A stretch of 49,534 bases of DNA, from positions 1 through 49,534 of the forward strand of contig JAKANS010000016.1 in NCBI GenBank assembly GCA_021823625.1, read 5' to 3'. The position numbers and the translations under genes are program-made. The stretch's first letter is position 1; each line of letters begins with the position of its first letter. The stretch is from a bacterium (GTDB lineage Bacteria > Verrucomicrobiota > Verrucomicrobiia > Limisphaerales > J093). The notes below the pieces were generated by a model. That model saw only the letters and a list, made by a program, of their open reading frames with translations, did no database searches and was not told where the DNA came from. Below, piece by piece: positions 1 to 49,534 of the stretch.

Positions 1-119
1 GAAGCGGGTGCTCGCCCAACAAGTGTTCGGCCCGAACCTGGTCCCCGACGGCAAAAAAGCCCGTGGTTCCAGCCTGAAACCGTGGTCGCTCCTCGTTGAA
101 ACCTCTCCAACTGGTGGAA

Positions 120-194
120 TGGTGGGTCGGGTGGGACTCGAACCCACGACCAACGGCTTAAAAGGCCGCTGCTCTACCACTGAGCTACCAACCC
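120..194 (-). tRNA. tRNA-Lys (anticodon UUU)
   Basis: Read on the minus strand, the 75 bases fold into a standard cloverleaf. The 7-bp acceptor stem starts GGGTTGG and pairs with CCGACCC. The D arm is GCTC/GAGC. The 5-bp anticodon stem carries the loop CTTTTAA, giving anticodon TTT. There is a 5-nt variable loop, a T arm with TTCGAGT, discriminator A and an encoded CCA end. The loop identifies a lysine tRNA reading AAA and AAG. It lies 168 bp downstream of ftsK on the same strand. Confidence 0.95.
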
Positions 195-362
195 AACGAA
201 GTTCTCGTTTTGGTGCGGCGAAGAAACCAGCGCCGCCTTGAAACAACGAGCGGTTACTATGCGCACACCCACCGGACCGGCAAGCAGTTTCCTCACCGTC
301 GAACCGCGTTGTCCTTCGCGTGCGCCCGAGCGAAGTCGTGTCCGCCACTGGCCGCAGGGGGA

Positions 363-3065
363 CTAGACCGCCTGTTGTCCCCCGCCGTCGGCACCGCCAC
401 CGTCGAGGTCGATAAGTATGTCGCGGGGCTCGGCGCCTTTGCTGGGACCGACAATGCCGCGGTTCTCGAGCTCGTCCATGATTCGGGCAGCGCGGGTGTA
501 GCCCAACCGCAGGCGGCGCTGCATCAAGGACACGCTGGCCTTTTGCTCGCTGCGGATCACCTCGATGCATTGCTGGATCAAGTCTTCGTCTTCGTCACAG
601 CCGCTGTCGTCGCCGAAACTGTTGCTGGGTGCGGAGAGCTGTTTGTGGATTTCCAGGTCGTAATTCGGCTTGCCCTGGCGGGCGATGAAGTCCACGGCGC
701 TTTGGATTTCCTGGTCGGTGACCAAGGCGCCTTGCGCGCGGGTGAGCTTCGCCGAGCCGGGCGGCAGGTACAGCATGTCGCCTTTGCCGAGCAACTTGTC
801 GGCGCCCATCGCGTCAAGAATCGTGCGCGAGTCCACCCGCGACGCGACCTGGAAGGCAATGCGCGCCGGGATGTTTGCCTTGATGACACCGGTGATCACG
901 TCCACGGACGGGCGCTGGGTGGCGACGATGCAATGAATGCCCGCCGCCCGCGCCATCTGGGTGATCCGCGCGATGGCCATCTCGACGTCCGCCGGTGCCA
1001 CGAGCATGAGGTCCGCCAGTTCGTCGATGATGACCACGATGTAGCTGAGCTTGTCGGGGATGACGATGTCCTCGTCCTCGGGCACCACGATGTCTTCGTC
1101 CACCTGCACCGCGAAGCCGTCGGTGCCGGCTTCGATCTTCTCCTTCCGCGCCGTCAATGGCAGTTCCGGCTCCCGCGTCGGCAGCGGCTTGTCCTTGGGC
1201 CGGTCGTTGAAAGCCTTGATGTTGCGGACGCCGACGCGGGCGAAAATCTGGTAGCGCTTCTCCATTTCACTCACCACCCAGCGCAGCGCGAGGATGACCT
1301 TCTTCGGATCGGTGACGACCGGCACGACCAAGTGCGGCAGCGCGTTGTACTGCTGGAGTTCGACCACCTTCGGATCGATCATCACGAACCGGAGCTGGTC
1401 CGGGGCAAAGCGGTAAAGCAGCGACGCCACGATCGAGTTGATGCACACCGATTTGCCGGAGCCGGTGCTGCCGGCGATGAGCAGGTGCGGCATGTCCGCG
1501 AGATCGCCGATGAGCGGATGGCCATAGACATCCTTGCCGAGCGCCAGCGGGATCCGGGCCTTCGAGGTGCGCCATTCCTCGGACTCGAGCAACTCGCGCA
1601 GAATCACCTTCGACTTGATCAAGTTCGGCACCTCGACGCCGACCGAGCTTTTGCCGGGTACGGGGGCGAGGATGTGAATGCGCTCCGCCTTGAGCGCCGC
1701 GGCGATGTTGTTCGTGAGGCCGGTGATTTTCTCCAGCTTAACGCCTGGAGCGGGATGCAGTTCGTACCGCGTGATGGTCGGGCCTTTGGTGATGTCGCCC
1801 AGCGAGACCGAAATGCCGAACTGCTGGAGCGTTTGCTGCATCAACCGGGCGTTCGCCATCAATTCCTCCTTCGACTCGGTAGGCTTCACGGTCAGGTCCG
1901 GCAGGCTGAGCAAGGCGAGCGTGGGCAGTTTGTAATTCCCGATCTGCGGCGGCTTGGCGACGGACAACGGCTTGGGCTTGGGTCGGGCGGGCGGCAGCGG
2001 AAGACGCGGTTGAGCGATCGGAGTCGGCGGGGCGGGTGGCGGTGCGGCACCTTCGACGACCTTGGCCGGACTCTCCACCGGCGGGGCTGGGGCCGCCGCC
2101 TTGCCGAGGATGTCTGCGGTGGTGGCGGCGGCGACTTCGCGGGCTGGAATGACCTCGTCGATTTCGAGCTCGCGGTCGTCCGGCGAGGCGGTCGTCTTGT
2201 TGCCTTTGCCTTTTTCCGGCGTGGCCCGTAACTGCGGCACGCTGAGATCGCGCACGGTCGGTTCGGGCACGGGCTGGAGATCCTGTCCCAGGCCCGGCGG
2301 GACTTCGGCGCCACCGTCCTTGGCGGGCTTGGGTGCCTTGCCGTTGGCCCGCGTGACCTGATCCAGTTCCGCCTGCAAGCGCCGCGCTTCCTTCTCAAGT
2401 TCACGGGTGCGGCGCTCCATCGATCTTTCGTCGCCGGGCACAACCTCGGTTGGCGCCCGCCAGCGTTGCCAGACTGCGCGCAACCACTCCCCAAGCCGGA
2501 AGTTGGTGAGGCCGTAGAACGCGATCACATAAAGGCATCCGTAAAGCAGCGCCGCGCCAAGGTTGCCGAAATAACCGAACGCATAGTGGTTCAGCCCCTG
2601 CCCCACCACGCCGCCAGCACCGGGTGCATTCAGTGCCAGTGAAAGATGCTCCAGGTAACCGGCACCCATGGCGTGCGGATTGCGCGCAAGCTGCGCCAAC
2701 GCCACGCTGTCGGTCCCGAGATCCAGCCCGCCGGCGCAGGTCAACAACAGCAGGACCGCCCACGGCCATTTCCGGCGCAGGTAGCCTAGAAAGCCCAGGA
2801 ACTGCGCCAGGCCGAACCCCAGGAAAATCATCGGCAGCAGGAACGCCGAACCACCGAACACGAAAAACATCGCGTAGCCGGTGCGCGCCCCAATCTGGCC
2901 GATCCAATTGTGCAGCGGGTGGTTGGGCGGGTTGCGGACCTCGGCGAGGTCGTATTTGTCGAACGAAAACAGCGCGGCGAAAAACAGCAACGCCATTGTC
3001 AGCAGGATGATGCCGAGAATGTCACTGCCACCGCGCGCGCCGTTATTCGAATCCTTTCGAGCCAC
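363..3065 (-). CDS. ftsK: DNA translocase FtsK/SpoIIIE family
   Basis: A 900-residue ATP-driven DNA pump that acts at the division septum and moves chromosome termini before septum closure. The N-terminal 190 residues hold about four membrane segments (residues 17-36, about 64-125, about 155-190). A Pro/Ala/Lys-rich linker follows (about 210-390). The motor domain has Walker A GSTGSGKS near residue 531 and a Walker B-type strand ending IDELADLM near 680. The C-terminal gamma winged helix (about 830-890, with SLMQRRLRLGYTRAARIMDE) is the part that reads polar KOPS sequences in known FtsKs. The start is GTG in GTG-GCT-CGA-AAG. It appears to be a single-gene unit; only a weak TTGCAG-N16-TAGATT promoter candidate lies upstream. 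Confidence 0.95.
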   Translation of the reverse strand: MARKDSNNGARGGSDILGIILLTMALLFFAALFSFDKYDLAEVRNPPNHPLHNWIGQIGARTGYAMFFVFGGSAFLLPMIFLGFGLAQFLGFLGYLRRKWPWAVLLLLTCAGGLDLGTDSVALAQLARNPHAMGAGYLEHLSLALNAPGAGGVVGQGLNHYAFGYFGNLGAALLYGCLYVIAFYGLTNFRLGEWLRAVWQRWRAPTEVVPGDERSMERRTRELEKEARRLQAELDQVTRANGKAPKPAKDGGAEVPPGLGQDLQPVPEPTVRDLSVPQLRATPEKGKGNKTTASPDDRELEIDEVIPAREVAAATTADILGKAAAPAPPVESPAKVVEGAAPPPAPPTPIAQPRLPLPPARPKPKPLSVAKPPQIGNYKLPTLALLSLPDLTVKPTESKEELMANARLMQQTLQQFGISVSLGDITKGPTITRYELHPAPGVKLEKITGLTNNIAAALKAERIHILAPVPGKSSVGVEVPNLIKSKVILRELLESEEWRTSKARIPLALGKDVYGHPLIGDLADMPHLLIAGSTGSGKSVCINSIVASLLYRFAPDQLRFVMIDPKVVELQQYNALPHLVVPVVTDPKKVILALRWVVSEMEKRYQIFARVGVRNIKAFNDRPKDKPLPTREPELPLTARKEKIEAGTDGFAVQVDEDIVVPEDEDIVIPDKLSYIVVIIDELADLMLVAPADVEMAIARITQMARAAGIHCIVATQRPSVDVITGVIKANIPARIAFQVASRVDSRTILDAMGADKLLGKGDMLYLPPGSAKLTRAQGALVTDQEIQSAVDFIARQGKPNYDLEIHKQLSAPSNSFGDDSGCDEDEDLIQQCIEVIRSEQKASVSLMQRRLRLGYTRAARIMDELENRGIVGPSKGAEPRDILIDLDGGGADGGGQQAV

Positions 3066-3140
3066 AGGCGCAATCTAGGAACCCCACCCCGGACTGCAAT
3101 GCGGAAAACGGGAAGTTGTCCCCACGCATTCCCCCGCGCC

Positions 3141-3982
3141 TCACGGATACGTCACGCAGAAGAAGCGCGTCGCGCCCGCAGGAGCATTGGTGTAACCGAA
3201 CTGGTCGGTCGCCGAAGTGACCGATGCCAGCATTGACCAGTTTTGGAGATCGTCGCTCGCCTCGACCGTGTAAGTCTGCCCCGGCACGCCCGTCCATTGC
3301 AGCACCCCCGGCGCGGGCGCCTGCACCGTCGGTGGCAACACCAGCGCCACGGATTCGAGCGTCACATCCCCCGCGGCGGACGTGGTGTCGTCGCCGAGGA
3401 AAAGGAAGTTGGGCGTCTCATAAACGTCCGGGAAACCCGCGAAGGCGGTGTAGTCGCGCACCGGACCCGAGAGGAGGGGGCTCCGTTGGCGAACAAGGTG
3501 TAATTCGTGCCTCGAAAACTGAGGATCAGATCGGCCGGGCCGGCCGCGAAGTCGAAGGCTGCATCCTCGGCATGGGTGAAGAGCGGTTGGTCAGCTTGCG
3601 CAAACACGAGGTTCGTCCAAAAGCCGAGCTCGAGACCGCGTTTGTCGCTGCTGAGGGCGATCAGCGAGCAGCCGGCACGCTCGGCCCGCGAGTGCGTTTC
3701 GGCGGCAAGCTGGAACCGCACCGCCACGCCGAAGCCATCGTCGAGGCGGAGCGGCGTGGTGGCGACGCGGGCGTAACCGGTGTTCTCGACGTTCGCGGCG
3801 GTGGTGATCAAGCGCACCGCGGTGCCGGTCTGTTTCTGTTGAGCGAGTCCCGGCAAGGCGGCGTAACTCCAGCCTTGCGCGGCTGGCAGGGTGCCGAGCT
3901 GGCCATTGAAAAGCACCTGGCCCGAGGCGGGCGCAGGAAGGATGAGGGCGGCGAGCAACCACAGCCGAAAACCCAGCTTCAT
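3141..3982 (-). pseudogene. Secreted LamG-like protein gene split by a one-base frameshift
   Basis: Two frames join into one protein. Codons from the ATG at 3982 encode a signal peptide (MKLGFRLWLLAALILPAPAS) and a beta-rich domain resembling a concanavalin/LamG-type fold, continuing to FANGAP near 3482. The natural continuation (LLSGPVRDYTAF through PNFLFLGDDTTSA) is in another frame and ends at 3141 in the C-terminal module also seen in other secreted proteins here (GQTYTVEASDDLQNW, RFFCV). The shift is at a run of five G at 3476-3480 on the plus strand; a sixth G would restore one reading frame of about 280 residues. It may be a sequencing error, a phase-variable tract or real decay. The enzymatic role, if any, is unknown. 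Confidence 0.75.
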
Positions 3983-4244
3983 GCCGGCCATTCTTGCGTG
4001 TGAACCGCCGCCGCGCAAGCCGGCCTCGAAACGGCGAGGCGTGCGCGGCTCGCGAGCGCGGGCGAAGCCCGCTTAGAACCGGTAGGGTGTCTCCCGTCGA
4101 GCCGTGGCTTCTGATTTCTGGCTTTTGGCCTGGCTCGACTGGAGTCTCGCCCTGTCATGATCGCTTCGGTAGCAACTGTCTTTTAGCTGGGAGCGGGGCG
4201 CTCGCGTGCCGGTCTGGCGGCGACTCGCACCGGCGGTGGCGTGG

Positions 4245-5597
<1,353 letters not shown>

Positions 5598-5624
5598 GCG
5601 GGCCGTGGGCGGCCGGACGCCGGG

Positions 5625-7169
5625 TCAGGCGACCAGCCGGAGGTGGCTGAGGCGGAAGATGGCGCCGCGGGGCTCGTTGGGCAGGCAGGCGATCTCCCAA
5701 CCGTGGGCCAGGACGATCTGCTGCACCACCGCAAGGCCCAAGCCGGTGCCTTTCTTCTGCGTGGTAAAGTACGGTTTGAAAATCTCGGTGCGGTGCTCGG
5801 GCGGCACGCCGGGGCCGTTGTCACGCACGTCGAGAAACAGTTCGGACACACCTTGCCTGGCGGCAACGACGCAAATCTCGCCGCCCGGCTCGACGGCCTG
5901 AATGGCGTTGAGCAGCAGGTTGAACAGAGCCTGACGGAGAAGTCGCTCATCGGCTTCAACGGTGAAGTTCTCCGCGAGGGGACGCAAAGAGATTCGTTTT
6001 TCCTCGCAATCGCAGCTCAAGGCACGCACGACCTCGGCCACGACCGGTCCCAACGCCAGGGCGGTGCGGCGCACTTCGCGCGGGCGGGAGTAATTGATGA
6101 ATTCGCTGAGCTGGGCGGTCACGCGGTCGGCTTCGTCGATGATTTGGGCGGACTGCCGGCGGATTTCGGGCGGCGCGTCGTTCTGGCGCGCGATCAACTG
6201 CGCCATGCCGCGAATGATGTTCAGCGGGTTGCGGGTCTCGTGGGCAAGGCCGGCGGCGGCGAGGTTCATTTCCTTGAGGTGGGCGTTCAACTCGCTGGTC
6301 CGCACCAGGCGGATCTGGAGTTCGGCCGACTTGCCCAGGTTGCGCCAGGCCAGCCCCGATCCGACCACCGACACGCTGGCGAGGACGACGATGATGGAGC
6401 GCAGCCACAAATCCTGGCTGCACAGCGCGAGCATGGACTGCAAGGACATCACGAGCACGAAGCTGTGGACGCCCTGTTTCTCCATCAACGCCTTGTAGTC
6501 CTCTTCGCTCATCCAAAACGGACGACCGAAACCCGGCCGGCCGTCGCGCGGCGGGCGCGGGCGACCCCAGCCGCGACCGCGCGTCCGGCCGAAGCCTTCG
6601 CCTTCGACGTTGTGGGAGGCACTGGCGGTATCGCGCGGCGGTGGCGGCTGGCGATTCGTATCCAACTCGTTGAAGAACTCCCGCGGCGGCGGCCGGTTGG
6701 TCTCGGAGCCTGGGCGGTCGCGGTGAGGCAGGATGATCGTGAGGTTGGTGGCGCCGGGCTCGTGCGTCACGTTCGCGCCCAGATCCACCAGGTTGGCCAG
6801 GATCACCCGCTGGTCGCCCCAATGTTCGCCTGTGCGGATCAGATCCTTCGGTTCCAGATCGATCACGGGTCCCGCGGACGCCACCTTGTCCCCGGCGGCG
6901 TTGAGCAAGGCGACGGCCGTCAATTCGCCCTGGCCAACCAGTTCTTTAAGCGCCGACTCCAACGGGCCTTGAAAGGCGAGGCTGCCGAAGCGCCGTTGCG
7001 ACTTGATCACCACACCGAGGGTGGTGGAAATGTCTTTGGCGCGATTCCGCAGCGCCACGCGGGCGGATTTCCGCACCCGGACATGCTCGGCCACCTGCCA
7101 GGCGAGGACGAGGCTCCAGACGGCAAACAACAGGCCGTACACCAGCAGACTGCGACGGGGCGTGTTCAA
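5625..7169 (-). CDS. Membrane sensor histidine kinase (NtrB/ZraS type)
   Basis: A 514-residue inner-membrane kinase. A first membrane helix (about residues 8-24) is followed by a large periplasmic sensor with a PAS/Cache-like pattern and an unusual Arg/Gly/Pro-rich stretch (about 190-215). A second helix lies near 255-275. The dimerisation box HETRNPLNIIRG carries the phosphorylated His310. The catalytic ATPase has the N box (ALFNLLLNAIQAV), G1 (DVRDNGPGVPPE), F box (IFKPYFTTQ) and G2 (KGTGLGLAVV). It follows the secretin gene by 36 bp and precedes the NtrC-type regulator by 27 bp, so the two form a cognate pair. The signal sensed is unknown; co-transcription with the secretion genes suggests envelope or secretion status. 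Confidence 0.92.
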   Translation of the reverse strand: MNTPRRSLLVYGLLFAVWSLVLAWQVAEHVRVRKSARVALRNRAKDISTTLGVVIKSQRRFGSLAFQGPLESALKELVGQGELTAVALLNAAGDKVASAGPVIDLEPKDLIRTGEHWGDQRVILANLVDLGANVTHEPGATNLTIILPHRDRPGSETNRPPPREFFNELDTNRQPPPPRDTASASHNVEGEGFGRTRGRGWGRPRPPRDGRPGFGRPFWMSEEDYKALMEKQGVHSFVLVMSLQSMLALCSQDLWLRSIIVVLASVSVVGSGLAWRNLGKSAELQIRLVRTSELNAHLKEMNLAAAGLAHETRNPLNIIRGMAQLIARQNDAPPEIRRQSAQIIDEADRVTAQLSEFINYSRPREVRRTALALGPVVAEVVRALSCDCEEKRISLRPLAENFTVEADERLLRQALFNLLLNAIQAVEPGGEICVVAARQGVSELFLDVRDNGPGVPPEHRTEIFKPYFTTQKKGTGLGLAVVQQIVLAHGWEIACLPNEPRGAIFRLSHLRLVA

Positions 7170-7205
7170 GGGGGGCTTTCGAGTCCCGGCGGGCGGGATC
7201 GGCGG

Positions 7206-8420
7206 TTACTTCTTCGACTTCGCGTCTTTCTTGGACTTCGCGTCCGAGGCGGCGTCGGCATCCTTGGCCGGCACGCCATCGAGGAAACGATTCAACTCGT
7301 CCTCGGTGAACGCCTTGGGCGCCATTTCCATCTGTCCACGCTCCGCTTGGGAGACCGCGGCGTACTGTTCGGGTGCATTCACGACGATCGGCGTCAGGAA
7401 AATGATGAGTTCGGTTTTCTGGTTCGAGGTGACCTTGTGGCGGAACGCGGCGCCCAAGAAGGGGATGTCTCCCAGCAGCGGGATCTTGCTGACGGATTCC
7501 GTTTTGTTGTTCGACATCAATCCGCCGATGATCACGGTCTCGCGGTTCCCGGTCACGACGACGGTGTCGGCCGAGCGCTTCGCGATGACGGGCACGGCGG
7601 CGTCTTTGGAAATCGCCACGGTCTGGTCGGTCAGCGACGAGATTTCCGGCGAGATGATCATTTCCACCATGTTGTCCGAACTGATGAACGGCGTCACCCG
7701 CAGGATGATGCCGACGTCCGTGTACTGGATGGAATTGATGGCGTTGCCGTAGTTGTCGTAGCGCACGCTGGTGATCAAGGGCACCGACTGACCGACGGTG
7801 ATCGTGGCGGGCTGGTTGTTGCGGGCCATGATCGACGGCCTCGACAGCACCTCGAGTTTCCCGGCCTGGGCGATGGCGCGCAGCGTCACCTGGTAATCCT
7901 GGCTGACGATCTGGTACAAGCCGGCCCCCGGCGGGGCGGGTTGAAAGCTCTGGAGCGGCTGCCCGAGCGCATTCACCGGAATGCCGTTGGAGCCGATCAG
8001 GCCGGAGAGGCCGAACACGTTTGCGGCGTTGCCGACGGTTCCGCTTGAACCGTCAATGTTCTTTCTCATCCCGCCTTCAACGCCGATATCGAGGCTGTTG
8101 TTGTGAGTGACTTCGAGGAACACGACCTTGATGAGCACTTGGGGCCGCGGCCGGTCCAGGTTGGTGATCACCTGGGAGACGTACTTGCTCGTTTCCTCGT
8201 CGGTGATGACGACGACCCGTTTGGTTTCCGGATCGACCGAGATCACCGCGTCGCCGACGGTGCTGTTGTTGTAGTATTCGCGGGTGCTGCCCGAGCCGGA
8301 GCTCGAGCGCCGCGTCGTTTGTCCGCCGAACTGGGCTTGCGCGGGCAACCACGCGCAGCAGCCCGCCAGGATGACCAGTGGCCATCGCCAAAAACTTGCA
8401 CGGTTGATCGTCATGTTCAT
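7206..8420 (-). CDS. gspD: Type II secretion secretin, pore-forming half (GspD C-part)
   Basis: 404 residues carrying the secretin beta-barrel domain that forms the outer-membrane gate of a type II secretion system. It has its own signal peptide (residues 1-30, cleavage likely after AQA). Residues about 50-100 (from DAVISVDPETKRVVV to VLIKVVFLEV) are only the second half of a KH-like secretin N-domain; the first half ends the preceding gene. The barrel shows the conserved VPLITS, YTDVGIILRVTP and VPVIAKRSADTVV...ETVIIGGL...PLLGDIPFLG segments (about 215-345). The C-terminus is Lys/Asp-rich (KSKKDAKSKK) and may be the pilotin-binding tail. It lies 42 bp after the N-domain gene and 36 bp before the kinase. 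A normal GspD is one chain of about 650-750 residues. Confidence 0.92.
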   Translation of the reverse strand: MNMTINRASFWRWPLVILAGCCAWLPAQAQFGGQTTRRSSSGSGSTREYYNNSTVGDAVISVDPETKRVVVITDEETSKYVSQVITNLDRPRPQVLIKVVFLEVTHNNSLDIGVEGGMRKNIDGSSGTVGNAANVFGLSGLIGSNGIPVNALGQPLQSFQPAPPGAGLYQIVSQDYQVTLRAIAQAGKLEVLSRPSIMARNNQPATITVGQSVPLITSVRYDNYGNAINSIQYTDVGIILRVTPFISSDNMVEMIISPEISSLTDQTVAISKDAAVPVIAKRSADTVVVTGNRETVIIGGLMSNNKTESVSKIPLLGDIPFLGAAFRHKVTSNQKTELIIFLTPIVVNAPEQYAAVSQAERGQMEMAPKAFTEDELNRFLDGVPAKDADAASDAKSKKDAKSKK

Positions 8421-8462
8421 CCTGTCATTCGTTAAGGGTTTCCGAGTCGCGCGTTTGGCGGC

Positions 8463-10193
8463 CTAAAAACCACCCTGGGTGGCACCGGTTCGGCGGGTGG
8501 TGCCGGAACCGAAGCCGCTGGACGTGCCGCTCGTGTTTTGCTGGTTCCGGCTGCGGTTGCTCAGGGCGTTGTTTTGCGTGGTCGAACTGCGGTTGTTCCG
8601 CGAGGTGGAGTTGCGTTCGAACATGTCCTGGAGCACCTGCTGCACCTGATCGACTTCCGCGTTCTCCAGCGAATAGACGTAAACGCGCTGCTTCTTGGCC
8701 GGACTCGAGTCGAGCTGGGCGATCATCGCTGCGATCTGCGGCATCAGGTCGCTGGCCGCGCTCACGATGACCGAGGAGGTGCGCATGTCGGCCACGGCGG
8801 TCACTTTGCCCTTTTGCTGGGCGCGGCTGCTTTCGGTGCTCTGATTGTTGCCGCCATTCATGCCGGGGAACGGAAACCCGCCGCGCCCGCCAAACCGAAC
8901 CGAAGAGCGGGTGTCGTCGGTCTTGGTGCTGTCCGGAAACACACTGGTGAGCGTGTCGGCCATTTCCTGCGGGTCGGAGTTGACCAAGTGGAACACGCGC
9001 AACTCGGTGATGTTCTCGGCGTTGGTATCGACCTCTTTCACGAGCTGCTCAATCGTGGGGATGACTTCCTCGGGCGCGCTGACCACCAGGGAGTTGGTGC
9101 GTTCGTCCGCCACGGCGGTCACGCGCGAGGCGGCCTGGCGCGCTTCGCTGACGCCGGTACCGCTATCGGTTCCAGTACCGCCACCCCCTGGGCCGCCGCG
9201 TCCCCCGAAACGGGCCATGAAGGGGTTGAAGTTGTTCCCGCCACGGGCGGACGTGCCGGTGTTCTGCGCGGGAAACAACTCTTTGACGATGATGGCCAAG
9301 TCCTTCGCATCCGCGTACCGGAGCGGGAAGACCCGGATCCCCGAAATGCCGGAAATCGACGTGTCCAGCGCCCGGACGATTTCCACCATCCGGCGAATGT
9401 CGGACTGCACATCGGTTAGAACCAGCGCATTGCCGCTTTCGTTGGCCGTAAGGTTCGCGAAGGTGGGCAGCAGGGGCGTGAGATCCTTGGTCATCTGCAC
9501 CGCGTTGGCGTACCGCACCGGGATGATCTGCGTGACCATTTCCTCGTTCTTGGGAATCTCTTCGGGTTTGTTCCCGACCTTGACCGGGATGTCGCGCTTC
9601 TTCGCCTCGTCACGGTCCACGATGGTCAGCATCCGGCCGTTGCGGATCGCCGCGTAACCGTTCTTGTTGAGAACCGAGTTCAACAGGTCCACCGCCTCGT
9701 CTTTGCTCAGCGGTTGGTTGCTCCAGACATCGACGTTGCCTTGCAACTTGGTTTCCACAACGATGATGAAGCCCGCGGCGTCGCTCAGGTAATTGAGCAC
9801 CATGTCCAACGGCACATTGCGGAAGTTCAAGCGCAGGCCCGCGGCCGGGTTGGCGCCCGGTTGTGCCGGGATGGGATCCATCGGCTTGGCCAGACCGGCC
9901 TGGCCAAGCCCGCCAGTTTCAGTGCCCGCCGGCGGTGCGGGCTCGCCGGGCGGTGGGGCCGCAGCCGGCGGCGATCCAGGCGAGGCGGCGTCCATAGCCG
10001 CGGGTGCGGCGGCTGCCGCCGGCTCTGCTGGCGCGGCTTTCGTCAGCGCGGGTGCAGTGCCGGTCGGAGCCGCCGCCAGCGATACGGCGGGTGCCGCCAC
10101 CGGCGGAGGGAGAGAAGCAGGCGGTTCGGCTGCGATCCCGGGGATCGTTGCCGAAAGACCGGCCAGGAGGATGAAGGTGGGGATGGCTTTCAT
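8463..10193 (-). CDS. gspD: Type II secretion secretin, periplasmic N-domain half
   Basis: 576 residues with secretin N-domains but no barrel. Order: signal peptide (1-22), a Pro/Ala-rich linker (23-117), N0 (about 118-195), N1 (220-280), N2 (284-395, with a Gly-rich insert) and N3 (396-497). The first half of one more N-domain follows (VYVYSLENAEVDQVQQVLQDMF, about 503-525), then a Ser/Asn/Gly-rich tail. The missing half of that last domain begins the next gene, so the two products together make one secretin. The start is the ATG at 10193, whose ATGA overlaps the stop of the GspC-like gene; a longer in-frame extension has no coding character. In known systems N0 contacts GspC and the other N-domains line the periplasmic channel. 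Confidence 0.9.
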   Translation of the reverse strand: MKAIPTFILLAGLSATIPGIAAEPPASLPPPVAAPAVSLAAAPTGTAPALTKAAPAEPAAAAAPAAMDAASPGSPPAAAPPPGEPAPPAGTETGGLGQAGLAKPMDPIPAQPGANPAAGLRLNFRNVPLDMVLNYLSDAAGFIIVVETKLQGNVDVWSNQPLSKDEAVDLLNSVLNKNGYAAIRNGRMLTIVDRDEAKKRDIPVKVGNKPEEIPKNEEMVTQIIPVRYANAVQMTKDLTPLLPTFANLTANESGNALVLTDVQSDIRRMVEIVRALDTSISGISGIRVFPLRYADAKDLAIIVKELFPAQNTGTSARGGNNFNPFMARFGGRGGPGGGGTGTDSGTGVSEARQAASRVTAVADERTNSLVVSAPEEVIPTIEQLVKEVDTNAENITELRVFHLVNSDPQEMADTLTSVFPDSTKTDDTRSSVRFGGRGGFPFPGMNGGNNQSTESSRAQQKGKVTAVADMRTSSVIVSAASDLMPQIAAMIAQLDSSPAKKQRVYVYSLENAEVDQVQQVLQDMFERNSTSRNNRSSTTQNNALSNRSRNQQNTSGTSSGFGSGTTRRTGATQGGF

Positions 10194-11278
10194 TTGTTTA
10201 ACTCCTGTTCTCGCTTTTGTAGAAGTCGTTTGAGTATCTCGCTCTCGTCGCCGCCGCTGCTGGCGGTCGAGAGCGAAGCCGAGGTGGTGGCGGTGGTTGT
10301 GGCCGTGGCGGTCTCGGTGGACGACGCGTAGGGTTGCGCCGGGCCGTCCAGCGTCCACGCCCCTTCGTCTTCGCGACGCATTTGCATGCCGACTTGAAGA
10401 TCGATCGTCTTGCCGTTGGCCGCCAACTGAACTTTGTCCGGGGTGACGTTGGTGATCTCGTAACCGGCGATCTGGTCCGAAGGCTTGAGCACCTTGCGGT
10501 AGCTGGCACTGCTGCCGTCAAAGAAGGCGAACGGGCCCTTGGCGTAAATCATGATGCCCACGAGCGAAAAAGATTCCACCCTGCGGGGGCGGCTGGGCTC
10601 GCGGTTTGGCCGGCTCGTCATCTGGGGGTAGCGGTTCGGGTCGAAAATGTTCCGGTCAGCGATGAGTTTGAACCGGGAGTAGTCCAGGCGGTTCGACGCA
10701 TTCGCGGGCGAGGGCGCCTCCGGTTCGGTCTGCGTGTCCGCAGTCGCGACGGGCGGGTTGGTCGCGGAAGTTGCCGGGCCATTCGTCTGCGGCTGGGTGA
10801 GGGGGGGCGTTTGGACCAACCCATCAGTCTTCGCCGTCACGTTCGTCGGCAGCGCGCCGGTGAGCGGGCGGGGCGGGGGTACGCCTTTCGGGCTCGCGGG
10901 CACGGTCGCGCCAACGGGTCGCGACGAACCCCCGCTGGCCGCAGGGAAGCGCCCATCGGCGGCCGGAGTTCCGGCGGGGGCGGTTCCCGCATCCGCGTTC
11001 GTGTCCGGCTCGGACGGTGGCGGTCCAAAGTCGCCCGGCGCGGGGACGACGATGTCAAAGGACGGGCCATTGCTATCGACGGGTCCCAGGCCAGGTTCCT
11101 GGCCAGGCTGAAATGGGATTTCCACCGCCACCACCTCCGGAGGGGGCAAAGGAGCGGCGGGTTCCTCGTCGGCGGCAAGCAGGTTGGCAACGGCGGCAAA
11201 CAGGGCCAGCCAGGCCGTCAGCGTCCGGGTGGGGCGGCGTGCGCTGCCGTTCGGCAGTTTCCTTCGAGGCGCGCTCAT
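10190..11278 (-). CDS. GspC/PilP-like inner-membrane linker protein of type II secretion
   Basis: 362 residues. The N-terminus has one hydrophobic segment (about 20-36, LTAWLALFAAVANLLA) acting as anchor or signal peptide, then a long Pro/Ala/Thr-rich periplasmic linker (about 37-195). The folded domain (about 200-305) has the homology-region pattern of GspC and PilP: FKLIADRNIFDPNR, LVGIMIYAKGPFAFFDG, IAGYEITNVTPDKVQL, GKTIDLQVGMQMRR. In known systems this domain joins the inner-membrane platform to the secretin N0 domain. The tail is Thr/Ala/Ser-rich and ends in a short charged helix. It overlaps the genes on both sides by 4 bp. Assignment rests on the domain pattern and position. Confidence 0.78.
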   Translation of the reverse strand: MSAPRRKLPNGSARRPTRTLTAWLALFAAVANLLAADEEPAAPLPPPEVVAVEIPFQPGQEPGLGPVDSNGPSFDIVVPAPGDFGPPPSEPDTNADAGTAPAGTPAADGRFPAASGGSSRPVGATVPASPKGVPPPRPLTGALPTNVTAKTDGLVQTPPLTQPQTNGPATSATNPPVATADTQTEPEAPSPANASNRLDYSRFKLIADRNIFDPNRYPQMTSRPNREPSRPRRVESFSLVGIMIYAKGPFAFFDGSSASYRKVLKPSDQIAGYEITNVTPDKVQLAANGKTIDLQVGMQMRREDEGAWTLDGPAQPYASSTETATATTTATTSASLSTASSGGDESEILKRLLQKREQELNK

Positions 11279-11808
11279 TTCGTCTCCGAGGTAAGGACCA
11301 GTCCGCTGAGTTGGAGTCCAAGGCCGATTTGCTGGCCGTTGTTATCGCGGGCGCTCAACTCGACCGATTCGAGCTTGAGCGCCAGCGGCGATTGTTCGAT
11401 GTCGTAAAGGAAGCGGCTCACCGACTCGAGGTTGCCGAAGGCATCCACCCGGCAGACCAGCGTCGAGTAATCCTCGGCGTCGCGCTTCCACTGCGGGGTG
11501 ACGCCCGTGACGCCAATGCGGCTTTCGCGCGACCAGGCCTCGACCGCCTTGCTCACCTGTTCCTCGGACGTGCTGGCCGGGAGGGTGTTGGTGCGCATGT
11601 CCTCCCAACGGCCGCGAATGAGCGACGCCCGCTTCACGAGTTCTTCTCCACTCGCCACCTTCTGGCGCAACTCCTGGATGCGGGCGGAACGGTCTTTCCA
11701 CCAGGTGGTGAGCGGCGTGAAGATCAGGTGGTCGCCCGCGAAGAAGGCGGCGGCCCCGATCGCGGCGACCGTGAGCAATTGTTGGCGGTTGTTAGTTGGC
11801 ACTGGCAC
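11275..11808 (-). CDS. GspM/PilO-like assembly platform protein
   Basis: 177 residues with one N-terminal membrane helix (about 12-30), a coiled coil (about 38-65, WWKDRSARIQELRQKVASGEE) and a small ferredoxin-like C-terminal domain (about 90-175, with FLYDIEQSPLALKLESVELSARD). This is the layout of GspM and PilO, which pair with GspL/PilN in the inner-membrane platform of type II secretion and type IV pilus machines. It overlaps the L-like gene by 17 bp and the C-like gene by 4 bp. Family assignment is by layout and operon position, as these proteins are poorly conserved. Confidence 0.78.
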   Translation of the reverse strand: MPVPTNNRQQLLTVAAIGAAAFFAGDHLIFTPLTTWWKDRSARIQELRQKVASGEELVKRASLIRGRWEDMRTNTLPASTSEEQVSKAVEAWSRESRIGVTGVTPQWKRDAEDYSTLVCRVDAFGNLESVSRFLYDIEQSPLALKLESVELSARDNNGQQIGLGLQLSGLVLTSETK

Positions 11809-13249
11809 CTCCTTCTTCCCGGTGGAAGTCGAATGTGAATTGGATCGGGGAGCGGCCGCGGGTCGTCGGCCCGTGCAGATCGGTGACGCCTGGGGTGGTG
11901 CGGAGCCGTTCCATCGTTTGGAGCAAAGCCTGGTTTTCCTTCGCCACCCCCGTACAGGTGACCGTGTTGAGGTTGCGGATTTCCACCGTTTTCGCCGTCA
12001 CCACGCCATCCTCGGGGAACGATTCCGTCAGCTGGCGCAGGATGCTCAAACCGCGGAAGGAACTGTCGAACCACGAGCGAAACTGGCGGATGCGGTCCTG
12101 CGTGGCCTTGAGTTCGGTGACTTCCTGGGAGATGGCGGCCCAGCGCGAGCCGAGGCGCGAAAGTTGCCACTGCTGGATCAGAAACATGCCGGCGACAATG
12201 ACGGCCAAGGCGACCGCGCCCGCCCCCCCCACCGTGATCTTCCGCGACGCGTAACGGTCGGCGAGCTGCTGCCAGGCACTGACTTTGGGGGGCAGAAACT
12301 CGAAGGTCGGCTTTTCGCCGAGCAGGTGGCGCACGGCCAGGCTCACCGCGGGGGTCACGGCCGTTCCGGCGGGCAGGAACACGCCGAACTCGCCGGGGTG
12401 ATATTGCTCGACCAACTCGACGTGCAGGCCGGCGGATTCCAGCCGCAAGCGAATTTCATCCGCGAGTTGCCGCGCGCGCGCGCGCGGACCGAACACGCGC
12501 ACGCGCCGGACTGCGTCGCGCAGGTCGGGTGGCATTTGCCCCAAGGTGATGCGCGTCTCGCGGGCGACTACGTCCGCGTAAGGCTGGTGCGTGCCGCCTT
12601 CGGATTCCTGCGCGCCTTGCAGCACGCGCAAGGCCGCGACGCCACCGCCGCAGGTGGCCTGGAGGCCGACGTGGTTTTCGCCCACGATCAAAGCCAGGAC
12701 ACCGTTGGCGGTTTCGGCGTGGGCGGGCTGGAGCGCCGCGGCATCCAAGGAAAAGCTGACGGGCGTGAGCTGGGCCGCGTGCAGCACCTGCTCGAGCCGG
12801 GCCAGATGGCTGCGCGGGACGCCGGCGAGGGTGGCGTGCCCCGTGCCGGCGGGCGAGCGGTACCGCGACGAGGCCACGAACAGCGTCGTGACATCGCACG
12901 GAAAGCCGCGCTCCGCCTCGGTCTGGAGCAACGCGGCCACGTCGCCTTCGGGCAATTCGGGCAGCGTGGTGTGAACGGTGAGCACCCACTTCAACGGCAA
13001 GCCGACGACGCAGCGGCGTTCGCGCACACCGGCCGCGTTGAGGTGATTCCGGATTTCGCGCCCGACGAGGATGGGGTCGTTGGTCAGCGGATCGAGCGAG
13101 AGCTGGACCGAGAAAGCGTGGCGGACCAGCACGGAGCCGTTCTGGCGCCGCACCTCGACGCCTTCCATGCGGCTGCCGTCCAGGCTCAGTCCCAACAGCG
13201 CCGACAAGCGCTGGGTTTTGATGCGACCCAATTTTAGAAGGCGGTTCAT
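11792..13249 (-). CDS. GspL-like protein (PilM-PilN fusion layout)
   Basis: 485 residues. The N-terminal 325 residues form an actin-like PilM/GspL cytoplasmic domain (LLGLSLDGSRMEGVEV at the start; CVVGLPLKWVLTV; GVLALIVGENHVGLQ). A membrane helix follows (about 343-362, ITVGGAGAVALAVIVAGMFL), then a coiled coil and a PilN-like periplasmic ferredoxin-type domain (about 400-485). In type II secretion GspL binds the GspE ATPase and GspM. It overlaps the K gene by 4 bp and the M-like gene by 17 bp. A 16-bp alternating CG tract at 12471-12486 encodes an RARAR segment of the actin-like domain. Confidence 0.83.
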   Translation of the reverse strand: MNRLLKLGRIKTQRLSALLGLSLDGSRMEGVEVRRQNGSVLVRHAFSVQLSLDPLTNDPILVGREIRNHLNAAGVRERRCVVGLPLKWVLTVHTTLPELPEGDVAALLQTEAERGFPCDVTTLFVASSRYRSPAGTGHATLAGVPRSHLARLEQVLHAAQLTPVSFSLDAAALQPAHAETANGVLALIVGENHVGLQATCGGGVAALRVLQGAQESEGGTHQPYADVVARETRITLGQMPPDLRDAVRRVRVFGPRARARQLADEIRLRLESAGLHVELVEQYHPGEFGVFLPAGTAVTPAVSLAVRHLLGEKPTFEFLPPKVSAWQQLADRYASRKITVGGAGAVALAVIVAGMFLIQQWQLSRLGSRWAAISQEVTELKATQDRIRQFRSWFDSSFRGLSILRQLTESFPEDGVVTAKTVEIRNLNTVTCTGVAKENQALLQTMERLRTTPGVTDLHGPTTRGRSPIQFTFDFHREEGGASAN

Positions 13250-14655
13250 CGTATTCCGTTTGCAGCCACCTGCAATTGCTCCAAATCATGGCGGGCCTCC
13301 GAGCCCAACGCCCAGCCGAGCGAACTCAGATCCCGCCGATAGACGATTCGCGGGGTGCCGTCGCTGAGATCGAAAACAAACCGCACCCGCCGATACCCGC
13401 GGCCGTATGGGCCGACGGCGGCGATGTCGGCCGTGAATTGATAACTCTGCGTCGTGATGTAATCGCCGCCCTCCAGGGCGGTGAGCGCTTCGCTGTTGCT
13501 CTGGCTCAGGGCGTCCGCGACCCACGCGACCGAGGTCAGGTTGCCGGAATTGCCCTGACGAAACGCAACCATCTGCTGCGCGGCCGCGGTGTCGCCGCCG
13601 AGCAGGCAGGCCAGAACGGCGGCGCTGGCGGTGTTCACGTTCACCCGGCCCTGAACGGTCGATCCGCTGGCCACCGTGAAGGCGTCGGCAACTTGCGCGA
13701 ACTCATCGGCAGTCATCCCGCTGAGACGGTAGAACTGGAGCACACTCTTGGGCTGGGCCGGCGTCGCTCCGCCGCCCGGCCCACCACCGCCGCCACCGCC
13801 ACCCGCCAGGCCGAGGCGGGCCATGATTTCGTTGGCCCGGCCAGAGTTGAAGTTGGTTTCCAGGAGCGTGCGCAGTTGCTCGGTGGAACTGCTCAGGTTG
13901 GCGACGTTGATGCGCGCCGAGCCGTCGCTGCGGGTGTTGGGTTCGCGGGTGTAAAGCGTCAAGTACTCCAGCAAGCCGGGATCGAGCACGCCGTTCTGGT
14001 CGTCGTCGATCTCGCCCGCATCGAGCGCGCCGTTGAGGTTGGAGTCATCGCCGTAAAGCATGAACATGTCCGCGCCATAGACGAGCCGGAGTTCTTCAAG
14101 CGTCTCGAACGGGGCGCACTTGCACTGGTAAGCCGGGCGCAGCATGGCGTAGTACGTTTCCGACGCGCCGCCGTTGGTGCTGCGCCAGTCCGTCATGGAC
14201 TCGAGCAAGTCGGCGGTCATGCGCGGCAACCATTGCAGGACGTTCGACGAGGCGGTGTTGAGGTTCAGCTTCGAGCCTTCGTCCACCAGGCCGAAGTACG
14301 GCTGGAACGGGCCGCGTTGAACGAGGTTCGTGTCGCGGCCAATCAACCAGACGTAACCATCGCCGACCGGGACCTCGGCGCTGCGATACATCGTGGGGTC
14401 GGGGATGGCGCCGTTCGTGGCGAGGGTGAGCAGCACGGCGCTGACGTAACGGGCGGCACCTTCGATTTCTTCCTCGGCGGCCAGGCCGCAAACACGGTTG
14501 TCGGACGCCTTCAACTCCGAACTCATCGAATTCGCGAAGTACAGAGTGATGGTCACCAGGCCGAGCGCGATCCAGAGCACGATCACGAGCACGGAGCCGC
14601 GCTGGCGCGGTCGCCCGGCAACCGAATCGACGGCCACTGGCAGACGCGTGGTCAT
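13246..14655 (-). CDS. gspK: Type II secretion minor pseudopilin GspK
   Basis: 469 residues, a typical size for GspK, the largest minor pseudopilin, which caps the tip of the pseudopilus. After a short basic leader the hydrophobic helix GSVLVIVLWIALGLVTI (about 20-38) replaces the usual FTLIE start and lacks Glu5, as is normal for K. The body has helix-hairpin-helix-like repeats with the KLNLNTAS motif (near 130) and again GRVNVNTASAAVLACLL (near 340), separated by an insert with a (G)8 run (GLAGGGGGGGG). A DDDQNGVLDPG stretch may bind calcium, as in known GspK. ATGA overlaps join it to J and L. Confidence 0.9.
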   Translation of the reverse strand: MTTRLPVAVDSVAGRPRQRGSVLVIVLWIALGLVTITLYFANSMSSELKASDNRVCGLAAEEEIEGAARYVSAVLLTLATNGAIPDPTMYRSAEVPVGDGYVWLIGRDTNLVQRGPFQPYFGLVDEGSKLNLNTASSNVLQWLPRMTADLLESMTDWRSTNGGASETYYAMLRPAYQCKCAPFETLEELRLVYGADMFMLYGDDSNLNGALDAGEIDDDQNGVLDPGLLEYLTLYTREPNTRSDGSARINVANLSSSTEQLRTLLETNFNSGRANEIMARLGLAGGGGGGGGPGGGATPAQPKSVLQFYRLSGMTADEFAQVADAFTVASGSTVQGRVNVNTASAAVLACLLGGDTAAAQQMVAFRQGNSGNLTSVAWVADALSQSNSEALTALEGGDYITTQSYQFTADIAAVGPYGRGYRRVRFVFDLSDGTPRIVYRRDLSSLGWALGSEARHDLEQLQVAANGIR

Positions 14656-15362
14656 TGCTGACCTCCCGAGCTTTCAGCGTCGTTCGTCGCCGTCACCTGC
14701 ATGGACAGCGGGACGAGCAACTCCAGGATTTCCGGGTTGCGGGCCGCGGCGGCGTTCGTGGACGCCATCAGAAGGCGAACGCGGATGGCCACCGGCAGGT
14801 TCGTGTCGCCGGCCGTGGTGTCCCACGAGTCGCGCCAGTTGCTGCCGTCGAAGCAAAGGAACTCCATCCGGTCGATGCCGCCCAGCAGCCACTGCGGTTC
14901 GGGTTGTTCCTGAACGGTGGCCAGCAGGTTGCGCGACACGTACCGGACCAGGTCCTTGCCAAAGCTGCGGTTGTGGTCCGCGGGAGGCTGGAGCACATAG
15001 GCGACTTCCTGGACGTCGCCCCAAGGGTGGGCGTCATCGAGGCGGCCGGTGGTGGTGAAGCATTGCAGGCCCTGCGCTTGCGCGGTGCCGAAGCCGATGT
15101 TGATCGCGCTCACGACGAACGAAGTGGCCAGCACGCCGCCGGGCGGCAGGATGCTGCGCAGGTCGCCGCGCATGATGGACAACGCGCGGCTGCGCGGCAG
15201 CGAGTCATCCAGCACGGCGGAGGTGCGCTCGCGGAGCCGCAGTGCGCTGTAAAAGACGGTGTTAATCGCCACCAGCACGATCGAGAAGATCGTCACGGCA
15301 ATCAGCAGCTCGAGCAGCGTAAACGCGCGAGCGGCGGACGAGGCTGGACGGGTGGCGGTCAT
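14652..15362 (-). CDS. gspJ: Type II secretion minor pseudopilin GspJ
   Basis: 236 residues. The start is the ATG at 15362, which overlaps the GspI stop as ATGA; the longer in-frame extension does not look coding. The prepilin motif is AFTLLELLIAVTIFSIVLVAI, cleaved after Ala13, with Glu at mature position 5. The rest is a beta-rich globular domain (LRERTSAVLDDSLPRSRALSIMRGD; MEFLCFDGSNWRDSWD) with the usual J pattern, ending in a beta-strand that fits MRVRLLMAS-type sequences. It would join I and K at the pseudopilus tip after cleavage by a prepilin peptidase, which is not in this window. Confidence 0.87.
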   Translation of the reverse strand: MTATRPASSAARAFTLLELLIAVTIFSIVLVAINTVFYSALRLRERTSAVLDDSLPRSRALSIMRGDLRSILPPGGVLATSFVVSAINIGFGTAQAQGLQCFTTTGRLDDAHPWGDVQEVAYVLQPPADHNRSFGKDLVRYVSRNLLATVQEQPEPQWLLGGIDRMEFLCFDGSNWRDSWDTTAGDTNLPVAIRVRLLMASTNAAAARNPEILELLVPLSMQVTATNDAESSGGQQ

Positions 15363-15829
15363 GGCGTCTGGGTGCCCGTGGAGGTGGTGTTGGTGGCGCT
15401 GATCGTGTCGGCGGAACTGTCCACCAGCGTGCTCAGGCGCACAAAGTAGTCCTGGCCCTGGACCGGGTAAGTCACCTCGACCGAAAGCAGGTTGATCGTA
15501 GGCTCGTTGAGATCCTGATTCCATGCCTGGCTTTGCAGGGTCCAACGGTACTGGCGGTCGCCTTCCACGATGGTGCCGCTCTGGCTGGATTGGTTCCAAT
15601 TCGTCAAGGCGACGGATTCGCTGAGCACCCGCTCGGCCACCTGCGCGGCCTCGGATTTGCGCGCGGCCACCACGCCGGCGCGGCTGGCGATGTGCAGACC
15701 CTGCATGGCCACCGGGATGACGATGGCCATGAACAGCAGCGCGGCGAGCACCTCGGCGAGCGTGAAACCCGCCTGGGAGCGGTCAGCGCCGGAGGCTGTT
15801 CCACTGGTTGGTCGGGTTCCCAATTTCAT
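15359..15829 (-). CDS. gspI: Type II secretion minor pseudopilin GspI
   Basis: 156 residues with the prepilin motif GFTLAEVLAALLFMAIVIPVAM (cleavage after Gly21, Glu at position 5 kept as TLAEV). A short globular domain follows (KSEAAQVAERVLSESVALTNW; YRWTLQSQAW; VEVTYPVQGQDYFVRLSTLV), matching GspI size and pattern. GspI starts the tip complex with J and K in known systems. Its start lies 47 bp inside the end of the H gene and its stop overlaps J by 4 bp, so translation is probably coupled. The Ser/Thr-rich C-terminus is not conserved in the family. Confidence 0.85.
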   Translation of the reverse strand: MKLGTRPTSGTASGADRSQAGFTLAEVLAALLFMAIVIPVAMQGLHIASRAGVVAARKSEAAQVAERVLSESVALTNWNQSSQSGTIVEGDRQYRWTLQSQAWNQDLNEPTINLLSVEVTYPVQGQDYFVRLSTLVDSSADTISATNTTSTGTQTP

Positions 15830-16448
15830 AATCCATGCCGTTCCAGGCGCGCTGGAGGGCGATCTCTTTGTCGTTGCGATCCCGCAACCGCACCACCGTG
15901 GGACTGGTTTCGTCGATCGTGCCGTCGGGCAGAAAGCGAATCTGCGGCCCGTTGTGGCGATTCAGCAGGGCCGCATCGCCCTGGCTCCGTGCCGAAGTGG
16001 ACAGGGTGCGGCTGCGGTTCATATTCGCACTGCTGAGCAAGGTCTGCGGGGGCGGGGTGGCGATCTCCAGGCGGAGGTCTTTGTCGATCTTGAACTCCAC
16101 CGCCTTCGGATCGAAATCGGTGCCCCGGCCGGTGTTGCGACTGGTGTTTTCCAGATTCTCCGTGGCATAGCTGGGATCTTCCTCCAAGCCATAAGTGCGC
16201 TCGGCCGTGTCGAACCAAAGCACCATCGGCACGCCCTCGGAGACCGCGCGGCTCTGCCCCTGGCGGGTGAGCGCCAGCAACCGTCGAGCCTCGGCGTCGA
16301 GCGTGCGTCCGCGGAAGAAGTTTCCCAGCGACGGCGCGGCCACGGAAATGACGATGGTGAGCAGGGCCATGACCAGCATCAGCTCGACGAGCGTGAACGC
16401 GCGCGCCGTCCGCGGCTCAGCGCTTGTTCTGCCAGTTCGTAATGTCAT
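15783..16448 (-). CDS. gspH: Type II secretion minor pseudopilin GspH
   Basis: 221 residues. The prepilin motif is AFTLVELMLVMALLTIVISVAAPSL (cleavage after Ala17), then the GspH/FimT-type segment FFRGRTLDAEARRLLALTRQGQSRAVSEGVPMVLWFD, which is the family hallmark. The C-terminal domain contains IRFLPDGTIDETSPTVVRLRDRN. GspH sits just below the I-J-K tip in the pseudopilus. It overlaps G by 32 bp and I by 47 bp. Ala rather than Gly precedes the cleavage site, as in J of this operon. Confidence 0.87.
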   Translation of the reverse strand: MTLRTGRTSAEPRTARAFTLVELMLVMALLTIVISVAAPSLGNFFRGRTLDAEARRLLALTRQGQSRAVSEGVPMVLWFDTAERTYGLEEDPSYATENLENTSRNTGRGTDFDPKAVEFKIDKDLRLEIATPPPQTLLSSANMNRSRTLSTSARSQGDAALLNRHNGPQIRFLPDGTIDETSPTVVRLRDRNDKEIALQRAWNGMDYEIGNPTNQWNSLRR

Positions 16449-16866
16449 CGTCGCCTCCCACGCGTTTGTCGGGCCCCATGGACATCAGGTCGTAGGAGCT
16501 GGGGTTGTTGCGACCGGGACATTCGTAAATGTATTCGTTGTTCCAGGGGTCCTTGGGAATGTCCTTCACGTACGGCCCATGCCAGCTTTGGGCGTCGCGC
16601 GGTTGCTCGACCAGGTCTTGGAGACCGCTCTTTCCCTTCGGGTAATAGCCGTTGTCCACCTCGAAGGCGTCCAAAGCGGTGGCGAAGGAGTTGATCTGCG
16701 TCGTCGCGGCGGTGATGCGGGCCTGTTCGGTGCGGCCGGCGAATTTGGGGACCACGATCGCCGCCAGAATCCCGAGGATCACCAGCACCAGCAGGAGCTC
16801 GATCAATGTGAAGCCCCCGGTGCCGCGCCCTCCATGTTGAGTCTTGAGGATGGGTTTGCAGTTCAT
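16417..16866 (-). CDS. gspG: Type II secretion major pseudopilin GspG
   Basis: 149 residues, the standard size. The ATG at 16866 begins a basic leader ending GTGG, then FTLIELLLVLVILGILAAIVVPKF with Glu at mature position 5, the canonical class 3 prepilin start. The globular part has the GspG hallmarks: a helix RITAATTQINSFATALDAFEVDNGYYP, the WHGPYVK segment, KDIPKDPWNNEYIYECPG and the Ca-binding end SMGPDKRVGGDDDITNW. It is the main subunit of the pseudopilus that pushes substrates through the secretin. It begins 20 bp after gspF. Confidence 0.96.
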   Translation of the reverse strand: MNCKPILKTQHGGRGTGGFTLIELLLVLVILGILAAIVVPKFAGRTEQARITAATTQINSFATALDAFEVDNGYYPKGKSGLQDLVEQPRDAQSWHGPYVKDIPKDPWNNEYIYECPGRNNPSSYDLMSMGPDKRVGGDDDITNWQNKR

Positions 16867-16886
16867 GATTTGGCCTCGTGTGTCGC

Positions 16887-18149
16887 TTACTTGATGTATT
16901 GTTGCAGAGTAAAGATCGGCAGAACCATGCTGATGAAAATCGTTCCGATGAACCCGGCGATGAGGAACAGCATCAGCGGTTCCGCAAAAGCCACCGCGGT
17001 CTTCAACTCGCGGTCCAGATCGCCCTCCGTGACGTTTGCCAGGCGGACCAACTCGGAGTCGAGCTTGCCGCTTTCCTCCGCGACGGAAATCATCTCGAGG
17101 ACCGACCCGTTGAACAGGCCCTTGCAGTCCGCCAGGCTCGCACCGAGCTGGCCGCCTTCCTGAACGCGCTCGATGGATTGCGCGACCGCGTCCACCAGGA
17201 TCTGGTTGCCGATGGATTTGCGCGCCACGCTCAGGCCTTGAACGAGCGGCACGCCGGCGCCGAGCAGCGTGCCCAGCATCCGGCAAAAGCGCGACATGGC
17301 GAACTGGCCGACGAGCGGGCCCACCAGCGGTGCCTGCAGGATCATACCTTCCCAAGTGCGCCGCCCTTTCTCGGAAGCCAGCCAGTTGCGCACCATGAAG
17401 AAGACGATTACCAGCGCTGCCGCGACGAAGAGTCCGTACTTGCGAACCACCTCGCTGGTGCCCACCACGATCTGAGTCGCCATCGGCAGCGCGGCGCCGA
17501 AGCCGGAGAACACGGCCTGGAACCGCGGGATGAAGAACGTGAGCAGGAAAATCACGACGCCCAAGGCGAGCACGAGCAGGATGCTCGGGTAAAGCATCGC
17601 GGTCATGACCTTCGACCGAAGTTCCTTCTCGCGCGCCTGAAAGTCCGCGATTTGTGCGAGCACCAAGTCCAGGAACCCGCCGGTCTCGCCCGCCTGCACC
17701 ATCGCCACGTAAACGCGCGGGAAGGTCTTCGGTGATTTGGCCATCGCGTCGGCCAGTGACATGCCGTCGATCACCAGGTCGTGGATTTCCTTCCACTTGG
17801 CGGCGGCGGCGGGCGTGGAGGCTTCCTTGTAAAGAATCACCAAAGCGCGGCTGAGCGGCACGCCGGCCGCGAGCAGGCTGGAAAGCAGGCGCGTGAAGTT
17901 CTCGAGTACGCGCGGCGAAATGCGCTCGGCATTCCCGCCGAGCGAGAAACCGCCGAGCAATTTCTTCAGATCACCGCCGTGGTTGTCCTTGCTGGCGGCG
18001 GCGGCAGCGGCGCTTTTTTCGGCCAGGTTGATGGGGCGCAAACCCATCGTTTCCATCTGGCGGAAGGCTTCCTGGCGTCCCGTGGCCTCGAGCTGGCCTT
18101 CGGCCACCCCGCCGTTCGCCTGGAGCGCTTTGTATTGGAAGACTGGCAT
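16887..18149 (-). CDS. gspF: Type II secretion inner-membrane platform protein GspF
   Basis: 420 residues, the usual length. The N-terminal segment MPVFQYKALQANG is typical of GspF/PilC. Two T2SSF domains (about residues 80-200 and 285-405) each carry the pattern FTRLLSSLLAAGVPLSRAL / FCRMLGTLLGAGVPLVQGL, and three membrane helices are visible (about 180-200, 225-255 and 390-415). It organises pseudopilin extraction from the membrane and couples to the ATPase. The gene is 15 bp downstream of gspE and 20 bp upstream of gspG. Confidence 0.95.
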   Translation of the reverse strand: MPVFQYKALQANGGVAEGQLEATGRQEAFRQMETMGLRPINLAEKSAAAAAASKDNHGGDLKKLLGGFSLGGNAERISPRVLENFTRLLSSLLAAGVPLSRALVILYKEASTPAAAAKWKEIHDLVIDGMSLADAMAKSPKTFPRVYVAMVQAGETGGFLDLVLAQIADFQAREKELRSKVMTAMLYPSILLVLALGVVIFLLTFFIPRFQAVFSGFGAALPMATQIVVGTSEVVRKYGLFVAAALVIVFFMVRNWLASEKGRRTWEGMILQAPLVGPLVGQFAMSRFCRMLGTLLGAGVPLVQGLSVARKSIGNQILVDAVAQSIERVQEGGQLGASLADCKGLFNGSVLEMISVAEESGKLDSELVRLANVTEGDLDRELKTAVAFAEPLMLFLIAGFIGTIFISMVLPIFTLQQYIK

Positions 18150-18164
18150 GGTCAGGGCAGCGGG

Positions 18165-19931
18165 TTAGCGCCGGGCCAATGCCACGCTGGCCGGCGTGCC
18201 TTCCTCCTCGTCAGACTCCACGGCCTTGGTGCTTCGCTCGATTTCCTTGGCGGTGGTGACACTCAAGACTTCCTCGACCGTGGTAAGCCCCAGCCGCACG
18301 AGCCGCCAGCCGTCTTCGGCCAGCGTGCGCATCCCGCCGCGCCGGGCGGCGTCGCGGATCAAATCGCTCGAGGAGTTCTTGAGGATCAACTGGCGGATTT
18401 CGTTGTCGGAGTTCATCCACTCGAAGATGGCGTGCCGGCCGTAAAAGCCGGTCTGGCGACACTCACGGCAACCGACCGACCGGTAAATCGTGGCGTTCGG
18501 TGGGATGCCGACCTGTATTTTGAATGATTGCGCCGCCGGCGAATCGTCCACCTGCCGGCAATGCTTGCAGAGCACGCGCACCAGGCGCTGCGCCAGCACG
18601 GCTTCGAGCGACGACGCCACCAAGTAAGGCTCCACGCCCATGTCCACCAGGCGGGTCAACGCGCCCGGCGCATCGTTGGTATGCAAAGTCGAGAACACCA
18701 GGTGGCCGGTCAACGACGCCTGGACCGCAATCTGGGCGGTCTCGTGGTCGCGGATTTCGCCGATCAGAATCACGTCCGGGTCATGCCGCAAAATCGAACG
18801 CAGGCCGCGGGCGAAGGTGAGCCCGGCCTTTTCGGAAACTTGGATCTGGTTGACGCCCCGGAGCTGGTACTCGATCGGGTCCTCGATCGTGATGATCTTG
18901 CGGACCGCGTCGTTGATGGTGTTGAGCGCCGTGTACAGGGTGGAGGTTTTGCCGCTGCCGGTCGGGCCGGTGACCAGGATGATGCCGTGCGGGAGTTGGA
19001 GGACTTGCTGGAAGCAGTTGAGCTCGCGGGTATCCATGCCCAGCTCCCGCATGCCGAGCAGCGTCGAGTTCTGGCGCAGCAAACGCATCACCACCGCCTC
19101 GCCGTGCAGCATCGGGATGACCGAGACGCGGATGTCCACCTCGGCGTCGTCGATGCGAATTTTGATGCGGCCGTCCTGCGGCAGACGCTTTTCCGCAATG
19201 TTCAGGTGGCTCAGGATTTTGACGCGGGAGACGATCGCCGGCTGAAAGCGCTTGATCTGCGCGGGCACCGGCACCTCCTGCAACACACCGTCGATGCGGT
19301 AGCGGATGCGGAGTTCGTCCTCGAACGGCTCCAGGTGAATGTCCGAGGCGCGCAGCTCGATGGCGTCGCGCAACACCTGGTTCACGAAGCGGATGATCGA
19401 AGCGTCCTCGGCGGCGCTGTCGAGGTTGGTGTCCTCCTCGGGGTTTTCGTCCACGACCTGGAAGGAGGCTTCCTCGTCGAGCGTGTCGATCGTGTCCGCG
19501 CCCACGCCCAGGCGCTTCTTCATCTCGCGCTGGATCGCCTCGCTCGAGGCCAGCACGGGCTTGAGATTCAAACCGGTCAGGGTCTTGAGCGCGTCCAGAC
19601 CCTGGGTGGCGAACAGGCGGCTGGTGGCCACCTCGACGGTGCCGTTGACGCGCTTGAGCGGCAGCAGTTCCTCCTTGAGCAGGAGGCGCGCGGGGAACAA
19701 CGAGAGAAGCTGGCGATCGGGATCGACGTCCTCCAACGTCGTGAAGGCGAGGTCGTACTCCTGGGCGAGCCAGCGCAGGATGTCTTCCTGGGTCAAAGCG
19801 GACCCGGCGGCCGTCGTTGAGCCGGCCTGCCGTAACCAGGCCGCCGCATCTTGCAGTGACAATTGCTTGTTCGCGATCATCTGGTCGAGCAAAGGCTTGA
19901 CCGATGGCGCCGGAGTGGAGGTTTCGTTCAT
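18165..19931 (-). CDS. gspE: Type II secretion ATPase GspE
   Basis: 588 residues. The N-terminal GspE/PilB domain (about 15-150) contacts the L-like protein in known systems. The ATPase core has Walker A GPTGSGKTS, Asp-box IITIEDPIEY, Walker B ILIGEIRDHETA and His-box TGHLVFSTLHTNDA. A zinc-binding insert with two CxxC pairs (LCKHCRQ and GCRECRQ) marks the GspE/PilB branch. It powers pseudopilus assembly from the cytoplasmic side. It is the first secretion gene proper of the operon, 45 bp after the small secreted protein gene. Confidence 0.96.
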   Translation of the reverse strand: MNETSTPAPSVKPLLDQMIANKQLSLQDAAAWLRQAGSTTAAGSALTQEDILRWLAQEYDLAFTTLEDVDPDRQLLSLFPARLLLKEELLPLKRVNGTVEVATSRLFATQGLDALKTLTGLNLKPVLASSEAIQREMKKRLGVGADTIDTLDEEASFQVVDENPEEDTNLDSAAEDASIIRFVNQVLRDAIELRASDIHLEPFEDELRIRYRIDGVLQEVPVPAQIKRFQPAIVSRVKILSHLNIAEKRLPQDGRIKIRIDDAEVDIRVSVIPMLHGEAVVMRLLRQNSTLLGMRELGMDTRELNCFQQVLQLPHGIILVTGPTGSGKTSTLYTALNTINDAVRKIITIEDPIEYQLRGVNQIQVSEKAGLTFARGLRSILRHDPDVILIGEIRDHETAQIAVQASLTGHLVFSTLHTNDAPGALTRLVDMGVEPYLVASSLEAVLAQRLVRVLCKHCRQVDDSPAAQSFKIQVGIPPNATIYRSVGCRECRQTGFYGRHAIFEWMNSDNEIRQLILKNSSSDLIRDAARRGGMRTLAEDGWRLVRLGLTTVEEVLSVTTAKEIERSTKAVESDEEEGTPASVALARR

Positions 19932-19976
19932 GACGACCGTCGCCAGCTTCCCTGCGTTATTCTTGGCCGATCAGGC

Positions 19977-20546
19977 TTAGAGCAGGCCCGACACGGTGGC
20001 AATCGCTTCCTGGCGGACCGACAGCACCTTGCGGAGCTCGGCTTGGGCGGCTTCCAATTCGGCCTGTTTCGCCTTGCGGGCGGCGGTGTATTTCTCGATC
20101 GCGGTCTTCAATTCGGCATTGGACGCCTTGCCCTCAATGGCTTTCTCCAAGGCTTCCGCTTCGGGACTCGGCTGGCCGAACATGCCGCGGCGCGGAGGCT
20201 GCTGGCCACCCGGCGGCTGCGCATTGTCACCGCCCGGCGGGCGCATGGGGCGACCGAACATGCCGCGGCCCATGCCGCCTAGGTTGGCCATGCGTGCTTC
20301 CATCACTTTTTGGATGCGCGGCTCGATCACCTTCCATTCGGCGTCGTCGGTGACTTCGAGCTCTTCCTTGTAGCGTTCCATCATGCGTTGCTGCATCTGG
20401 GCGGGGTCAAAGTTCGGGCGGTTGCTGCGGTTGCCGCGGTTGCCGCCTTGCCCTCCGCCGGGAGCCTGGGCCAGAGCGGTGCCCGCGCCGCAGCTTAACA
20501 GTGCGGCGAGACCCGCCATCACGAACCATCGGTTCAGTTTCGTCAT
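19977..20546 (-). CDS. Small secreted Gly/Pro/Arg-rich helical protein heading the secretion operon
   Basis: 189 residues. The ATG at 20546 is preceded by AGGAG (20555-20559), a good ribosome site. A signal peptide (about 1-27, ending ALA) leads to a helical region (DPAQMQQRMMERYKEELEVTDDAEWKVIEPRIQKVMEAR), a Gly/Pro/Arg-rich middle and a C-terminal helix rich in Ala/Glu/Lys. The pattern of exported, helix-rich, Met-rich motifs resembles Spy/ZraP-like periplasmic chaperones, but no diagnostic motif is complete, so the family is not certain. It is the first gene after the sigma-54 promoter candidate, and the operon ends in a kinase/NtrC pair, which recalls the zraP-zraSR layout. Confidence 0.75.
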   Translation of the reverse strand: MTKLNRWFVMAGLAALLSCGAGTALAQAPGGGQGGNRGNRSNRPNFDPAQMQQRMMERYKEELEVTDDAEWKVIEPRIQKVMEARMANLGGMGRGMFGRPMRPPGGDNAQPPGGQQPPRRGMFGQPSPEAEALEKAIEGKASNAELKTAIEKYTAARKAKQAELEAAQAELRKVLSVRQEAIATVSGLL

Positions 20547-20650
20547 ATTTACGTCTCCTGCTGTGCTTGTGGTTTTGTTGTGTTCTGTCGCGCCGCCCTG
20601 CCGGCCGACCGGCTGTCGGCACACCTGGCAGTGCTGCGGCTCAAGGGCAA

Positions 20651-20666
20651 AGCAATCGCGATACCA
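20651..20666 (-). promoter_or_regulatory. Candidate sigma-54 promoter of the type II secretion operon
   Basis: On the minus strand the 16 bases read TGGTATCGCGATTGCT. GG at -24 and GC at -12 are separated by exactly 10 bases, and the downstream box TTGCT is perfect; the upstream box TGGTAT differs from TGGCAC at two positions. The predicted start of transcription is near 20640, leaving a leader of about 95 nt before the ATG at 20546. The NtrC-family activator is the last gene of the same operon. Confidence 0.55.
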
Positions 20667-20812
20667 CCTTGAAAAACCGGGCATTTCCGCAAATCGGGGC
20701 CTGAGCCTGTGCGCAACTTCTGCGCGCCGAGGGTGGGTGCTGGCAGTTCTTGCGCACGGCCCTCGAGGTGAGGTGGCGCGGCAGCGAAGGTGGGTTTCGG
20801 CGTGGGCCGGCG

Positions 20813-22333
20813 CTATGGCTGGGCCGGCGCGGCCTGGCGGACAGTGTCCGCGGAGGCGGCCAGGTCCTGGAGGGTCAACCCGCTGGCCACGCTCCGTTCG
20901 GCCTCGCCGATTCGTTCGAAGACGCGCAACAGGGCCTGTCGCGTCTCACCGGCGCAGGTGGCAACATCGCGGCCCGTGCCGACGCGCAAGGCTTGGATGG
21001 CGTCGGCCACGGTGATTCGCTCCAGCGGGCGGGCGGGCACGAAGGCCGACTCGGAACCGTTGGTTTGCGCGACCAGGCTGGCTTTGGCCAGCGCCTGGAG
21101 AATCTGGTTGACCAAGCGCGACGGGACGCCGATCTGGTCCGCCAGCCGGGCCAGGGACGGCGGCGGTTCGCCGCGCATGAAACGCCGGCCGATTTCGGTC
21201 AGCAGGCGCAAGGCAACGAATTCGCGGCTGCGTTGGTTGATCGTTTCCACCTGGCGTTCCTGAAGGTAAGCCCGGCGGTTTTCGTAAGCGTAGGCCACCT
21301 GCGCCCCGAACAGGAGAATGATCCAGCAAATGTACAGGCCGATCATGAACACCGGCACGGCGCCGAGGCTGCCGTAGATGCGGCTGTTACTGACCACCCG
21401 CGAAACGTAGAAGACGCTGAATTCCTGGTTGAGTTGCCACAGGCATCCGGCCACCACGCCTCCGACCAGGGCGGCGCGCGCCTGCACTTTGGTGTTGGGC
21501 ATGAGCTGGTAAAACAATCCGAAGGCCAGACTGAGGATCAAGTACGGCAGCAACGCCAGACCGACGTTCATGCCGAAGACGCCCAGCGGTCCCAGACGAG
21601 CGATGAAATCGCGCACGAACCCCAGGTACGGCCCGCTGGTGAGCGCGGCGGCCGCGGCCCAGAGCATCGGCCCCAGCGTGAGCGCACCCCAGTACAAGAT
21701 GATGCGCATGAACCACGTGCGCCCCCGCGTGACGCCCCAGATGTCGTTGAACGTGTCCTCGATGCGCGCCAACATGCTGATCGCCACCACCAGGAGGGCG
21801 ATGACGCCGGTGACGCTCAGCGCGCCGCTACGGATGTTTCCGACGAACTCCATGATGTAGCGTTTGATTTGGTCACGCGTATCGCTGGCAAGTTGGGCCC
21901 GGGTGTCCTCGCGGACGGCGGCGTCCGCGGCCGAATCAGAAGGCGTCCCGGTCGTCGGGGTCGTCGCGGCGTCGGTCGGGCGATGGGGGCCCAGAAAGGA
22001 CGGGCCTTCGGCCTCGGGCGTCACGCTCGCGACGAGTTTGGTGACGAACCTCTCGATCGGCTCCTCGCCCTGGCGTTTGAGCAGGCTGCTGGAAACGCCA
22101 ATGACCACGGCGAGCATGGGCACGATGGCCAGCAGGCTGGCGTAGGCCAGAGAAGAAGCCCGAGTGGGACACCGGTTGCGCACGAAACTGCGCCCCACCA
22201 GCGCCCAGAAGTGAAGGAATCGTTGAATCCGGGTGAGTTCGTGCTCCCCGCGGTGGGCCACGATCGCGTCATCGAAGGCTTCCTTCGCGGCGCGCGAAAA
22301 CCGTTTCAGTTTCTCGACCGTCGCGTTGGCCAT
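20813..22333 (-). CDS. YihY/virulence factor BrkB family membrane protein
   Basis: 506 residues from the ATG at 22333. The family signature RCPTRASSLAYASLLAIVPMLAV begins the first membrane segment (about 55-85); five more hydrophobic segments follow to about residue 360 (IRSGALSVTGVIALLVV, RIILYWGALTLGPML, FGMNVGLALLPYLIL, ALVGGVVAGCLWQL, VFMIGLYICWIILLFGAQ). A loop of about 40 polar residues lies near 120-150. The C-terminal 110 residues form a winged-helix-like domain (LLTEIGRRFMRG...LARLADQIGVPSRLVNQIL), a known extra in some members. Function is not established; the old name RNase BN is wrong for this family. It lies 28 bp after the sialidase-like gene and may be co-transcribed. Confidence 0.88.
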   Translation of the reverse strand: MANATVEKLKRFSRAAKEAFDDAIVAHRGEHELTRIQRFLHFWALVGRSFVRNRCPTRASSLAYASLLAIVPMLAVVIGVSSSLLKRQGEEPIERFVTKLVASVTPEAEGPSFLGPHRPTDAATTPTTGTPSDSAADAAVREDTRAQLASDTRDQIKRYIMEFVGNIRSGALSVTGVIALLVVAISMLARIEDTFNDIWGVTRGRTWFMRIILYWGALTLGPMLWAAAAALTSGPYLGFVRDFIARLGPLGVFGMNVGLALLPYLILSLAFGLFYQLMPNTKVQARAALVGGVVAGCLWQLNQEFSVFYVSRVVSNSRIYGSLGAVPVFMIGLYICWIILLFGAQVAYAYENRRAYLQERQVETINQRSREFVALRLLTEIGRRFMRGEPPPSLARLADQIGVPSRLVNQILQALAKASLVAQTNGSESAFVPARPLERITVADAIQALRVGTGRDVATCAGETRQALLRVFERIGEAERSVASGLTLQDLAASADTVRQAAPAQP

Positions 22334-22361
22334 CGTGCTGAAGTGTGCGGCGGCCTGCGGG

Positions 22362-23426
22362 TCAGCGCCATTGCCCGTCGGGCATCGGCCGCGGTTGAGC
22401 TCTGGCCGGGTCGAGCACGACATGGCGGATGCGCTGCCGTTTCCAAGTGTAGGTCACGTGGACCAGCCCGTCCTGGGTTTGAATGACCGCCGGGTAAGAC
22501 ATTTCGGTGCCCGGTTCGCGCTCGAGTTCGCAGAGAGCCATCCACTCCACGCCATCGGTGGAGACCGCGACATTCAGGATTCCGCGGTCTTCGCGCGAGT
22601 GGTTGTAAACCAAGAGGCTTCGGCCATCCTTGAGCATGATGGCGTCGATGGCGCTGTTGGGATTGGGCAGCGCGGTGCGCGTCATCGGGGACCAGCGGTA
22701 GTAGCCGCTGGTGGCCCAGGATTCGTAAATGCGCCCCTGCTTGGTCCGACAAAGGATCTGCAATCCGTTCTCGTGCCGGAGGATCGTGGGTTGGATGGCG
22801 GCAACGGTGTAAGCCGCGTTCAAGTCCGGACCGCGGTTCCACAAACCGAACGGCTCTTTCGTCCACTCCATGTGCACCCGCCAGCCTTTGTCCTCCAGGC
22901 TGCTGCCGCACAGCAAGGTGCCGTCGTTGAGCTCCAGCGGCGGGTTGCGCACCGGGCCAACGAAACCGTCCGGCAGCCGGCGCATTTGGGTCCAAGTTTT
23001 GCCGTCATTTTGCGAGCGCCGGAGCATGCCCCACCAGTTCTCCGGGCTGGGGCCGACCTTGTAGAAGAGCAGCACGTCGCCATTGCTGCGCCGGAACAGA
23101 ACGGGATTCCAACATGGATAGCGCTTGCCATCGTTGTTGGGGACGATGCCGTTGGCGACTTCCGCGGGCGCGCTCCAACCGCCGCCCGTGTTGCGCGTGA
23201 GCCAGATGCCCACGTCCGGCGCGCGCTCGGCCCGCCCGCCGAACCACGCCGCGAGGAGTCCGCTGGGCGTTTCCACAATCGTGGAGGCGTGGCTGACCGG
23301 CGTCGGGGGCGGGGCGGCCAGGAATTCCGATTTCACGATGCAAGGATCGGCGGCCAGTGCGGTCAAAAGTCCACCGAGGCCGACCGTCAAAACGGCAAGG
23401 CGATGCAAGCTGGGGTTTTTCTTCAT
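22362..23426 (-). CDS. Secreted sialidase-like (BNR repeat) protein
   Basis: 354 residues from the ATG at 23426. A signal peptide (about 1-28, MKKNPSLHRLAVLTV to LTALAA) leads to a beta-propeller of the BNR/sialidase type. Motifs: HASTIVETPSGLLAAWFGG, the Asp box SQNDGKTW, WNPVLFRRSNGDVLLFY, QPTILRHENGLQILCR, a second Asp-box-like STDGVEW and EMSYPAVIQTQDGLVHVTYTW. These match the BNR_2 group often annotated as exo-alpha-sialidase or sialate-type glycoside hydrolase. The true substrate is unknown. It is likely periplasmic or exported. It sits upstream of the YihY gene and 142 bp after the cyclophilin gene. Confidence 0.85.
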   Translation of the reverse strand: MKKNPSLHRLAVLTVGLGGLLTALAADPCIVKSEFLAAPPPTPVSHASTIVETPSGLLAAWFGGRAERAPDVGIWLTRNTGGGWSAPAEVANGIVPNNDGKRYPCWNPVLFRRSNGDVLLFYKVGPSPENWWGMLRRSQNDGKTWTQMRRLPDGFVGPVRNPPLELNDGTLLCGSSLEDKGWRVHMEWTKEPFGLWNRGPDLNAAYTVAAIQPTILRHENGLQILCRTKQGRIYESWATSGYYRWSPMTRTALPNPNSAIDAIMLKDGRSLLVYNHSREDRGILNVAVSTDGVEWMALCELEREPGTEMSYPAVIQTQDGLVHVTYTWKRQRIRHVVLDPARAQPRPMPDGQWR

Positions 23427-23568
23427 ACGCCGACTGAGTAACAACACGTCTAAAAGCAGGTTCGTTCTAAGCCGGGATGGCGGAGAACTCAAGCAATCCT
23501 TCTTCACGCGTTGTTCGCCGGCCACGGCCGCCGGCGCGGTCGCGGTCGAAAAGCGCTTGTGCGCGGTC

Positions 23569-24441
23569 TCACGGTTCGTAGGCGCCGGACAGCACCAGGA
23601 AGAAATTGTGGGGCTGGCTCAACAATCCGGTCGCGTTGATGGGCGAGTCGGTGAAGGTCCGAGCCGACCAGTCGTGGAAATCCGGCCCGTAAAAGACGTG
23701 GTAGAGCGTGTTGGTTTGGGTCGGGTACTTCAGCAGCAAGGTGCCTTGATCCAGGCTGAGCTGCGACGTTATGGGAGCGACCGCTGGCAGGGCCGGGTTG
23801 ACCTTGGCCGGATCGAATGCCAACGCCGCCGCGCCGATCCGCAGAATGCGGACGTGTTGGAGGGTCACCGCCGTCAACGGCCGGTCGTTGGCCGGGTCGG
23901 TGGGCACTTGGTTGATCCGATTCACCACGTCCATGCCCAGCACTACTTCGCCGAAGATCGTATGCTTGTCGTCCAGCCAGGGCGTGGGTTCCACGGTGAC
24001 AAAGAATTGGCTGCCGTTCGAGTTGGTACCCGAGTTGGCCATCGACAAGATGCCCGCCTGGCTGTGGCGCAACGGCGGATCGAACTCGTCCTTGAACTGG
24101 TATCCCGGACCGTCGGTGCCCAGGCCGTTCCGCGAGCCGGACTGGTTCATGAACCCTTTGATCACCCGGTGAAAGGTCACGCCGTCATAAAACGGTCCCT
24201 GCCGGATGCGGGCCTGGGCGAAGTCCACCCACGGCCGTGAACCTGCCGCCAGGCTGACGAAATTCGCCACTGTCCGCGGCACCTTTTGGAATTCGAGCTG
24301 GCACCAGAACTCGCCTTCCGACGTGGTAAAGCCGGCGTAAAGGCCATCGGCGGTCGGCTCCTGGGCGAGTGCCGCCGCGGCGAAGAAGCCGACGAAACCG
24401 GCGGTGACGGGGGTCGATCGAAGGAACATGCGGGGATTCAT
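23569..24441 (-). CDS. Secreted cyclophilin-type peptidyl-prolyl isomerase with C-terminal extension
   Basis: 290 residues. A signal peptide (about 1-26) is followed by a cyclophilin domain (about 35-200) with the hallmark YDGVTFHRVIKGFMNQSG, GILSMANSGTNSNGSQFFVT and LDDKHTIFGEV, so proline isomerisation in the periplasm or outside the cell is expected. Arg, Phe, Met and Gln active-site positions are present. A C-terminal part (about 225-290) is not part of cyclophilins and resembles the short end module of other secreted proteins here (TLYHVFYGPDFHDWSARTF, then FFLVL). It follows the inositol-monophosphatase-like gene by 28 bp on the same strand. Confidence 0.9.
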   Translation of the reverse strand: MNPRMFLRSTPVTAGFVGFFAAAALAQEPTADGLYAGFTTSEGEFWCQLEFQKVPRTVANFVSLAAGSRPWVDFAQARIRQGPFYDGVTFHRVIKGFMNQSGSRNGLGTDGPGYQFKDEFDPPLRHSQAGILSMANSGTNSNGSQFFVTVEPTPWLDDKHTIFGEVVLGMDVVNRINQVPTDPANDRPLTAVTLQHVRILRIGAAALAFDPAKVNPALPAVAPITSQLSLDQGTLLLKYPTQTNTLYHVFYGPDFHDWSARTFTDSPINATGLLSQPHNFFLVLSGAYEP

Positions 24442-24469
24442 GGCCGTGGCCCGGTCGATTCGTTTAAGT

Positions 24470-25285
24470 TCAGGTGCGCGGCAAATGCGGGCCGAGCGCC
24501 CGTCGCAGCCGGCCGTTCGAGGCGATGACTTCGTAGCTGCCGTCCGCGAGTTCGCGCTGCCAGAACTCGCCGCCGGCGCATTCCACGATCAAGCCGCCCG
24601 CGGCAATGTCCCACCAGCCCAGGCCCAGCTCGACGAAGACGTCGAACCGGCCGCTGGCCACGTAGGTGAGTGCCAGCGCCGCCGAGCCCATGATGCGCAG
24701 CTTGCGCACCCGGTCGGCGAGTTGGTTGAAGGCGGGCAACAGATGTCGCAAGACCGCGGTCTGCTTGCCGAAACCGAGCGAAACGACGGCCTCGTCCAAC
24801 TTTTGGCGGGCGCTGACGCCGGTGGGCTCGCCGTTCAGCCGGGCGGTTTCGCCGCGAATGGCGGTCCACAGTTCACGGCCAAAGGGATCGAACACCACGC
24901 CCACGGTGGTTTCGTAGCTGGCTTTGCGCGAGCGTGTGCGCTTCGGCGGCGTCACCCGCTCCTGGAAGGCGATGGAAACACCGGCATGCGGAATGCCGTA
25001 AGCGAAGTTCACGGTTCCGTCAATGGGGTCCACGACCCAGCGAAAAGGCGCATCCGCCGCGCCGCTCGAGCCTTCCTCGCCGAACACGCTGCTGTCGGGA
25101 AAGGCCGCGCGCAACCGGCGCTCGATCAACGCCTGGCAGCGCACGTCCAGTTCCAGTTTGAGGTCGTGTTGGGTGGCCACGTTCACGCGCTTGGGCGATC
25201 GCGCGTTTTGCAACATCAACCGCCCGGCCGCTTTCGCCGCCGCCACGGCCACCGCCAAAGCCCGCTGCTGTTCCGCTCGTTTCAT
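24470..25285 (-). CDS. Inositol monophosphatase family protein
   Basis: 271 residues from the ATG at 25285. It belongs to the Mg-dependent sugar/inositol phosphatase family: FGEEGSSG (metal-binding Glu70/71), DPIDGTVNF (Asp86, Asp89) and WWDIAAGGLIVECAGGEF (Asp226) are all present, so it should be catalytically competent. Substrate may be inositol phosphate, another sugar phosphate or a nucleotide such as 3'-phosphoadenosine-5'-phosphate; the sequence does not decide. A small basic insert (PPKRTRSRKAS, about 113-123) is unusual. Longer in-frame starts upstream have no coding character and run into the divergent gene. Confidence 0.92.
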   Translation of the reverse strand: MKRAEQQRALAVAVAAAKAAGRLMLQNARSPKRVNVATQHDLKLELDVRCQALIERRLRAAFPDSSVFGEEGSSGAADAPFRWVVDPIDGTVNFAYGIPHAGVSIAFQERVTPPKRTRSRKASYETTVGVVFDPFGRELWTAIRGETARLNGEPTGVSARQKLDEAVVSLGFGKQTAVLRHLLPAFNQLADRVRKLRIMGSAALALTYVASGRFDVFVELGLGWWDIAAGGLIVECAGGEFWQRELADGSYEVIASNGRLRRALGPHLPRT

Positions 25286-25431
25286 CCGGTTGGTCAAGCC
25301 GGCGCGAAAATGCGGTTTCGGCCAGCCGGCGTCCAGCCTTTCTCCGTCGCGGCCAGCGCCCGGAACGGCAAACCCGCGGCGTGGCTCAGGCAGTCTTGGA
25401 CAGCCGACCCGGCGGCGGCTTAACTCCGCGC

Positions 25432-26166
25432 GTGCAGCTCCAGTTATTTTCCGAAACGAAGGAACCTGAGCCGCCAGCGGACGCACTCGTGGTGGCCGGG
25501 CGACGGGTTCCGCTCGAACTGGTCCGCCACGATCGCGCGCGCCGGTATGTGCTCCGGCTGCGCCCGGATGGCACCGTGCGGGTGACCGTGCCGCGGCGCG
25601 GGTCGTTGCGGGCGGCCCGCGCGTTTGCGGAAGCGCACGCGGACTGGATCGCGCGGCAACTCACGCGCCTGGCCGAACGCCCGGCGCAAGACCGGCGCTG
25701 GCTGGCCGGAACGCGCATTCCATTTCGTGGTGAACTCGTGGAACTGCAGGTGGCGGAGGCACCGTCCGGGCCGGTCGTCCGCTTTGCCGAGCGGATCGTG
25801 CCTGTGCCGGCAGGCGCTCCGGACTTCCGCCCCGCCGTCGAGCGCGAGCTGCGACGGCTCGCCAGCGCCGAACTGCCGCCGCGGGTTTTCGCGTTCGCCG
25901 CGGAGCAGCAGCTCACGGTGCGGAGCGTGACGGTCCGCGACCAGCGTTCGCGCTGGGGATCCTGTTCGCGGCGCGGCACGGTGTCGCTGAACTGGCGGTT
26001 GGTGCAGATGCCGGACGCGGTGCGCGATTACGTGATCTGGCACGAGTTGATGCACCTCCGCGAGATGAACCACTCGGCGCGCTTCTGGCGGGCGGTGGCG
26101 GCGGTCTGTCCGGGATTTGCGGACGCACGCCGCTGGTTGCGTCGCCACGGCGAGAGCCTGCGCTGA
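25432..26166 (+). CDS. YgjP-like (DUF45) metal-dependent hydrolase
   Basis: A 244-residue zinc metallopeptidase-like protein. The domain covers nearly the full chain: basic RARRYVLRLRPDGTVRVTVPRRGS near the start, WIARQLTRL, then the SprT/YgjP-type RDQRSRWGSCSRRGTVSLNWRLVQ and the zinc site WHELMHLREMNHSARFW with the HExxH pair and a third His. Family members are linked to proteolysis or DNA-repair helper roles but lack a firm function. The start is uncertain: GTG at 25432 gives VQLQLFSE, which fits the family start, while GTG at 25381 is also possible. Neither has a clear Shine-Dalgarno. It is divergent from the inositol-monophosphatase-like gene. Confidence 0.88.
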   Translation: MQLQLFSETKEPEPPADALVVAGRRVPLELVRHDRARRYVLRLRPDGTVRVTVPRRGSLRAARAFAEAHADWIARQLTRLAERPAQDRRWLAGTRIPFRGELVELQVAEAPSGPVVRFAERIVPVPAGAPDFRPAVERELRRLASAELPPRVFAFAAEQQLTVRSVTVRDQRSRWGSCSRRGTVSLNWRLVQMPDAVRDYVIWHELMHLREMNHSARFWRAVAAVCPGFADARRWLRRHGESLR

Positions 26167-26401
26167 GGCGGAAAGCGGACCGGCGCTGTCGTCTGCCTCC
26201 TGGTCAAGCAAGGCACCGGGCGTTGGACGAATTACTGCCTGCCTTGAGCGGGCCGCACCAGCGATCCTGAAACGGTAGGGGACAGCGCTCCCACGGAGCC
26301 ACTGACCGCGGTCTGAGCGGCAAAGACGCCGCCGCCAATTCAGGACATCACTGACCGGCCCCGCCACTTGACTTGGTCGCGGCTTTCACCACGCTCCGCC
26401 C

Positions 26402-27070
26402 ATGCAAACCGCCATTCGCGCCGTCGTTTTTGACATGGACGGCGTGCTCACCGACTCCGAGCCGCTGATCAACGCCGCCGCGATCGCCATGTTCCGCGAA
26501 CGCGGGGTAGCGGTGAAACCCGAGGACTTTCACCCCTTTATCGGCACGGGTGAGAACCGTTACATCGGCGGGGTTGCGGAAAAGTACGGCGTTCCTTTGG
26601 ACATCGAAGCGGCGAAGCGACGCACGTACGAGCTTTACCTGGACATGGTGCCTGAACACCTCAACGCCTTTCCCGGCGCGGTGGAATTGGTTCGCTCCTG
26701 CCAGGCCGCAGGTCTGCGGGTCGCCGTGGCCTCCAGTGCCGACCGGATCAAGATCGAGGCGAATCTGAACAAGATCGGCCTGCCGCCTGCGGAGTGGGAC
26801 GCGGTGGTGAGCGCCGAGGATGTGGTCCACAAAAAGCCCGCACCCGACATTTTCCTGGCCGCCGCGCGGAAACTTGGGATCGCTCCGACCGAGTGCGTGG
26901 TGGTCGAGGACGCCATCAACGGCATCTGGGCAGCCAAAGCGGCCGGCATGCGCTGCGTCGCGGTGGCGCAAAGTTTCCCGCCGGACCAACTGGCCGGGGC
27001 GGCACGGGTTCGGCTCACCATCGCCGACTTGACCCTGTCGGATTTACTGGGTGATACGCCGTCTCCGTGA
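26402..27070 (+). CDS. HAD-superfamily hydrolase, beta-phosphoglucomutase-like
   Basis: 222 residues. The HAD motifs are complete: FDMDGVLTDSE (nucleophile Asp11 and acid/base Asp13), VASSAD (motif II Ser), HKKPAPDIF (motif III Lys) and VVEDAINGIWAAKAAGM (motif IV). The helical cap domain follows motif I, as in phosphoglycolate phosphatase and beta-phosphoglucomutase. The role is a cytoplasmic sugar-phosphate phosphatase or mutase; the sequence does not fix which. The 235 bp upstream contain no recognisable gene. A TTGACT box at about 26369 may be part of its promoter. Confidence 0.93.
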   Translation: MQTAIRAVVFDMDGVLTDSEPLINAAAIAMFRERGVAVKPEDFHPFIGTGENRYIGGVAEKYGVPLDIEAAKRRTYELYLDMVPEHLNAFPGAVELVRSCQAAGLRVAVASSADRIKIEANLNKIGLPPAEWDAVVSAEDVVHKKPAPDIFLAAARKLGIAPTECVVVEDAINGIWAAKAAGMRCVAVAQSFPPDQLAGAARVRLTIADLTLSDLLGDTPSP

Positions 27071-27471
27071 GTGGATTGTGCCTGCCGCGACCTCAGCCTG
27101 GCCATGACGAGCCACCGCTGCCCGCGCTTTGGCCAGTGCGGTGAGTCGCAGATAACCGCAGCCGCCACCGCCCCTCGGTTTGTCGCAAAACCCAGGTCAT
27201 TCTGCTCCCGGCCGCCATGATTTCCTCACGAATGAACGCTGAGTCGCGGCTCCGGATTCGCAATCGAAGTAGGTTGTGTCCCGCGATTCCCGTGCTATTA
27301 TGAGGCGCGTTCCTGCTCCCGAAGCAGGCTCGGTCGCGCAGCGGAGGAGCCAAGTCGCCCGCCTTGGTTTGGTCGCGGAAACCGGTGGCTGCGGCCGGTT
27401 GAGCGCGCGTGAGAACTTGCACGGGGGAGACTCTTCGGGGTGGCATTTTGAGGCTTACGACGGGAGTTAGC
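27071..27471 (+). other. Intergenic leader region before the giant Ig-rich gene
   Basis: About 400 bp with no gene that I can support. It holds a sigma-70-like promoter (27274-27301), a small perfect hairpin downstream of it (CCTGCT at 27312-27317 pairing with AGCAGG at 27323-27328, loop CCCGA), and then about 140 nt of GC-rich leader to the ATG at 27472. A GGGAG ribosome site lies about 9 nt before that ATG. No known riboswitch class was recognised. Confidence 0.5.
27274..27301 (+). promoter_or_regulatory. Candidate sigma-70 type promoter
   Basis: TTGTGT (27274-27279) and TATTAT (27296-27301) are separated by 16 bases. The -10 box matches TATAAT at five of six positions; the -35 box is weak (three of six). 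The predicted transcript starts near 27308, giving a leader of about 165 nt for the gene at 27472. Confidence 0.4.
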
Positions 27472-30400
27472 ATGAAAACTTGGATTCCTGCGGTTCCGGT
27501 TCTGCTCGTTCTTCACGCTCTGGGACAGGTGCCCGCCAATGACAATTACGATCGCCGCGAGCCCGTCGGCGGCTACGAAATCCTCGAGTTCGCCAACAAC
27601 GTCCTTGCCACGGAAGAATCGAGCCAGGGCGAACCTCGTCATGCCGGCGCCGCGGCGCAGCATTCGGTGTGGTGGATCTGGACGCCCCCCGACGACGGCT
27701 ACGCGGTGCTCGACACCACCAACAGCAGTTTCGCGTCGCGGTTGGGCATCTACGTGGGCAAGAAACTGCCGGAACTCGAAGGTTCGTCGCCGTCGAGGCT
27801 GACCTTGAGCGGCCGGCCGGCAGGACCCGACCATTACGAGTTTCAGGCGCGCAAGGACTCCAAGTACGACCTGGCCGTGGATGGCCGCGACGGGGCCACG
27901 GGCGACCTCGAGCTGCACCTGAAGTTGTTCACGCGACCCAAAGCCCTGGAACCGCCCGCGGACCTCACGGTGACGGAAAGCGAGCCCGCCAGCTTCACGG
28001 TCCGGGCCATCGGGACGCTGCCGCTGGCCTACCAATGGCAACATCGCGGCGATGCCCTCGGCTCCACGTTCACAAATCTCGCGGGCGTCAACTTCCCCGG
28101 GGCGAACGAACGGGACCTCAAAATCCTCGTGACCTCGACCAACGACGCCGGCCGCTATCGCGTGATCGTCAGCAATCGCGTCGGTTCGGTGACCAGTGCG
28201 CCGCCCGCGGTGCTGACGGTCATCAGCGCCCCCAAGATCACCACCCAGCCCAAGGATCTCACCGTCGATGTCGGCGACACTGCCACGTTCACGGCGGCGG
28301 CCATCGGCGGCGAGCCGCTGTTCTACCAGTGGCAGTTCAAAGGCGTGGACTTGCCTGGGGAAAACTTCGAAACGCTAACGTTGGTCAACGTGAGCACCGA
28401 CGAGGCGGGGTTGTACCGCATGTGGGTGACCAACTCCGCCGGAAAGGACGTGAGCGCCAGCGCCAGGCTGACCGTGAACATCAAACCGCCGAGCGTCCTC
28501 CAGCAGCCGGAAGACCTGACCGTGATCCTGGGGGACGACGCCGGTTTCGCGACGGCCGGCAAAGGTTACGAACCCATCGACTACCAATGGTGGTTCCGGC
28601 CGCGCAAGGGCGGAGCGGCGACGGTCTTTCCCGGCGCGATCGCTCCGGAGCTTTACCTCTATTCGGTGGGACTGGAGGAAGACGGCTTTTACTGGGCCGT
28701 CCTTACCAACCGCTACGGAAAGACGAACACGCGCGAGGCGACGTTGACTGTCGAAATCCGGCCGCCGAACGACGATTTCGAGAAGCGAAGCGAAGTGTTC
28801 CCGTTTCCGGAATGGACCACGCTGCCGCTGGATACCCCCACGACCCGCACGGTCCACGGTTTCAACAAGAATGGCACCGCGCAGTTGGGCGAGCCGGGGA
28901 TCAATGGCCAGAAACCAGCGCACTCGGTCTGGTGGAGTTTCACGCCGCCGACCAACGGGGTGATCACCGTGGACCTGGCCGCCAGTTTCCCACCGTTGCT
29001 GGGCGTGTACAGCGGCGTGGCCATCGATCGGCTGGTGCCGGTCACCAATGGCACGACGAAGGTCACGTTTGTGGGAACGAAGGAGACCGAGTACTGCTTC
29101 GCCGTGGACGGGGCGGACGGCAAATTCAGCCCAAACGTCGCCGACACCAACATCGCCCTGACCGTGTCGTTCCATTCCAAATACGGCGCCCCGGTGATCA
29201 TGACCGAGCCGGCGGACGCCTTCGACTTCCTGGGCGGGATCGACCTCGTCCCGGGCGGCGGTGGATGCCGCGATCAGTCCTTCCTGGTCGAGGCGTTCAG
29301 CGTGGACGGGTTTGTGCGCTACCAGTGGCAGTTCAAAGCGGGGGACGACCTGGACTTCAACGACCTGGCCGGCCAGACCAACGCCCGGCTGGCCTTGGCG
29401 AAGGTGACCTTGGCCGACGCTGGCGAGTACCGCGCGGTCGCGTTCAATCTCCAGGACCAAAGCGCCACCAGCCGGGTTGCGACGCTGACCGTGAACGTGC
29501 GGCCGGCGATGCTGCCGGGTGGCGATCCCACCGACATGGTCGCCGAGGCCTGCAGCACGGTGATGAACCGTGTTCTGGCCGAAGCGTGCGGCGCCTTGAG
29601 CTATCAGTGGCGATTCTGGGAAGTGCCTCTACCGGGCCAGACCAACGCGCAACTGGTACTGCCCGGAGTCTCGCCCGCCGACGCGGGACCCTACGACGTC
29701 ATCGTCAGCAACCCGAACGGGTCGATCACCAGCCGCGTGGCCCAATTGACGGTAAACGTGGCGCCGGTCATCGCCAAACAGCCCGCGGACCAAGGTATCG
29801 TGGACGATTGCAGCGATGCCCAATTCAGTGTCACCGCGAGCACCCGTTGCGCTCTCGCCTACCAATGGCGCAGGAACGGCGTGCCGATCCCGGCGAACCT
29901 GAACGCCACGGCAACCCACGCGACCCTGGTCTGGCCGCGTCCCCGACCCTCCGACACGGGAGACTTCGATGTGGTCGCGCGCACCAGCTACGGGGCGGTT
30001 ACCAGCCAGGTGGCCCGCCTGACGGTGAACGCCGGCCCGTCCATCACGAGCTTGACGCTCAACACGAAGGCGGTCACGGGCTCGCCTCCGTATCCGGACG
30101 CCGTCCGGGATTGCGCCCCGGTTTACCTGGAAGCGACGGCCGGCCGCAGTTGCTCCACCCTCGGTTTCCAGTGGCGCCGGAATGGCGTCGATTTGCCCGG
30201 CGAAACCAACGGGTTCCTCGCTTTCACGGCCAGCGTCGAAGCCGCGGCCGACTACACCGTGGTGGTCACGAACAACTGGGCCAGCGCGACCAGCGTGGTC
30301 GCCCGGTTGACCGTCGATGCCCGCCCGCTGGTGACCCTGCAACCTTCCGCGCAGCGGTTGCTCGCCGGCGGGACGTTCACGAACCTGCTGGCCGTCTCGA

Positions 30401-33400
30401 GCTGCAGCGCGGTCACCCACCGCTGGCAGTTCCGCCGTTCGCCCGCTGACACGTTCCAGGACATCCCCCTGGACGCGCGGCATCGATTGACGACCGAGGG
30501 CTGGTTGGTCGTCCAGAACGCTCAGACGAACGAGACCGGTTATTATCGCGCCGTCGCCAGCAACGCCCACACCAACGCCTTGAGCGAGGCGGCGCTGGTG
30601 CGCATCCTTGTGCGTCCGCCCAACGACGACTTCGTTAATCGCCTCGACCTGGGCAAGGTCGAGGCCGCGACGGTCAATGGCTTCAACGAGATGGGCACCG
30701 CCGAGAAAGGCGAACCGGACCACGCTTACCAGCTGGCGCAACACTCGATCTGGTATTCCTGGACGGCGCCCTTTCCCTGCCTGGCCACGGTGGACTTGAG
30801 CGCGAGCGACATCGACACCGTGCTGGGCGTGTACGTGGGCAACGCGGTTACCAACCTCTTCACGGTGACCTTCGACGACGGCGGCGGCCGGGACCATCGC
30901 AGCAAAGTCAGTTTCCTGGCCGGTCCGAGCCAAAGCTTCCGCCTGGCGGTGGACGGCAAGAATGGCGCCGAGAGTCAGAACGTGGTGATGGCGATCACGA
31001 CGCAGAAAATCATCTCCCCACCGGTGATCTATGACGATGGCCAGCCCAATAACGCGGCGGCCACGAGCGGCATGACGGTGAACTTCGATGTTCGCGCTTA
31101 TGGGAGCCCTGACCTGACCGCCCAGTGGCTTTCGAACGCCGTCCCGATTCCGGGCGCAACGACCATCGCCACTTACGGCAGCACCAACTACGCCTCGCGC
31201 CTGACCTTGGCGAACATCGAGACCAACTTCGAAGCGAACTACCGGGTGGTGCTCGGGAACGATTATGGCGCGGTCACCAGCCGGATCGCCCGCCTCACGT
31301 TCGGCAGCATCGTTAAGGGCATGGTAACGGACGCGACCACTGGACTGGGGATTCCGGATGCGCGGGTTGCCGTCGGATTGGTGGCAACCAACACCGACGC
31401 ATTCGGCAACTACGAACTGGTCGGGGTGAGGCGGGGCGAGACGCGGGCCGAGTTCGATGCCTTCAAACGGCGCGTGCGCTTGAACGAACCGGTCCAGTTC
31501 ACCAACCTGTCCACTCTCACGGCTGTGCAGTTCACCGCCACGAAAGAGGGGTACTACGACTACCTGGATGACCAATTCGAGGTGGGCAAGGGACAGGTGG
31601 TGGCAAAGGTGTTGTCGCTGTCGCCCATTTTTCAGGGGCTGCGCTTCATTCTTAACTGGGGCCTCCAGCCCGACCTCGATTTCTACCTGCACCTGCCGCC
31701 GAGCATCCCGAACCTCCCTTACAATCCCATCTTTTACCCGGAGGAGGCTCATGGGAGTGTCGGCCCGCCGTTTTACGCCAAACTGGATTATGACACGAAC
31801 CGGTTTGGCCCGGAGACGATCACGATCTCTCGCCTGGAACCAGGCATCTACAGCCTCTACGTTCAAAAGTTCGCCCCCAGCCAGGGCGAATTGACCCAGT
31901 CGGGCGCGAAGGTTCTCGCCTACTTTGGCAGCGAGAAGACCAACAACCTGTACGGGGCGTTTGGGGTGCCGACCGAAGGCTCGGGCCTGTTCTGGCACGT
32001 CTGCGATATCGAAGGACCGTGGACCAACATCTCCTGGGTAAACAAGCTGGTGGATGTGCCGCCGGGCGGCCTGCCCTCATCGCCCGGACTTCTTGGCGCC
32101 TCCGCCGCGGCGACTGCAGCGCGGCGCAGCGTCCGCCTGCAAGGCGCCTCCGATGCCGGACTGGCCTACGAGTGGAACTTTGGTGACGGCCAACCCAAGA
32201 CCGCGGAGAACTACTTGAAGGACCCTGCGCACGCTTATGCCGATCCTGGCTGGTACGACATCACCCTGCAGCTTACCCAGACAAACACTCCTGGCGGCAA
32301 GAGTGCCACCCGGGTCAGGCAGCAATTCATCCTGGTCACGAACACTCCTCCGTTGGTCGCCCTTACGAATCCGGCTCCCAACCTGATCTTCCGGGCCGGC
32401 GATCCGATTACGCTCCAGTCGGTCGCCGATGGCATCGACGATGGAGTAAAGGAGGTGGAGTACCTCCTGGTCGAAGGAGCGCGGCAGACCTCGCTCGGCA
32501 AAGTCCAACAACCGCCCTACACTTACACCTTCCCCAACGACCGGTTCGAGGATCGCGCGCTCACGTTCATCGCCCGCGCCACCGACATTCATGGCGAGAG
32601 CAGTTTGTCCGCGCCACTGGCGGTGCAGATCCGCGACGTACGGGGAGACATCTTGATCATCCAGAGTCGCCCGGACGCGGAAATCGACGCGTTGACCGAG
32701 CGCCTCCAGGAAATGGAAATCCCCGATGCGGGCGGCACCGGTCCGGTCGTCGATCGACATCCGCCCGGGGTGAAGGTGCTGGACCAGGAAGGGCTCCGCT
32801 TCGAACTCGTTCAAGGGTTCCGCCTGATCATCTGGGACGACGTCGGAGCGCGCGACTCGGGAATCACCCCTGACACCGTCGGCGTGCTGTGGGACGCCTG
32901 GCAGCACCGCATTCCTTTATACTTCATCGGCGAGACCCTCGCGTCCTCCGCCTTCCACCTGGACGCACTGGATGAACCGGCTGCCGTCGCGACGTGGACG
33001 AATCTCGTGCGCCTGGTCCCCACCACCAGCACGGTCACCGGTGGCCAGGTGAGCTTGCAAGCTCCGGTGGGGCGGGCAAACGAACTCTTCCACAGCGGCT
33101 GGTACGGCGACGTGACGGACTTCGAGTACCCGCGCCCCATCGAAGACGCCCGTCCGCTGTGCAGCGACACGGAGGTGAGAGCGAAGTTGGGTGACGCGGC
33201 GGCCCTGATGCGCATCCCGCCGGTCGGCCAGGAAAATCCGCTCATCGCGCCGCGCCTGGTACAGAACTTCCTTGTGAGTGCGGGGGGAGATGAAGCCTCG
33301 AAGGAACAGCGGGTAATTCTTTTGCACAACGCGGTGCTGTGGCTTCTGGGGAACTACTGCGAAAACTTCAGCGCGACCCTGTATGCACCTGATGGAAGCC

Positions 33401-33975
33401 TGCCGTACCGCCCGACCACATGCGACGAGTTTGTCGTCCGGGCCTCGATTTCGAACAACGGCCGGTGCAGCGCGGCGTCGGTTCTGGTGAGCAACACGGT
33501 GCCGACCGGACTCCAGATCCGCTCGGCGGCGATCGTTTCCGACCCGGCGGATGCGAACATTGGAGAGGTAATCCAGCAGGGGAAGGAAGTTCTATTCGGC
33601 TTCGGGGAGTTGAAGGCCGGGGCAACCGTGACGCTGGAGGTCACCTTGCGGGCTTGTCAACCGGGAGTGTACACGAACCTTTTCGCTTGTGTCGCCGGCC
33701 ACCGGGCGGTCCCCCGGCTCGAGCAAACCGTCATCGTCGAGGGGCCGCTCTGCATCGCTTGTTACCCACTTGAAGTAGCCAGGACTGCTGACGGCATCGA
33801 GATCAGCGTCGTGAGCCCGCCCAGCTACCCGGTCAGGTTGGAGACTTCGGACAACCTCCCGGGCCACTGGCAGCCGGTCACCGAGCCGGCCGTGGCCGAC
33901 GACCGCGGCTGGCATTGGCGCCTGCCTTTCCCCCAAGCGAGGGACCGTTTCTACCAACTGCGCCTCAGTCCGTAG
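27472..33975 (+). CDS. Giant secreted protein with nine Ig-like and three PPC-like modules
   Basis: 2167 residues from the ATG at 27472, preceded by GGGAG. Order: signal peptide (1-22); PPC-like module 1 (about 22-150; HSVWWIWTPP, YDLAVDGRDG); Ig-like 1-3 (157-428); PPC-like 2 (429-570; HSVWWSFTPP, FAVDGADG); Ig-like 4-8 (573-1046); PPC-like 3 (1048-1180; HSIWYSWTAP, LAVDGKNG); Ig-like 9 (1181-1276). Next come a carboxypeptidase-regulatory-like fold (1278-1360, GMVTDATTGLGIPDARV), a DUF2135-like stretch (about 1385-1490), PKD-like (about 1564-1620, YEWNFGDG) and a Bacterial-Ig-like domain. The end has a Rossmann/GATase-like domain (about 1725-1960, ILIIQSRPDAEIDAL), a DUF11-like domain (about 1980-2090) and the short C-terminal module (RLETSDNLPGHW, RFYQL). 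Probably a cell-surface or exported binding/adhesion protein; the ligand is unknown. Confidence 0.88.
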   Translation: MKTWIPAVPVLLVLHALGQVPANDNYDRREPVGGYEILEFANNVLATEESSQGEPRHAGAAAQHSVWWIWTPPDDGYAVLDTTNSSFASRLGIYVGKKLPELEGSSPSRLTLSGRPAGPDHYEFQARKDSKYDLAVDGRDGATGDLELHLKLFTRPKALEPPADLTVTESEPASFTVRAIGTLPLAYQWQHRGDALGSTFTNLAGVNFPGANERDLKILVTSTNDAGRYRVIVSNRVGSVTSAPPAVLTVISAPKITTQPKDLTVDVGDTATFTAAAIGGEPLFYQWQFKGVDLPGENFETLTLVNVSTDEAGLYRMWVTNSAGKDVSASARLTVNIKPPSVLQQPEDLTVILGDDAGFATAGKGYEPIDYQWWFRPRKGGAATVFPGAIAPELYLYSVGLEEDGFYWAVLTNRYGKTNTREATLTVEIRPPNDDFEKRSEVFPFPEWTTLPLDTPTTRTVHGFNKNGTAQLGEPGINGQKPAHSVWWSFTPPTNGVITVDLAASFPPLLGVYSGVAIDRLVPVTNGTTKVTFVGTKETEYCFAVDGADGKFSPNVADTNIALTVSFHSKYGAPVIMTEPADAFDFLGGIDLVPGGGGCRDQSFLVEAFSVDGFVRYQWQFKAGDDLDFNDLAGQTNARLALAKVTLADAGEYRAVAFNLQDQSATSRVATLTVNVRPAMLPGGDPTDMVAEACSTVMNRVLAEACGALSYQWRFWEVPLPGQTNAQLVLPGVSPADAGPYDVIVSNPNGSITSRVAQLTVNVAPVIAKQPADQGIVDDCSDAQFSVTASTRCALAYQWRRNGVPIPANLNATATHATLVWPRPRPSDTGDFDVVARTSYGAVTSQVARLTVNAGPSITSLTLNTKAVTGSPPYPDAVRDCAPVYLEATAGRSCSTLGFQWRRNGVDLPGETNGFLAFTASVEAAADYTVVVTNNWASATSVVARLTVDARPLVTLQPSAQRLLAGGTFTNLLAVSSCSAVTHRWQFRRSPADTFQDIPLDARHRLTTEGWLVVQNAQTNETGYYRAVASNAHTNALSEAALVRILVRPPNDDFVNRLDLGKVEAATVNGFNEMGTAEKGEPDHAYQLAQHSIWYSWTAPFPCLATVDLSASDIDTVLGVYVGNAVTNLFTVTFDDGGGRDHRSKVSFLAGPSQSFRLAVDGKNGAESQNVVMAITTQKIISPPVIYDDGQPNNAAATSGMTVNFDVRAYGSPDLTAQWLSNAVPIPGATTIATYGSTNYASRLTLANIETNFEANYRVVLGNDYGAVTSRIARLTFGSIVKGMVTDATTGLGIPDARVAVGLVATNTDAFGNYELVGVRRGETRAEFDAFKRRVRLNEPVQFTNLSTLTAVQFTATKEGYYDYLDDQFEVGKGQVVAKVLSLSPIFQGLRFILNWGLQPDLDFYLHLPPSIPNLPYNPIFYPEEAHGSVGPPFYAKLDYDTNRFGPETITISRLEPGIYSLYVQKFAPSQGELTQSGAKVLAYFGSEKTNNLYGAFGVPTEGSGLFWHVCDIEGPWTNISWVNKLVDVPPGGLPSSPGLLGASAAATAARRSVRLQGASDAGLAYEWNFGDGQPKTAENYLKDPAHAYADPGWYDITLQLTQTNTPGGKSATRVRQQFILVTNTPPLVALTNPAPNLIFRAGDPITLQSVADGIDDGVKEVEYLLVEGARQTSLGKVQQPPYTYTFPNDRFEDRALTFIARATDIHGESSLSAPLAVQIRDVRGDILIIQSRPDAEIDALTERLQEMEIPDAGGTGPVVDRHPPGVKVLDQEGLRFELVQGFRLIIWDDVGARDSGITPDTVGVLWDAWQHRIPLYFIGETLASSAFHLDALDEPAAVATWTNLVRLVPTTSTVTGGQVSLQAPVGRANELFHSGWYGDVTDFEYPRPIEDARPLCSDTEVRAKLGDAAALMRIPPVGQENPLIAPRLVQNFLVSAGGDEASKEQRVILLHNAVLWLLGNYCENFSATLYAPDGSLPYRPTTCDEFVVRASISNNGRCSAASVLVSNTVPTGLQIRSAAIVSDPADANIGEVIQQGKEVLFGFGELKAGATVTLEVTLRACQPGVYTNLFACVAGHRAVPRLEQTVIVEGPLCIACYPLEVARTADGIEISVVSPPSYPVRLETSDNLPGHWQPVTEPAVADDRGWHWRLPFPQARDRFYQLRLSP

Positions 33976-34174
33976 TCGCGGCAGACTTTGCGGGACAGGT
34001 AAGTAGTGCTGGGGCAGAACGATCTCGGCGCCAGCAGAGGTGGAGGAAGAACGGTTTGCGCCGGCGCGAAGCGCTGGATCGCGGACCGGCGACGGCGCAG
34101 TTCGGCGAAGTTGGGCGTTGCCTCGCGCGGCGCTGGTTTCTACAACCAAGCCCGAACCGTCAATTCGCTGACCC

Positions 34175-35332
34175 ATGCTCAAAGTCGCAATCCTCGGCAC
34201 CGGCGCCATCTCCGACAGCCACCTCCAGGCGTACCAGAAGTTCAACGACCGCTGCCAGGTGGTCGCGGTCGTGGACCTCTATCCCGAGAAGGCGGCCGAG
34301 AAGGTCGCCCAACACGGCCTGCGAGCGAAGGTTTACCGCGATTACCAGGAGCTGCTGGCCAGGGAGGCCTTCGAGGTGGCGTCGGTCTGCCTGCCACCGT
34401 TCGCCCACGCCCAGGCGACGGTGGACCTGCTCCGCGCCGGCAAACATGTCCTGGTCGAGAAACCGATGGCCACCTGCCTCCAGGAATGCGATGCCATGAT
34501 CGCCGCTGCCGAGGCGGGCCGATGCCTGCTTTCGGTGGTCGCGCAAAACCGGTTCAAGACGCCGATGATGAAACTGCGGTCGATCCTCGGCTCGGGTGTC
34601 CTCGGCCGCATCCTGCACGCGCAGGTGGATTCCTTCTGGTGGCGCGGCGCGAATTACTACGATCTCTGGTGGCGCGGCACCTGGGAAAAGGAAGGCGGCG
34701 GATGCACGATGAACCACGCCGTTCACCACCTCGACCTTTTCCAGTGGATGATGGGCCTGCCGGCGAAGGTGCAGGCCATCACGCTCAACCTGGCCCACGA
34801 AAACTCCGAGACCGAGGATTTCGCGACCGCCGTGCTTAGTTACGAAGCCGGCGCGGTGGGCCAGATTACCACGTCGCTGGTCCACCACGGCGAGGAGCAA
34901 CAAATGGTTTTCCAATGCGACCGCGCCAAAGTCTCGGTGCCCTGGCAGGTGAAGGCGGCGATCGCCAAGGAAAATGGCTTCCCCGAGGACAACGTGGCCC
35001 TGCGGGTGGAATTGCAGACGCGCTACGACCAGTTGCCCGACCTGCCGTTCGAGGGGCACGACGGCCAGATCGCCAACTTCCTCGGCGCCATCGAAGGGCG
35101 GGAACGGCTGCTGATCGACGGCCAGGAAGGCCGGAAGACGCTCGAACTCGTCAGCGCCATCTACCAGTCCAGCCATCTCGGTCGGAAAGTGCGCTTGCCG
35201 CTGCGGCCGACCGACCCGTTTTACACCCGCGAAGGCATTCTGAAACACGCCCGCCATTTCCACGAGAAGAGCCGCAGTGTGGAGAATTTCGCCAGCAACG
35301 AGATCACGCTGGGCCGGGATCTGGGCAAGTGA
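34175..35332 (+). CDS. Gfo/Idh/MocA family oxidoreductase
   Basis: 385 residues. The N-terminal Rossmann fold starts VAILGTGAISDSHLQAYQ (nucleotide-binding glycine-rich turn), and the VLVEKPMATCLQE segment holds the conserved EKP lysine (near residue 97). The C-terminal substrate domain includes GGGCTMNHAVHHLDLFQWMMG with the usual His positions. These enzymes oxidise or reduce sugars or sugar-like alcohols with NAD(P). The substrate is not evident. A second, different family member lies at 36176; the toxin-antitoxin pair between them is on the other strand. The 199 bp upstream hold no recognisable gene. Confidence 0.92.
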   Translation: MLKVAILGTGAISDSHLQAYQKFNDRCQVVAVVDLYPEKAAEKVAQHGLRAKVYRDYQELLAREAFEVASVCLPPFAHAQATVDLLRAGKHVLVEKPMATCLQECDAMIAAAEAGRCLLSVVAQNRFKTPMMKLRSILGSGVLGRILHAQVDSFWWRGANYYDLWWRGTWEKEGGGCTMNHAVHHLDLFQWMMGLPAKVQAITLNLAHENSETEDFATAVLSYEAGAVGQITTSLVHHGEEQQMVFQCDRAKVSVPWQVKAAIAKENGFPEDNVALRVELQTRYDQLPDLPFEGHDGQIANFLGAIEGRERLLIDGQEGRKTLELVSAIYQSSHLGRKVRLPLRPTDPFYTREGILKHARHFHEKSRSVENFASNEITLGRDLGK

Positions 35333-35365
35333 ACAGGACGCCTCTCCGTTTATGCATCCCAGGTG

Positions 35366-35800
35366 CTAGCCGATGACTTGGAGGACCGGTGATTTCTCGT
35401 CATCCATGTTGTCGAGCTTTCGTTCCAAAGTGGCCAGCTTCAAGCGGTGATGGCGGGCCAGCGCGATCAAGTAGGCATCGTTCCACCGTTTGAACCCGCT
35501 CAGCGAACGCATCGACACCTTGTCGAAAGACACGTCGTCCGCGAGGAACCGATGCTGAGGCAGGGCGAGGATGGCCCGGAGCTGTCCCATTGCCTGCCCC
35601 GTCGTCATTCGCGGCGGACGCCGCTGCCCGGAGGCGTCAGTCCAAGGCCGGGTGAAGAAGCGCAGGAAGGCGCCCTGGACTTGGGGCGACGTGCAAAACT
35701 GCTGAAGCGCTGCCACGAACTCGCGCGCACGGCGGTGGTCCGTATGGCTCTCGTCGAAGGCCGCGATGAGGGGGTTCGCGTCGAGCAGGGCTTTACTCAT
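35366..35800 (-). CDS. PIN-domain (VapC-like) toxin
   Basis: 144 residues from the ATG at 35800. PIN-domain features: LLDANPLIAAFDESHTDH (first Asp and the following acidic residues), the central helix with VQGAFLRFFTRP, and a C-terminal KRWNDAYLIALARHHRLKLATLERKLDN that holds the third acidic position. These form the metal-binding active site of a ribonuclease, which in VapC toxins cuts tRNA or rRNA. Its start overlaps the end of the antitoxin gene by 8 bp, the standard coupled arrangement. It sits between two Gfo/Idh/MocA genes on the opposite strand. Confidence 0.85.
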   Translation of the reverse strand: MSKALLDANPLIAAFDESHTDHRRAREFVAALQQFCTSPQVQGAFLRFFTRPWTDASGQRRPPRMTTGQAMGQLRAILALPQHRFLADDVSFDKVSMRSLSGFKRWNDAYLIALARHHRLKLATLERKLDNMDDEKSPVLQVIG

Positions 35801-36005
35801 CGTCCAAGGCGTCCTCGACTTCCCGGCGGGTGTACCGACCACCCTCGGAACGAAACGCAGCGGGCGAAGCCGCTTTGGTGGAGGGTTGACGCAACCCTTG
35901 CAGAATCAATTGCGAAACTGCCTTGCCGAGGGACAGGTTCTCATGCGCCGCTTTCGCTTTCGCGGCTTGGAAAGCATCGGCATCCAACGTCAGCGTCGTT
36001 CGCAT
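35793..36005 (-). CDS. Ribbon-helix-helix type antitoxin (VapB-like)
   Basis: 70 residues. The N-terminal MRTTLTLDADAFQAAKAKAAHENLSLGKAVSQLI is a typical ribbon-helix-helix DNA-binding fold (beta strand with alternating residues, then two helices). The C-terminal half (SEGGRYTRREVEDALDDE) is acidic and flexible, as expected for the part that wraps the toxin. It is the first gene of the pair and overlaps the toxin start by 8 bp. Two direct repeats just upstream (36020-36034) could be its operator, giving the usual autoregulation. Confidence 0.83.
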   Translation of the reverse strand: MRTTLTLDADAFQAAKAKAAHENLSLGKAVSQLILQGLRQPSTKAASPAAFRSEGGRYTRREVEDALDDE

Positions 36006-36011
36006 GGCAGC

Positions 36012-36040
36012 ATCATCGTATCAGCGAATCAGCGCGTCAA
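36012..36040 (-). promoter_or_regulatory. Candidate promoter and operator of the toxin-antitoxin pair
   Basis: On the minus strand TTGACG (36040-36035) and GATGAT (36017-36012) are 17 bp apart and resemble a sigma-70 promoter. Between them lie two direct copies of CGCTGAT (36034-36028 and 36026-36020), spaced 8 bp, a spacing often used by ribbon-helix-helix dimers. Overlap of these repeats with the promoter would give repression by the antitoxin. The start codon is at 36005. Confidence 0.45.
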
Positions 36041-36175
36041 CGCACGCTGCCACCACGGCGATTCCATCAATCCCCCCAGGCCCAGCCAGCCGAGGAACCT
36101 GACTGGCGTCGCGTGGCAATTCTCGTTCGGGTTGAATTCGGTCGCTGCCAACCGCCATGATCGTGCCTGCAAGCC

Positions 36176-37255
36176 ATGAGCTTTCAAAAATCCGACGGCA
36201 TGAATTACGCCCCCCAGGGGCAGGCCCGGGCGGTGTGCGGCCCCGGCGAATTCCGCTTCGCTGCGATCGGCCTCGATCACGGCCACATTTACGGCATGTG
36301 CAATGGCCTGGTCGAAGCGGGGGGCGAGTTGACGTGGGTGTTCGATCCGGACCCGCAAAAGGTTGAGCGATTTCGCCAAACTTACCCGATCATGAAGATT
36401 GCCCGCACCGAGACCGAGATTCTGGAGGACCCAACGGTCGCCTTGGTCGCGAGCGCACCCGTGCCTTGCGAGCGTTGTCCGCTCGGCCTGCGGGTGCTCG
36501 ACCACGGCAAGGATTACTTCACCGACAAGCCGCCGATGACCACGCTCGATCAACTCACGGCGGCACGCGCCAAGGTCGCGACGACGGGCCGGCACTACGC
36601 CGTGTATTATGCGGAGCGCCTCCACTCGGAGGCCGCGATTTACGCCGGCGACCTCGTCCAGCGCGGCGCCATCGGCCGCGTCCTGCAGGTGCTCGGCCTG
36701 GGGCCGCATCGCGTCAACGCGCCCAGCCGCCCGCCGTGGTTTTGGGAGCGCGCGAAATACGGCGGCATCTTGGTCGATATCGGCAGCCACCAGTTCGAGC
36801 AATTCCTGTTTTTTGCCAGCGCCAAGGAGGCCCGCGTCGTGCACAGCCAGGTAGCCAATTACCGGTGGAAAGAACACCCCACCTTCGAAGACTTCGGCGA
36901 GGCCACGCTGGTGGCCGACAACGGCGCGACGCACTACTGCCGCGTGGACTGGTTCACGCCCGATGGCCTGGGCGCGTGGGGTGACGGCCGTACGCTCATC
37001 CTTGGCACCGACGGCTACCTCGAACTCCGCAAATACCTCGATGTCGCCCGCGACAAACAGGGCGACCACGTTTATCTGGTGGACCACCGGGGCGAACATC
37101 ACTTTGCAGTCCAAGGCCAGGTGGGTTTCCCGTACTTTGGCCAACTCATCCTCGACTGCCTGCACCGGACCCAAAACGCGATGCCGCAGCGGCACACCTT
37201 TCTCGCCATCGAGTTGGCGCTCCGGGCCCAGGCGCAAGCCACGCGGCTGGAATGA
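36176..37255 (+). CDS. Gfo/Idh/MocA family oxidoreductase
   Basis: 359 residues. The Rossmann start is FAAIGLDHGHIYGMCNGLVEAG, which has an atypical GLDHGH instead of the usual GxGxxG. The catalytic lysine segment reads YFTDKPPMTTLDQL (DKP in place of EKP). The second domain has ILVDIGSHQFEQFLFF and YRWKEHPTFEDFGEATL. It is a probable NAD(P)-dependent sugar oxidoreductase of a distinct subgroup from the family member at 34175; the substrate is unknown. It is convergent with the haem-protein gene at 37339. Confidence 0.88.
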   Translation: MSFQKSDGMNYAPQGQARAVCGPGEFRFAAIGLDHGHIYGMCNGLVEAGGELTWVFDPDPQKVERFRQTYPIMKIARTETEILEDPTVALVASAPVPCERCPLGLRVLDHGKDYFTDKPPMTTLDQLTAARAKVATTGRHYAVYYAERLHSEAAIYAGDLVQRGAIGRVLQVLGLGPHRVNAPSRPPWFWERAKYGGILVDIGSHQFEQFLFFASAKEARVVHSQVANYRWKEHPTFEDFGEATLVADNGATHYCRVDWFTPDGLGAWGDGRTLILGTDGYLELRKYLDVARDKQGDHVYLVDHRGEHHFAVQGQVGFPYFGQLILDCLHRTQNAMPQRHTFLAIELALRAQAQATRLE

Positions 37256-37338
37256 AACCGGGTTTTGTCCCGTTGCCGCGCTCTTACGAACGCAGCCAAG
37301 CTAAACTTAGATTCGGGGTCGCGCGCCGCCCGGCAAAC

Positions 37339-37932
37339 TCAGAACTCCAGTGGCACGCGCACGACGATGCCGCCCATCACGTCGCCAACCTTGAAGTCGC
37401 GGCGCGGGCTGGCGGGATTCTGGTTGTGGCAGCTCACACACGAACGAAGCGTGGCTTGGTCCGCGTAAATCGCGGTGAAATAGCTGCGCCCGCCAAGGCT
37501 TTCCTCGGCGTAGAAATTCGTGCCGGGATGCTTCGCGACAAAGTCGAGCCCGGCCTTTTCCGCATCGGTTTGCGGACCGTGGTTGGGATTGATCGGCCAG
37601 AGGCTGCGCAGCGTGTACGAGAACTCGGCACCGCGCTCCTGAATGGTGATCGCCGCCTCGCGCAACAACTGCGCGTGCGTCGGCAGGCAGTTCTCGGTCC
37701 GCCATTCCTGGCTGACCTTCATTTGCCCGGCGTCAACCGCGAGGCGTTCGACCACCAAGCGGGCGTAGGCTTCCCGGTCGGCGGCGATGACCGCGTGCAG
37801 CGAGTCGGCGAACTTGCGCGGGCTGATGGTGGTGAGCTTGTGAGCTTTGTCGGCGGGTCCATCGGCCGCGAAAACCCACAGCGCCACCGCACCAACGGTC
37901 GCAGCGGCGAGCCATTTCAAGGAAAGGTTCAT
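37339..37932 (-). CDS. Tll0287-like (DUF3365) haem-binding protein
   Basis: 197 residues from the ATG at 37932. A signal peptide or N-terminal anchor (about 1-24, MNLSLKWLAAATVGAVALWVFA) precedes a Tll0287-like sensor domain: GPADKAHKL...ISPRKFADSLHAVIAADREAYARLVVERL, AEFSYTLRSLWPINPNHGP, GRSYFTAIYADQATLRSCVSCHN. The CVSCH motif would covalently bind one c-type haem. Members act as periplasmic haem sensors or electron carriers. The gene is 34 bp downstream of the CRTAC1/ASPIC gene and ends a minus-strand gene run that also encodes PQQ-like and FG-GAP propeller proteins. Confidence 0.85.
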   Translation of the reverse strand: MNLSLKWLAAATVGAVALWVFAADGPADKAHKLTTISPRKFADSLHAVIAADREAYARLVVERLAVDAGQMKVSQEWRTENCLPTHAQLLREAAITIQERGAEFSYTLRSLWPINPNHGPQTDAEKAGLDFVAKHPGTNFYAEESLGGRSYFTAIYADQATLRSCVSCHNQNPASPRRDFKVGDVMGGIVVRVPLEF

Positions 37933-37966
37933 ACCGGAAATTGGAAAACGTTCGGGTGAGTCGCGC

Positions 37967-39646
37967 TCATTTCTTCGGCTCCTGCACCTTGAGGATTTGT
38001 TCAACCGCCACGTTGGTCAGCACCTGAATTTGCCCGCTGGGCCAGCGAATTTCGATGCGCTCCGCGGTCTTCGCCGCGCCCAGACCGAAGTGAACGCGCT
38101 TGTCGCCTTGCAGCAAAAAACCGCTCGGGCAGAGCGCCTCGGCTTTCCAGGTCCGCCCGCCCGCGGTGATCGTGACGAGTGCGCCGTAGCCGTCGCGGTT
38201 GCTCCGCGTGCCTTCGAGCGCCAGCGTCAGCCAGTGATTCCCTGTCTGAGCGCAATTGTGCAGCAGGAACGCCCGGTCTGCCAACGCGGTGACCAGCAAG
38301 TCCGGCCGGCCGTCGTTGTCGAAATCGAGCACCGCGCTGCCGCGGCCATTGAGCTTGTGCCGGAAAAACTCGCCACCTTTCGCCGCCGCGTCGGTAAACC
38401 GGCCGGTGCCGTCGTTTTCAAGAAGCAGGCTGAGCGTTCCGGGCAAGGTGAAGGCGTCGCCGTTCGCGACGAACAGGTCGCGGTCGCCGTCGTTGTCGAA
38501 ATCGAGCTGCACACCGCCCCAGCCCACATACGGCTGGGTGATCTGGCCGAGGCCGGACGCGTACATGCGATCGTCGTAAAAGCCTTTCGCAGTGCGCAAA
38601 TACAGCGAGCCGTAGCCGAGGCGGGTCACGAACAGGTCGATCAGCCCGTCGCCGTTGAAGTCGCCGACGGCGGCGTTCATCGACCCCGGCGCCTCGCCGA
38701 TCGAATTGAACGCGACGCCGGTTTCGAGGGCGACATTGCGGAAATGGCCTTGGCCGTCGTTCAGCCAAAGCGCGTTCGGCGTGTCGTCGTTGGCGACGTA
38801 CAAGTCGGTGTTGCCGTCCCAGTCCGCGTCGAACGCACAGACCGACATCGCGCGGTGGCCGGGCGCGTACAAGCCGGCCGCCTTCGTCACGTCCGCGAAC
38901 GTTCCGTCGCCGCGGTTCCGGTACAGCACATTCGCCTCGCCGGGATACGCCAGCGGGCCGGGATACGCGCCGGGGTTTTGCTCGGAAACCGTGCTCGGAT
39001 CGAAGGTGAGGTAGTTCGCCAGAAACAAATCGAGGCGGCCGTCGTGGTCGTAGTCGAGCCAGGCGGCGGCGATGCCGGTGCCGACGTGGCCCACGCCCGA
39101 CTTGTCCGTCACGTCATCGAACGTGCCGTCGCCGCGATTCCGAAAGAGCTGGCTGCGCCCGATGTTCACGACGTACAGGTCGGTGAAGCCGTCGTTGTCG
39201 AAGTCGCCCGCCGCCGCCGCGCTGCCATAACCGCTGCCCGCAAGCCCCGCCTTGACCGTGACCTCCGCGAACGTGCCGTCGCCGCGGTTGCGGTAAAGCC
39301 GGTTCGGCTGGCGTTCGCTGCCGTACTTGGACGACGTCACGCCTCGCAGTGGTCCCCAGTTCACCAAGTAGATGTCCACGAAGCCGTCGCGGTCGAAGTC
39401 GAACACCGCGCCGCCCGACCCGTTTGAGAGGAGGATGTTCGCGATCCGGTCGTGGCAAAACTGGTGGACGAAGTCGATGCCGGCGCGCCGGGTGACATCC
39501 TCGAACAAATCGTTCGGGCCGGCCGGAATGGGTGGCGTGGGTTGGCGTGGTTCCGCCGCGGACAGGCTCGCCGACAAGGCCAGCAGTGCAAGGCCAAGGC
39601 AGAAGCCGCCGAAGCAAACGCGTGGCAACGAAGCGGGCAAACTCAT
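37967..39646 (-). CDS. CRTAC1/ASPIC-UnbV family FG-GAP repeat protein
   Basis: 559 residues from the ATG at 39646. A signal peptide (about 1-30) is followed by seven FG-GAP/VCBS repeats with calcium loops of the form DFDxDGxxDLYVxN (for example DFDRDGFVDIYLVN, DFDNDGFTDLYVVN, DYDHDGRLDLFLAN, DFNGDGLIDLFVTR), consistent with a seven-bladed propeller. The C-terminal 85 residues form the ASPIC/UnbV domain (LALEGTRSNRDGYGALVTITAGG; RIEIRWPSGQIQVL). Exported and probably surface-bound; a molecular function is not established for this family. It lies 31 bp after the PQQ-like gene and 34 bp before the haem protein gene. Confidence 0.9.
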   Translation of the reverse strand: MSLPASLPRVCFGGFCLGLALLALSASLSAAEPRQPTPPIPAGPNDLFEDVTRRAGIDFVHQFCHDRIANILLSNGSGGAVFDFDRDGFVDIYLVNWGPLRGVTSSKYGSERQPNRLYRNRGDGTFAEVTVKAGLAGSGYGSAAAAGDFDNDGFTDLYVVNIGRSQLFRNRGDGTFDDVTDKSGVGHVGTGIAAAWLDYDHDGRLDLFLANYLTFDPSTVSEQNPGAYPGPLAYPGEANVLYRNRGDGTFADVTKAAGLYAPGHRAMSVCAFDADWDGNTDLYVANDDTPNALWLNDGQGHFRNVALETGVAFNSIGEAPGSMNAAVGDFNGDGLIDLFVTRLGYGSLYLRTAKGFYDDRMYASGLGQITQPYVGWGGVQLDFDNDGDRDLFVANGDAFTLPGTLSLLLENDGTGRFTDAAAKGGEFFRHKLNGRGSAVLDFDNDGRPDLLVTALADRAFLLHNCAQTGNHWLTLALEGTRSNRDGYGALVTITAGGRTWKAEALCPSGFLLQGDKRVHFGLGAAKTAERIEIRWPSGQIQVLTNVAVEQILKVQEPKK

Positions 39647-39677
39647 CCGCGCAGTCAAAGGCGCGGCTGGCCGCGCG

Positions 39678-40928
39678 TCAAGGCGTGGCCGGGCGTGGAC
39701 CGACACAGACCAGGTGGTTCAGCGTGCGCACGAACAGGCACCCGCGTGCCACGGCGGGCGTGGCATGGCCGCCTTCGCCGAGTGCGTTCCGGCCCAGCAG
39801 CGTGTACTTGTCGCTGGCCGCCAGCACCACCACCTCGCCGGTCGTGGAGAGGTTGATCAGTTTGCCGTCCGCGCAAACCGGCGAGCTGAAGTAATTGCCA
39901 CCGACGCGCTCCTGCCAGACCGCTTCGCCAGTCGCGGCGCGCACACAGGTCACGATGCCGCCTTCGCTCCACAGAAAGAGCAGCTCGCCCAAGGCCAGTG
40001 AGGTCGGCACGTAAGGCGCGGACTTGCGAATCTGCCAGGCGATGGCGGGCTTTTCGCCAGGCTGCGCCGGCGGACGCAAGGCCACGACGTAATTGCCACC
40101 CGCCCCGCTCCCGCACGAACTGATCAACAGACCCGCCACCGCCACGGGCGAACTGACACTGCGCAGGCTGAGCACGCCCGGCGCCTGCCAGGCGACCTTG
40201 CCCGTGGCCGCGTCCACGGCCGCGATGCCATCCTCGCGCGTGTTGAAGATGAGCCACTCCGCGCCGGCTTTGGCCGGCACCACGCAGGGCGTGGAATAAT
40301 CCGCGTGGCCGCCACGACGCGGCGTTTCCCAGAGCAACCGGCCGGTCGCGGCGTCCAACGCCACGATGCGGCCCGGCAGGTCGTGGTCTTTCGCGAGGAT
40401 GACGCGACCCGCGTGAACGATCGGCGAGTGGCCCTGGCCGTGCTCGGTGCGGATCGGGCCCAGGTTGAACTCCCACGCCGGCGAGCCGTCGTGGTTGAGC
40501 GCGGTCAGGAGCAGGTCCTTGCCTGCGACGCGCGAGACATAAACGTGGTTCTCGTCCGTGGCTGGCGTGGCGGTGGCGAGGGTGTTGTTCGCGTGGATGT
40601 GATAAGCCGGCAGCGGAAAGTCGCGTTGCCAAACCTGCTGACCGGTATCTGCGTTCAAGCACACCAAGACGAATTGGTCCGCGGCGGCATCGGCGCCGGT
40701 CACGAAGAGGCGGTCGCCCCAAAGCACCGGCGAGGAATGGCCGGCGCCGGGCAGCTTGACCTTCCAGCGATAGTCGGCGTCGGTCCATTGCGAGGGGAGG
40801 TTCGTGGCGAGGCCGAGGCCGGTGCCGTTGGGTCCGCGGAACCGGGTCCATTCCTGGCCGAAGACTCGCTGGCCGGGCAGTCCGACCAGGACGCTGAAGG
40901 CGATCAAGATGTTACAGGCGGCGGACAT
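39678..40928 (-). CDS. PQQ-like beta-propeller repeat protein
   Basis: 416 residues from the ATG at 40928. A signal peptide (about 1-24) precedes EWTRFRGPNGTGLG, a common start of secreted PQQ-like propellers, then repeated blades ending in W such as LNADTGQQVWQRD, LDAATGRLLWETP, VDAATGKVAWQAP and VRAATGEAVWQER. These resemble the PQQ-enzyme/BamB repeat fold. No catalytic dehydrogenase residues are evident, so it is likely a scaffold or binding propeller rather than a PQQ enzyme. It begins a three-gene unit with the CRTAC1 and haem proteins; a terminator-like hairpin separates it from the prepilin-like gene upstream. Confidence 0.85.
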   Translation of the reverse strand: MSAACNILIAFSVLVGLPGQRVFGQEWTRFRGPNGTGLGLATNLPSQWTDADYRWKVKLPGAGHSSPVLWGDRLFVTGADAAADQFVLVCLNADTGQQVWQRDFPLPAYHIHANNTLATATPATDENHVYVSRVAGKDLLLTALNHDGSPAWEFNLGPIRTEHGQGHSPIVHAGRVILAKDHDLPGRIVALDAATGRLLWETPRRGGHADYSTPCVVPAKAGAEWLIFNTREDGIAAVDAATGKVAWQAPGVLSLRSVSSPVAVAGLLISSCGSGAGGNYVVALRPPAQPGEKPAIAWQIRKSAPYVPTSLALGELLFLWSEGGIVTCVRAATGEAVWQERVGGNYFSSPVCADGKLINLSTTGEVVVLAASDKYTLLGRNALGEGGHATPAVARGCLFVRTLNHLVCVGPRPATP

Positions 40929-40965
40929 GCGGCGAGCATGGCCAAACGCCCGTGGCGCGACCAGC

Positions 40966-40999
40966 AAAACCGCCGGCGAAGCTCAGCCTTTCCCGGCGG
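40966..40999 (-). terminator. Possible intrinsic terminator after the H-X9-DG gene
   Basis: On the minus strand CCGCCGG (40999-40993) pairs with CCGGCGG (40976-40970) around a 16-nt loop, followed directly by TTTT (40969-40966). It begins 35 bp after the stop of the prepilin-like gene. The T tract is short, so termination may be partial and read-through into the PQQ-like gene is possible. Confidence 0.4.
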
Positions 41000-41033
41000 C
41001 GGACACGCGCGCTTCCATCGCGGCCGTGCGGCC

Positions 41034-41936
41034 TTACTGATTCCGCGCCGTCGTGTGCGCCTGCACCCAGGCCACATCCGGGTTGCCTGGGGCATAACCG
41101 AACGAGGTGGCAAAAGCCACGGTGCGCGGGTCCTGCCAGCGGTGAATCTCCGCCCGCCCGTCGGCGAAGGCGAATCCGCCGCCAAAGTCGTGAGAGCTTT
41201 CCGGCCAATCCACGAACCGCAGGTTCGCATCGGTTCGCATGGAGGTTGCGAAATACCCGTCGTTGATGCTCAGGGAATCCTCGCCGACGAAGGTGTGAAG
41301 CTGCGTGGGCGCGAGGTGCACGATGTCCGCCAGCCGCCCGTAGGTTCGCCAGGTCGTATTGGCCCGGTGGTTGTGATTCCCGTCCAGCCAAGGCCCGTCC
41401 GTCGGATTGTGGCCATCCGCCTGGGTGCCCACCGCGCCGTTCAAGGAGTAGCTGCGTGCGGCGGGTACGATCGATCCTTGGAACGCCACACTCGTCCCTT
41501 GGTAGCGGCCGGTCCGGGGGTCGGCTGGACAGCGGAACGGCTCCGCTTCGCGGCCGAGGTAGCTGGCAAGCTGGGACTGGGCCGGATTCTGGAGAATCTC
41601 CGGGTTGAATTCCTGCGCGCCCCCTGGTCCCGCCTGCCCGCCCACCCAGTTGTAGCCCGTGGTCGAGCCGTCATCGACGTTGCCGGGCAGGAACCCGCTG
41701 TGGTCTTCGGCGAACAGCAGCCAGCCCTGGGCGAGGCGACGCAGGTTGTTCAGACAACCCGCGCTCGCGGCGCCGCCGCCCGAGGTCGCCAGCGCAGGCA
41801 GTCCCAGCAGGGCCAGCAAGCCCGCCGCGAACAGCAACGCCAGCAGGTCCGCCCGCGAAAAGGCCCGGCACCGCGGGCGGTCGGTTGGCACGCGACCGAG
41901 TCGTGGAGAGAGAGCGTTCAAGCACCTGGTTTTCAT
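41034..41936 (-). CDS. Prepilin-like protein with H-X9-DG domain
   Basis: 300 residues. The N-terminus has a basic leader and RAFSRADLLALLFAAGLLALLGLPALA (cleavage would fall after Ala25), a prepilin-like helix in which Glu at mature position 5 is replaced by Asp30. The next segment, CLNNLRRLAQGWLLFAEDHSGFLPGN, is typical of verrucomicrobial and planctomycete prepilin-like proteins. The C-terminal H-X9-DG pattern is HDFGGGFAFADG. Such proteins are thought to be exported or assembled by pseudopilus-type machinery, but their role is unknown. A sigma-54 promoter lies about 26 nt of leader upstream of the start. Confidence 0.85.
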   Translation of the reverse strand: MKTRCLNALSPRLGRVPTDRPRCRAFSRADLLALLFAAGLLALLGLPALATSGGGAASAGCLNNLRRLAQGWLLFAEDHSGFLPGNVDDGSTTGYNWVGGQAGPGGAQEFNPEILQNPAQSQLASYLGREAEPFRCPADPRTGRYQGTSVAFQGSIVPAARSYSLNGAVGTQADGHNPTDGPWLDGNHNHRANTTWRTYGRLADIVHLAPTQLHTFVGEDSLSINDGYFATSMRTDANLRFVDWPESSHDFGGGFAFADGRAEIHRWQDPRTVAFATSFGYAPGNPDVAWVQAHTTARNQ

Positions 41937-41972
41937 GGTCGTAAGCGGTGGTCCGATTCCGGGCTGTAACTA

Positions 41973-41988
41973 AGCAGTGTTCGTGCCA
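41973..41988 (-). promoter_or_regulatory. Sigma-54 promoter of the H-X9-DG prepilin-like gene
   Basis: On the minus strand the bases read TGGCACGAACACTGCT. The upstream box TGGCACG is a perfect match, GG and GC are exactly 10 bases apart, and the downstream box is CTGCT (four of five). The predicted transcript starts near 41962, about 26 nt before the ATG at 41936. The gene run beyond the terminator-like hairpin (PQQ-like, CRTAC1, haem protein) may be partly included. Confidence 0.75.
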
Positions 41989-42026
41989 CCAATGTCGCCG
42001 TCGAGGCCGGTCTGACCCTCCCGACT

Positions 42027-42042
42027 TGGCACAGGCACTGCT
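42027..42042 (+). promoter_or_regulatory. Sigma-54 promoter of the PD40-type propeller gene
   Basis: The bases read TGGCACAGGCACTGCT. The box TGGCAC is perfect, GG and GC are exactly 10 bases apart, and the downstream box is CTGCT. Transcription should start near 42053, leaving about 28 nt before the ATG at 42081. The mirror promoter on the other strand has the same spacing to its gene. Confidence 0.75.
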
Positions 42043-42080
42043 TAGTAAACGCAAGCAGAACACCTCAAACAGCCCGAGCT

Positions 42081-45000
42081 ATGTCAACGCCAAACTGGAT
42101 CTCAGGGACACTCGCTGCACTGGCGCTTTCGACCGCCCTGCTCGCTCTGGGAGCCATCACTCCTGCGCCGCAGCTCCTCAGCAAAGCCACGGTCCACTCG
42201 GCCACCGCCAACGGCGATTCGACCGTGGCGGCCATGAGCGCAAATGGCCGTTTCGTCGTCCTGGCCAGCAGCGCCTTGGACCTGACCGCGGCCGCGAACC
42301 CAGGCAACTTTGCCCAACTCTACCTTTACGACACGACGAGCGGACACCTCAACCTTATCAGCGCGACGCCAGCCGGTGCGGGTGGCCACGGTTATTCCGG
42401 CGCGCCGAGCGTCGCTGACGATGGCCGCTGGGTTGTTTTTGAAAGCGAGGCCGGCGATCTCGCGCCGGGCGACACCAACGGCTTGAAGGACGTGTTCCTT
42501 CGCGACAGCGTGGCTGGCACCACCGTGCGGATCAGCGCCACGCCAGCCACCGCAGCGGCTGGCGGTGGTGCTTCTGGTGCGCCGGTCATGACGCCGGACG
42601 GAGCCTGGATCGCGTTCGAGAGTAATGCCAGTGCCACCAACCTCGTCGCCGGCGTGACTGATGGCAACCGCGCGAGCGACGTGTTCCTTTACAGCGTCAA
42701 GACCGGAACTTGCCGCCTGGTGAGCCAAAGCTATGCCAGCCCCCAAACCGGCACCAAGGCTTCCTGGGGGCCAGTGCTCAGCGCGGACGGGCGCCGTCTC
42801 GCTTTCTTCAGCTTAAACACCGGTTTGGCCGCCGACACCCCCGGCACGAACTCCCAACCGTTGCTTTACCTGCACGACATGGCTGCGGGAACGAACCTCT
42901 GGGCCAGTCGTGGCGCGACGAACCACCCGATTGCGTTGACGAATACCTCGCGGCTCGTGCCTTGGAAGGCGACCTTCAGCGGCGATGGACGCTTCCTGAT
43001 CTACGCCTACGGCCCGCTGGTGCTCCGCTACGATCCGGCGAGCGACACGACCTTGCTCGTGGCGACGAACTTGGCCGAGGCCGGCCTGCCATTCTTTGGG
43101 CCATCGCCGATCGCGGCGAATGCCGACGGCAGCGTGATCGCCTTCCAAGGCACCCGGAGCAATGTGCTGGCCGCGGCCCAAGCGCCCGACGCGGTCTTCG
43201 TCTGGCGCGAGGCCGACCAATCGGTGTCGCGGCTCGAAGTGCCGGTCGCCGACGCCGCGGTCGTTGGACAAGTCGGCGGGCCGGTGGTCAGCGCCGATGG
43301 ACGCTTCGTGGCGTACCAGGCCCAGCTCCTCGCGCCCGTTGCCGGCTTCCCATCGCCGGGCGTTTACGTTTTCCGTCACGATCTGGTCGCCAACGCTGCG
43401 GCGGTGGTCAGTGCCTCGGACGCGACGCCGGGCGAAGGCATTCCCAACCTGTGGCACCCGGTTTGGAGTGCCGATTTGAACCGGCTCGGTTTCAGCAGCG
43501 ACGCGCCCGGCCTGATTGCCGGTGACAACAACCGCGCGCTGGACGCGTTTCTATTGACGGTGGATCCACTGGAACTGCGCCTGCTTTCGCCGCGCGACCC
43601 CGCGGTGGTCTCGGTCACGGCCGCGAGTCCGAGTTGGGCCCGACCGCAGTGCCTCAGCGCGGACGGTCGCTATCTCGTGTTCACCAGCGCGGCGGAGGAC
43701 TTGGTTCCGAACGACCGGAATGGTGTCGGCGACGTGTTTCTGCAAGACCTCACTACCGGCTCGAACTCGCTCGTGAGCGTCAACCTTGCCGGGACCGCTT
43801 CGGGCAACGGCGGTTCGCACAGTCCGGTGATCAGCGCGGATGGTCGCTTTGTCGCTTTTGCCAGCCTGGCAAGCGACCTCGTGGATGGCGATACCAACGG
43901 CTTGAACGACGTTTTTGTGCGCGGCTTGGAGACGAGCACCACCGAACTCGCGAGCCATGTGCTCAGCGGGACCGGCAGCGGCTCCGGCAGTTCGCTCTAT
44001 CCCAGTATCAGCGCCGACGGCCGGTTGATCGCCTTCGAGAGCCTGGCGACGAATCTGATGTCGCCGGACTTGGTGAATCCACTCCGGCAGGAATACCTGA
44101 GCCCGATTCGCGATGTATTCGTGTTCGACCGGATCGCCCGAACCAATCAACTCGTGACCCTCAGCAACGACAGCACCGGCAGCCTGGTCCTGGGTGGTTT
44201 TTCGGCGGTGCTGGCTCCGGATGGCCGGCACGTCATCTTCCGGGATGGGACGTTGATCTTCTACGTTCGCGACCTGACCAGCCAAACCACGGCCAAAGTG
44301 CAGGAGCCCCCGGGAACCCTGTTTCGGCTCACGGGAACGGAATCGCAGCCGATCTCGATCAGCGCGGACTCGAAATGGGCCGCCTTTGCTGGCACGAACG
44401 CGACCTTCAACAGCGTTTTGGTGCGGAGCTTCGAGGGCGATGCCAGCTTGGTCTTGCCGGCGCGCGCAGGCACGCCCTCGCTCTCGGCTGACGGTCAACG
44501 CGTGGCGTACACGTTTCTTTCCAACCCGGCCGCCGGACGCCAGGTGTACGTCCGCGATTTTGCCAACGACACCACGAATCTCGTGAGCGTCAGCCTGGAT
44601 GGAGTTACTCTGGGAAACGGCTCGTCCTATCAACCGGTGATCAGTGGCGATGGGCGGTACGTCGTGTTCAAAAGCGTGGCGACAAACCTGGTCCCGCACG
44701 ACACCAACCGCTACGGCGATATCTTTGTGCGTGACCTGACGGTGGGCCGGACGTTGCTGGTGAGCGCGACCGCCGCGGGCGCTTTTCCCAACTTCGGCTC
44801 GCTCTCGCCGGTGATCGGGCCGGACGGGCGCACAGTGGTGTTCATGAGTTGGGCCACGGACCTGGCGGCGGGCGATCTTAACCGCGCCAGCGACCTCTTT
44901 GTTCTGCGACTCGGCTCTGGGCCGGCGGCCGACTCCGATGAGGACGGCCTGCCGGACGATTGGGAGCTGACTTACTTCAACAGCCTAATCCGCGATGGCG

Positions 45001-45305
45001 CGGGCGACTGGGACGGTGACGGGATGTCTGACCGCGCCGAGTACCTCGCCGGCACCGATCCCACGAATGAAGGCTCGGCGTTGCGCGTGCTGACGCTGAG
45101 CGGTGTCGGTGGCGGCGGCGTGACCGTGATTTGGAGCGCGGTTCCAGGAAAGACCTACCGCGTGCAGTTCAAAGACGCGGTCAATGCGCCCGATTGGACC
45201 GATGTGCCGGGTGACGTTCTCGCCGCGAGCGAGTCTGCTTCCAAGCAGGACACCACGGCCGGCGCGAGCCTCCAGCGTTTCTACCGGGCGGTGCTGGTGC
45301 AGTAG
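42081..45305 (+). CDS. Secreted TolB/PD40-type beta-propeller protein
   Basis: 1074 residues. A signal peptide (about 1-28) is followed by about 16 repeats of some 55-60 residues of the form ISADGRFVAFASLASDL...DTNGxxDVFVRDL, as in TolB and WD40-like PD40 propellers, enough for two large propellers. Next is a calcium-binding thrombospondin-3-like stretch (DSDEDGLPDDWELTYF, DWDGDGMSDRAEYLAGTDP, about 955-1000). The end is the short C-terminal module shared with other secreted proteins here (PGKTYRVQFKDAVNAPDW, LQRFYRAVLVQ). It is presumably exported by the local type II system or to the surface; the ligand is unknown. A sigma-54 promoter lies directly upstream. Confidence 0.9.
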   Translation: MSTPNWISGTLAALALSTALLALGAITPAPQLLSKATVHSATANGDSTVAAMSANGRFVVLASSALDLTAAANPGNFAQLYLYDTTSGHLNLISATPAGAGGHGYSGAPSVADDGRWVVFESEAGDLAPGDTNGLKDVFLRDSVAGTTVRISATPATAAAGGGASGAPVMTPDGAWIAFESNASATNLVAGVTDGNRASDVFLYSVKTGTCRLVSQSYASPQTGTKASWGPVLSADGRRLAFFSLNTGLAADTPGTNSQPLLYLHDMAAGTNLWASRGATNHPIALTNTSRLVPWKATFSGDGRFLIYAYGPLVLRYDPASDTTLLVATNLAEAGLPFFGPSPIAANADGSVIAFQGTRSNVLAAAQAPDAVFVWREADQSVSRLEVPVADAAVVGQVGGPVVSADGRFVAYQAQLLAPVAGFPSPGVYVFRHDLVANAAAVVSASDATPGEGIPNLWHPVWSADLNRLGFSSDAPGLIAGDNNRALDAFLLTVDPLELRLLSPRDPAVVSVTAASPSWARPQCLSADGRYLVFTSAAEDLVPNDRNGVGDVFLQDLTTGSNSLVSVNLAGTASGNGGSHSPVISADGRFVAFASLASDLVDGDTNGLNDVFVRGLETSTTELASHVLSGTGSGSGSSLYPSISADGRLIAFESLATNLMSPDLVNPLRQEYLSPIRDVFVFDRIARTNQLVTLSNDSTGSLVLGGFSAVLAPDGRHVIFRDGTLIFYVRDLTSQTTAKVQEPPGTLFRLTGTESQPISISADSKWAAFAGTNATFNSVLVRSFEGDASLVLPARAGTPSLSADGQRVAYTFLSNPAAGRQVYVRDFANDTTNLVSVSLDGVTLGNGSSYQPVISGDGRYVVFKSVATNLVPHDTNRYGDIFVRDLTVGRTLLVSATAAGAFPNFGSLSPVIGPDGRTVVFMSWATDLAAGDLNRASDLFVLRLGSGPAADSDEDGLPDDWELTYFNSLIRDGAGDWDGDGMSDRAEYLAGTDPTNEGSALRVLTLSGVGGGGVTVIWSAVPGKTYRVQFKDAVNAPDWTDVPGDVLAASESASKQDTTAGASLQRFYRAVLVQ

Positions 45306-45398
45306 GCGGCGGCGGAGTTCACGTCTGCCGGCGTGGATCGGCTGGATCGCCGTGATGCGATGCAGTGGCGGAAACGAAGGTGGCACTCCACATTTACT

Positions 45399-46734
45399 TT
45401 ACTCATTTCCCGAGCGGCCGGTGCCCTGGCCCAGATACAACTGCCACTCCTGCTCGGCTGCCGCGGCTTCGCCCGCTTGCACCTGCCACTGTCGCAGCCA
45501 GTCGGCGCGCGCGCGATCGGCGTCCGCGCCTCTTTCCGCGACCCGTTGCCGGAACTCCTGGTCGGATTTCATCGCTCCACGCCAGGCCGCTTCGCTTGCG
45601 GCCTGCCCGGCCAGCACCCGGTTGGCGGCCCTGCGTTTCGCGGTATTCTTCATCGCGATGTAGGTGTTGAACTCCGATTTGTAGCCGCCGAATTCCGCCG
45701 CCTTCCCCTGTTGCGCGGCATTGCGAAACCAGGCCCAAAAGCCCTCCGCCGCCCGCCGGTAATTCTCCCGCAACTCCACTTGTTCAAGCCGGCTCCGCAG
45801 CTCGCCGAAAGGCACGAGCGCCTGCCGCTGGTGGTAAAACTTCAGCGCCAGCAACACGAGGCGGTCGGCCTCCGTGAGCGGGCCGGGGCCGTCTTGGGTT
45901 GTGCCCAAACCGGGCAGGCTCAGTGTGAGCGTGTTCTCGGCGATCACCGCGTTGGCCATCGCCACATCTTGCTCGGACAAACCACCGACATGCAGGCTCG
46001 TTGCCCTGGCTCCACCGGCGGGAGCCACGTTGGTCGCTGGCAGCGCCGGTGGCGGGTTCGTCGCGGGCACGAACTTGGGCGGATTGGCCAGAGCCTTCGC
46101 GAGCCAATCCGGCGTGGGCACCAGGCCGGGCAGCGCGTTGCCGGCGGCGGCAGGTGGTGACACCTCCGTCGCCGGGGAAGCGGGCGCGCGGCCCGGGACG
46201 TTTGTCCACGGTTGACTGGACGTGTTGGTCCAAACGTTGCGGTCTGGCGCGGCGCCGGCCTCGGCCACCCGCACGCTGGCGATGGACCCCGGCACCGGGG
46301 CATGGGCGTTCTGATTGCCACCCGCCTCCCGGCTGCGAGTGAAGACCAGCGAGGTGCCATCGGTCAGCGTCAGCCGCAATTGCTCCGGGCCGAGGAGGGT
46401 GTAAGGCAGGCGTTGCGCGCCGTCGGTGCCGGGAAGGAGTTCAATCGCTTCGGCGGTGGTCCGGTAAGGCCCCATGCCGGCTCGGGTGCGGCCGTCGGCT
46501 TGCTTCGAGAAGACGAACCAGCCATTCCGCCCGCAGGTCGAGCCGCGTCGCGCCGGTGGTGTCTTGGAAAACCCAGTTGCCGACGAGGTTGGACTGGCTT
46601 GATAGCGTTGGTTACGCCAACACCGCGAGGCTCATCGCGAACAGGGCGGCGCCCAGCATCCAGCGCACGGCGTGCCAGGTTGGACATCGACCCGGTGCAG
46701 TGGAAGCACGAGCGGGAAGAAGTGCGTTTTTCAT
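45399..46734 (-). pseudogene. Broken secreted-protein gene with a stop and a frameshift
   Basis: From the ATG at 46734 an export-like leader reads MKNALLPARA... to FAMSLAVLA, then hits a TAA stop (46614-46612) where the frame would continue PTLSSQSNLVGNWVFQD. A C-to-T change of CAA would explain it. That frame runs to TTGATRLDLRA near 46531, and the sense continues in another frame as NGWFVFSKQADGRTRAGMG; removing one G in 46526-46534 would join them. The rest is open to 45399: a beta-rich N-terminal domain, a Pro/Ala-rich linker and a helical C-terminus. The last 358 codons from an ATG at 46475 are intact. I recognise no family. Confidence 0.7.
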
Positions 46735-47653
46735 GGCAGGCATGGCAGCGGTGTCTGGTTGGGACCCCGCTCAAGTTGGGTGTTATCAAGGCTGGCGATC
46801 GACCAAGTCCCGACCCAGTTCAGGTTTATACCATCATGACCAATGGATGGGTCTCAGGTCAGATTTTGATGGGCCTACTTACAGGGCTGGTTTTGGTAGA
46901 ATAAGTTGACTCCGAAGAAGCAACCCGTCTTCGAAGCGTTGTACATGTATTGGGAGTGAGCATTGAATTCCGGGCTTCCTTGGTATGGCTCTGTCTTCTC
47001 GGGAATGAGCGCGGCTGCGCCCCCCAGGACAGCACCTGCTCCCGTCGCAGGGGGAGTAAGGCCGCCTCCGAACTTGCCCACGGTAGAGCCGGTCGAGTTG
47101 AACTGCTTATTGTTCTATGGCCATGTCAAAGTGAGCTTTTCTATTGGTTTGATGTTTCTTGGACCCAAGTCCTGTTTCACAGGTTTGCTTTGCGTAGCTG
47201 GAGCGCATTGGCGATGACAGACGCGGAAATTGAACGTGCGCACTGCGGCGTCACCGATGCGTTGGATCCAGGGCGACGTCAACTCAAACCGGTCTGCCCG
47301 CCGTTTCGAGAAGAATTAAAACACACGCTGGTCCCAAACGGTTCGCAATTCTCACAAGTCGTATCTCTGGTTGTGTATCGATCCACTCGCGCCGTCCTGG
47401 CCGTTCGTGGACGAATGCACCAGCGACAACCAACCGTACAATCCGCCAATCACTGCCAGATGGGCAGCAATGGCACCGCTTTTAGTTTGCTCGATTCTTC
47501 TCCTCATCGGTTCCTTCCGCTTGCTCCCCCACTCTCAGATAGTGGCCTCCAGAAAAAACTCTGGCGTTTCTCCCAACGCGGGCTTGCGCCGCTTTGGCGA
47601 ACATCCATCGCAAGGCGCCGCCGGACAAAAGTTCAGGTTCCAGGGGTTCGGCA
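46735..47653. other. Degenerate low-GC region with gene fragments
   Basis: About 900 bp with lower GC than the neighbours and no intact gene that I can support. It contains the minus-strand remnant listed separately at 46875-47114. On the plus strand a frame from 47371 encodes LCIDPLAPSWPFVDECTSDN then a hydrophobic helix (APLLVCSILLLIGSFRLL), possibly a piece of a small membrane protein, but its later part runs into the isomerase pseudogene on the other strand. The region appears to be decayed DNA near an insertion sequence. Confidence 0.5.
46875..47114 (-). pseudogene. 3' remnant of an unidentified gene
   Basis: A 79-codon open stretch that begins right after a stop codon and has no good start (only an internal GTG at 47081). 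Its translation looks protein-like: NNKQFNSTGSTVGKFGGG, a Gly/Ala-rich GAGAVLGGAAALIPE segment and a Cys-containing tail YNASKTGCFFGVNLFYQNQPCK. It looks like the C-terminal end of a larger protein whose 5' part is gone. I do not recognise the family. Confidence 0.4.
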
Positions 47654-48272
47654 TCAGCCCGCAAAAATGCGGCCCATCCGCTCGGACAAATCGCGCAAGC
47701 CCTCCAGGCTCTCTCCGCTTTCCTGCTCAGCGATGCCTCGGTCGCCCTCGTAGCCCGTTTCATCTAAGGCTTTCATGATGCCGGATCAATTGTTGTCGCC
47801 TTCGAGAAACTGGACGTTGAACCCGGCCCACTTTCCTTGCTTCATCGCCAAGTCGCGGCTGTATCCCTTGATGTGCAAACGCGAAATGCGTTCGCCCAGC
47901 GACGGGTTCCAATCCAGCGGGTCGCCATACCAGATAATGTTGCCGACATCGAAATGCCACGCAATCCAAGGGCTGCTGATCTTGTCGAGGTATCGAACGG
48001 CCCCCTTGTGGTCGGTGATAAAGTCGTTCCAGACGTTTTCGATGGTGATTTTGACGCCGAGTTCCTCGGCGAGGGGAATGGCCTTGCGGATTTGTTCGAT
48101 GGAACGGTCCCAGCACTGCGGGTAGGTGACGCCGGAGCGGGCTACGCCTGGGACAAGGAAGGCGGAAAGTCGCGCCGTAGGCTTTGGCGTCGCGCAGGGC
48201 TTGTTTGAGTCCATTGAGCCCCAATTGTTGCCGGTGCCCGGGAAGGTGTGCTCCTTGTTGCGGGTATATCAT
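47654..48272 (-). pseudogene. Sugar phosphate isomerase/epimerase, truncated and broken
   Basis: The TIM-barrel (AP endonuclease 2-like) family is recognisable: VPLAEELGVKI-type helix, ITIENVWNDF (metal Glu), WIAWHFDVGNI (Asp/His), LHIKGYSRD (His) and the final RGIAEQESGESLEGLRDLSERMGRIFAG. Three lesions are seen. A TGA at 47788-47786 follows GDNN where Trp (TGG) is expected, and the frame continues to a natural stop at 47656-47654. A frameshift near 48158-48168 separates LNGLKQALRDAKAYGATF from FLVPGVARSGVTYPQCW. The 5' third of the usual 270-280 residue protein is missing. The gene is no longer functional unless the errors are sequencing faults. Confidence 0.8.
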
Positions 48273-48533
48273 AGCATAGATTCTTGTTTATCTGTTGTGC
48301 TTTACAGCCCACTCCCTCATGGGCAGGCGATCCACCGGCTGACCATTCATCACAGAGTGCGACCATTCCAAGTGTTCATGTACAACCTGCTATATCTCGG
48401 TGTTTTCGTTGTGCGATTCATGACGGCACCAAGCGGTAGGTTGTTTAAAGTTCTTCAACACAGAGCGTGACCGGACCGCGCAGGCCGGAGGGAATGAGCC
48501 GGTCGTTGGGTTTCGAGGCCCATTTCGTATCGC
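48273..48533. other. AT-richer spacer before the insertion sequence
   Basis: About 260 bp between the isomerase remnant and the left inverted repeat. No supported gene. A minus-strand stretch of about 34 codons (ending EWAVKHNR, then a stop) is open but too short to assign. Base composition is visibly lower in GC than in the chromosomal genes to the left. Confidence 0.4.
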
Positions 48534-48559
48534 TAGAGCATTTACATTTATTATGTAGC
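48534..48559 (+). repeat. Left terminal inverted repeat of the IS630-family element
   Basis: 26 bp, TAGAGCATTTACATTTATTA followed by TGTAGC, matching the right end at 22 of 26 positions in inverted orientation. Confidence 0.85.
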
Positions 48560-49474
48560 GTATCCGGCGCTTAAAAAGAACCCCTGCCAGTCTTCGGGGG
48601 TCACGGAGGCGAAGGCGGCGCCCGCAGCCTGCAACAACTGGCGGGCCGTGCGGGGCTCACGGCTTTTCAACGCCGGCTTCACCTTGCTCCCCATCGGCTC
48701 AATCGGGTTGAAGTCCGGCGAATAGGGCGGCAGATACTCCAACCGCGCCCTCATGGCCTCGAGGGCCTCCCGCCCCCCCGCCACCTTGTGCGTGGCCAGA
48801 TTGTCCATGACCACCACGTCGTCGGGTTGCAGGCAAGGCGCCAGTCCTTGCTTCACCCAGGCCAGAAACAGTTCGCCGTCCATCGCGCTGCCAAACAACC
48901 ACGGGGCTTGGGGACCCTTGCGCCGCACGGCGGCAATCATCGTGGTCGTCCGATAATGCCCGTGCGGCACCGCCCAGGCCAGCCGCTGGCCGATCGGACT
49001 GCGCCCGTAGCGGCGGGTCATCTGCGTGTGGGCCCCGCTTTCCTCCACGAACACCAGCCGGGCGGCGCACACGCCCGCCCGCCGTTGCGGCCATTGCTTG
49101 CTTTGCTCCGCCACGTCGGGCCACGACGGCTCGGCGGCGGGCAGCGTTTTTTTTACAGCTCCCCCCAGCCGGGTGAGCCCCAGGTCCATGGTGGAGGTGG
49201 GCCGTTCCAACCGCGCCCCCAGTTCGGCCAGCGTGGCATCCGGCCGCCGGTCCCGCAGCCGGAGCCGGCGCTCCTTGCGGGATTGGGTCAGGTGGGTCTT
49301 GCGGCCGCAGCGGTGGGTTTGGGGCTCCAGCGTGCCGCGCTCCTTGAAGCGTTGCCGCCCGCGGCGCACGGCCGCAACACAATAGCCGAAGCTGGCGGCG
49401 ATCTCGACCGTGCCCTGGCCTTGGTCGTAGAGCTTGAGAATGCGCTCCCGCACCGGAACCGGAATGGCTTTCAT
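48551..49474 (-). CDS. IS630-family transposase
   Basis: 307 residues from the ATG at 49474 (a GTG at 49489 is also in frame). The N-terminal helix-turn-helix (VRERILKLYDQGQGTVEIAASFGYCVAAVRRGRQRF) and the linker with a second HTH are typical. The DDE core is present as VFVEESGAHTQM, VVVMDNLATHK (Asp224) and LPPYSPDFNPIEP (Glu259). The first catalytic Asp, normally in F(I/L)DE, is replaced by Glu144, so activity is doubtful. A run of eight A (minus strand, 49154-49147) within GAVKKT could cause slippage, but the frame is continuous. The gene fills almost the whole element. Confidence 0.9.
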   Translation of the reverse strand: MKAIPVPVRERILKLYDQGQGTVEIAASFGYCVAAVRRGRQRFKERGTLEPQTHRCGRKTHLTQSRKERRLRLRDRRPDATLAELGARLERPTSTMDLGLTRLGGAVKKTLPAAEPSWPDVAEQSKQWPQRRAGVCAARLVFVEESGAHTQMTRRYGRSPIGQRLAWAVPHGHYRTTTMIAAVRRKGPQAPWLFGSAMDGELFLAWVKQGLAPCLQPDDVVVMDNLATHKVAGGREALEAMRARLEYLPPYSPDFNPIEPMGSKVKPALKSREPRTARQLLQAAGAAFASVTPEDWQGFFLSAGYAT

Positions 49475-49508
49475 GCCGCACCCGACCACGTCATCCGAGT
49501 AACGGCAA

Positions 49509-49534
49509 GCTACATTATTAATGGAAATGATCTA
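49509..49534 (-). repeat. Right terminal inverted repeat of the IS630-family element
   Basis: Read on the minus strand it begins TAGATCATTTCCATTAATAA then TGTAGC and pairs with the left end at 22 of 26 positions. It ends at the final base of the window. Confidence 0.85.

Follow-up and report, generated by a model that had tools for sequence, protein, structure and literature searches.

The H-X9-DG proteins form a huge, functionally unassigned family, with dozens of gene copies per genome here, and no paper on their function or regulation was found in the open-access literature searched; among 5.39 million open papers, the family names led to a single, unrelated one. In the window, by which we mean the whole stretch of DNA analysed (49,534 nt), a gene for a pseudopilin-like protein with the H-X9-DG motif (P0005) and a gene for a secreted PD40 beta-propeller (P0006) diverge from a gap of 144 bp between their ATGs, and this gap holds an inverted repeat. 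The first-pass annotation read the repeat as two sigma-54 promoters that place both genes under common control. Is the repeat a pair of promoters, do the two genes belong together, and what would switch them on? Our answer, with a probability of about 0.85, is that two back-to-back divergent sigma-54 promoters drive the H-X9-DG gene and its cognate secreted PD40 propeller gene, and that an AAA+ activator switches them on together.

Two outward-facing sites in one gap

A repeat search of the window gives two arms of 20 nt each, 85% complementary and 38 nt apart (Table 1). The arms match at 17 of 20 positions and all three differences (GAA vs AGG) fall within the N5 spacer, hence the repeat, described earlier as near-perfect, is perfect at the conserved positions. 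Read outwards, both arms give TGGCAC-N5-CTGCTTAGT, a sigma-54 -24/-12 pattern whose GG-N10-GC spacing is exact, and both are exact matches to the short sigma-54 consensus TGGCACNNNNNYTGCW, in a TGGCAC-N5-TTGCW-like context. When the C of GC is taken as -12 to place the predicted +1, leaders of 26 and 28 nt are predicted, in line with the 26–28 nt proposed at first pass. Both sites reach 13 on a sigma-54 site score (maximum 13) that was defined after the window sites were known. The genome also encodes RpoN (PF04552, E=3.6e-59), on which the earlier reading depended, and has 16 matches to the sigma-54 activator domain, around 12 of them full length. Judged by its gene content, the host is probably a verrucomicrobial bacterium.

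Table 1 Features of the window discussed in the text.
Feature	Position	Strand	Basis or remark
Predicted sigma-54 promoter, H-X9-DG gene: TGGCACGAACACTGCTTAGT	41969..41988	-	sequence, inverted repeat, genus motif
Elements of this promoter	-24 GG 41987-41986; -12 GC 41975-41974; predicted +1 41962	-	
Predicted sigma-54 promoter, propeller gene: TGGCACAGGCACTGCTTAGT	42027..42046	+	sequence, inverted repeat
Elements of this promoter	-24 GG 42028-42029; -12 GC 42040-42041; predicted +1 42053	+	
Spacer between the two -24 elements, 38 bp	41989..42026	.	no dyad symmetry, no relative-type enhancer found
H-X9-DG pseudopilin-like P0005, 300 aa	41034..41936 (ATG at 41936)	-	prepilin-like N-terminus RA/FSRADLLALLFAAG, H-X9-DG motif HDFGGGFAFADG
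Secreted PD40 beta-propeller P0006, 1074 aa	42081..45305 (ATG at 42081)	+	PF07676 E=1.5e-25
NtrC-type sigma-54 activator P0008	4245..5597	-	receiver + AAA+ + Fis-type HTH; candidate activator
Membrane sensor histidine kinase P0009	5625..7169	-	HisKA, HATPase_c; adjoins P0008 gene
Type II secretion operon	7206..19931	-	GspD, E, F, G, H, J, K in one operon
Secretin, two genes	7206-8420, 8463-10358	-	N-domains and secretin domain separate
GspK	13246-14655	-	
GspJ	14652-15599	-	
GspH	15783-16448	-	
GspG	within 16417-17796	-	
GspF	16887-18149	-	
GspE	18165-19931	-	
DDE_3 transposase gene	48551-49489	-	at contig end

The two sites are not equally close to the form seen in the genus. An alignment of nine genus sites gives TTGGCAC-N5-YTGCTTAGTAAA; the plus site matches TTGGCACN5YTGCTTAGTAA exactly, and the minus site has two mismatches to it, with GTTAC in place of GTAAA, so without the extended AAA, and with no upstream pyrimidine. 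This is an argument for a different view, in which one site only is an active promoter and the other a decoy or the relic of a promoter-copying inversion, with no true co-regulation. Several divergent relatives fit that view in having a site on one side only (L197, L180), but in two others (L152, L164) sigma-54-like sites face both divergent genes, and the leader lengths at the two window sites are nearly equal. The arms, moreover, resemble each other only at the promoter positions and differ beyond them, an argument against a recent duplication. We regard a single active promoter as improbable, though it is the strongest competitor of paired promoters.

The short consensus has 12 matches on both strands of the 6.1-Mb genome compared with 16 for its reversed control, and given this lack of enrichment a single match is weak evidence; for the same reason, site counts alone were kept out of the evidence. 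Two outward-facing matches in one gap, in a rough estimate that assumes ~1500 divergent gaps, are expected ~2e-5 times per genome, so the earlier remark that matching on both sides is hard to get by chance holds. The extended form TGGCACNNNNNNTGCTTAGT (TGGCACN6TGCTTAGT), which adds the TTAGT common to both sites, has four exact matches in the window's genome, where its reversed control has none (two across all 58 genomes). Each of the same-genus genomes G001 and G003 has one match, and the other 55 genomes searched have none. When the whole collection was scanned for the extended motif, possibly without the window's own genome, matches came from 24 scattered genomes with no clear lineage.

That TTAGT makes the motif longer than the classical sigma-54 consensus, and that the short consensus lacks genome-wide enrichment, would suit a repeat that is the operator of another regulator, with inverted repressor or activator sites merely resembling -24/-12 elements. 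However, no copy departs from GG-N10-GC, single copies stand upstream of genes elsewhere, and the same -24/-12 form is phased with an enhancer dyad in relatives (below), all of which makes an operator very unlikely. Finally, chance resemblance, for which the background rate of single strict matches could be invoked, is less likely still in view of the outward-facing pair, the counts for the extended motif and the restriction of full-score sites to propeller-paired genes described below.

Extended sites are also found before intergenic sequence. One precedes a stretch that is conserved in three genomes of the genus: the window's own (L049:8485-8720, contig C28), G001 (L079:7026-7260) and G003 (L080:7348-7580). 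This stretch contains a GGTTGGTTG-rich segment, has a strong hairpin at its end (z -2.6 to -3.5), lacks a convincing ORF and is a candidate for a small RNA that depends on sigma-54. On contig C196 of the window's genome (L050:9271-9480), an extended site is followed by a 12-bp GC hairpin and T-rich sequence (z -3.9), a second small-RNA candidate with no sequence relationship to the one on C28. The stretches behind the C28 and C196 sites match no Rfam family, and the ORFs of 289 and 176 aa downstream of these sites look like non-coding frames.

The pseudopilin and its propeller partner

P0005 is homologous to ~70 paralogous places in its own genome, and to many paralogues with canonical FTLIELL N-termini. 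Against the H-X9-DG-CTERM/DUF1559 profiles (TIGR04294, PF07596) it gives no NCBIfam match at E<=10 and none in Pfam; a second H-X9-DG protein of the genome, P0003, obtains 11.7 bits in the family profile test, where the cut-off is 19. Since P0005 has the family N-terminus, the H-X9-DG motif and the homology but does not reach the profile cut-off, it is, judged by sequence, a divergent relative of the family and not a cut-off member. P0006 carries a bacterial TSP3 repeat near its C-terminus (PF18884, E=1.5e-8) in addition to its propeller.

Propeller homologues were gathered from genomes of the same order, and the gene surroundings were read at 59 loci. At 50 of these, the propeller gene directly adjoins an H-X9-DG gene. 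Of the 59 loci, 55 were found by similarity to P0006 and are therefore not independent of the query; from the estimate that H-X9-DG genes make up ~1–2% of genes, adjacency is expected by chance at a few percent. At least five of the nine unpaired propeller loci are near contig ends or are fragments. The H-X9-DG gene lies upstream on the same strand in 22 cases, downstream on the same strand in 14 and divergently in 14, and this variation in order while adjacency is kept points to a functional link. It suggests that the propeller and the H-X9-DG pseudopilin form a conserved functional pair and work together on the cell surface. The locus itself is not preserved in the genus: in G001 both genes are reduced to remnants, which lie next to each other.

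Do predicted sigma-54 sites follow the pair? Among 54 H-X9-DG ORFs checked in the window's genome, a propeller gene accompanies exactly two: that of the window, and P0003, which lies on contig C259 and is followed on the same strand by a homologue of P0006 (E=9.7e-73). These two are also the only ones to score 13/13, so that full-score sites precede 2/2 propeller-paired and 0/52 other ORFs, a coincidence of 1 in 1431 by chance; the next-best site (11/13) lies inside its own ORF. The genome scan proposed at first pass, for sites before other H-X9-DG genes, thus yields one further strict site, that of P0003, while 52 of the 54 genes checked have no convincing site, and what such sites track is the propeller partner. 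The P0003 site (L051, C259, 6971 down to 6952, minus strand) is near the ATG, with a predicted transcript that is almost leaderless. A sigma-54-like site of the genus form, CTGGCATTGCACCTGCTTAGGAT, also stands before an NHL-repeat propeller gene on contig C103 (L135:1484-1525), the third propeller gene with a sigma-54-like site in this genome.

Across the order, 8 of 70 regions upstream of pairs (6 excluding the window) score at least 11, against 0/70 for reversed and ~0.7/70 for shuffled controls. With ~60 of the 68 regions outside the window having no strict -24/-12 site, sigma-54 control of the pairs would be common, not universal. For the window, the two full-consensus sites and the pairing at 50 of 59 loci both support the predicted co-regulation of the H-X9-DG and PD40 propeller genes.

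What follows on transcription from the two sites, on the activator and where it binds in this genome, and on the role of the proteins is our inference. Sigma-54 polymerase would occupy both sites in closed complexes, inactive and facing outwards; once an AAA+ enhancer-binding protein had melted the DNA, both genes would come on together. One activator releasing both promoters would give matched amounts of pseudopilin and propeller. Probably the pseudopilin acts as a pilin-like carrier or receptor, with the propeller as its surface or extracellular partner, which the pseudopilin would help to deliver or display via type II secretion or type IV pilus-like machinery. The conserved adjacency, the prepilin-like N-terminus, the signal peptide and the propeller fold are the grounds for this carrier or display role.

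Candidate activators and an enhancer dyad in relatives

In relatives, the loci L144, L152 and L197 carry a dyad GCGTGA-N3-TCACGC upstream of their sigma-54 sites; in two cases the dyad is doubled, at a distance of 20 bp. The five perfect copies at these loci are the only ones in the 1.3 Mb examined, where seven control dyads gave none, and across 18 genomes per-genome counts amount to 109 dyad sites compared with 6 for the reversed control. A sigma-54 site lies 40–100 bp from the dyad at 19 of 59 dyad loci examined, compared with 2.7% at random positions, a fraction that is not unbiased because the loci were partly picked via the dyad or the propeller. Dyad centres are 49–94 bp upstream of the -26 T, with distances that cluster at 49–51, 62, 70–73, 80–83 and 94 bp and are periodic at 10.5 bp (R=0.75), that is, in helical phase. 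To judge from these sequences, the dyad with its phased sigma-54 sites is what one would expect of promoters served by an enhancer-binding protein. Eleven dyad/sigma-54 loci precede H-X9-DG genes and others precede genes for secreted proteins, one of them a PEP-CTERM protein (L216), and together they make a candidate enhancer/sigma-54 regulon, mostly before H-X9-DG and secreted-protein genes, that appears unreported in the open-access literature searched.

One genome, G212, holds 28 dyad sites (for example L236-L257), most of them copies of GCGTGAAAATCACGC without a nearby sigma-54 site. These copies may belong to a repeat family, or the dyad may be put to a second use there; part of the dyad excess is hence something else, perhaps a repeat element.

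At the window this dyad is absent, the best match having four mismatches. The other sigma-54 sites of the window's genome have poor matches only, the four dyads found in that genome do not adjoin good sigma-54 sites, and within 220 bp upstream of either window site there is no perfect 6+6 palindrome. Projected from the spacing in relatives, enhancers would fall at ~41933-41977 and ~42038-42082, each in the leader of the opposite promoter. The proposal that the 38-bp spacer holds the activator site is therefore unsupported, with no site found there and the relatives' spacing pointing elsewhere; the other part of that proposal, an activator of the NtrC type, fares better, as the genome has such activators and one is encoded in the window itself. 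This genome may rely on a different activator with a different site, or else the activator acts from a distance.

The activator gene in the window (P0008) and the adjoining kinase gene (P0009) lie at the end of the type II secretion operon and are candidate, unproven regulators of the pair. P0008 has orthologues with 68–74% identity and a conserved recognition helix in 12 other genomes; its linkage to the kinase is kept in G027, G111, G131 and G151, and that of kinase and secretin in G027, G111 and G151. The division of the secretin into two genes recurs in G027, G111 and G151 as well, and so is not a sequencing error. We did not adopt P0008 as the dyad-binding protein: G163 has the dyad with a sigma-54 site (L197) and no P0008 orthologue, which makes that role improbable, and the window's genome has P0008 yet no dyad at its sigma-54 sites.

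A broader hypothesis, which we hold tentatively and at rather less than even odds, is that H-X9-DG pseudopilins and secreted propellers are dedicated carrier–cargo pairs in an order-wide, on-demand sigma-54 regulon with its own dyad, of which the window would be a compact version with the activator replaced. If true, it would mean a first partner for the H-X9-DG family, and a first account of how its genes are regulated. A conserved partner and a common activator-dependent promoter make H-X9-DG function testable, in terms of which two proteins act, when, and with which machinery, and the dyad offers a way to search, with nothing but sequence, for the activator and all members of the regulon.

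Comparison with known systems

The promoters are of a known kind; the gene pair and the dyad regulon appear to be unreported in the open-access literature searched. The TIGR04294/PF07596 families share with P0005 the prepilin-like N-terminus, the H-X9-DG motif and the large number of paralogues, and differ in that neither a propeller partner nor predicted sigma-54 control was found described for them in that literature.

In Pseudomonas, Acinetobacter and Geobacter, PilS/PilR and sigma-54 control the pilin gene pilA. The window resembles this system in having a pilin-like gene with a -24/-12 promoter, and a histidine kinase and an NtrC-type activator near pilin or secretion machinery. It differs in its predicted target, a pseudopilin of the H-X9-DG type that has a secreted propeller as its partner, and in that the kinase–activator pair is in a type II secretion operon and is only a candidate regulator of the pair. 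Among the matches listed for P0008 there is no dedicated PilR profile.

The PEP-CTERM/PrsK–PrsR regulon is a sigma-54 regulon of scattered surface-protein genes, in which an activator motif is followed ~60 nt on by a -24/-12 motif; Prs motif 1 ends in TTTACA and is found only in Proteobacteria, and Verrucomicrobium spinosum lacks PrsK/R/T (Haft et al. 2006, PMC1569441). The dyad regulon has the same succession of activator motif and -24/-12 motif, and a PEP-CTERM protein among its targets. Unlike the Prs regulon, its activator motif is GCGTGA-N3-TCACGC and its main targets are H-X9-DG genes. In a profile test that covered P0008 and P0009 of the window, both fall below the Prs cut-offs, with 315.9 vs 502.6 bits for P0008 against PrsR (TIGR02915) and 65.3 vs 300 bits for P0009 against PrsK (TIGR02916).

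More generally, sigma-54 has been described as a controller of the bacterial exterior, with surface and secreted products as its targets, in a paper whose main text makes no mention of Verrucomicrobia, Planctomycetes or prepilins (Francke et al. 2011, PMC3162934). The predicted targets here agree with that view in being surface and secreted products.
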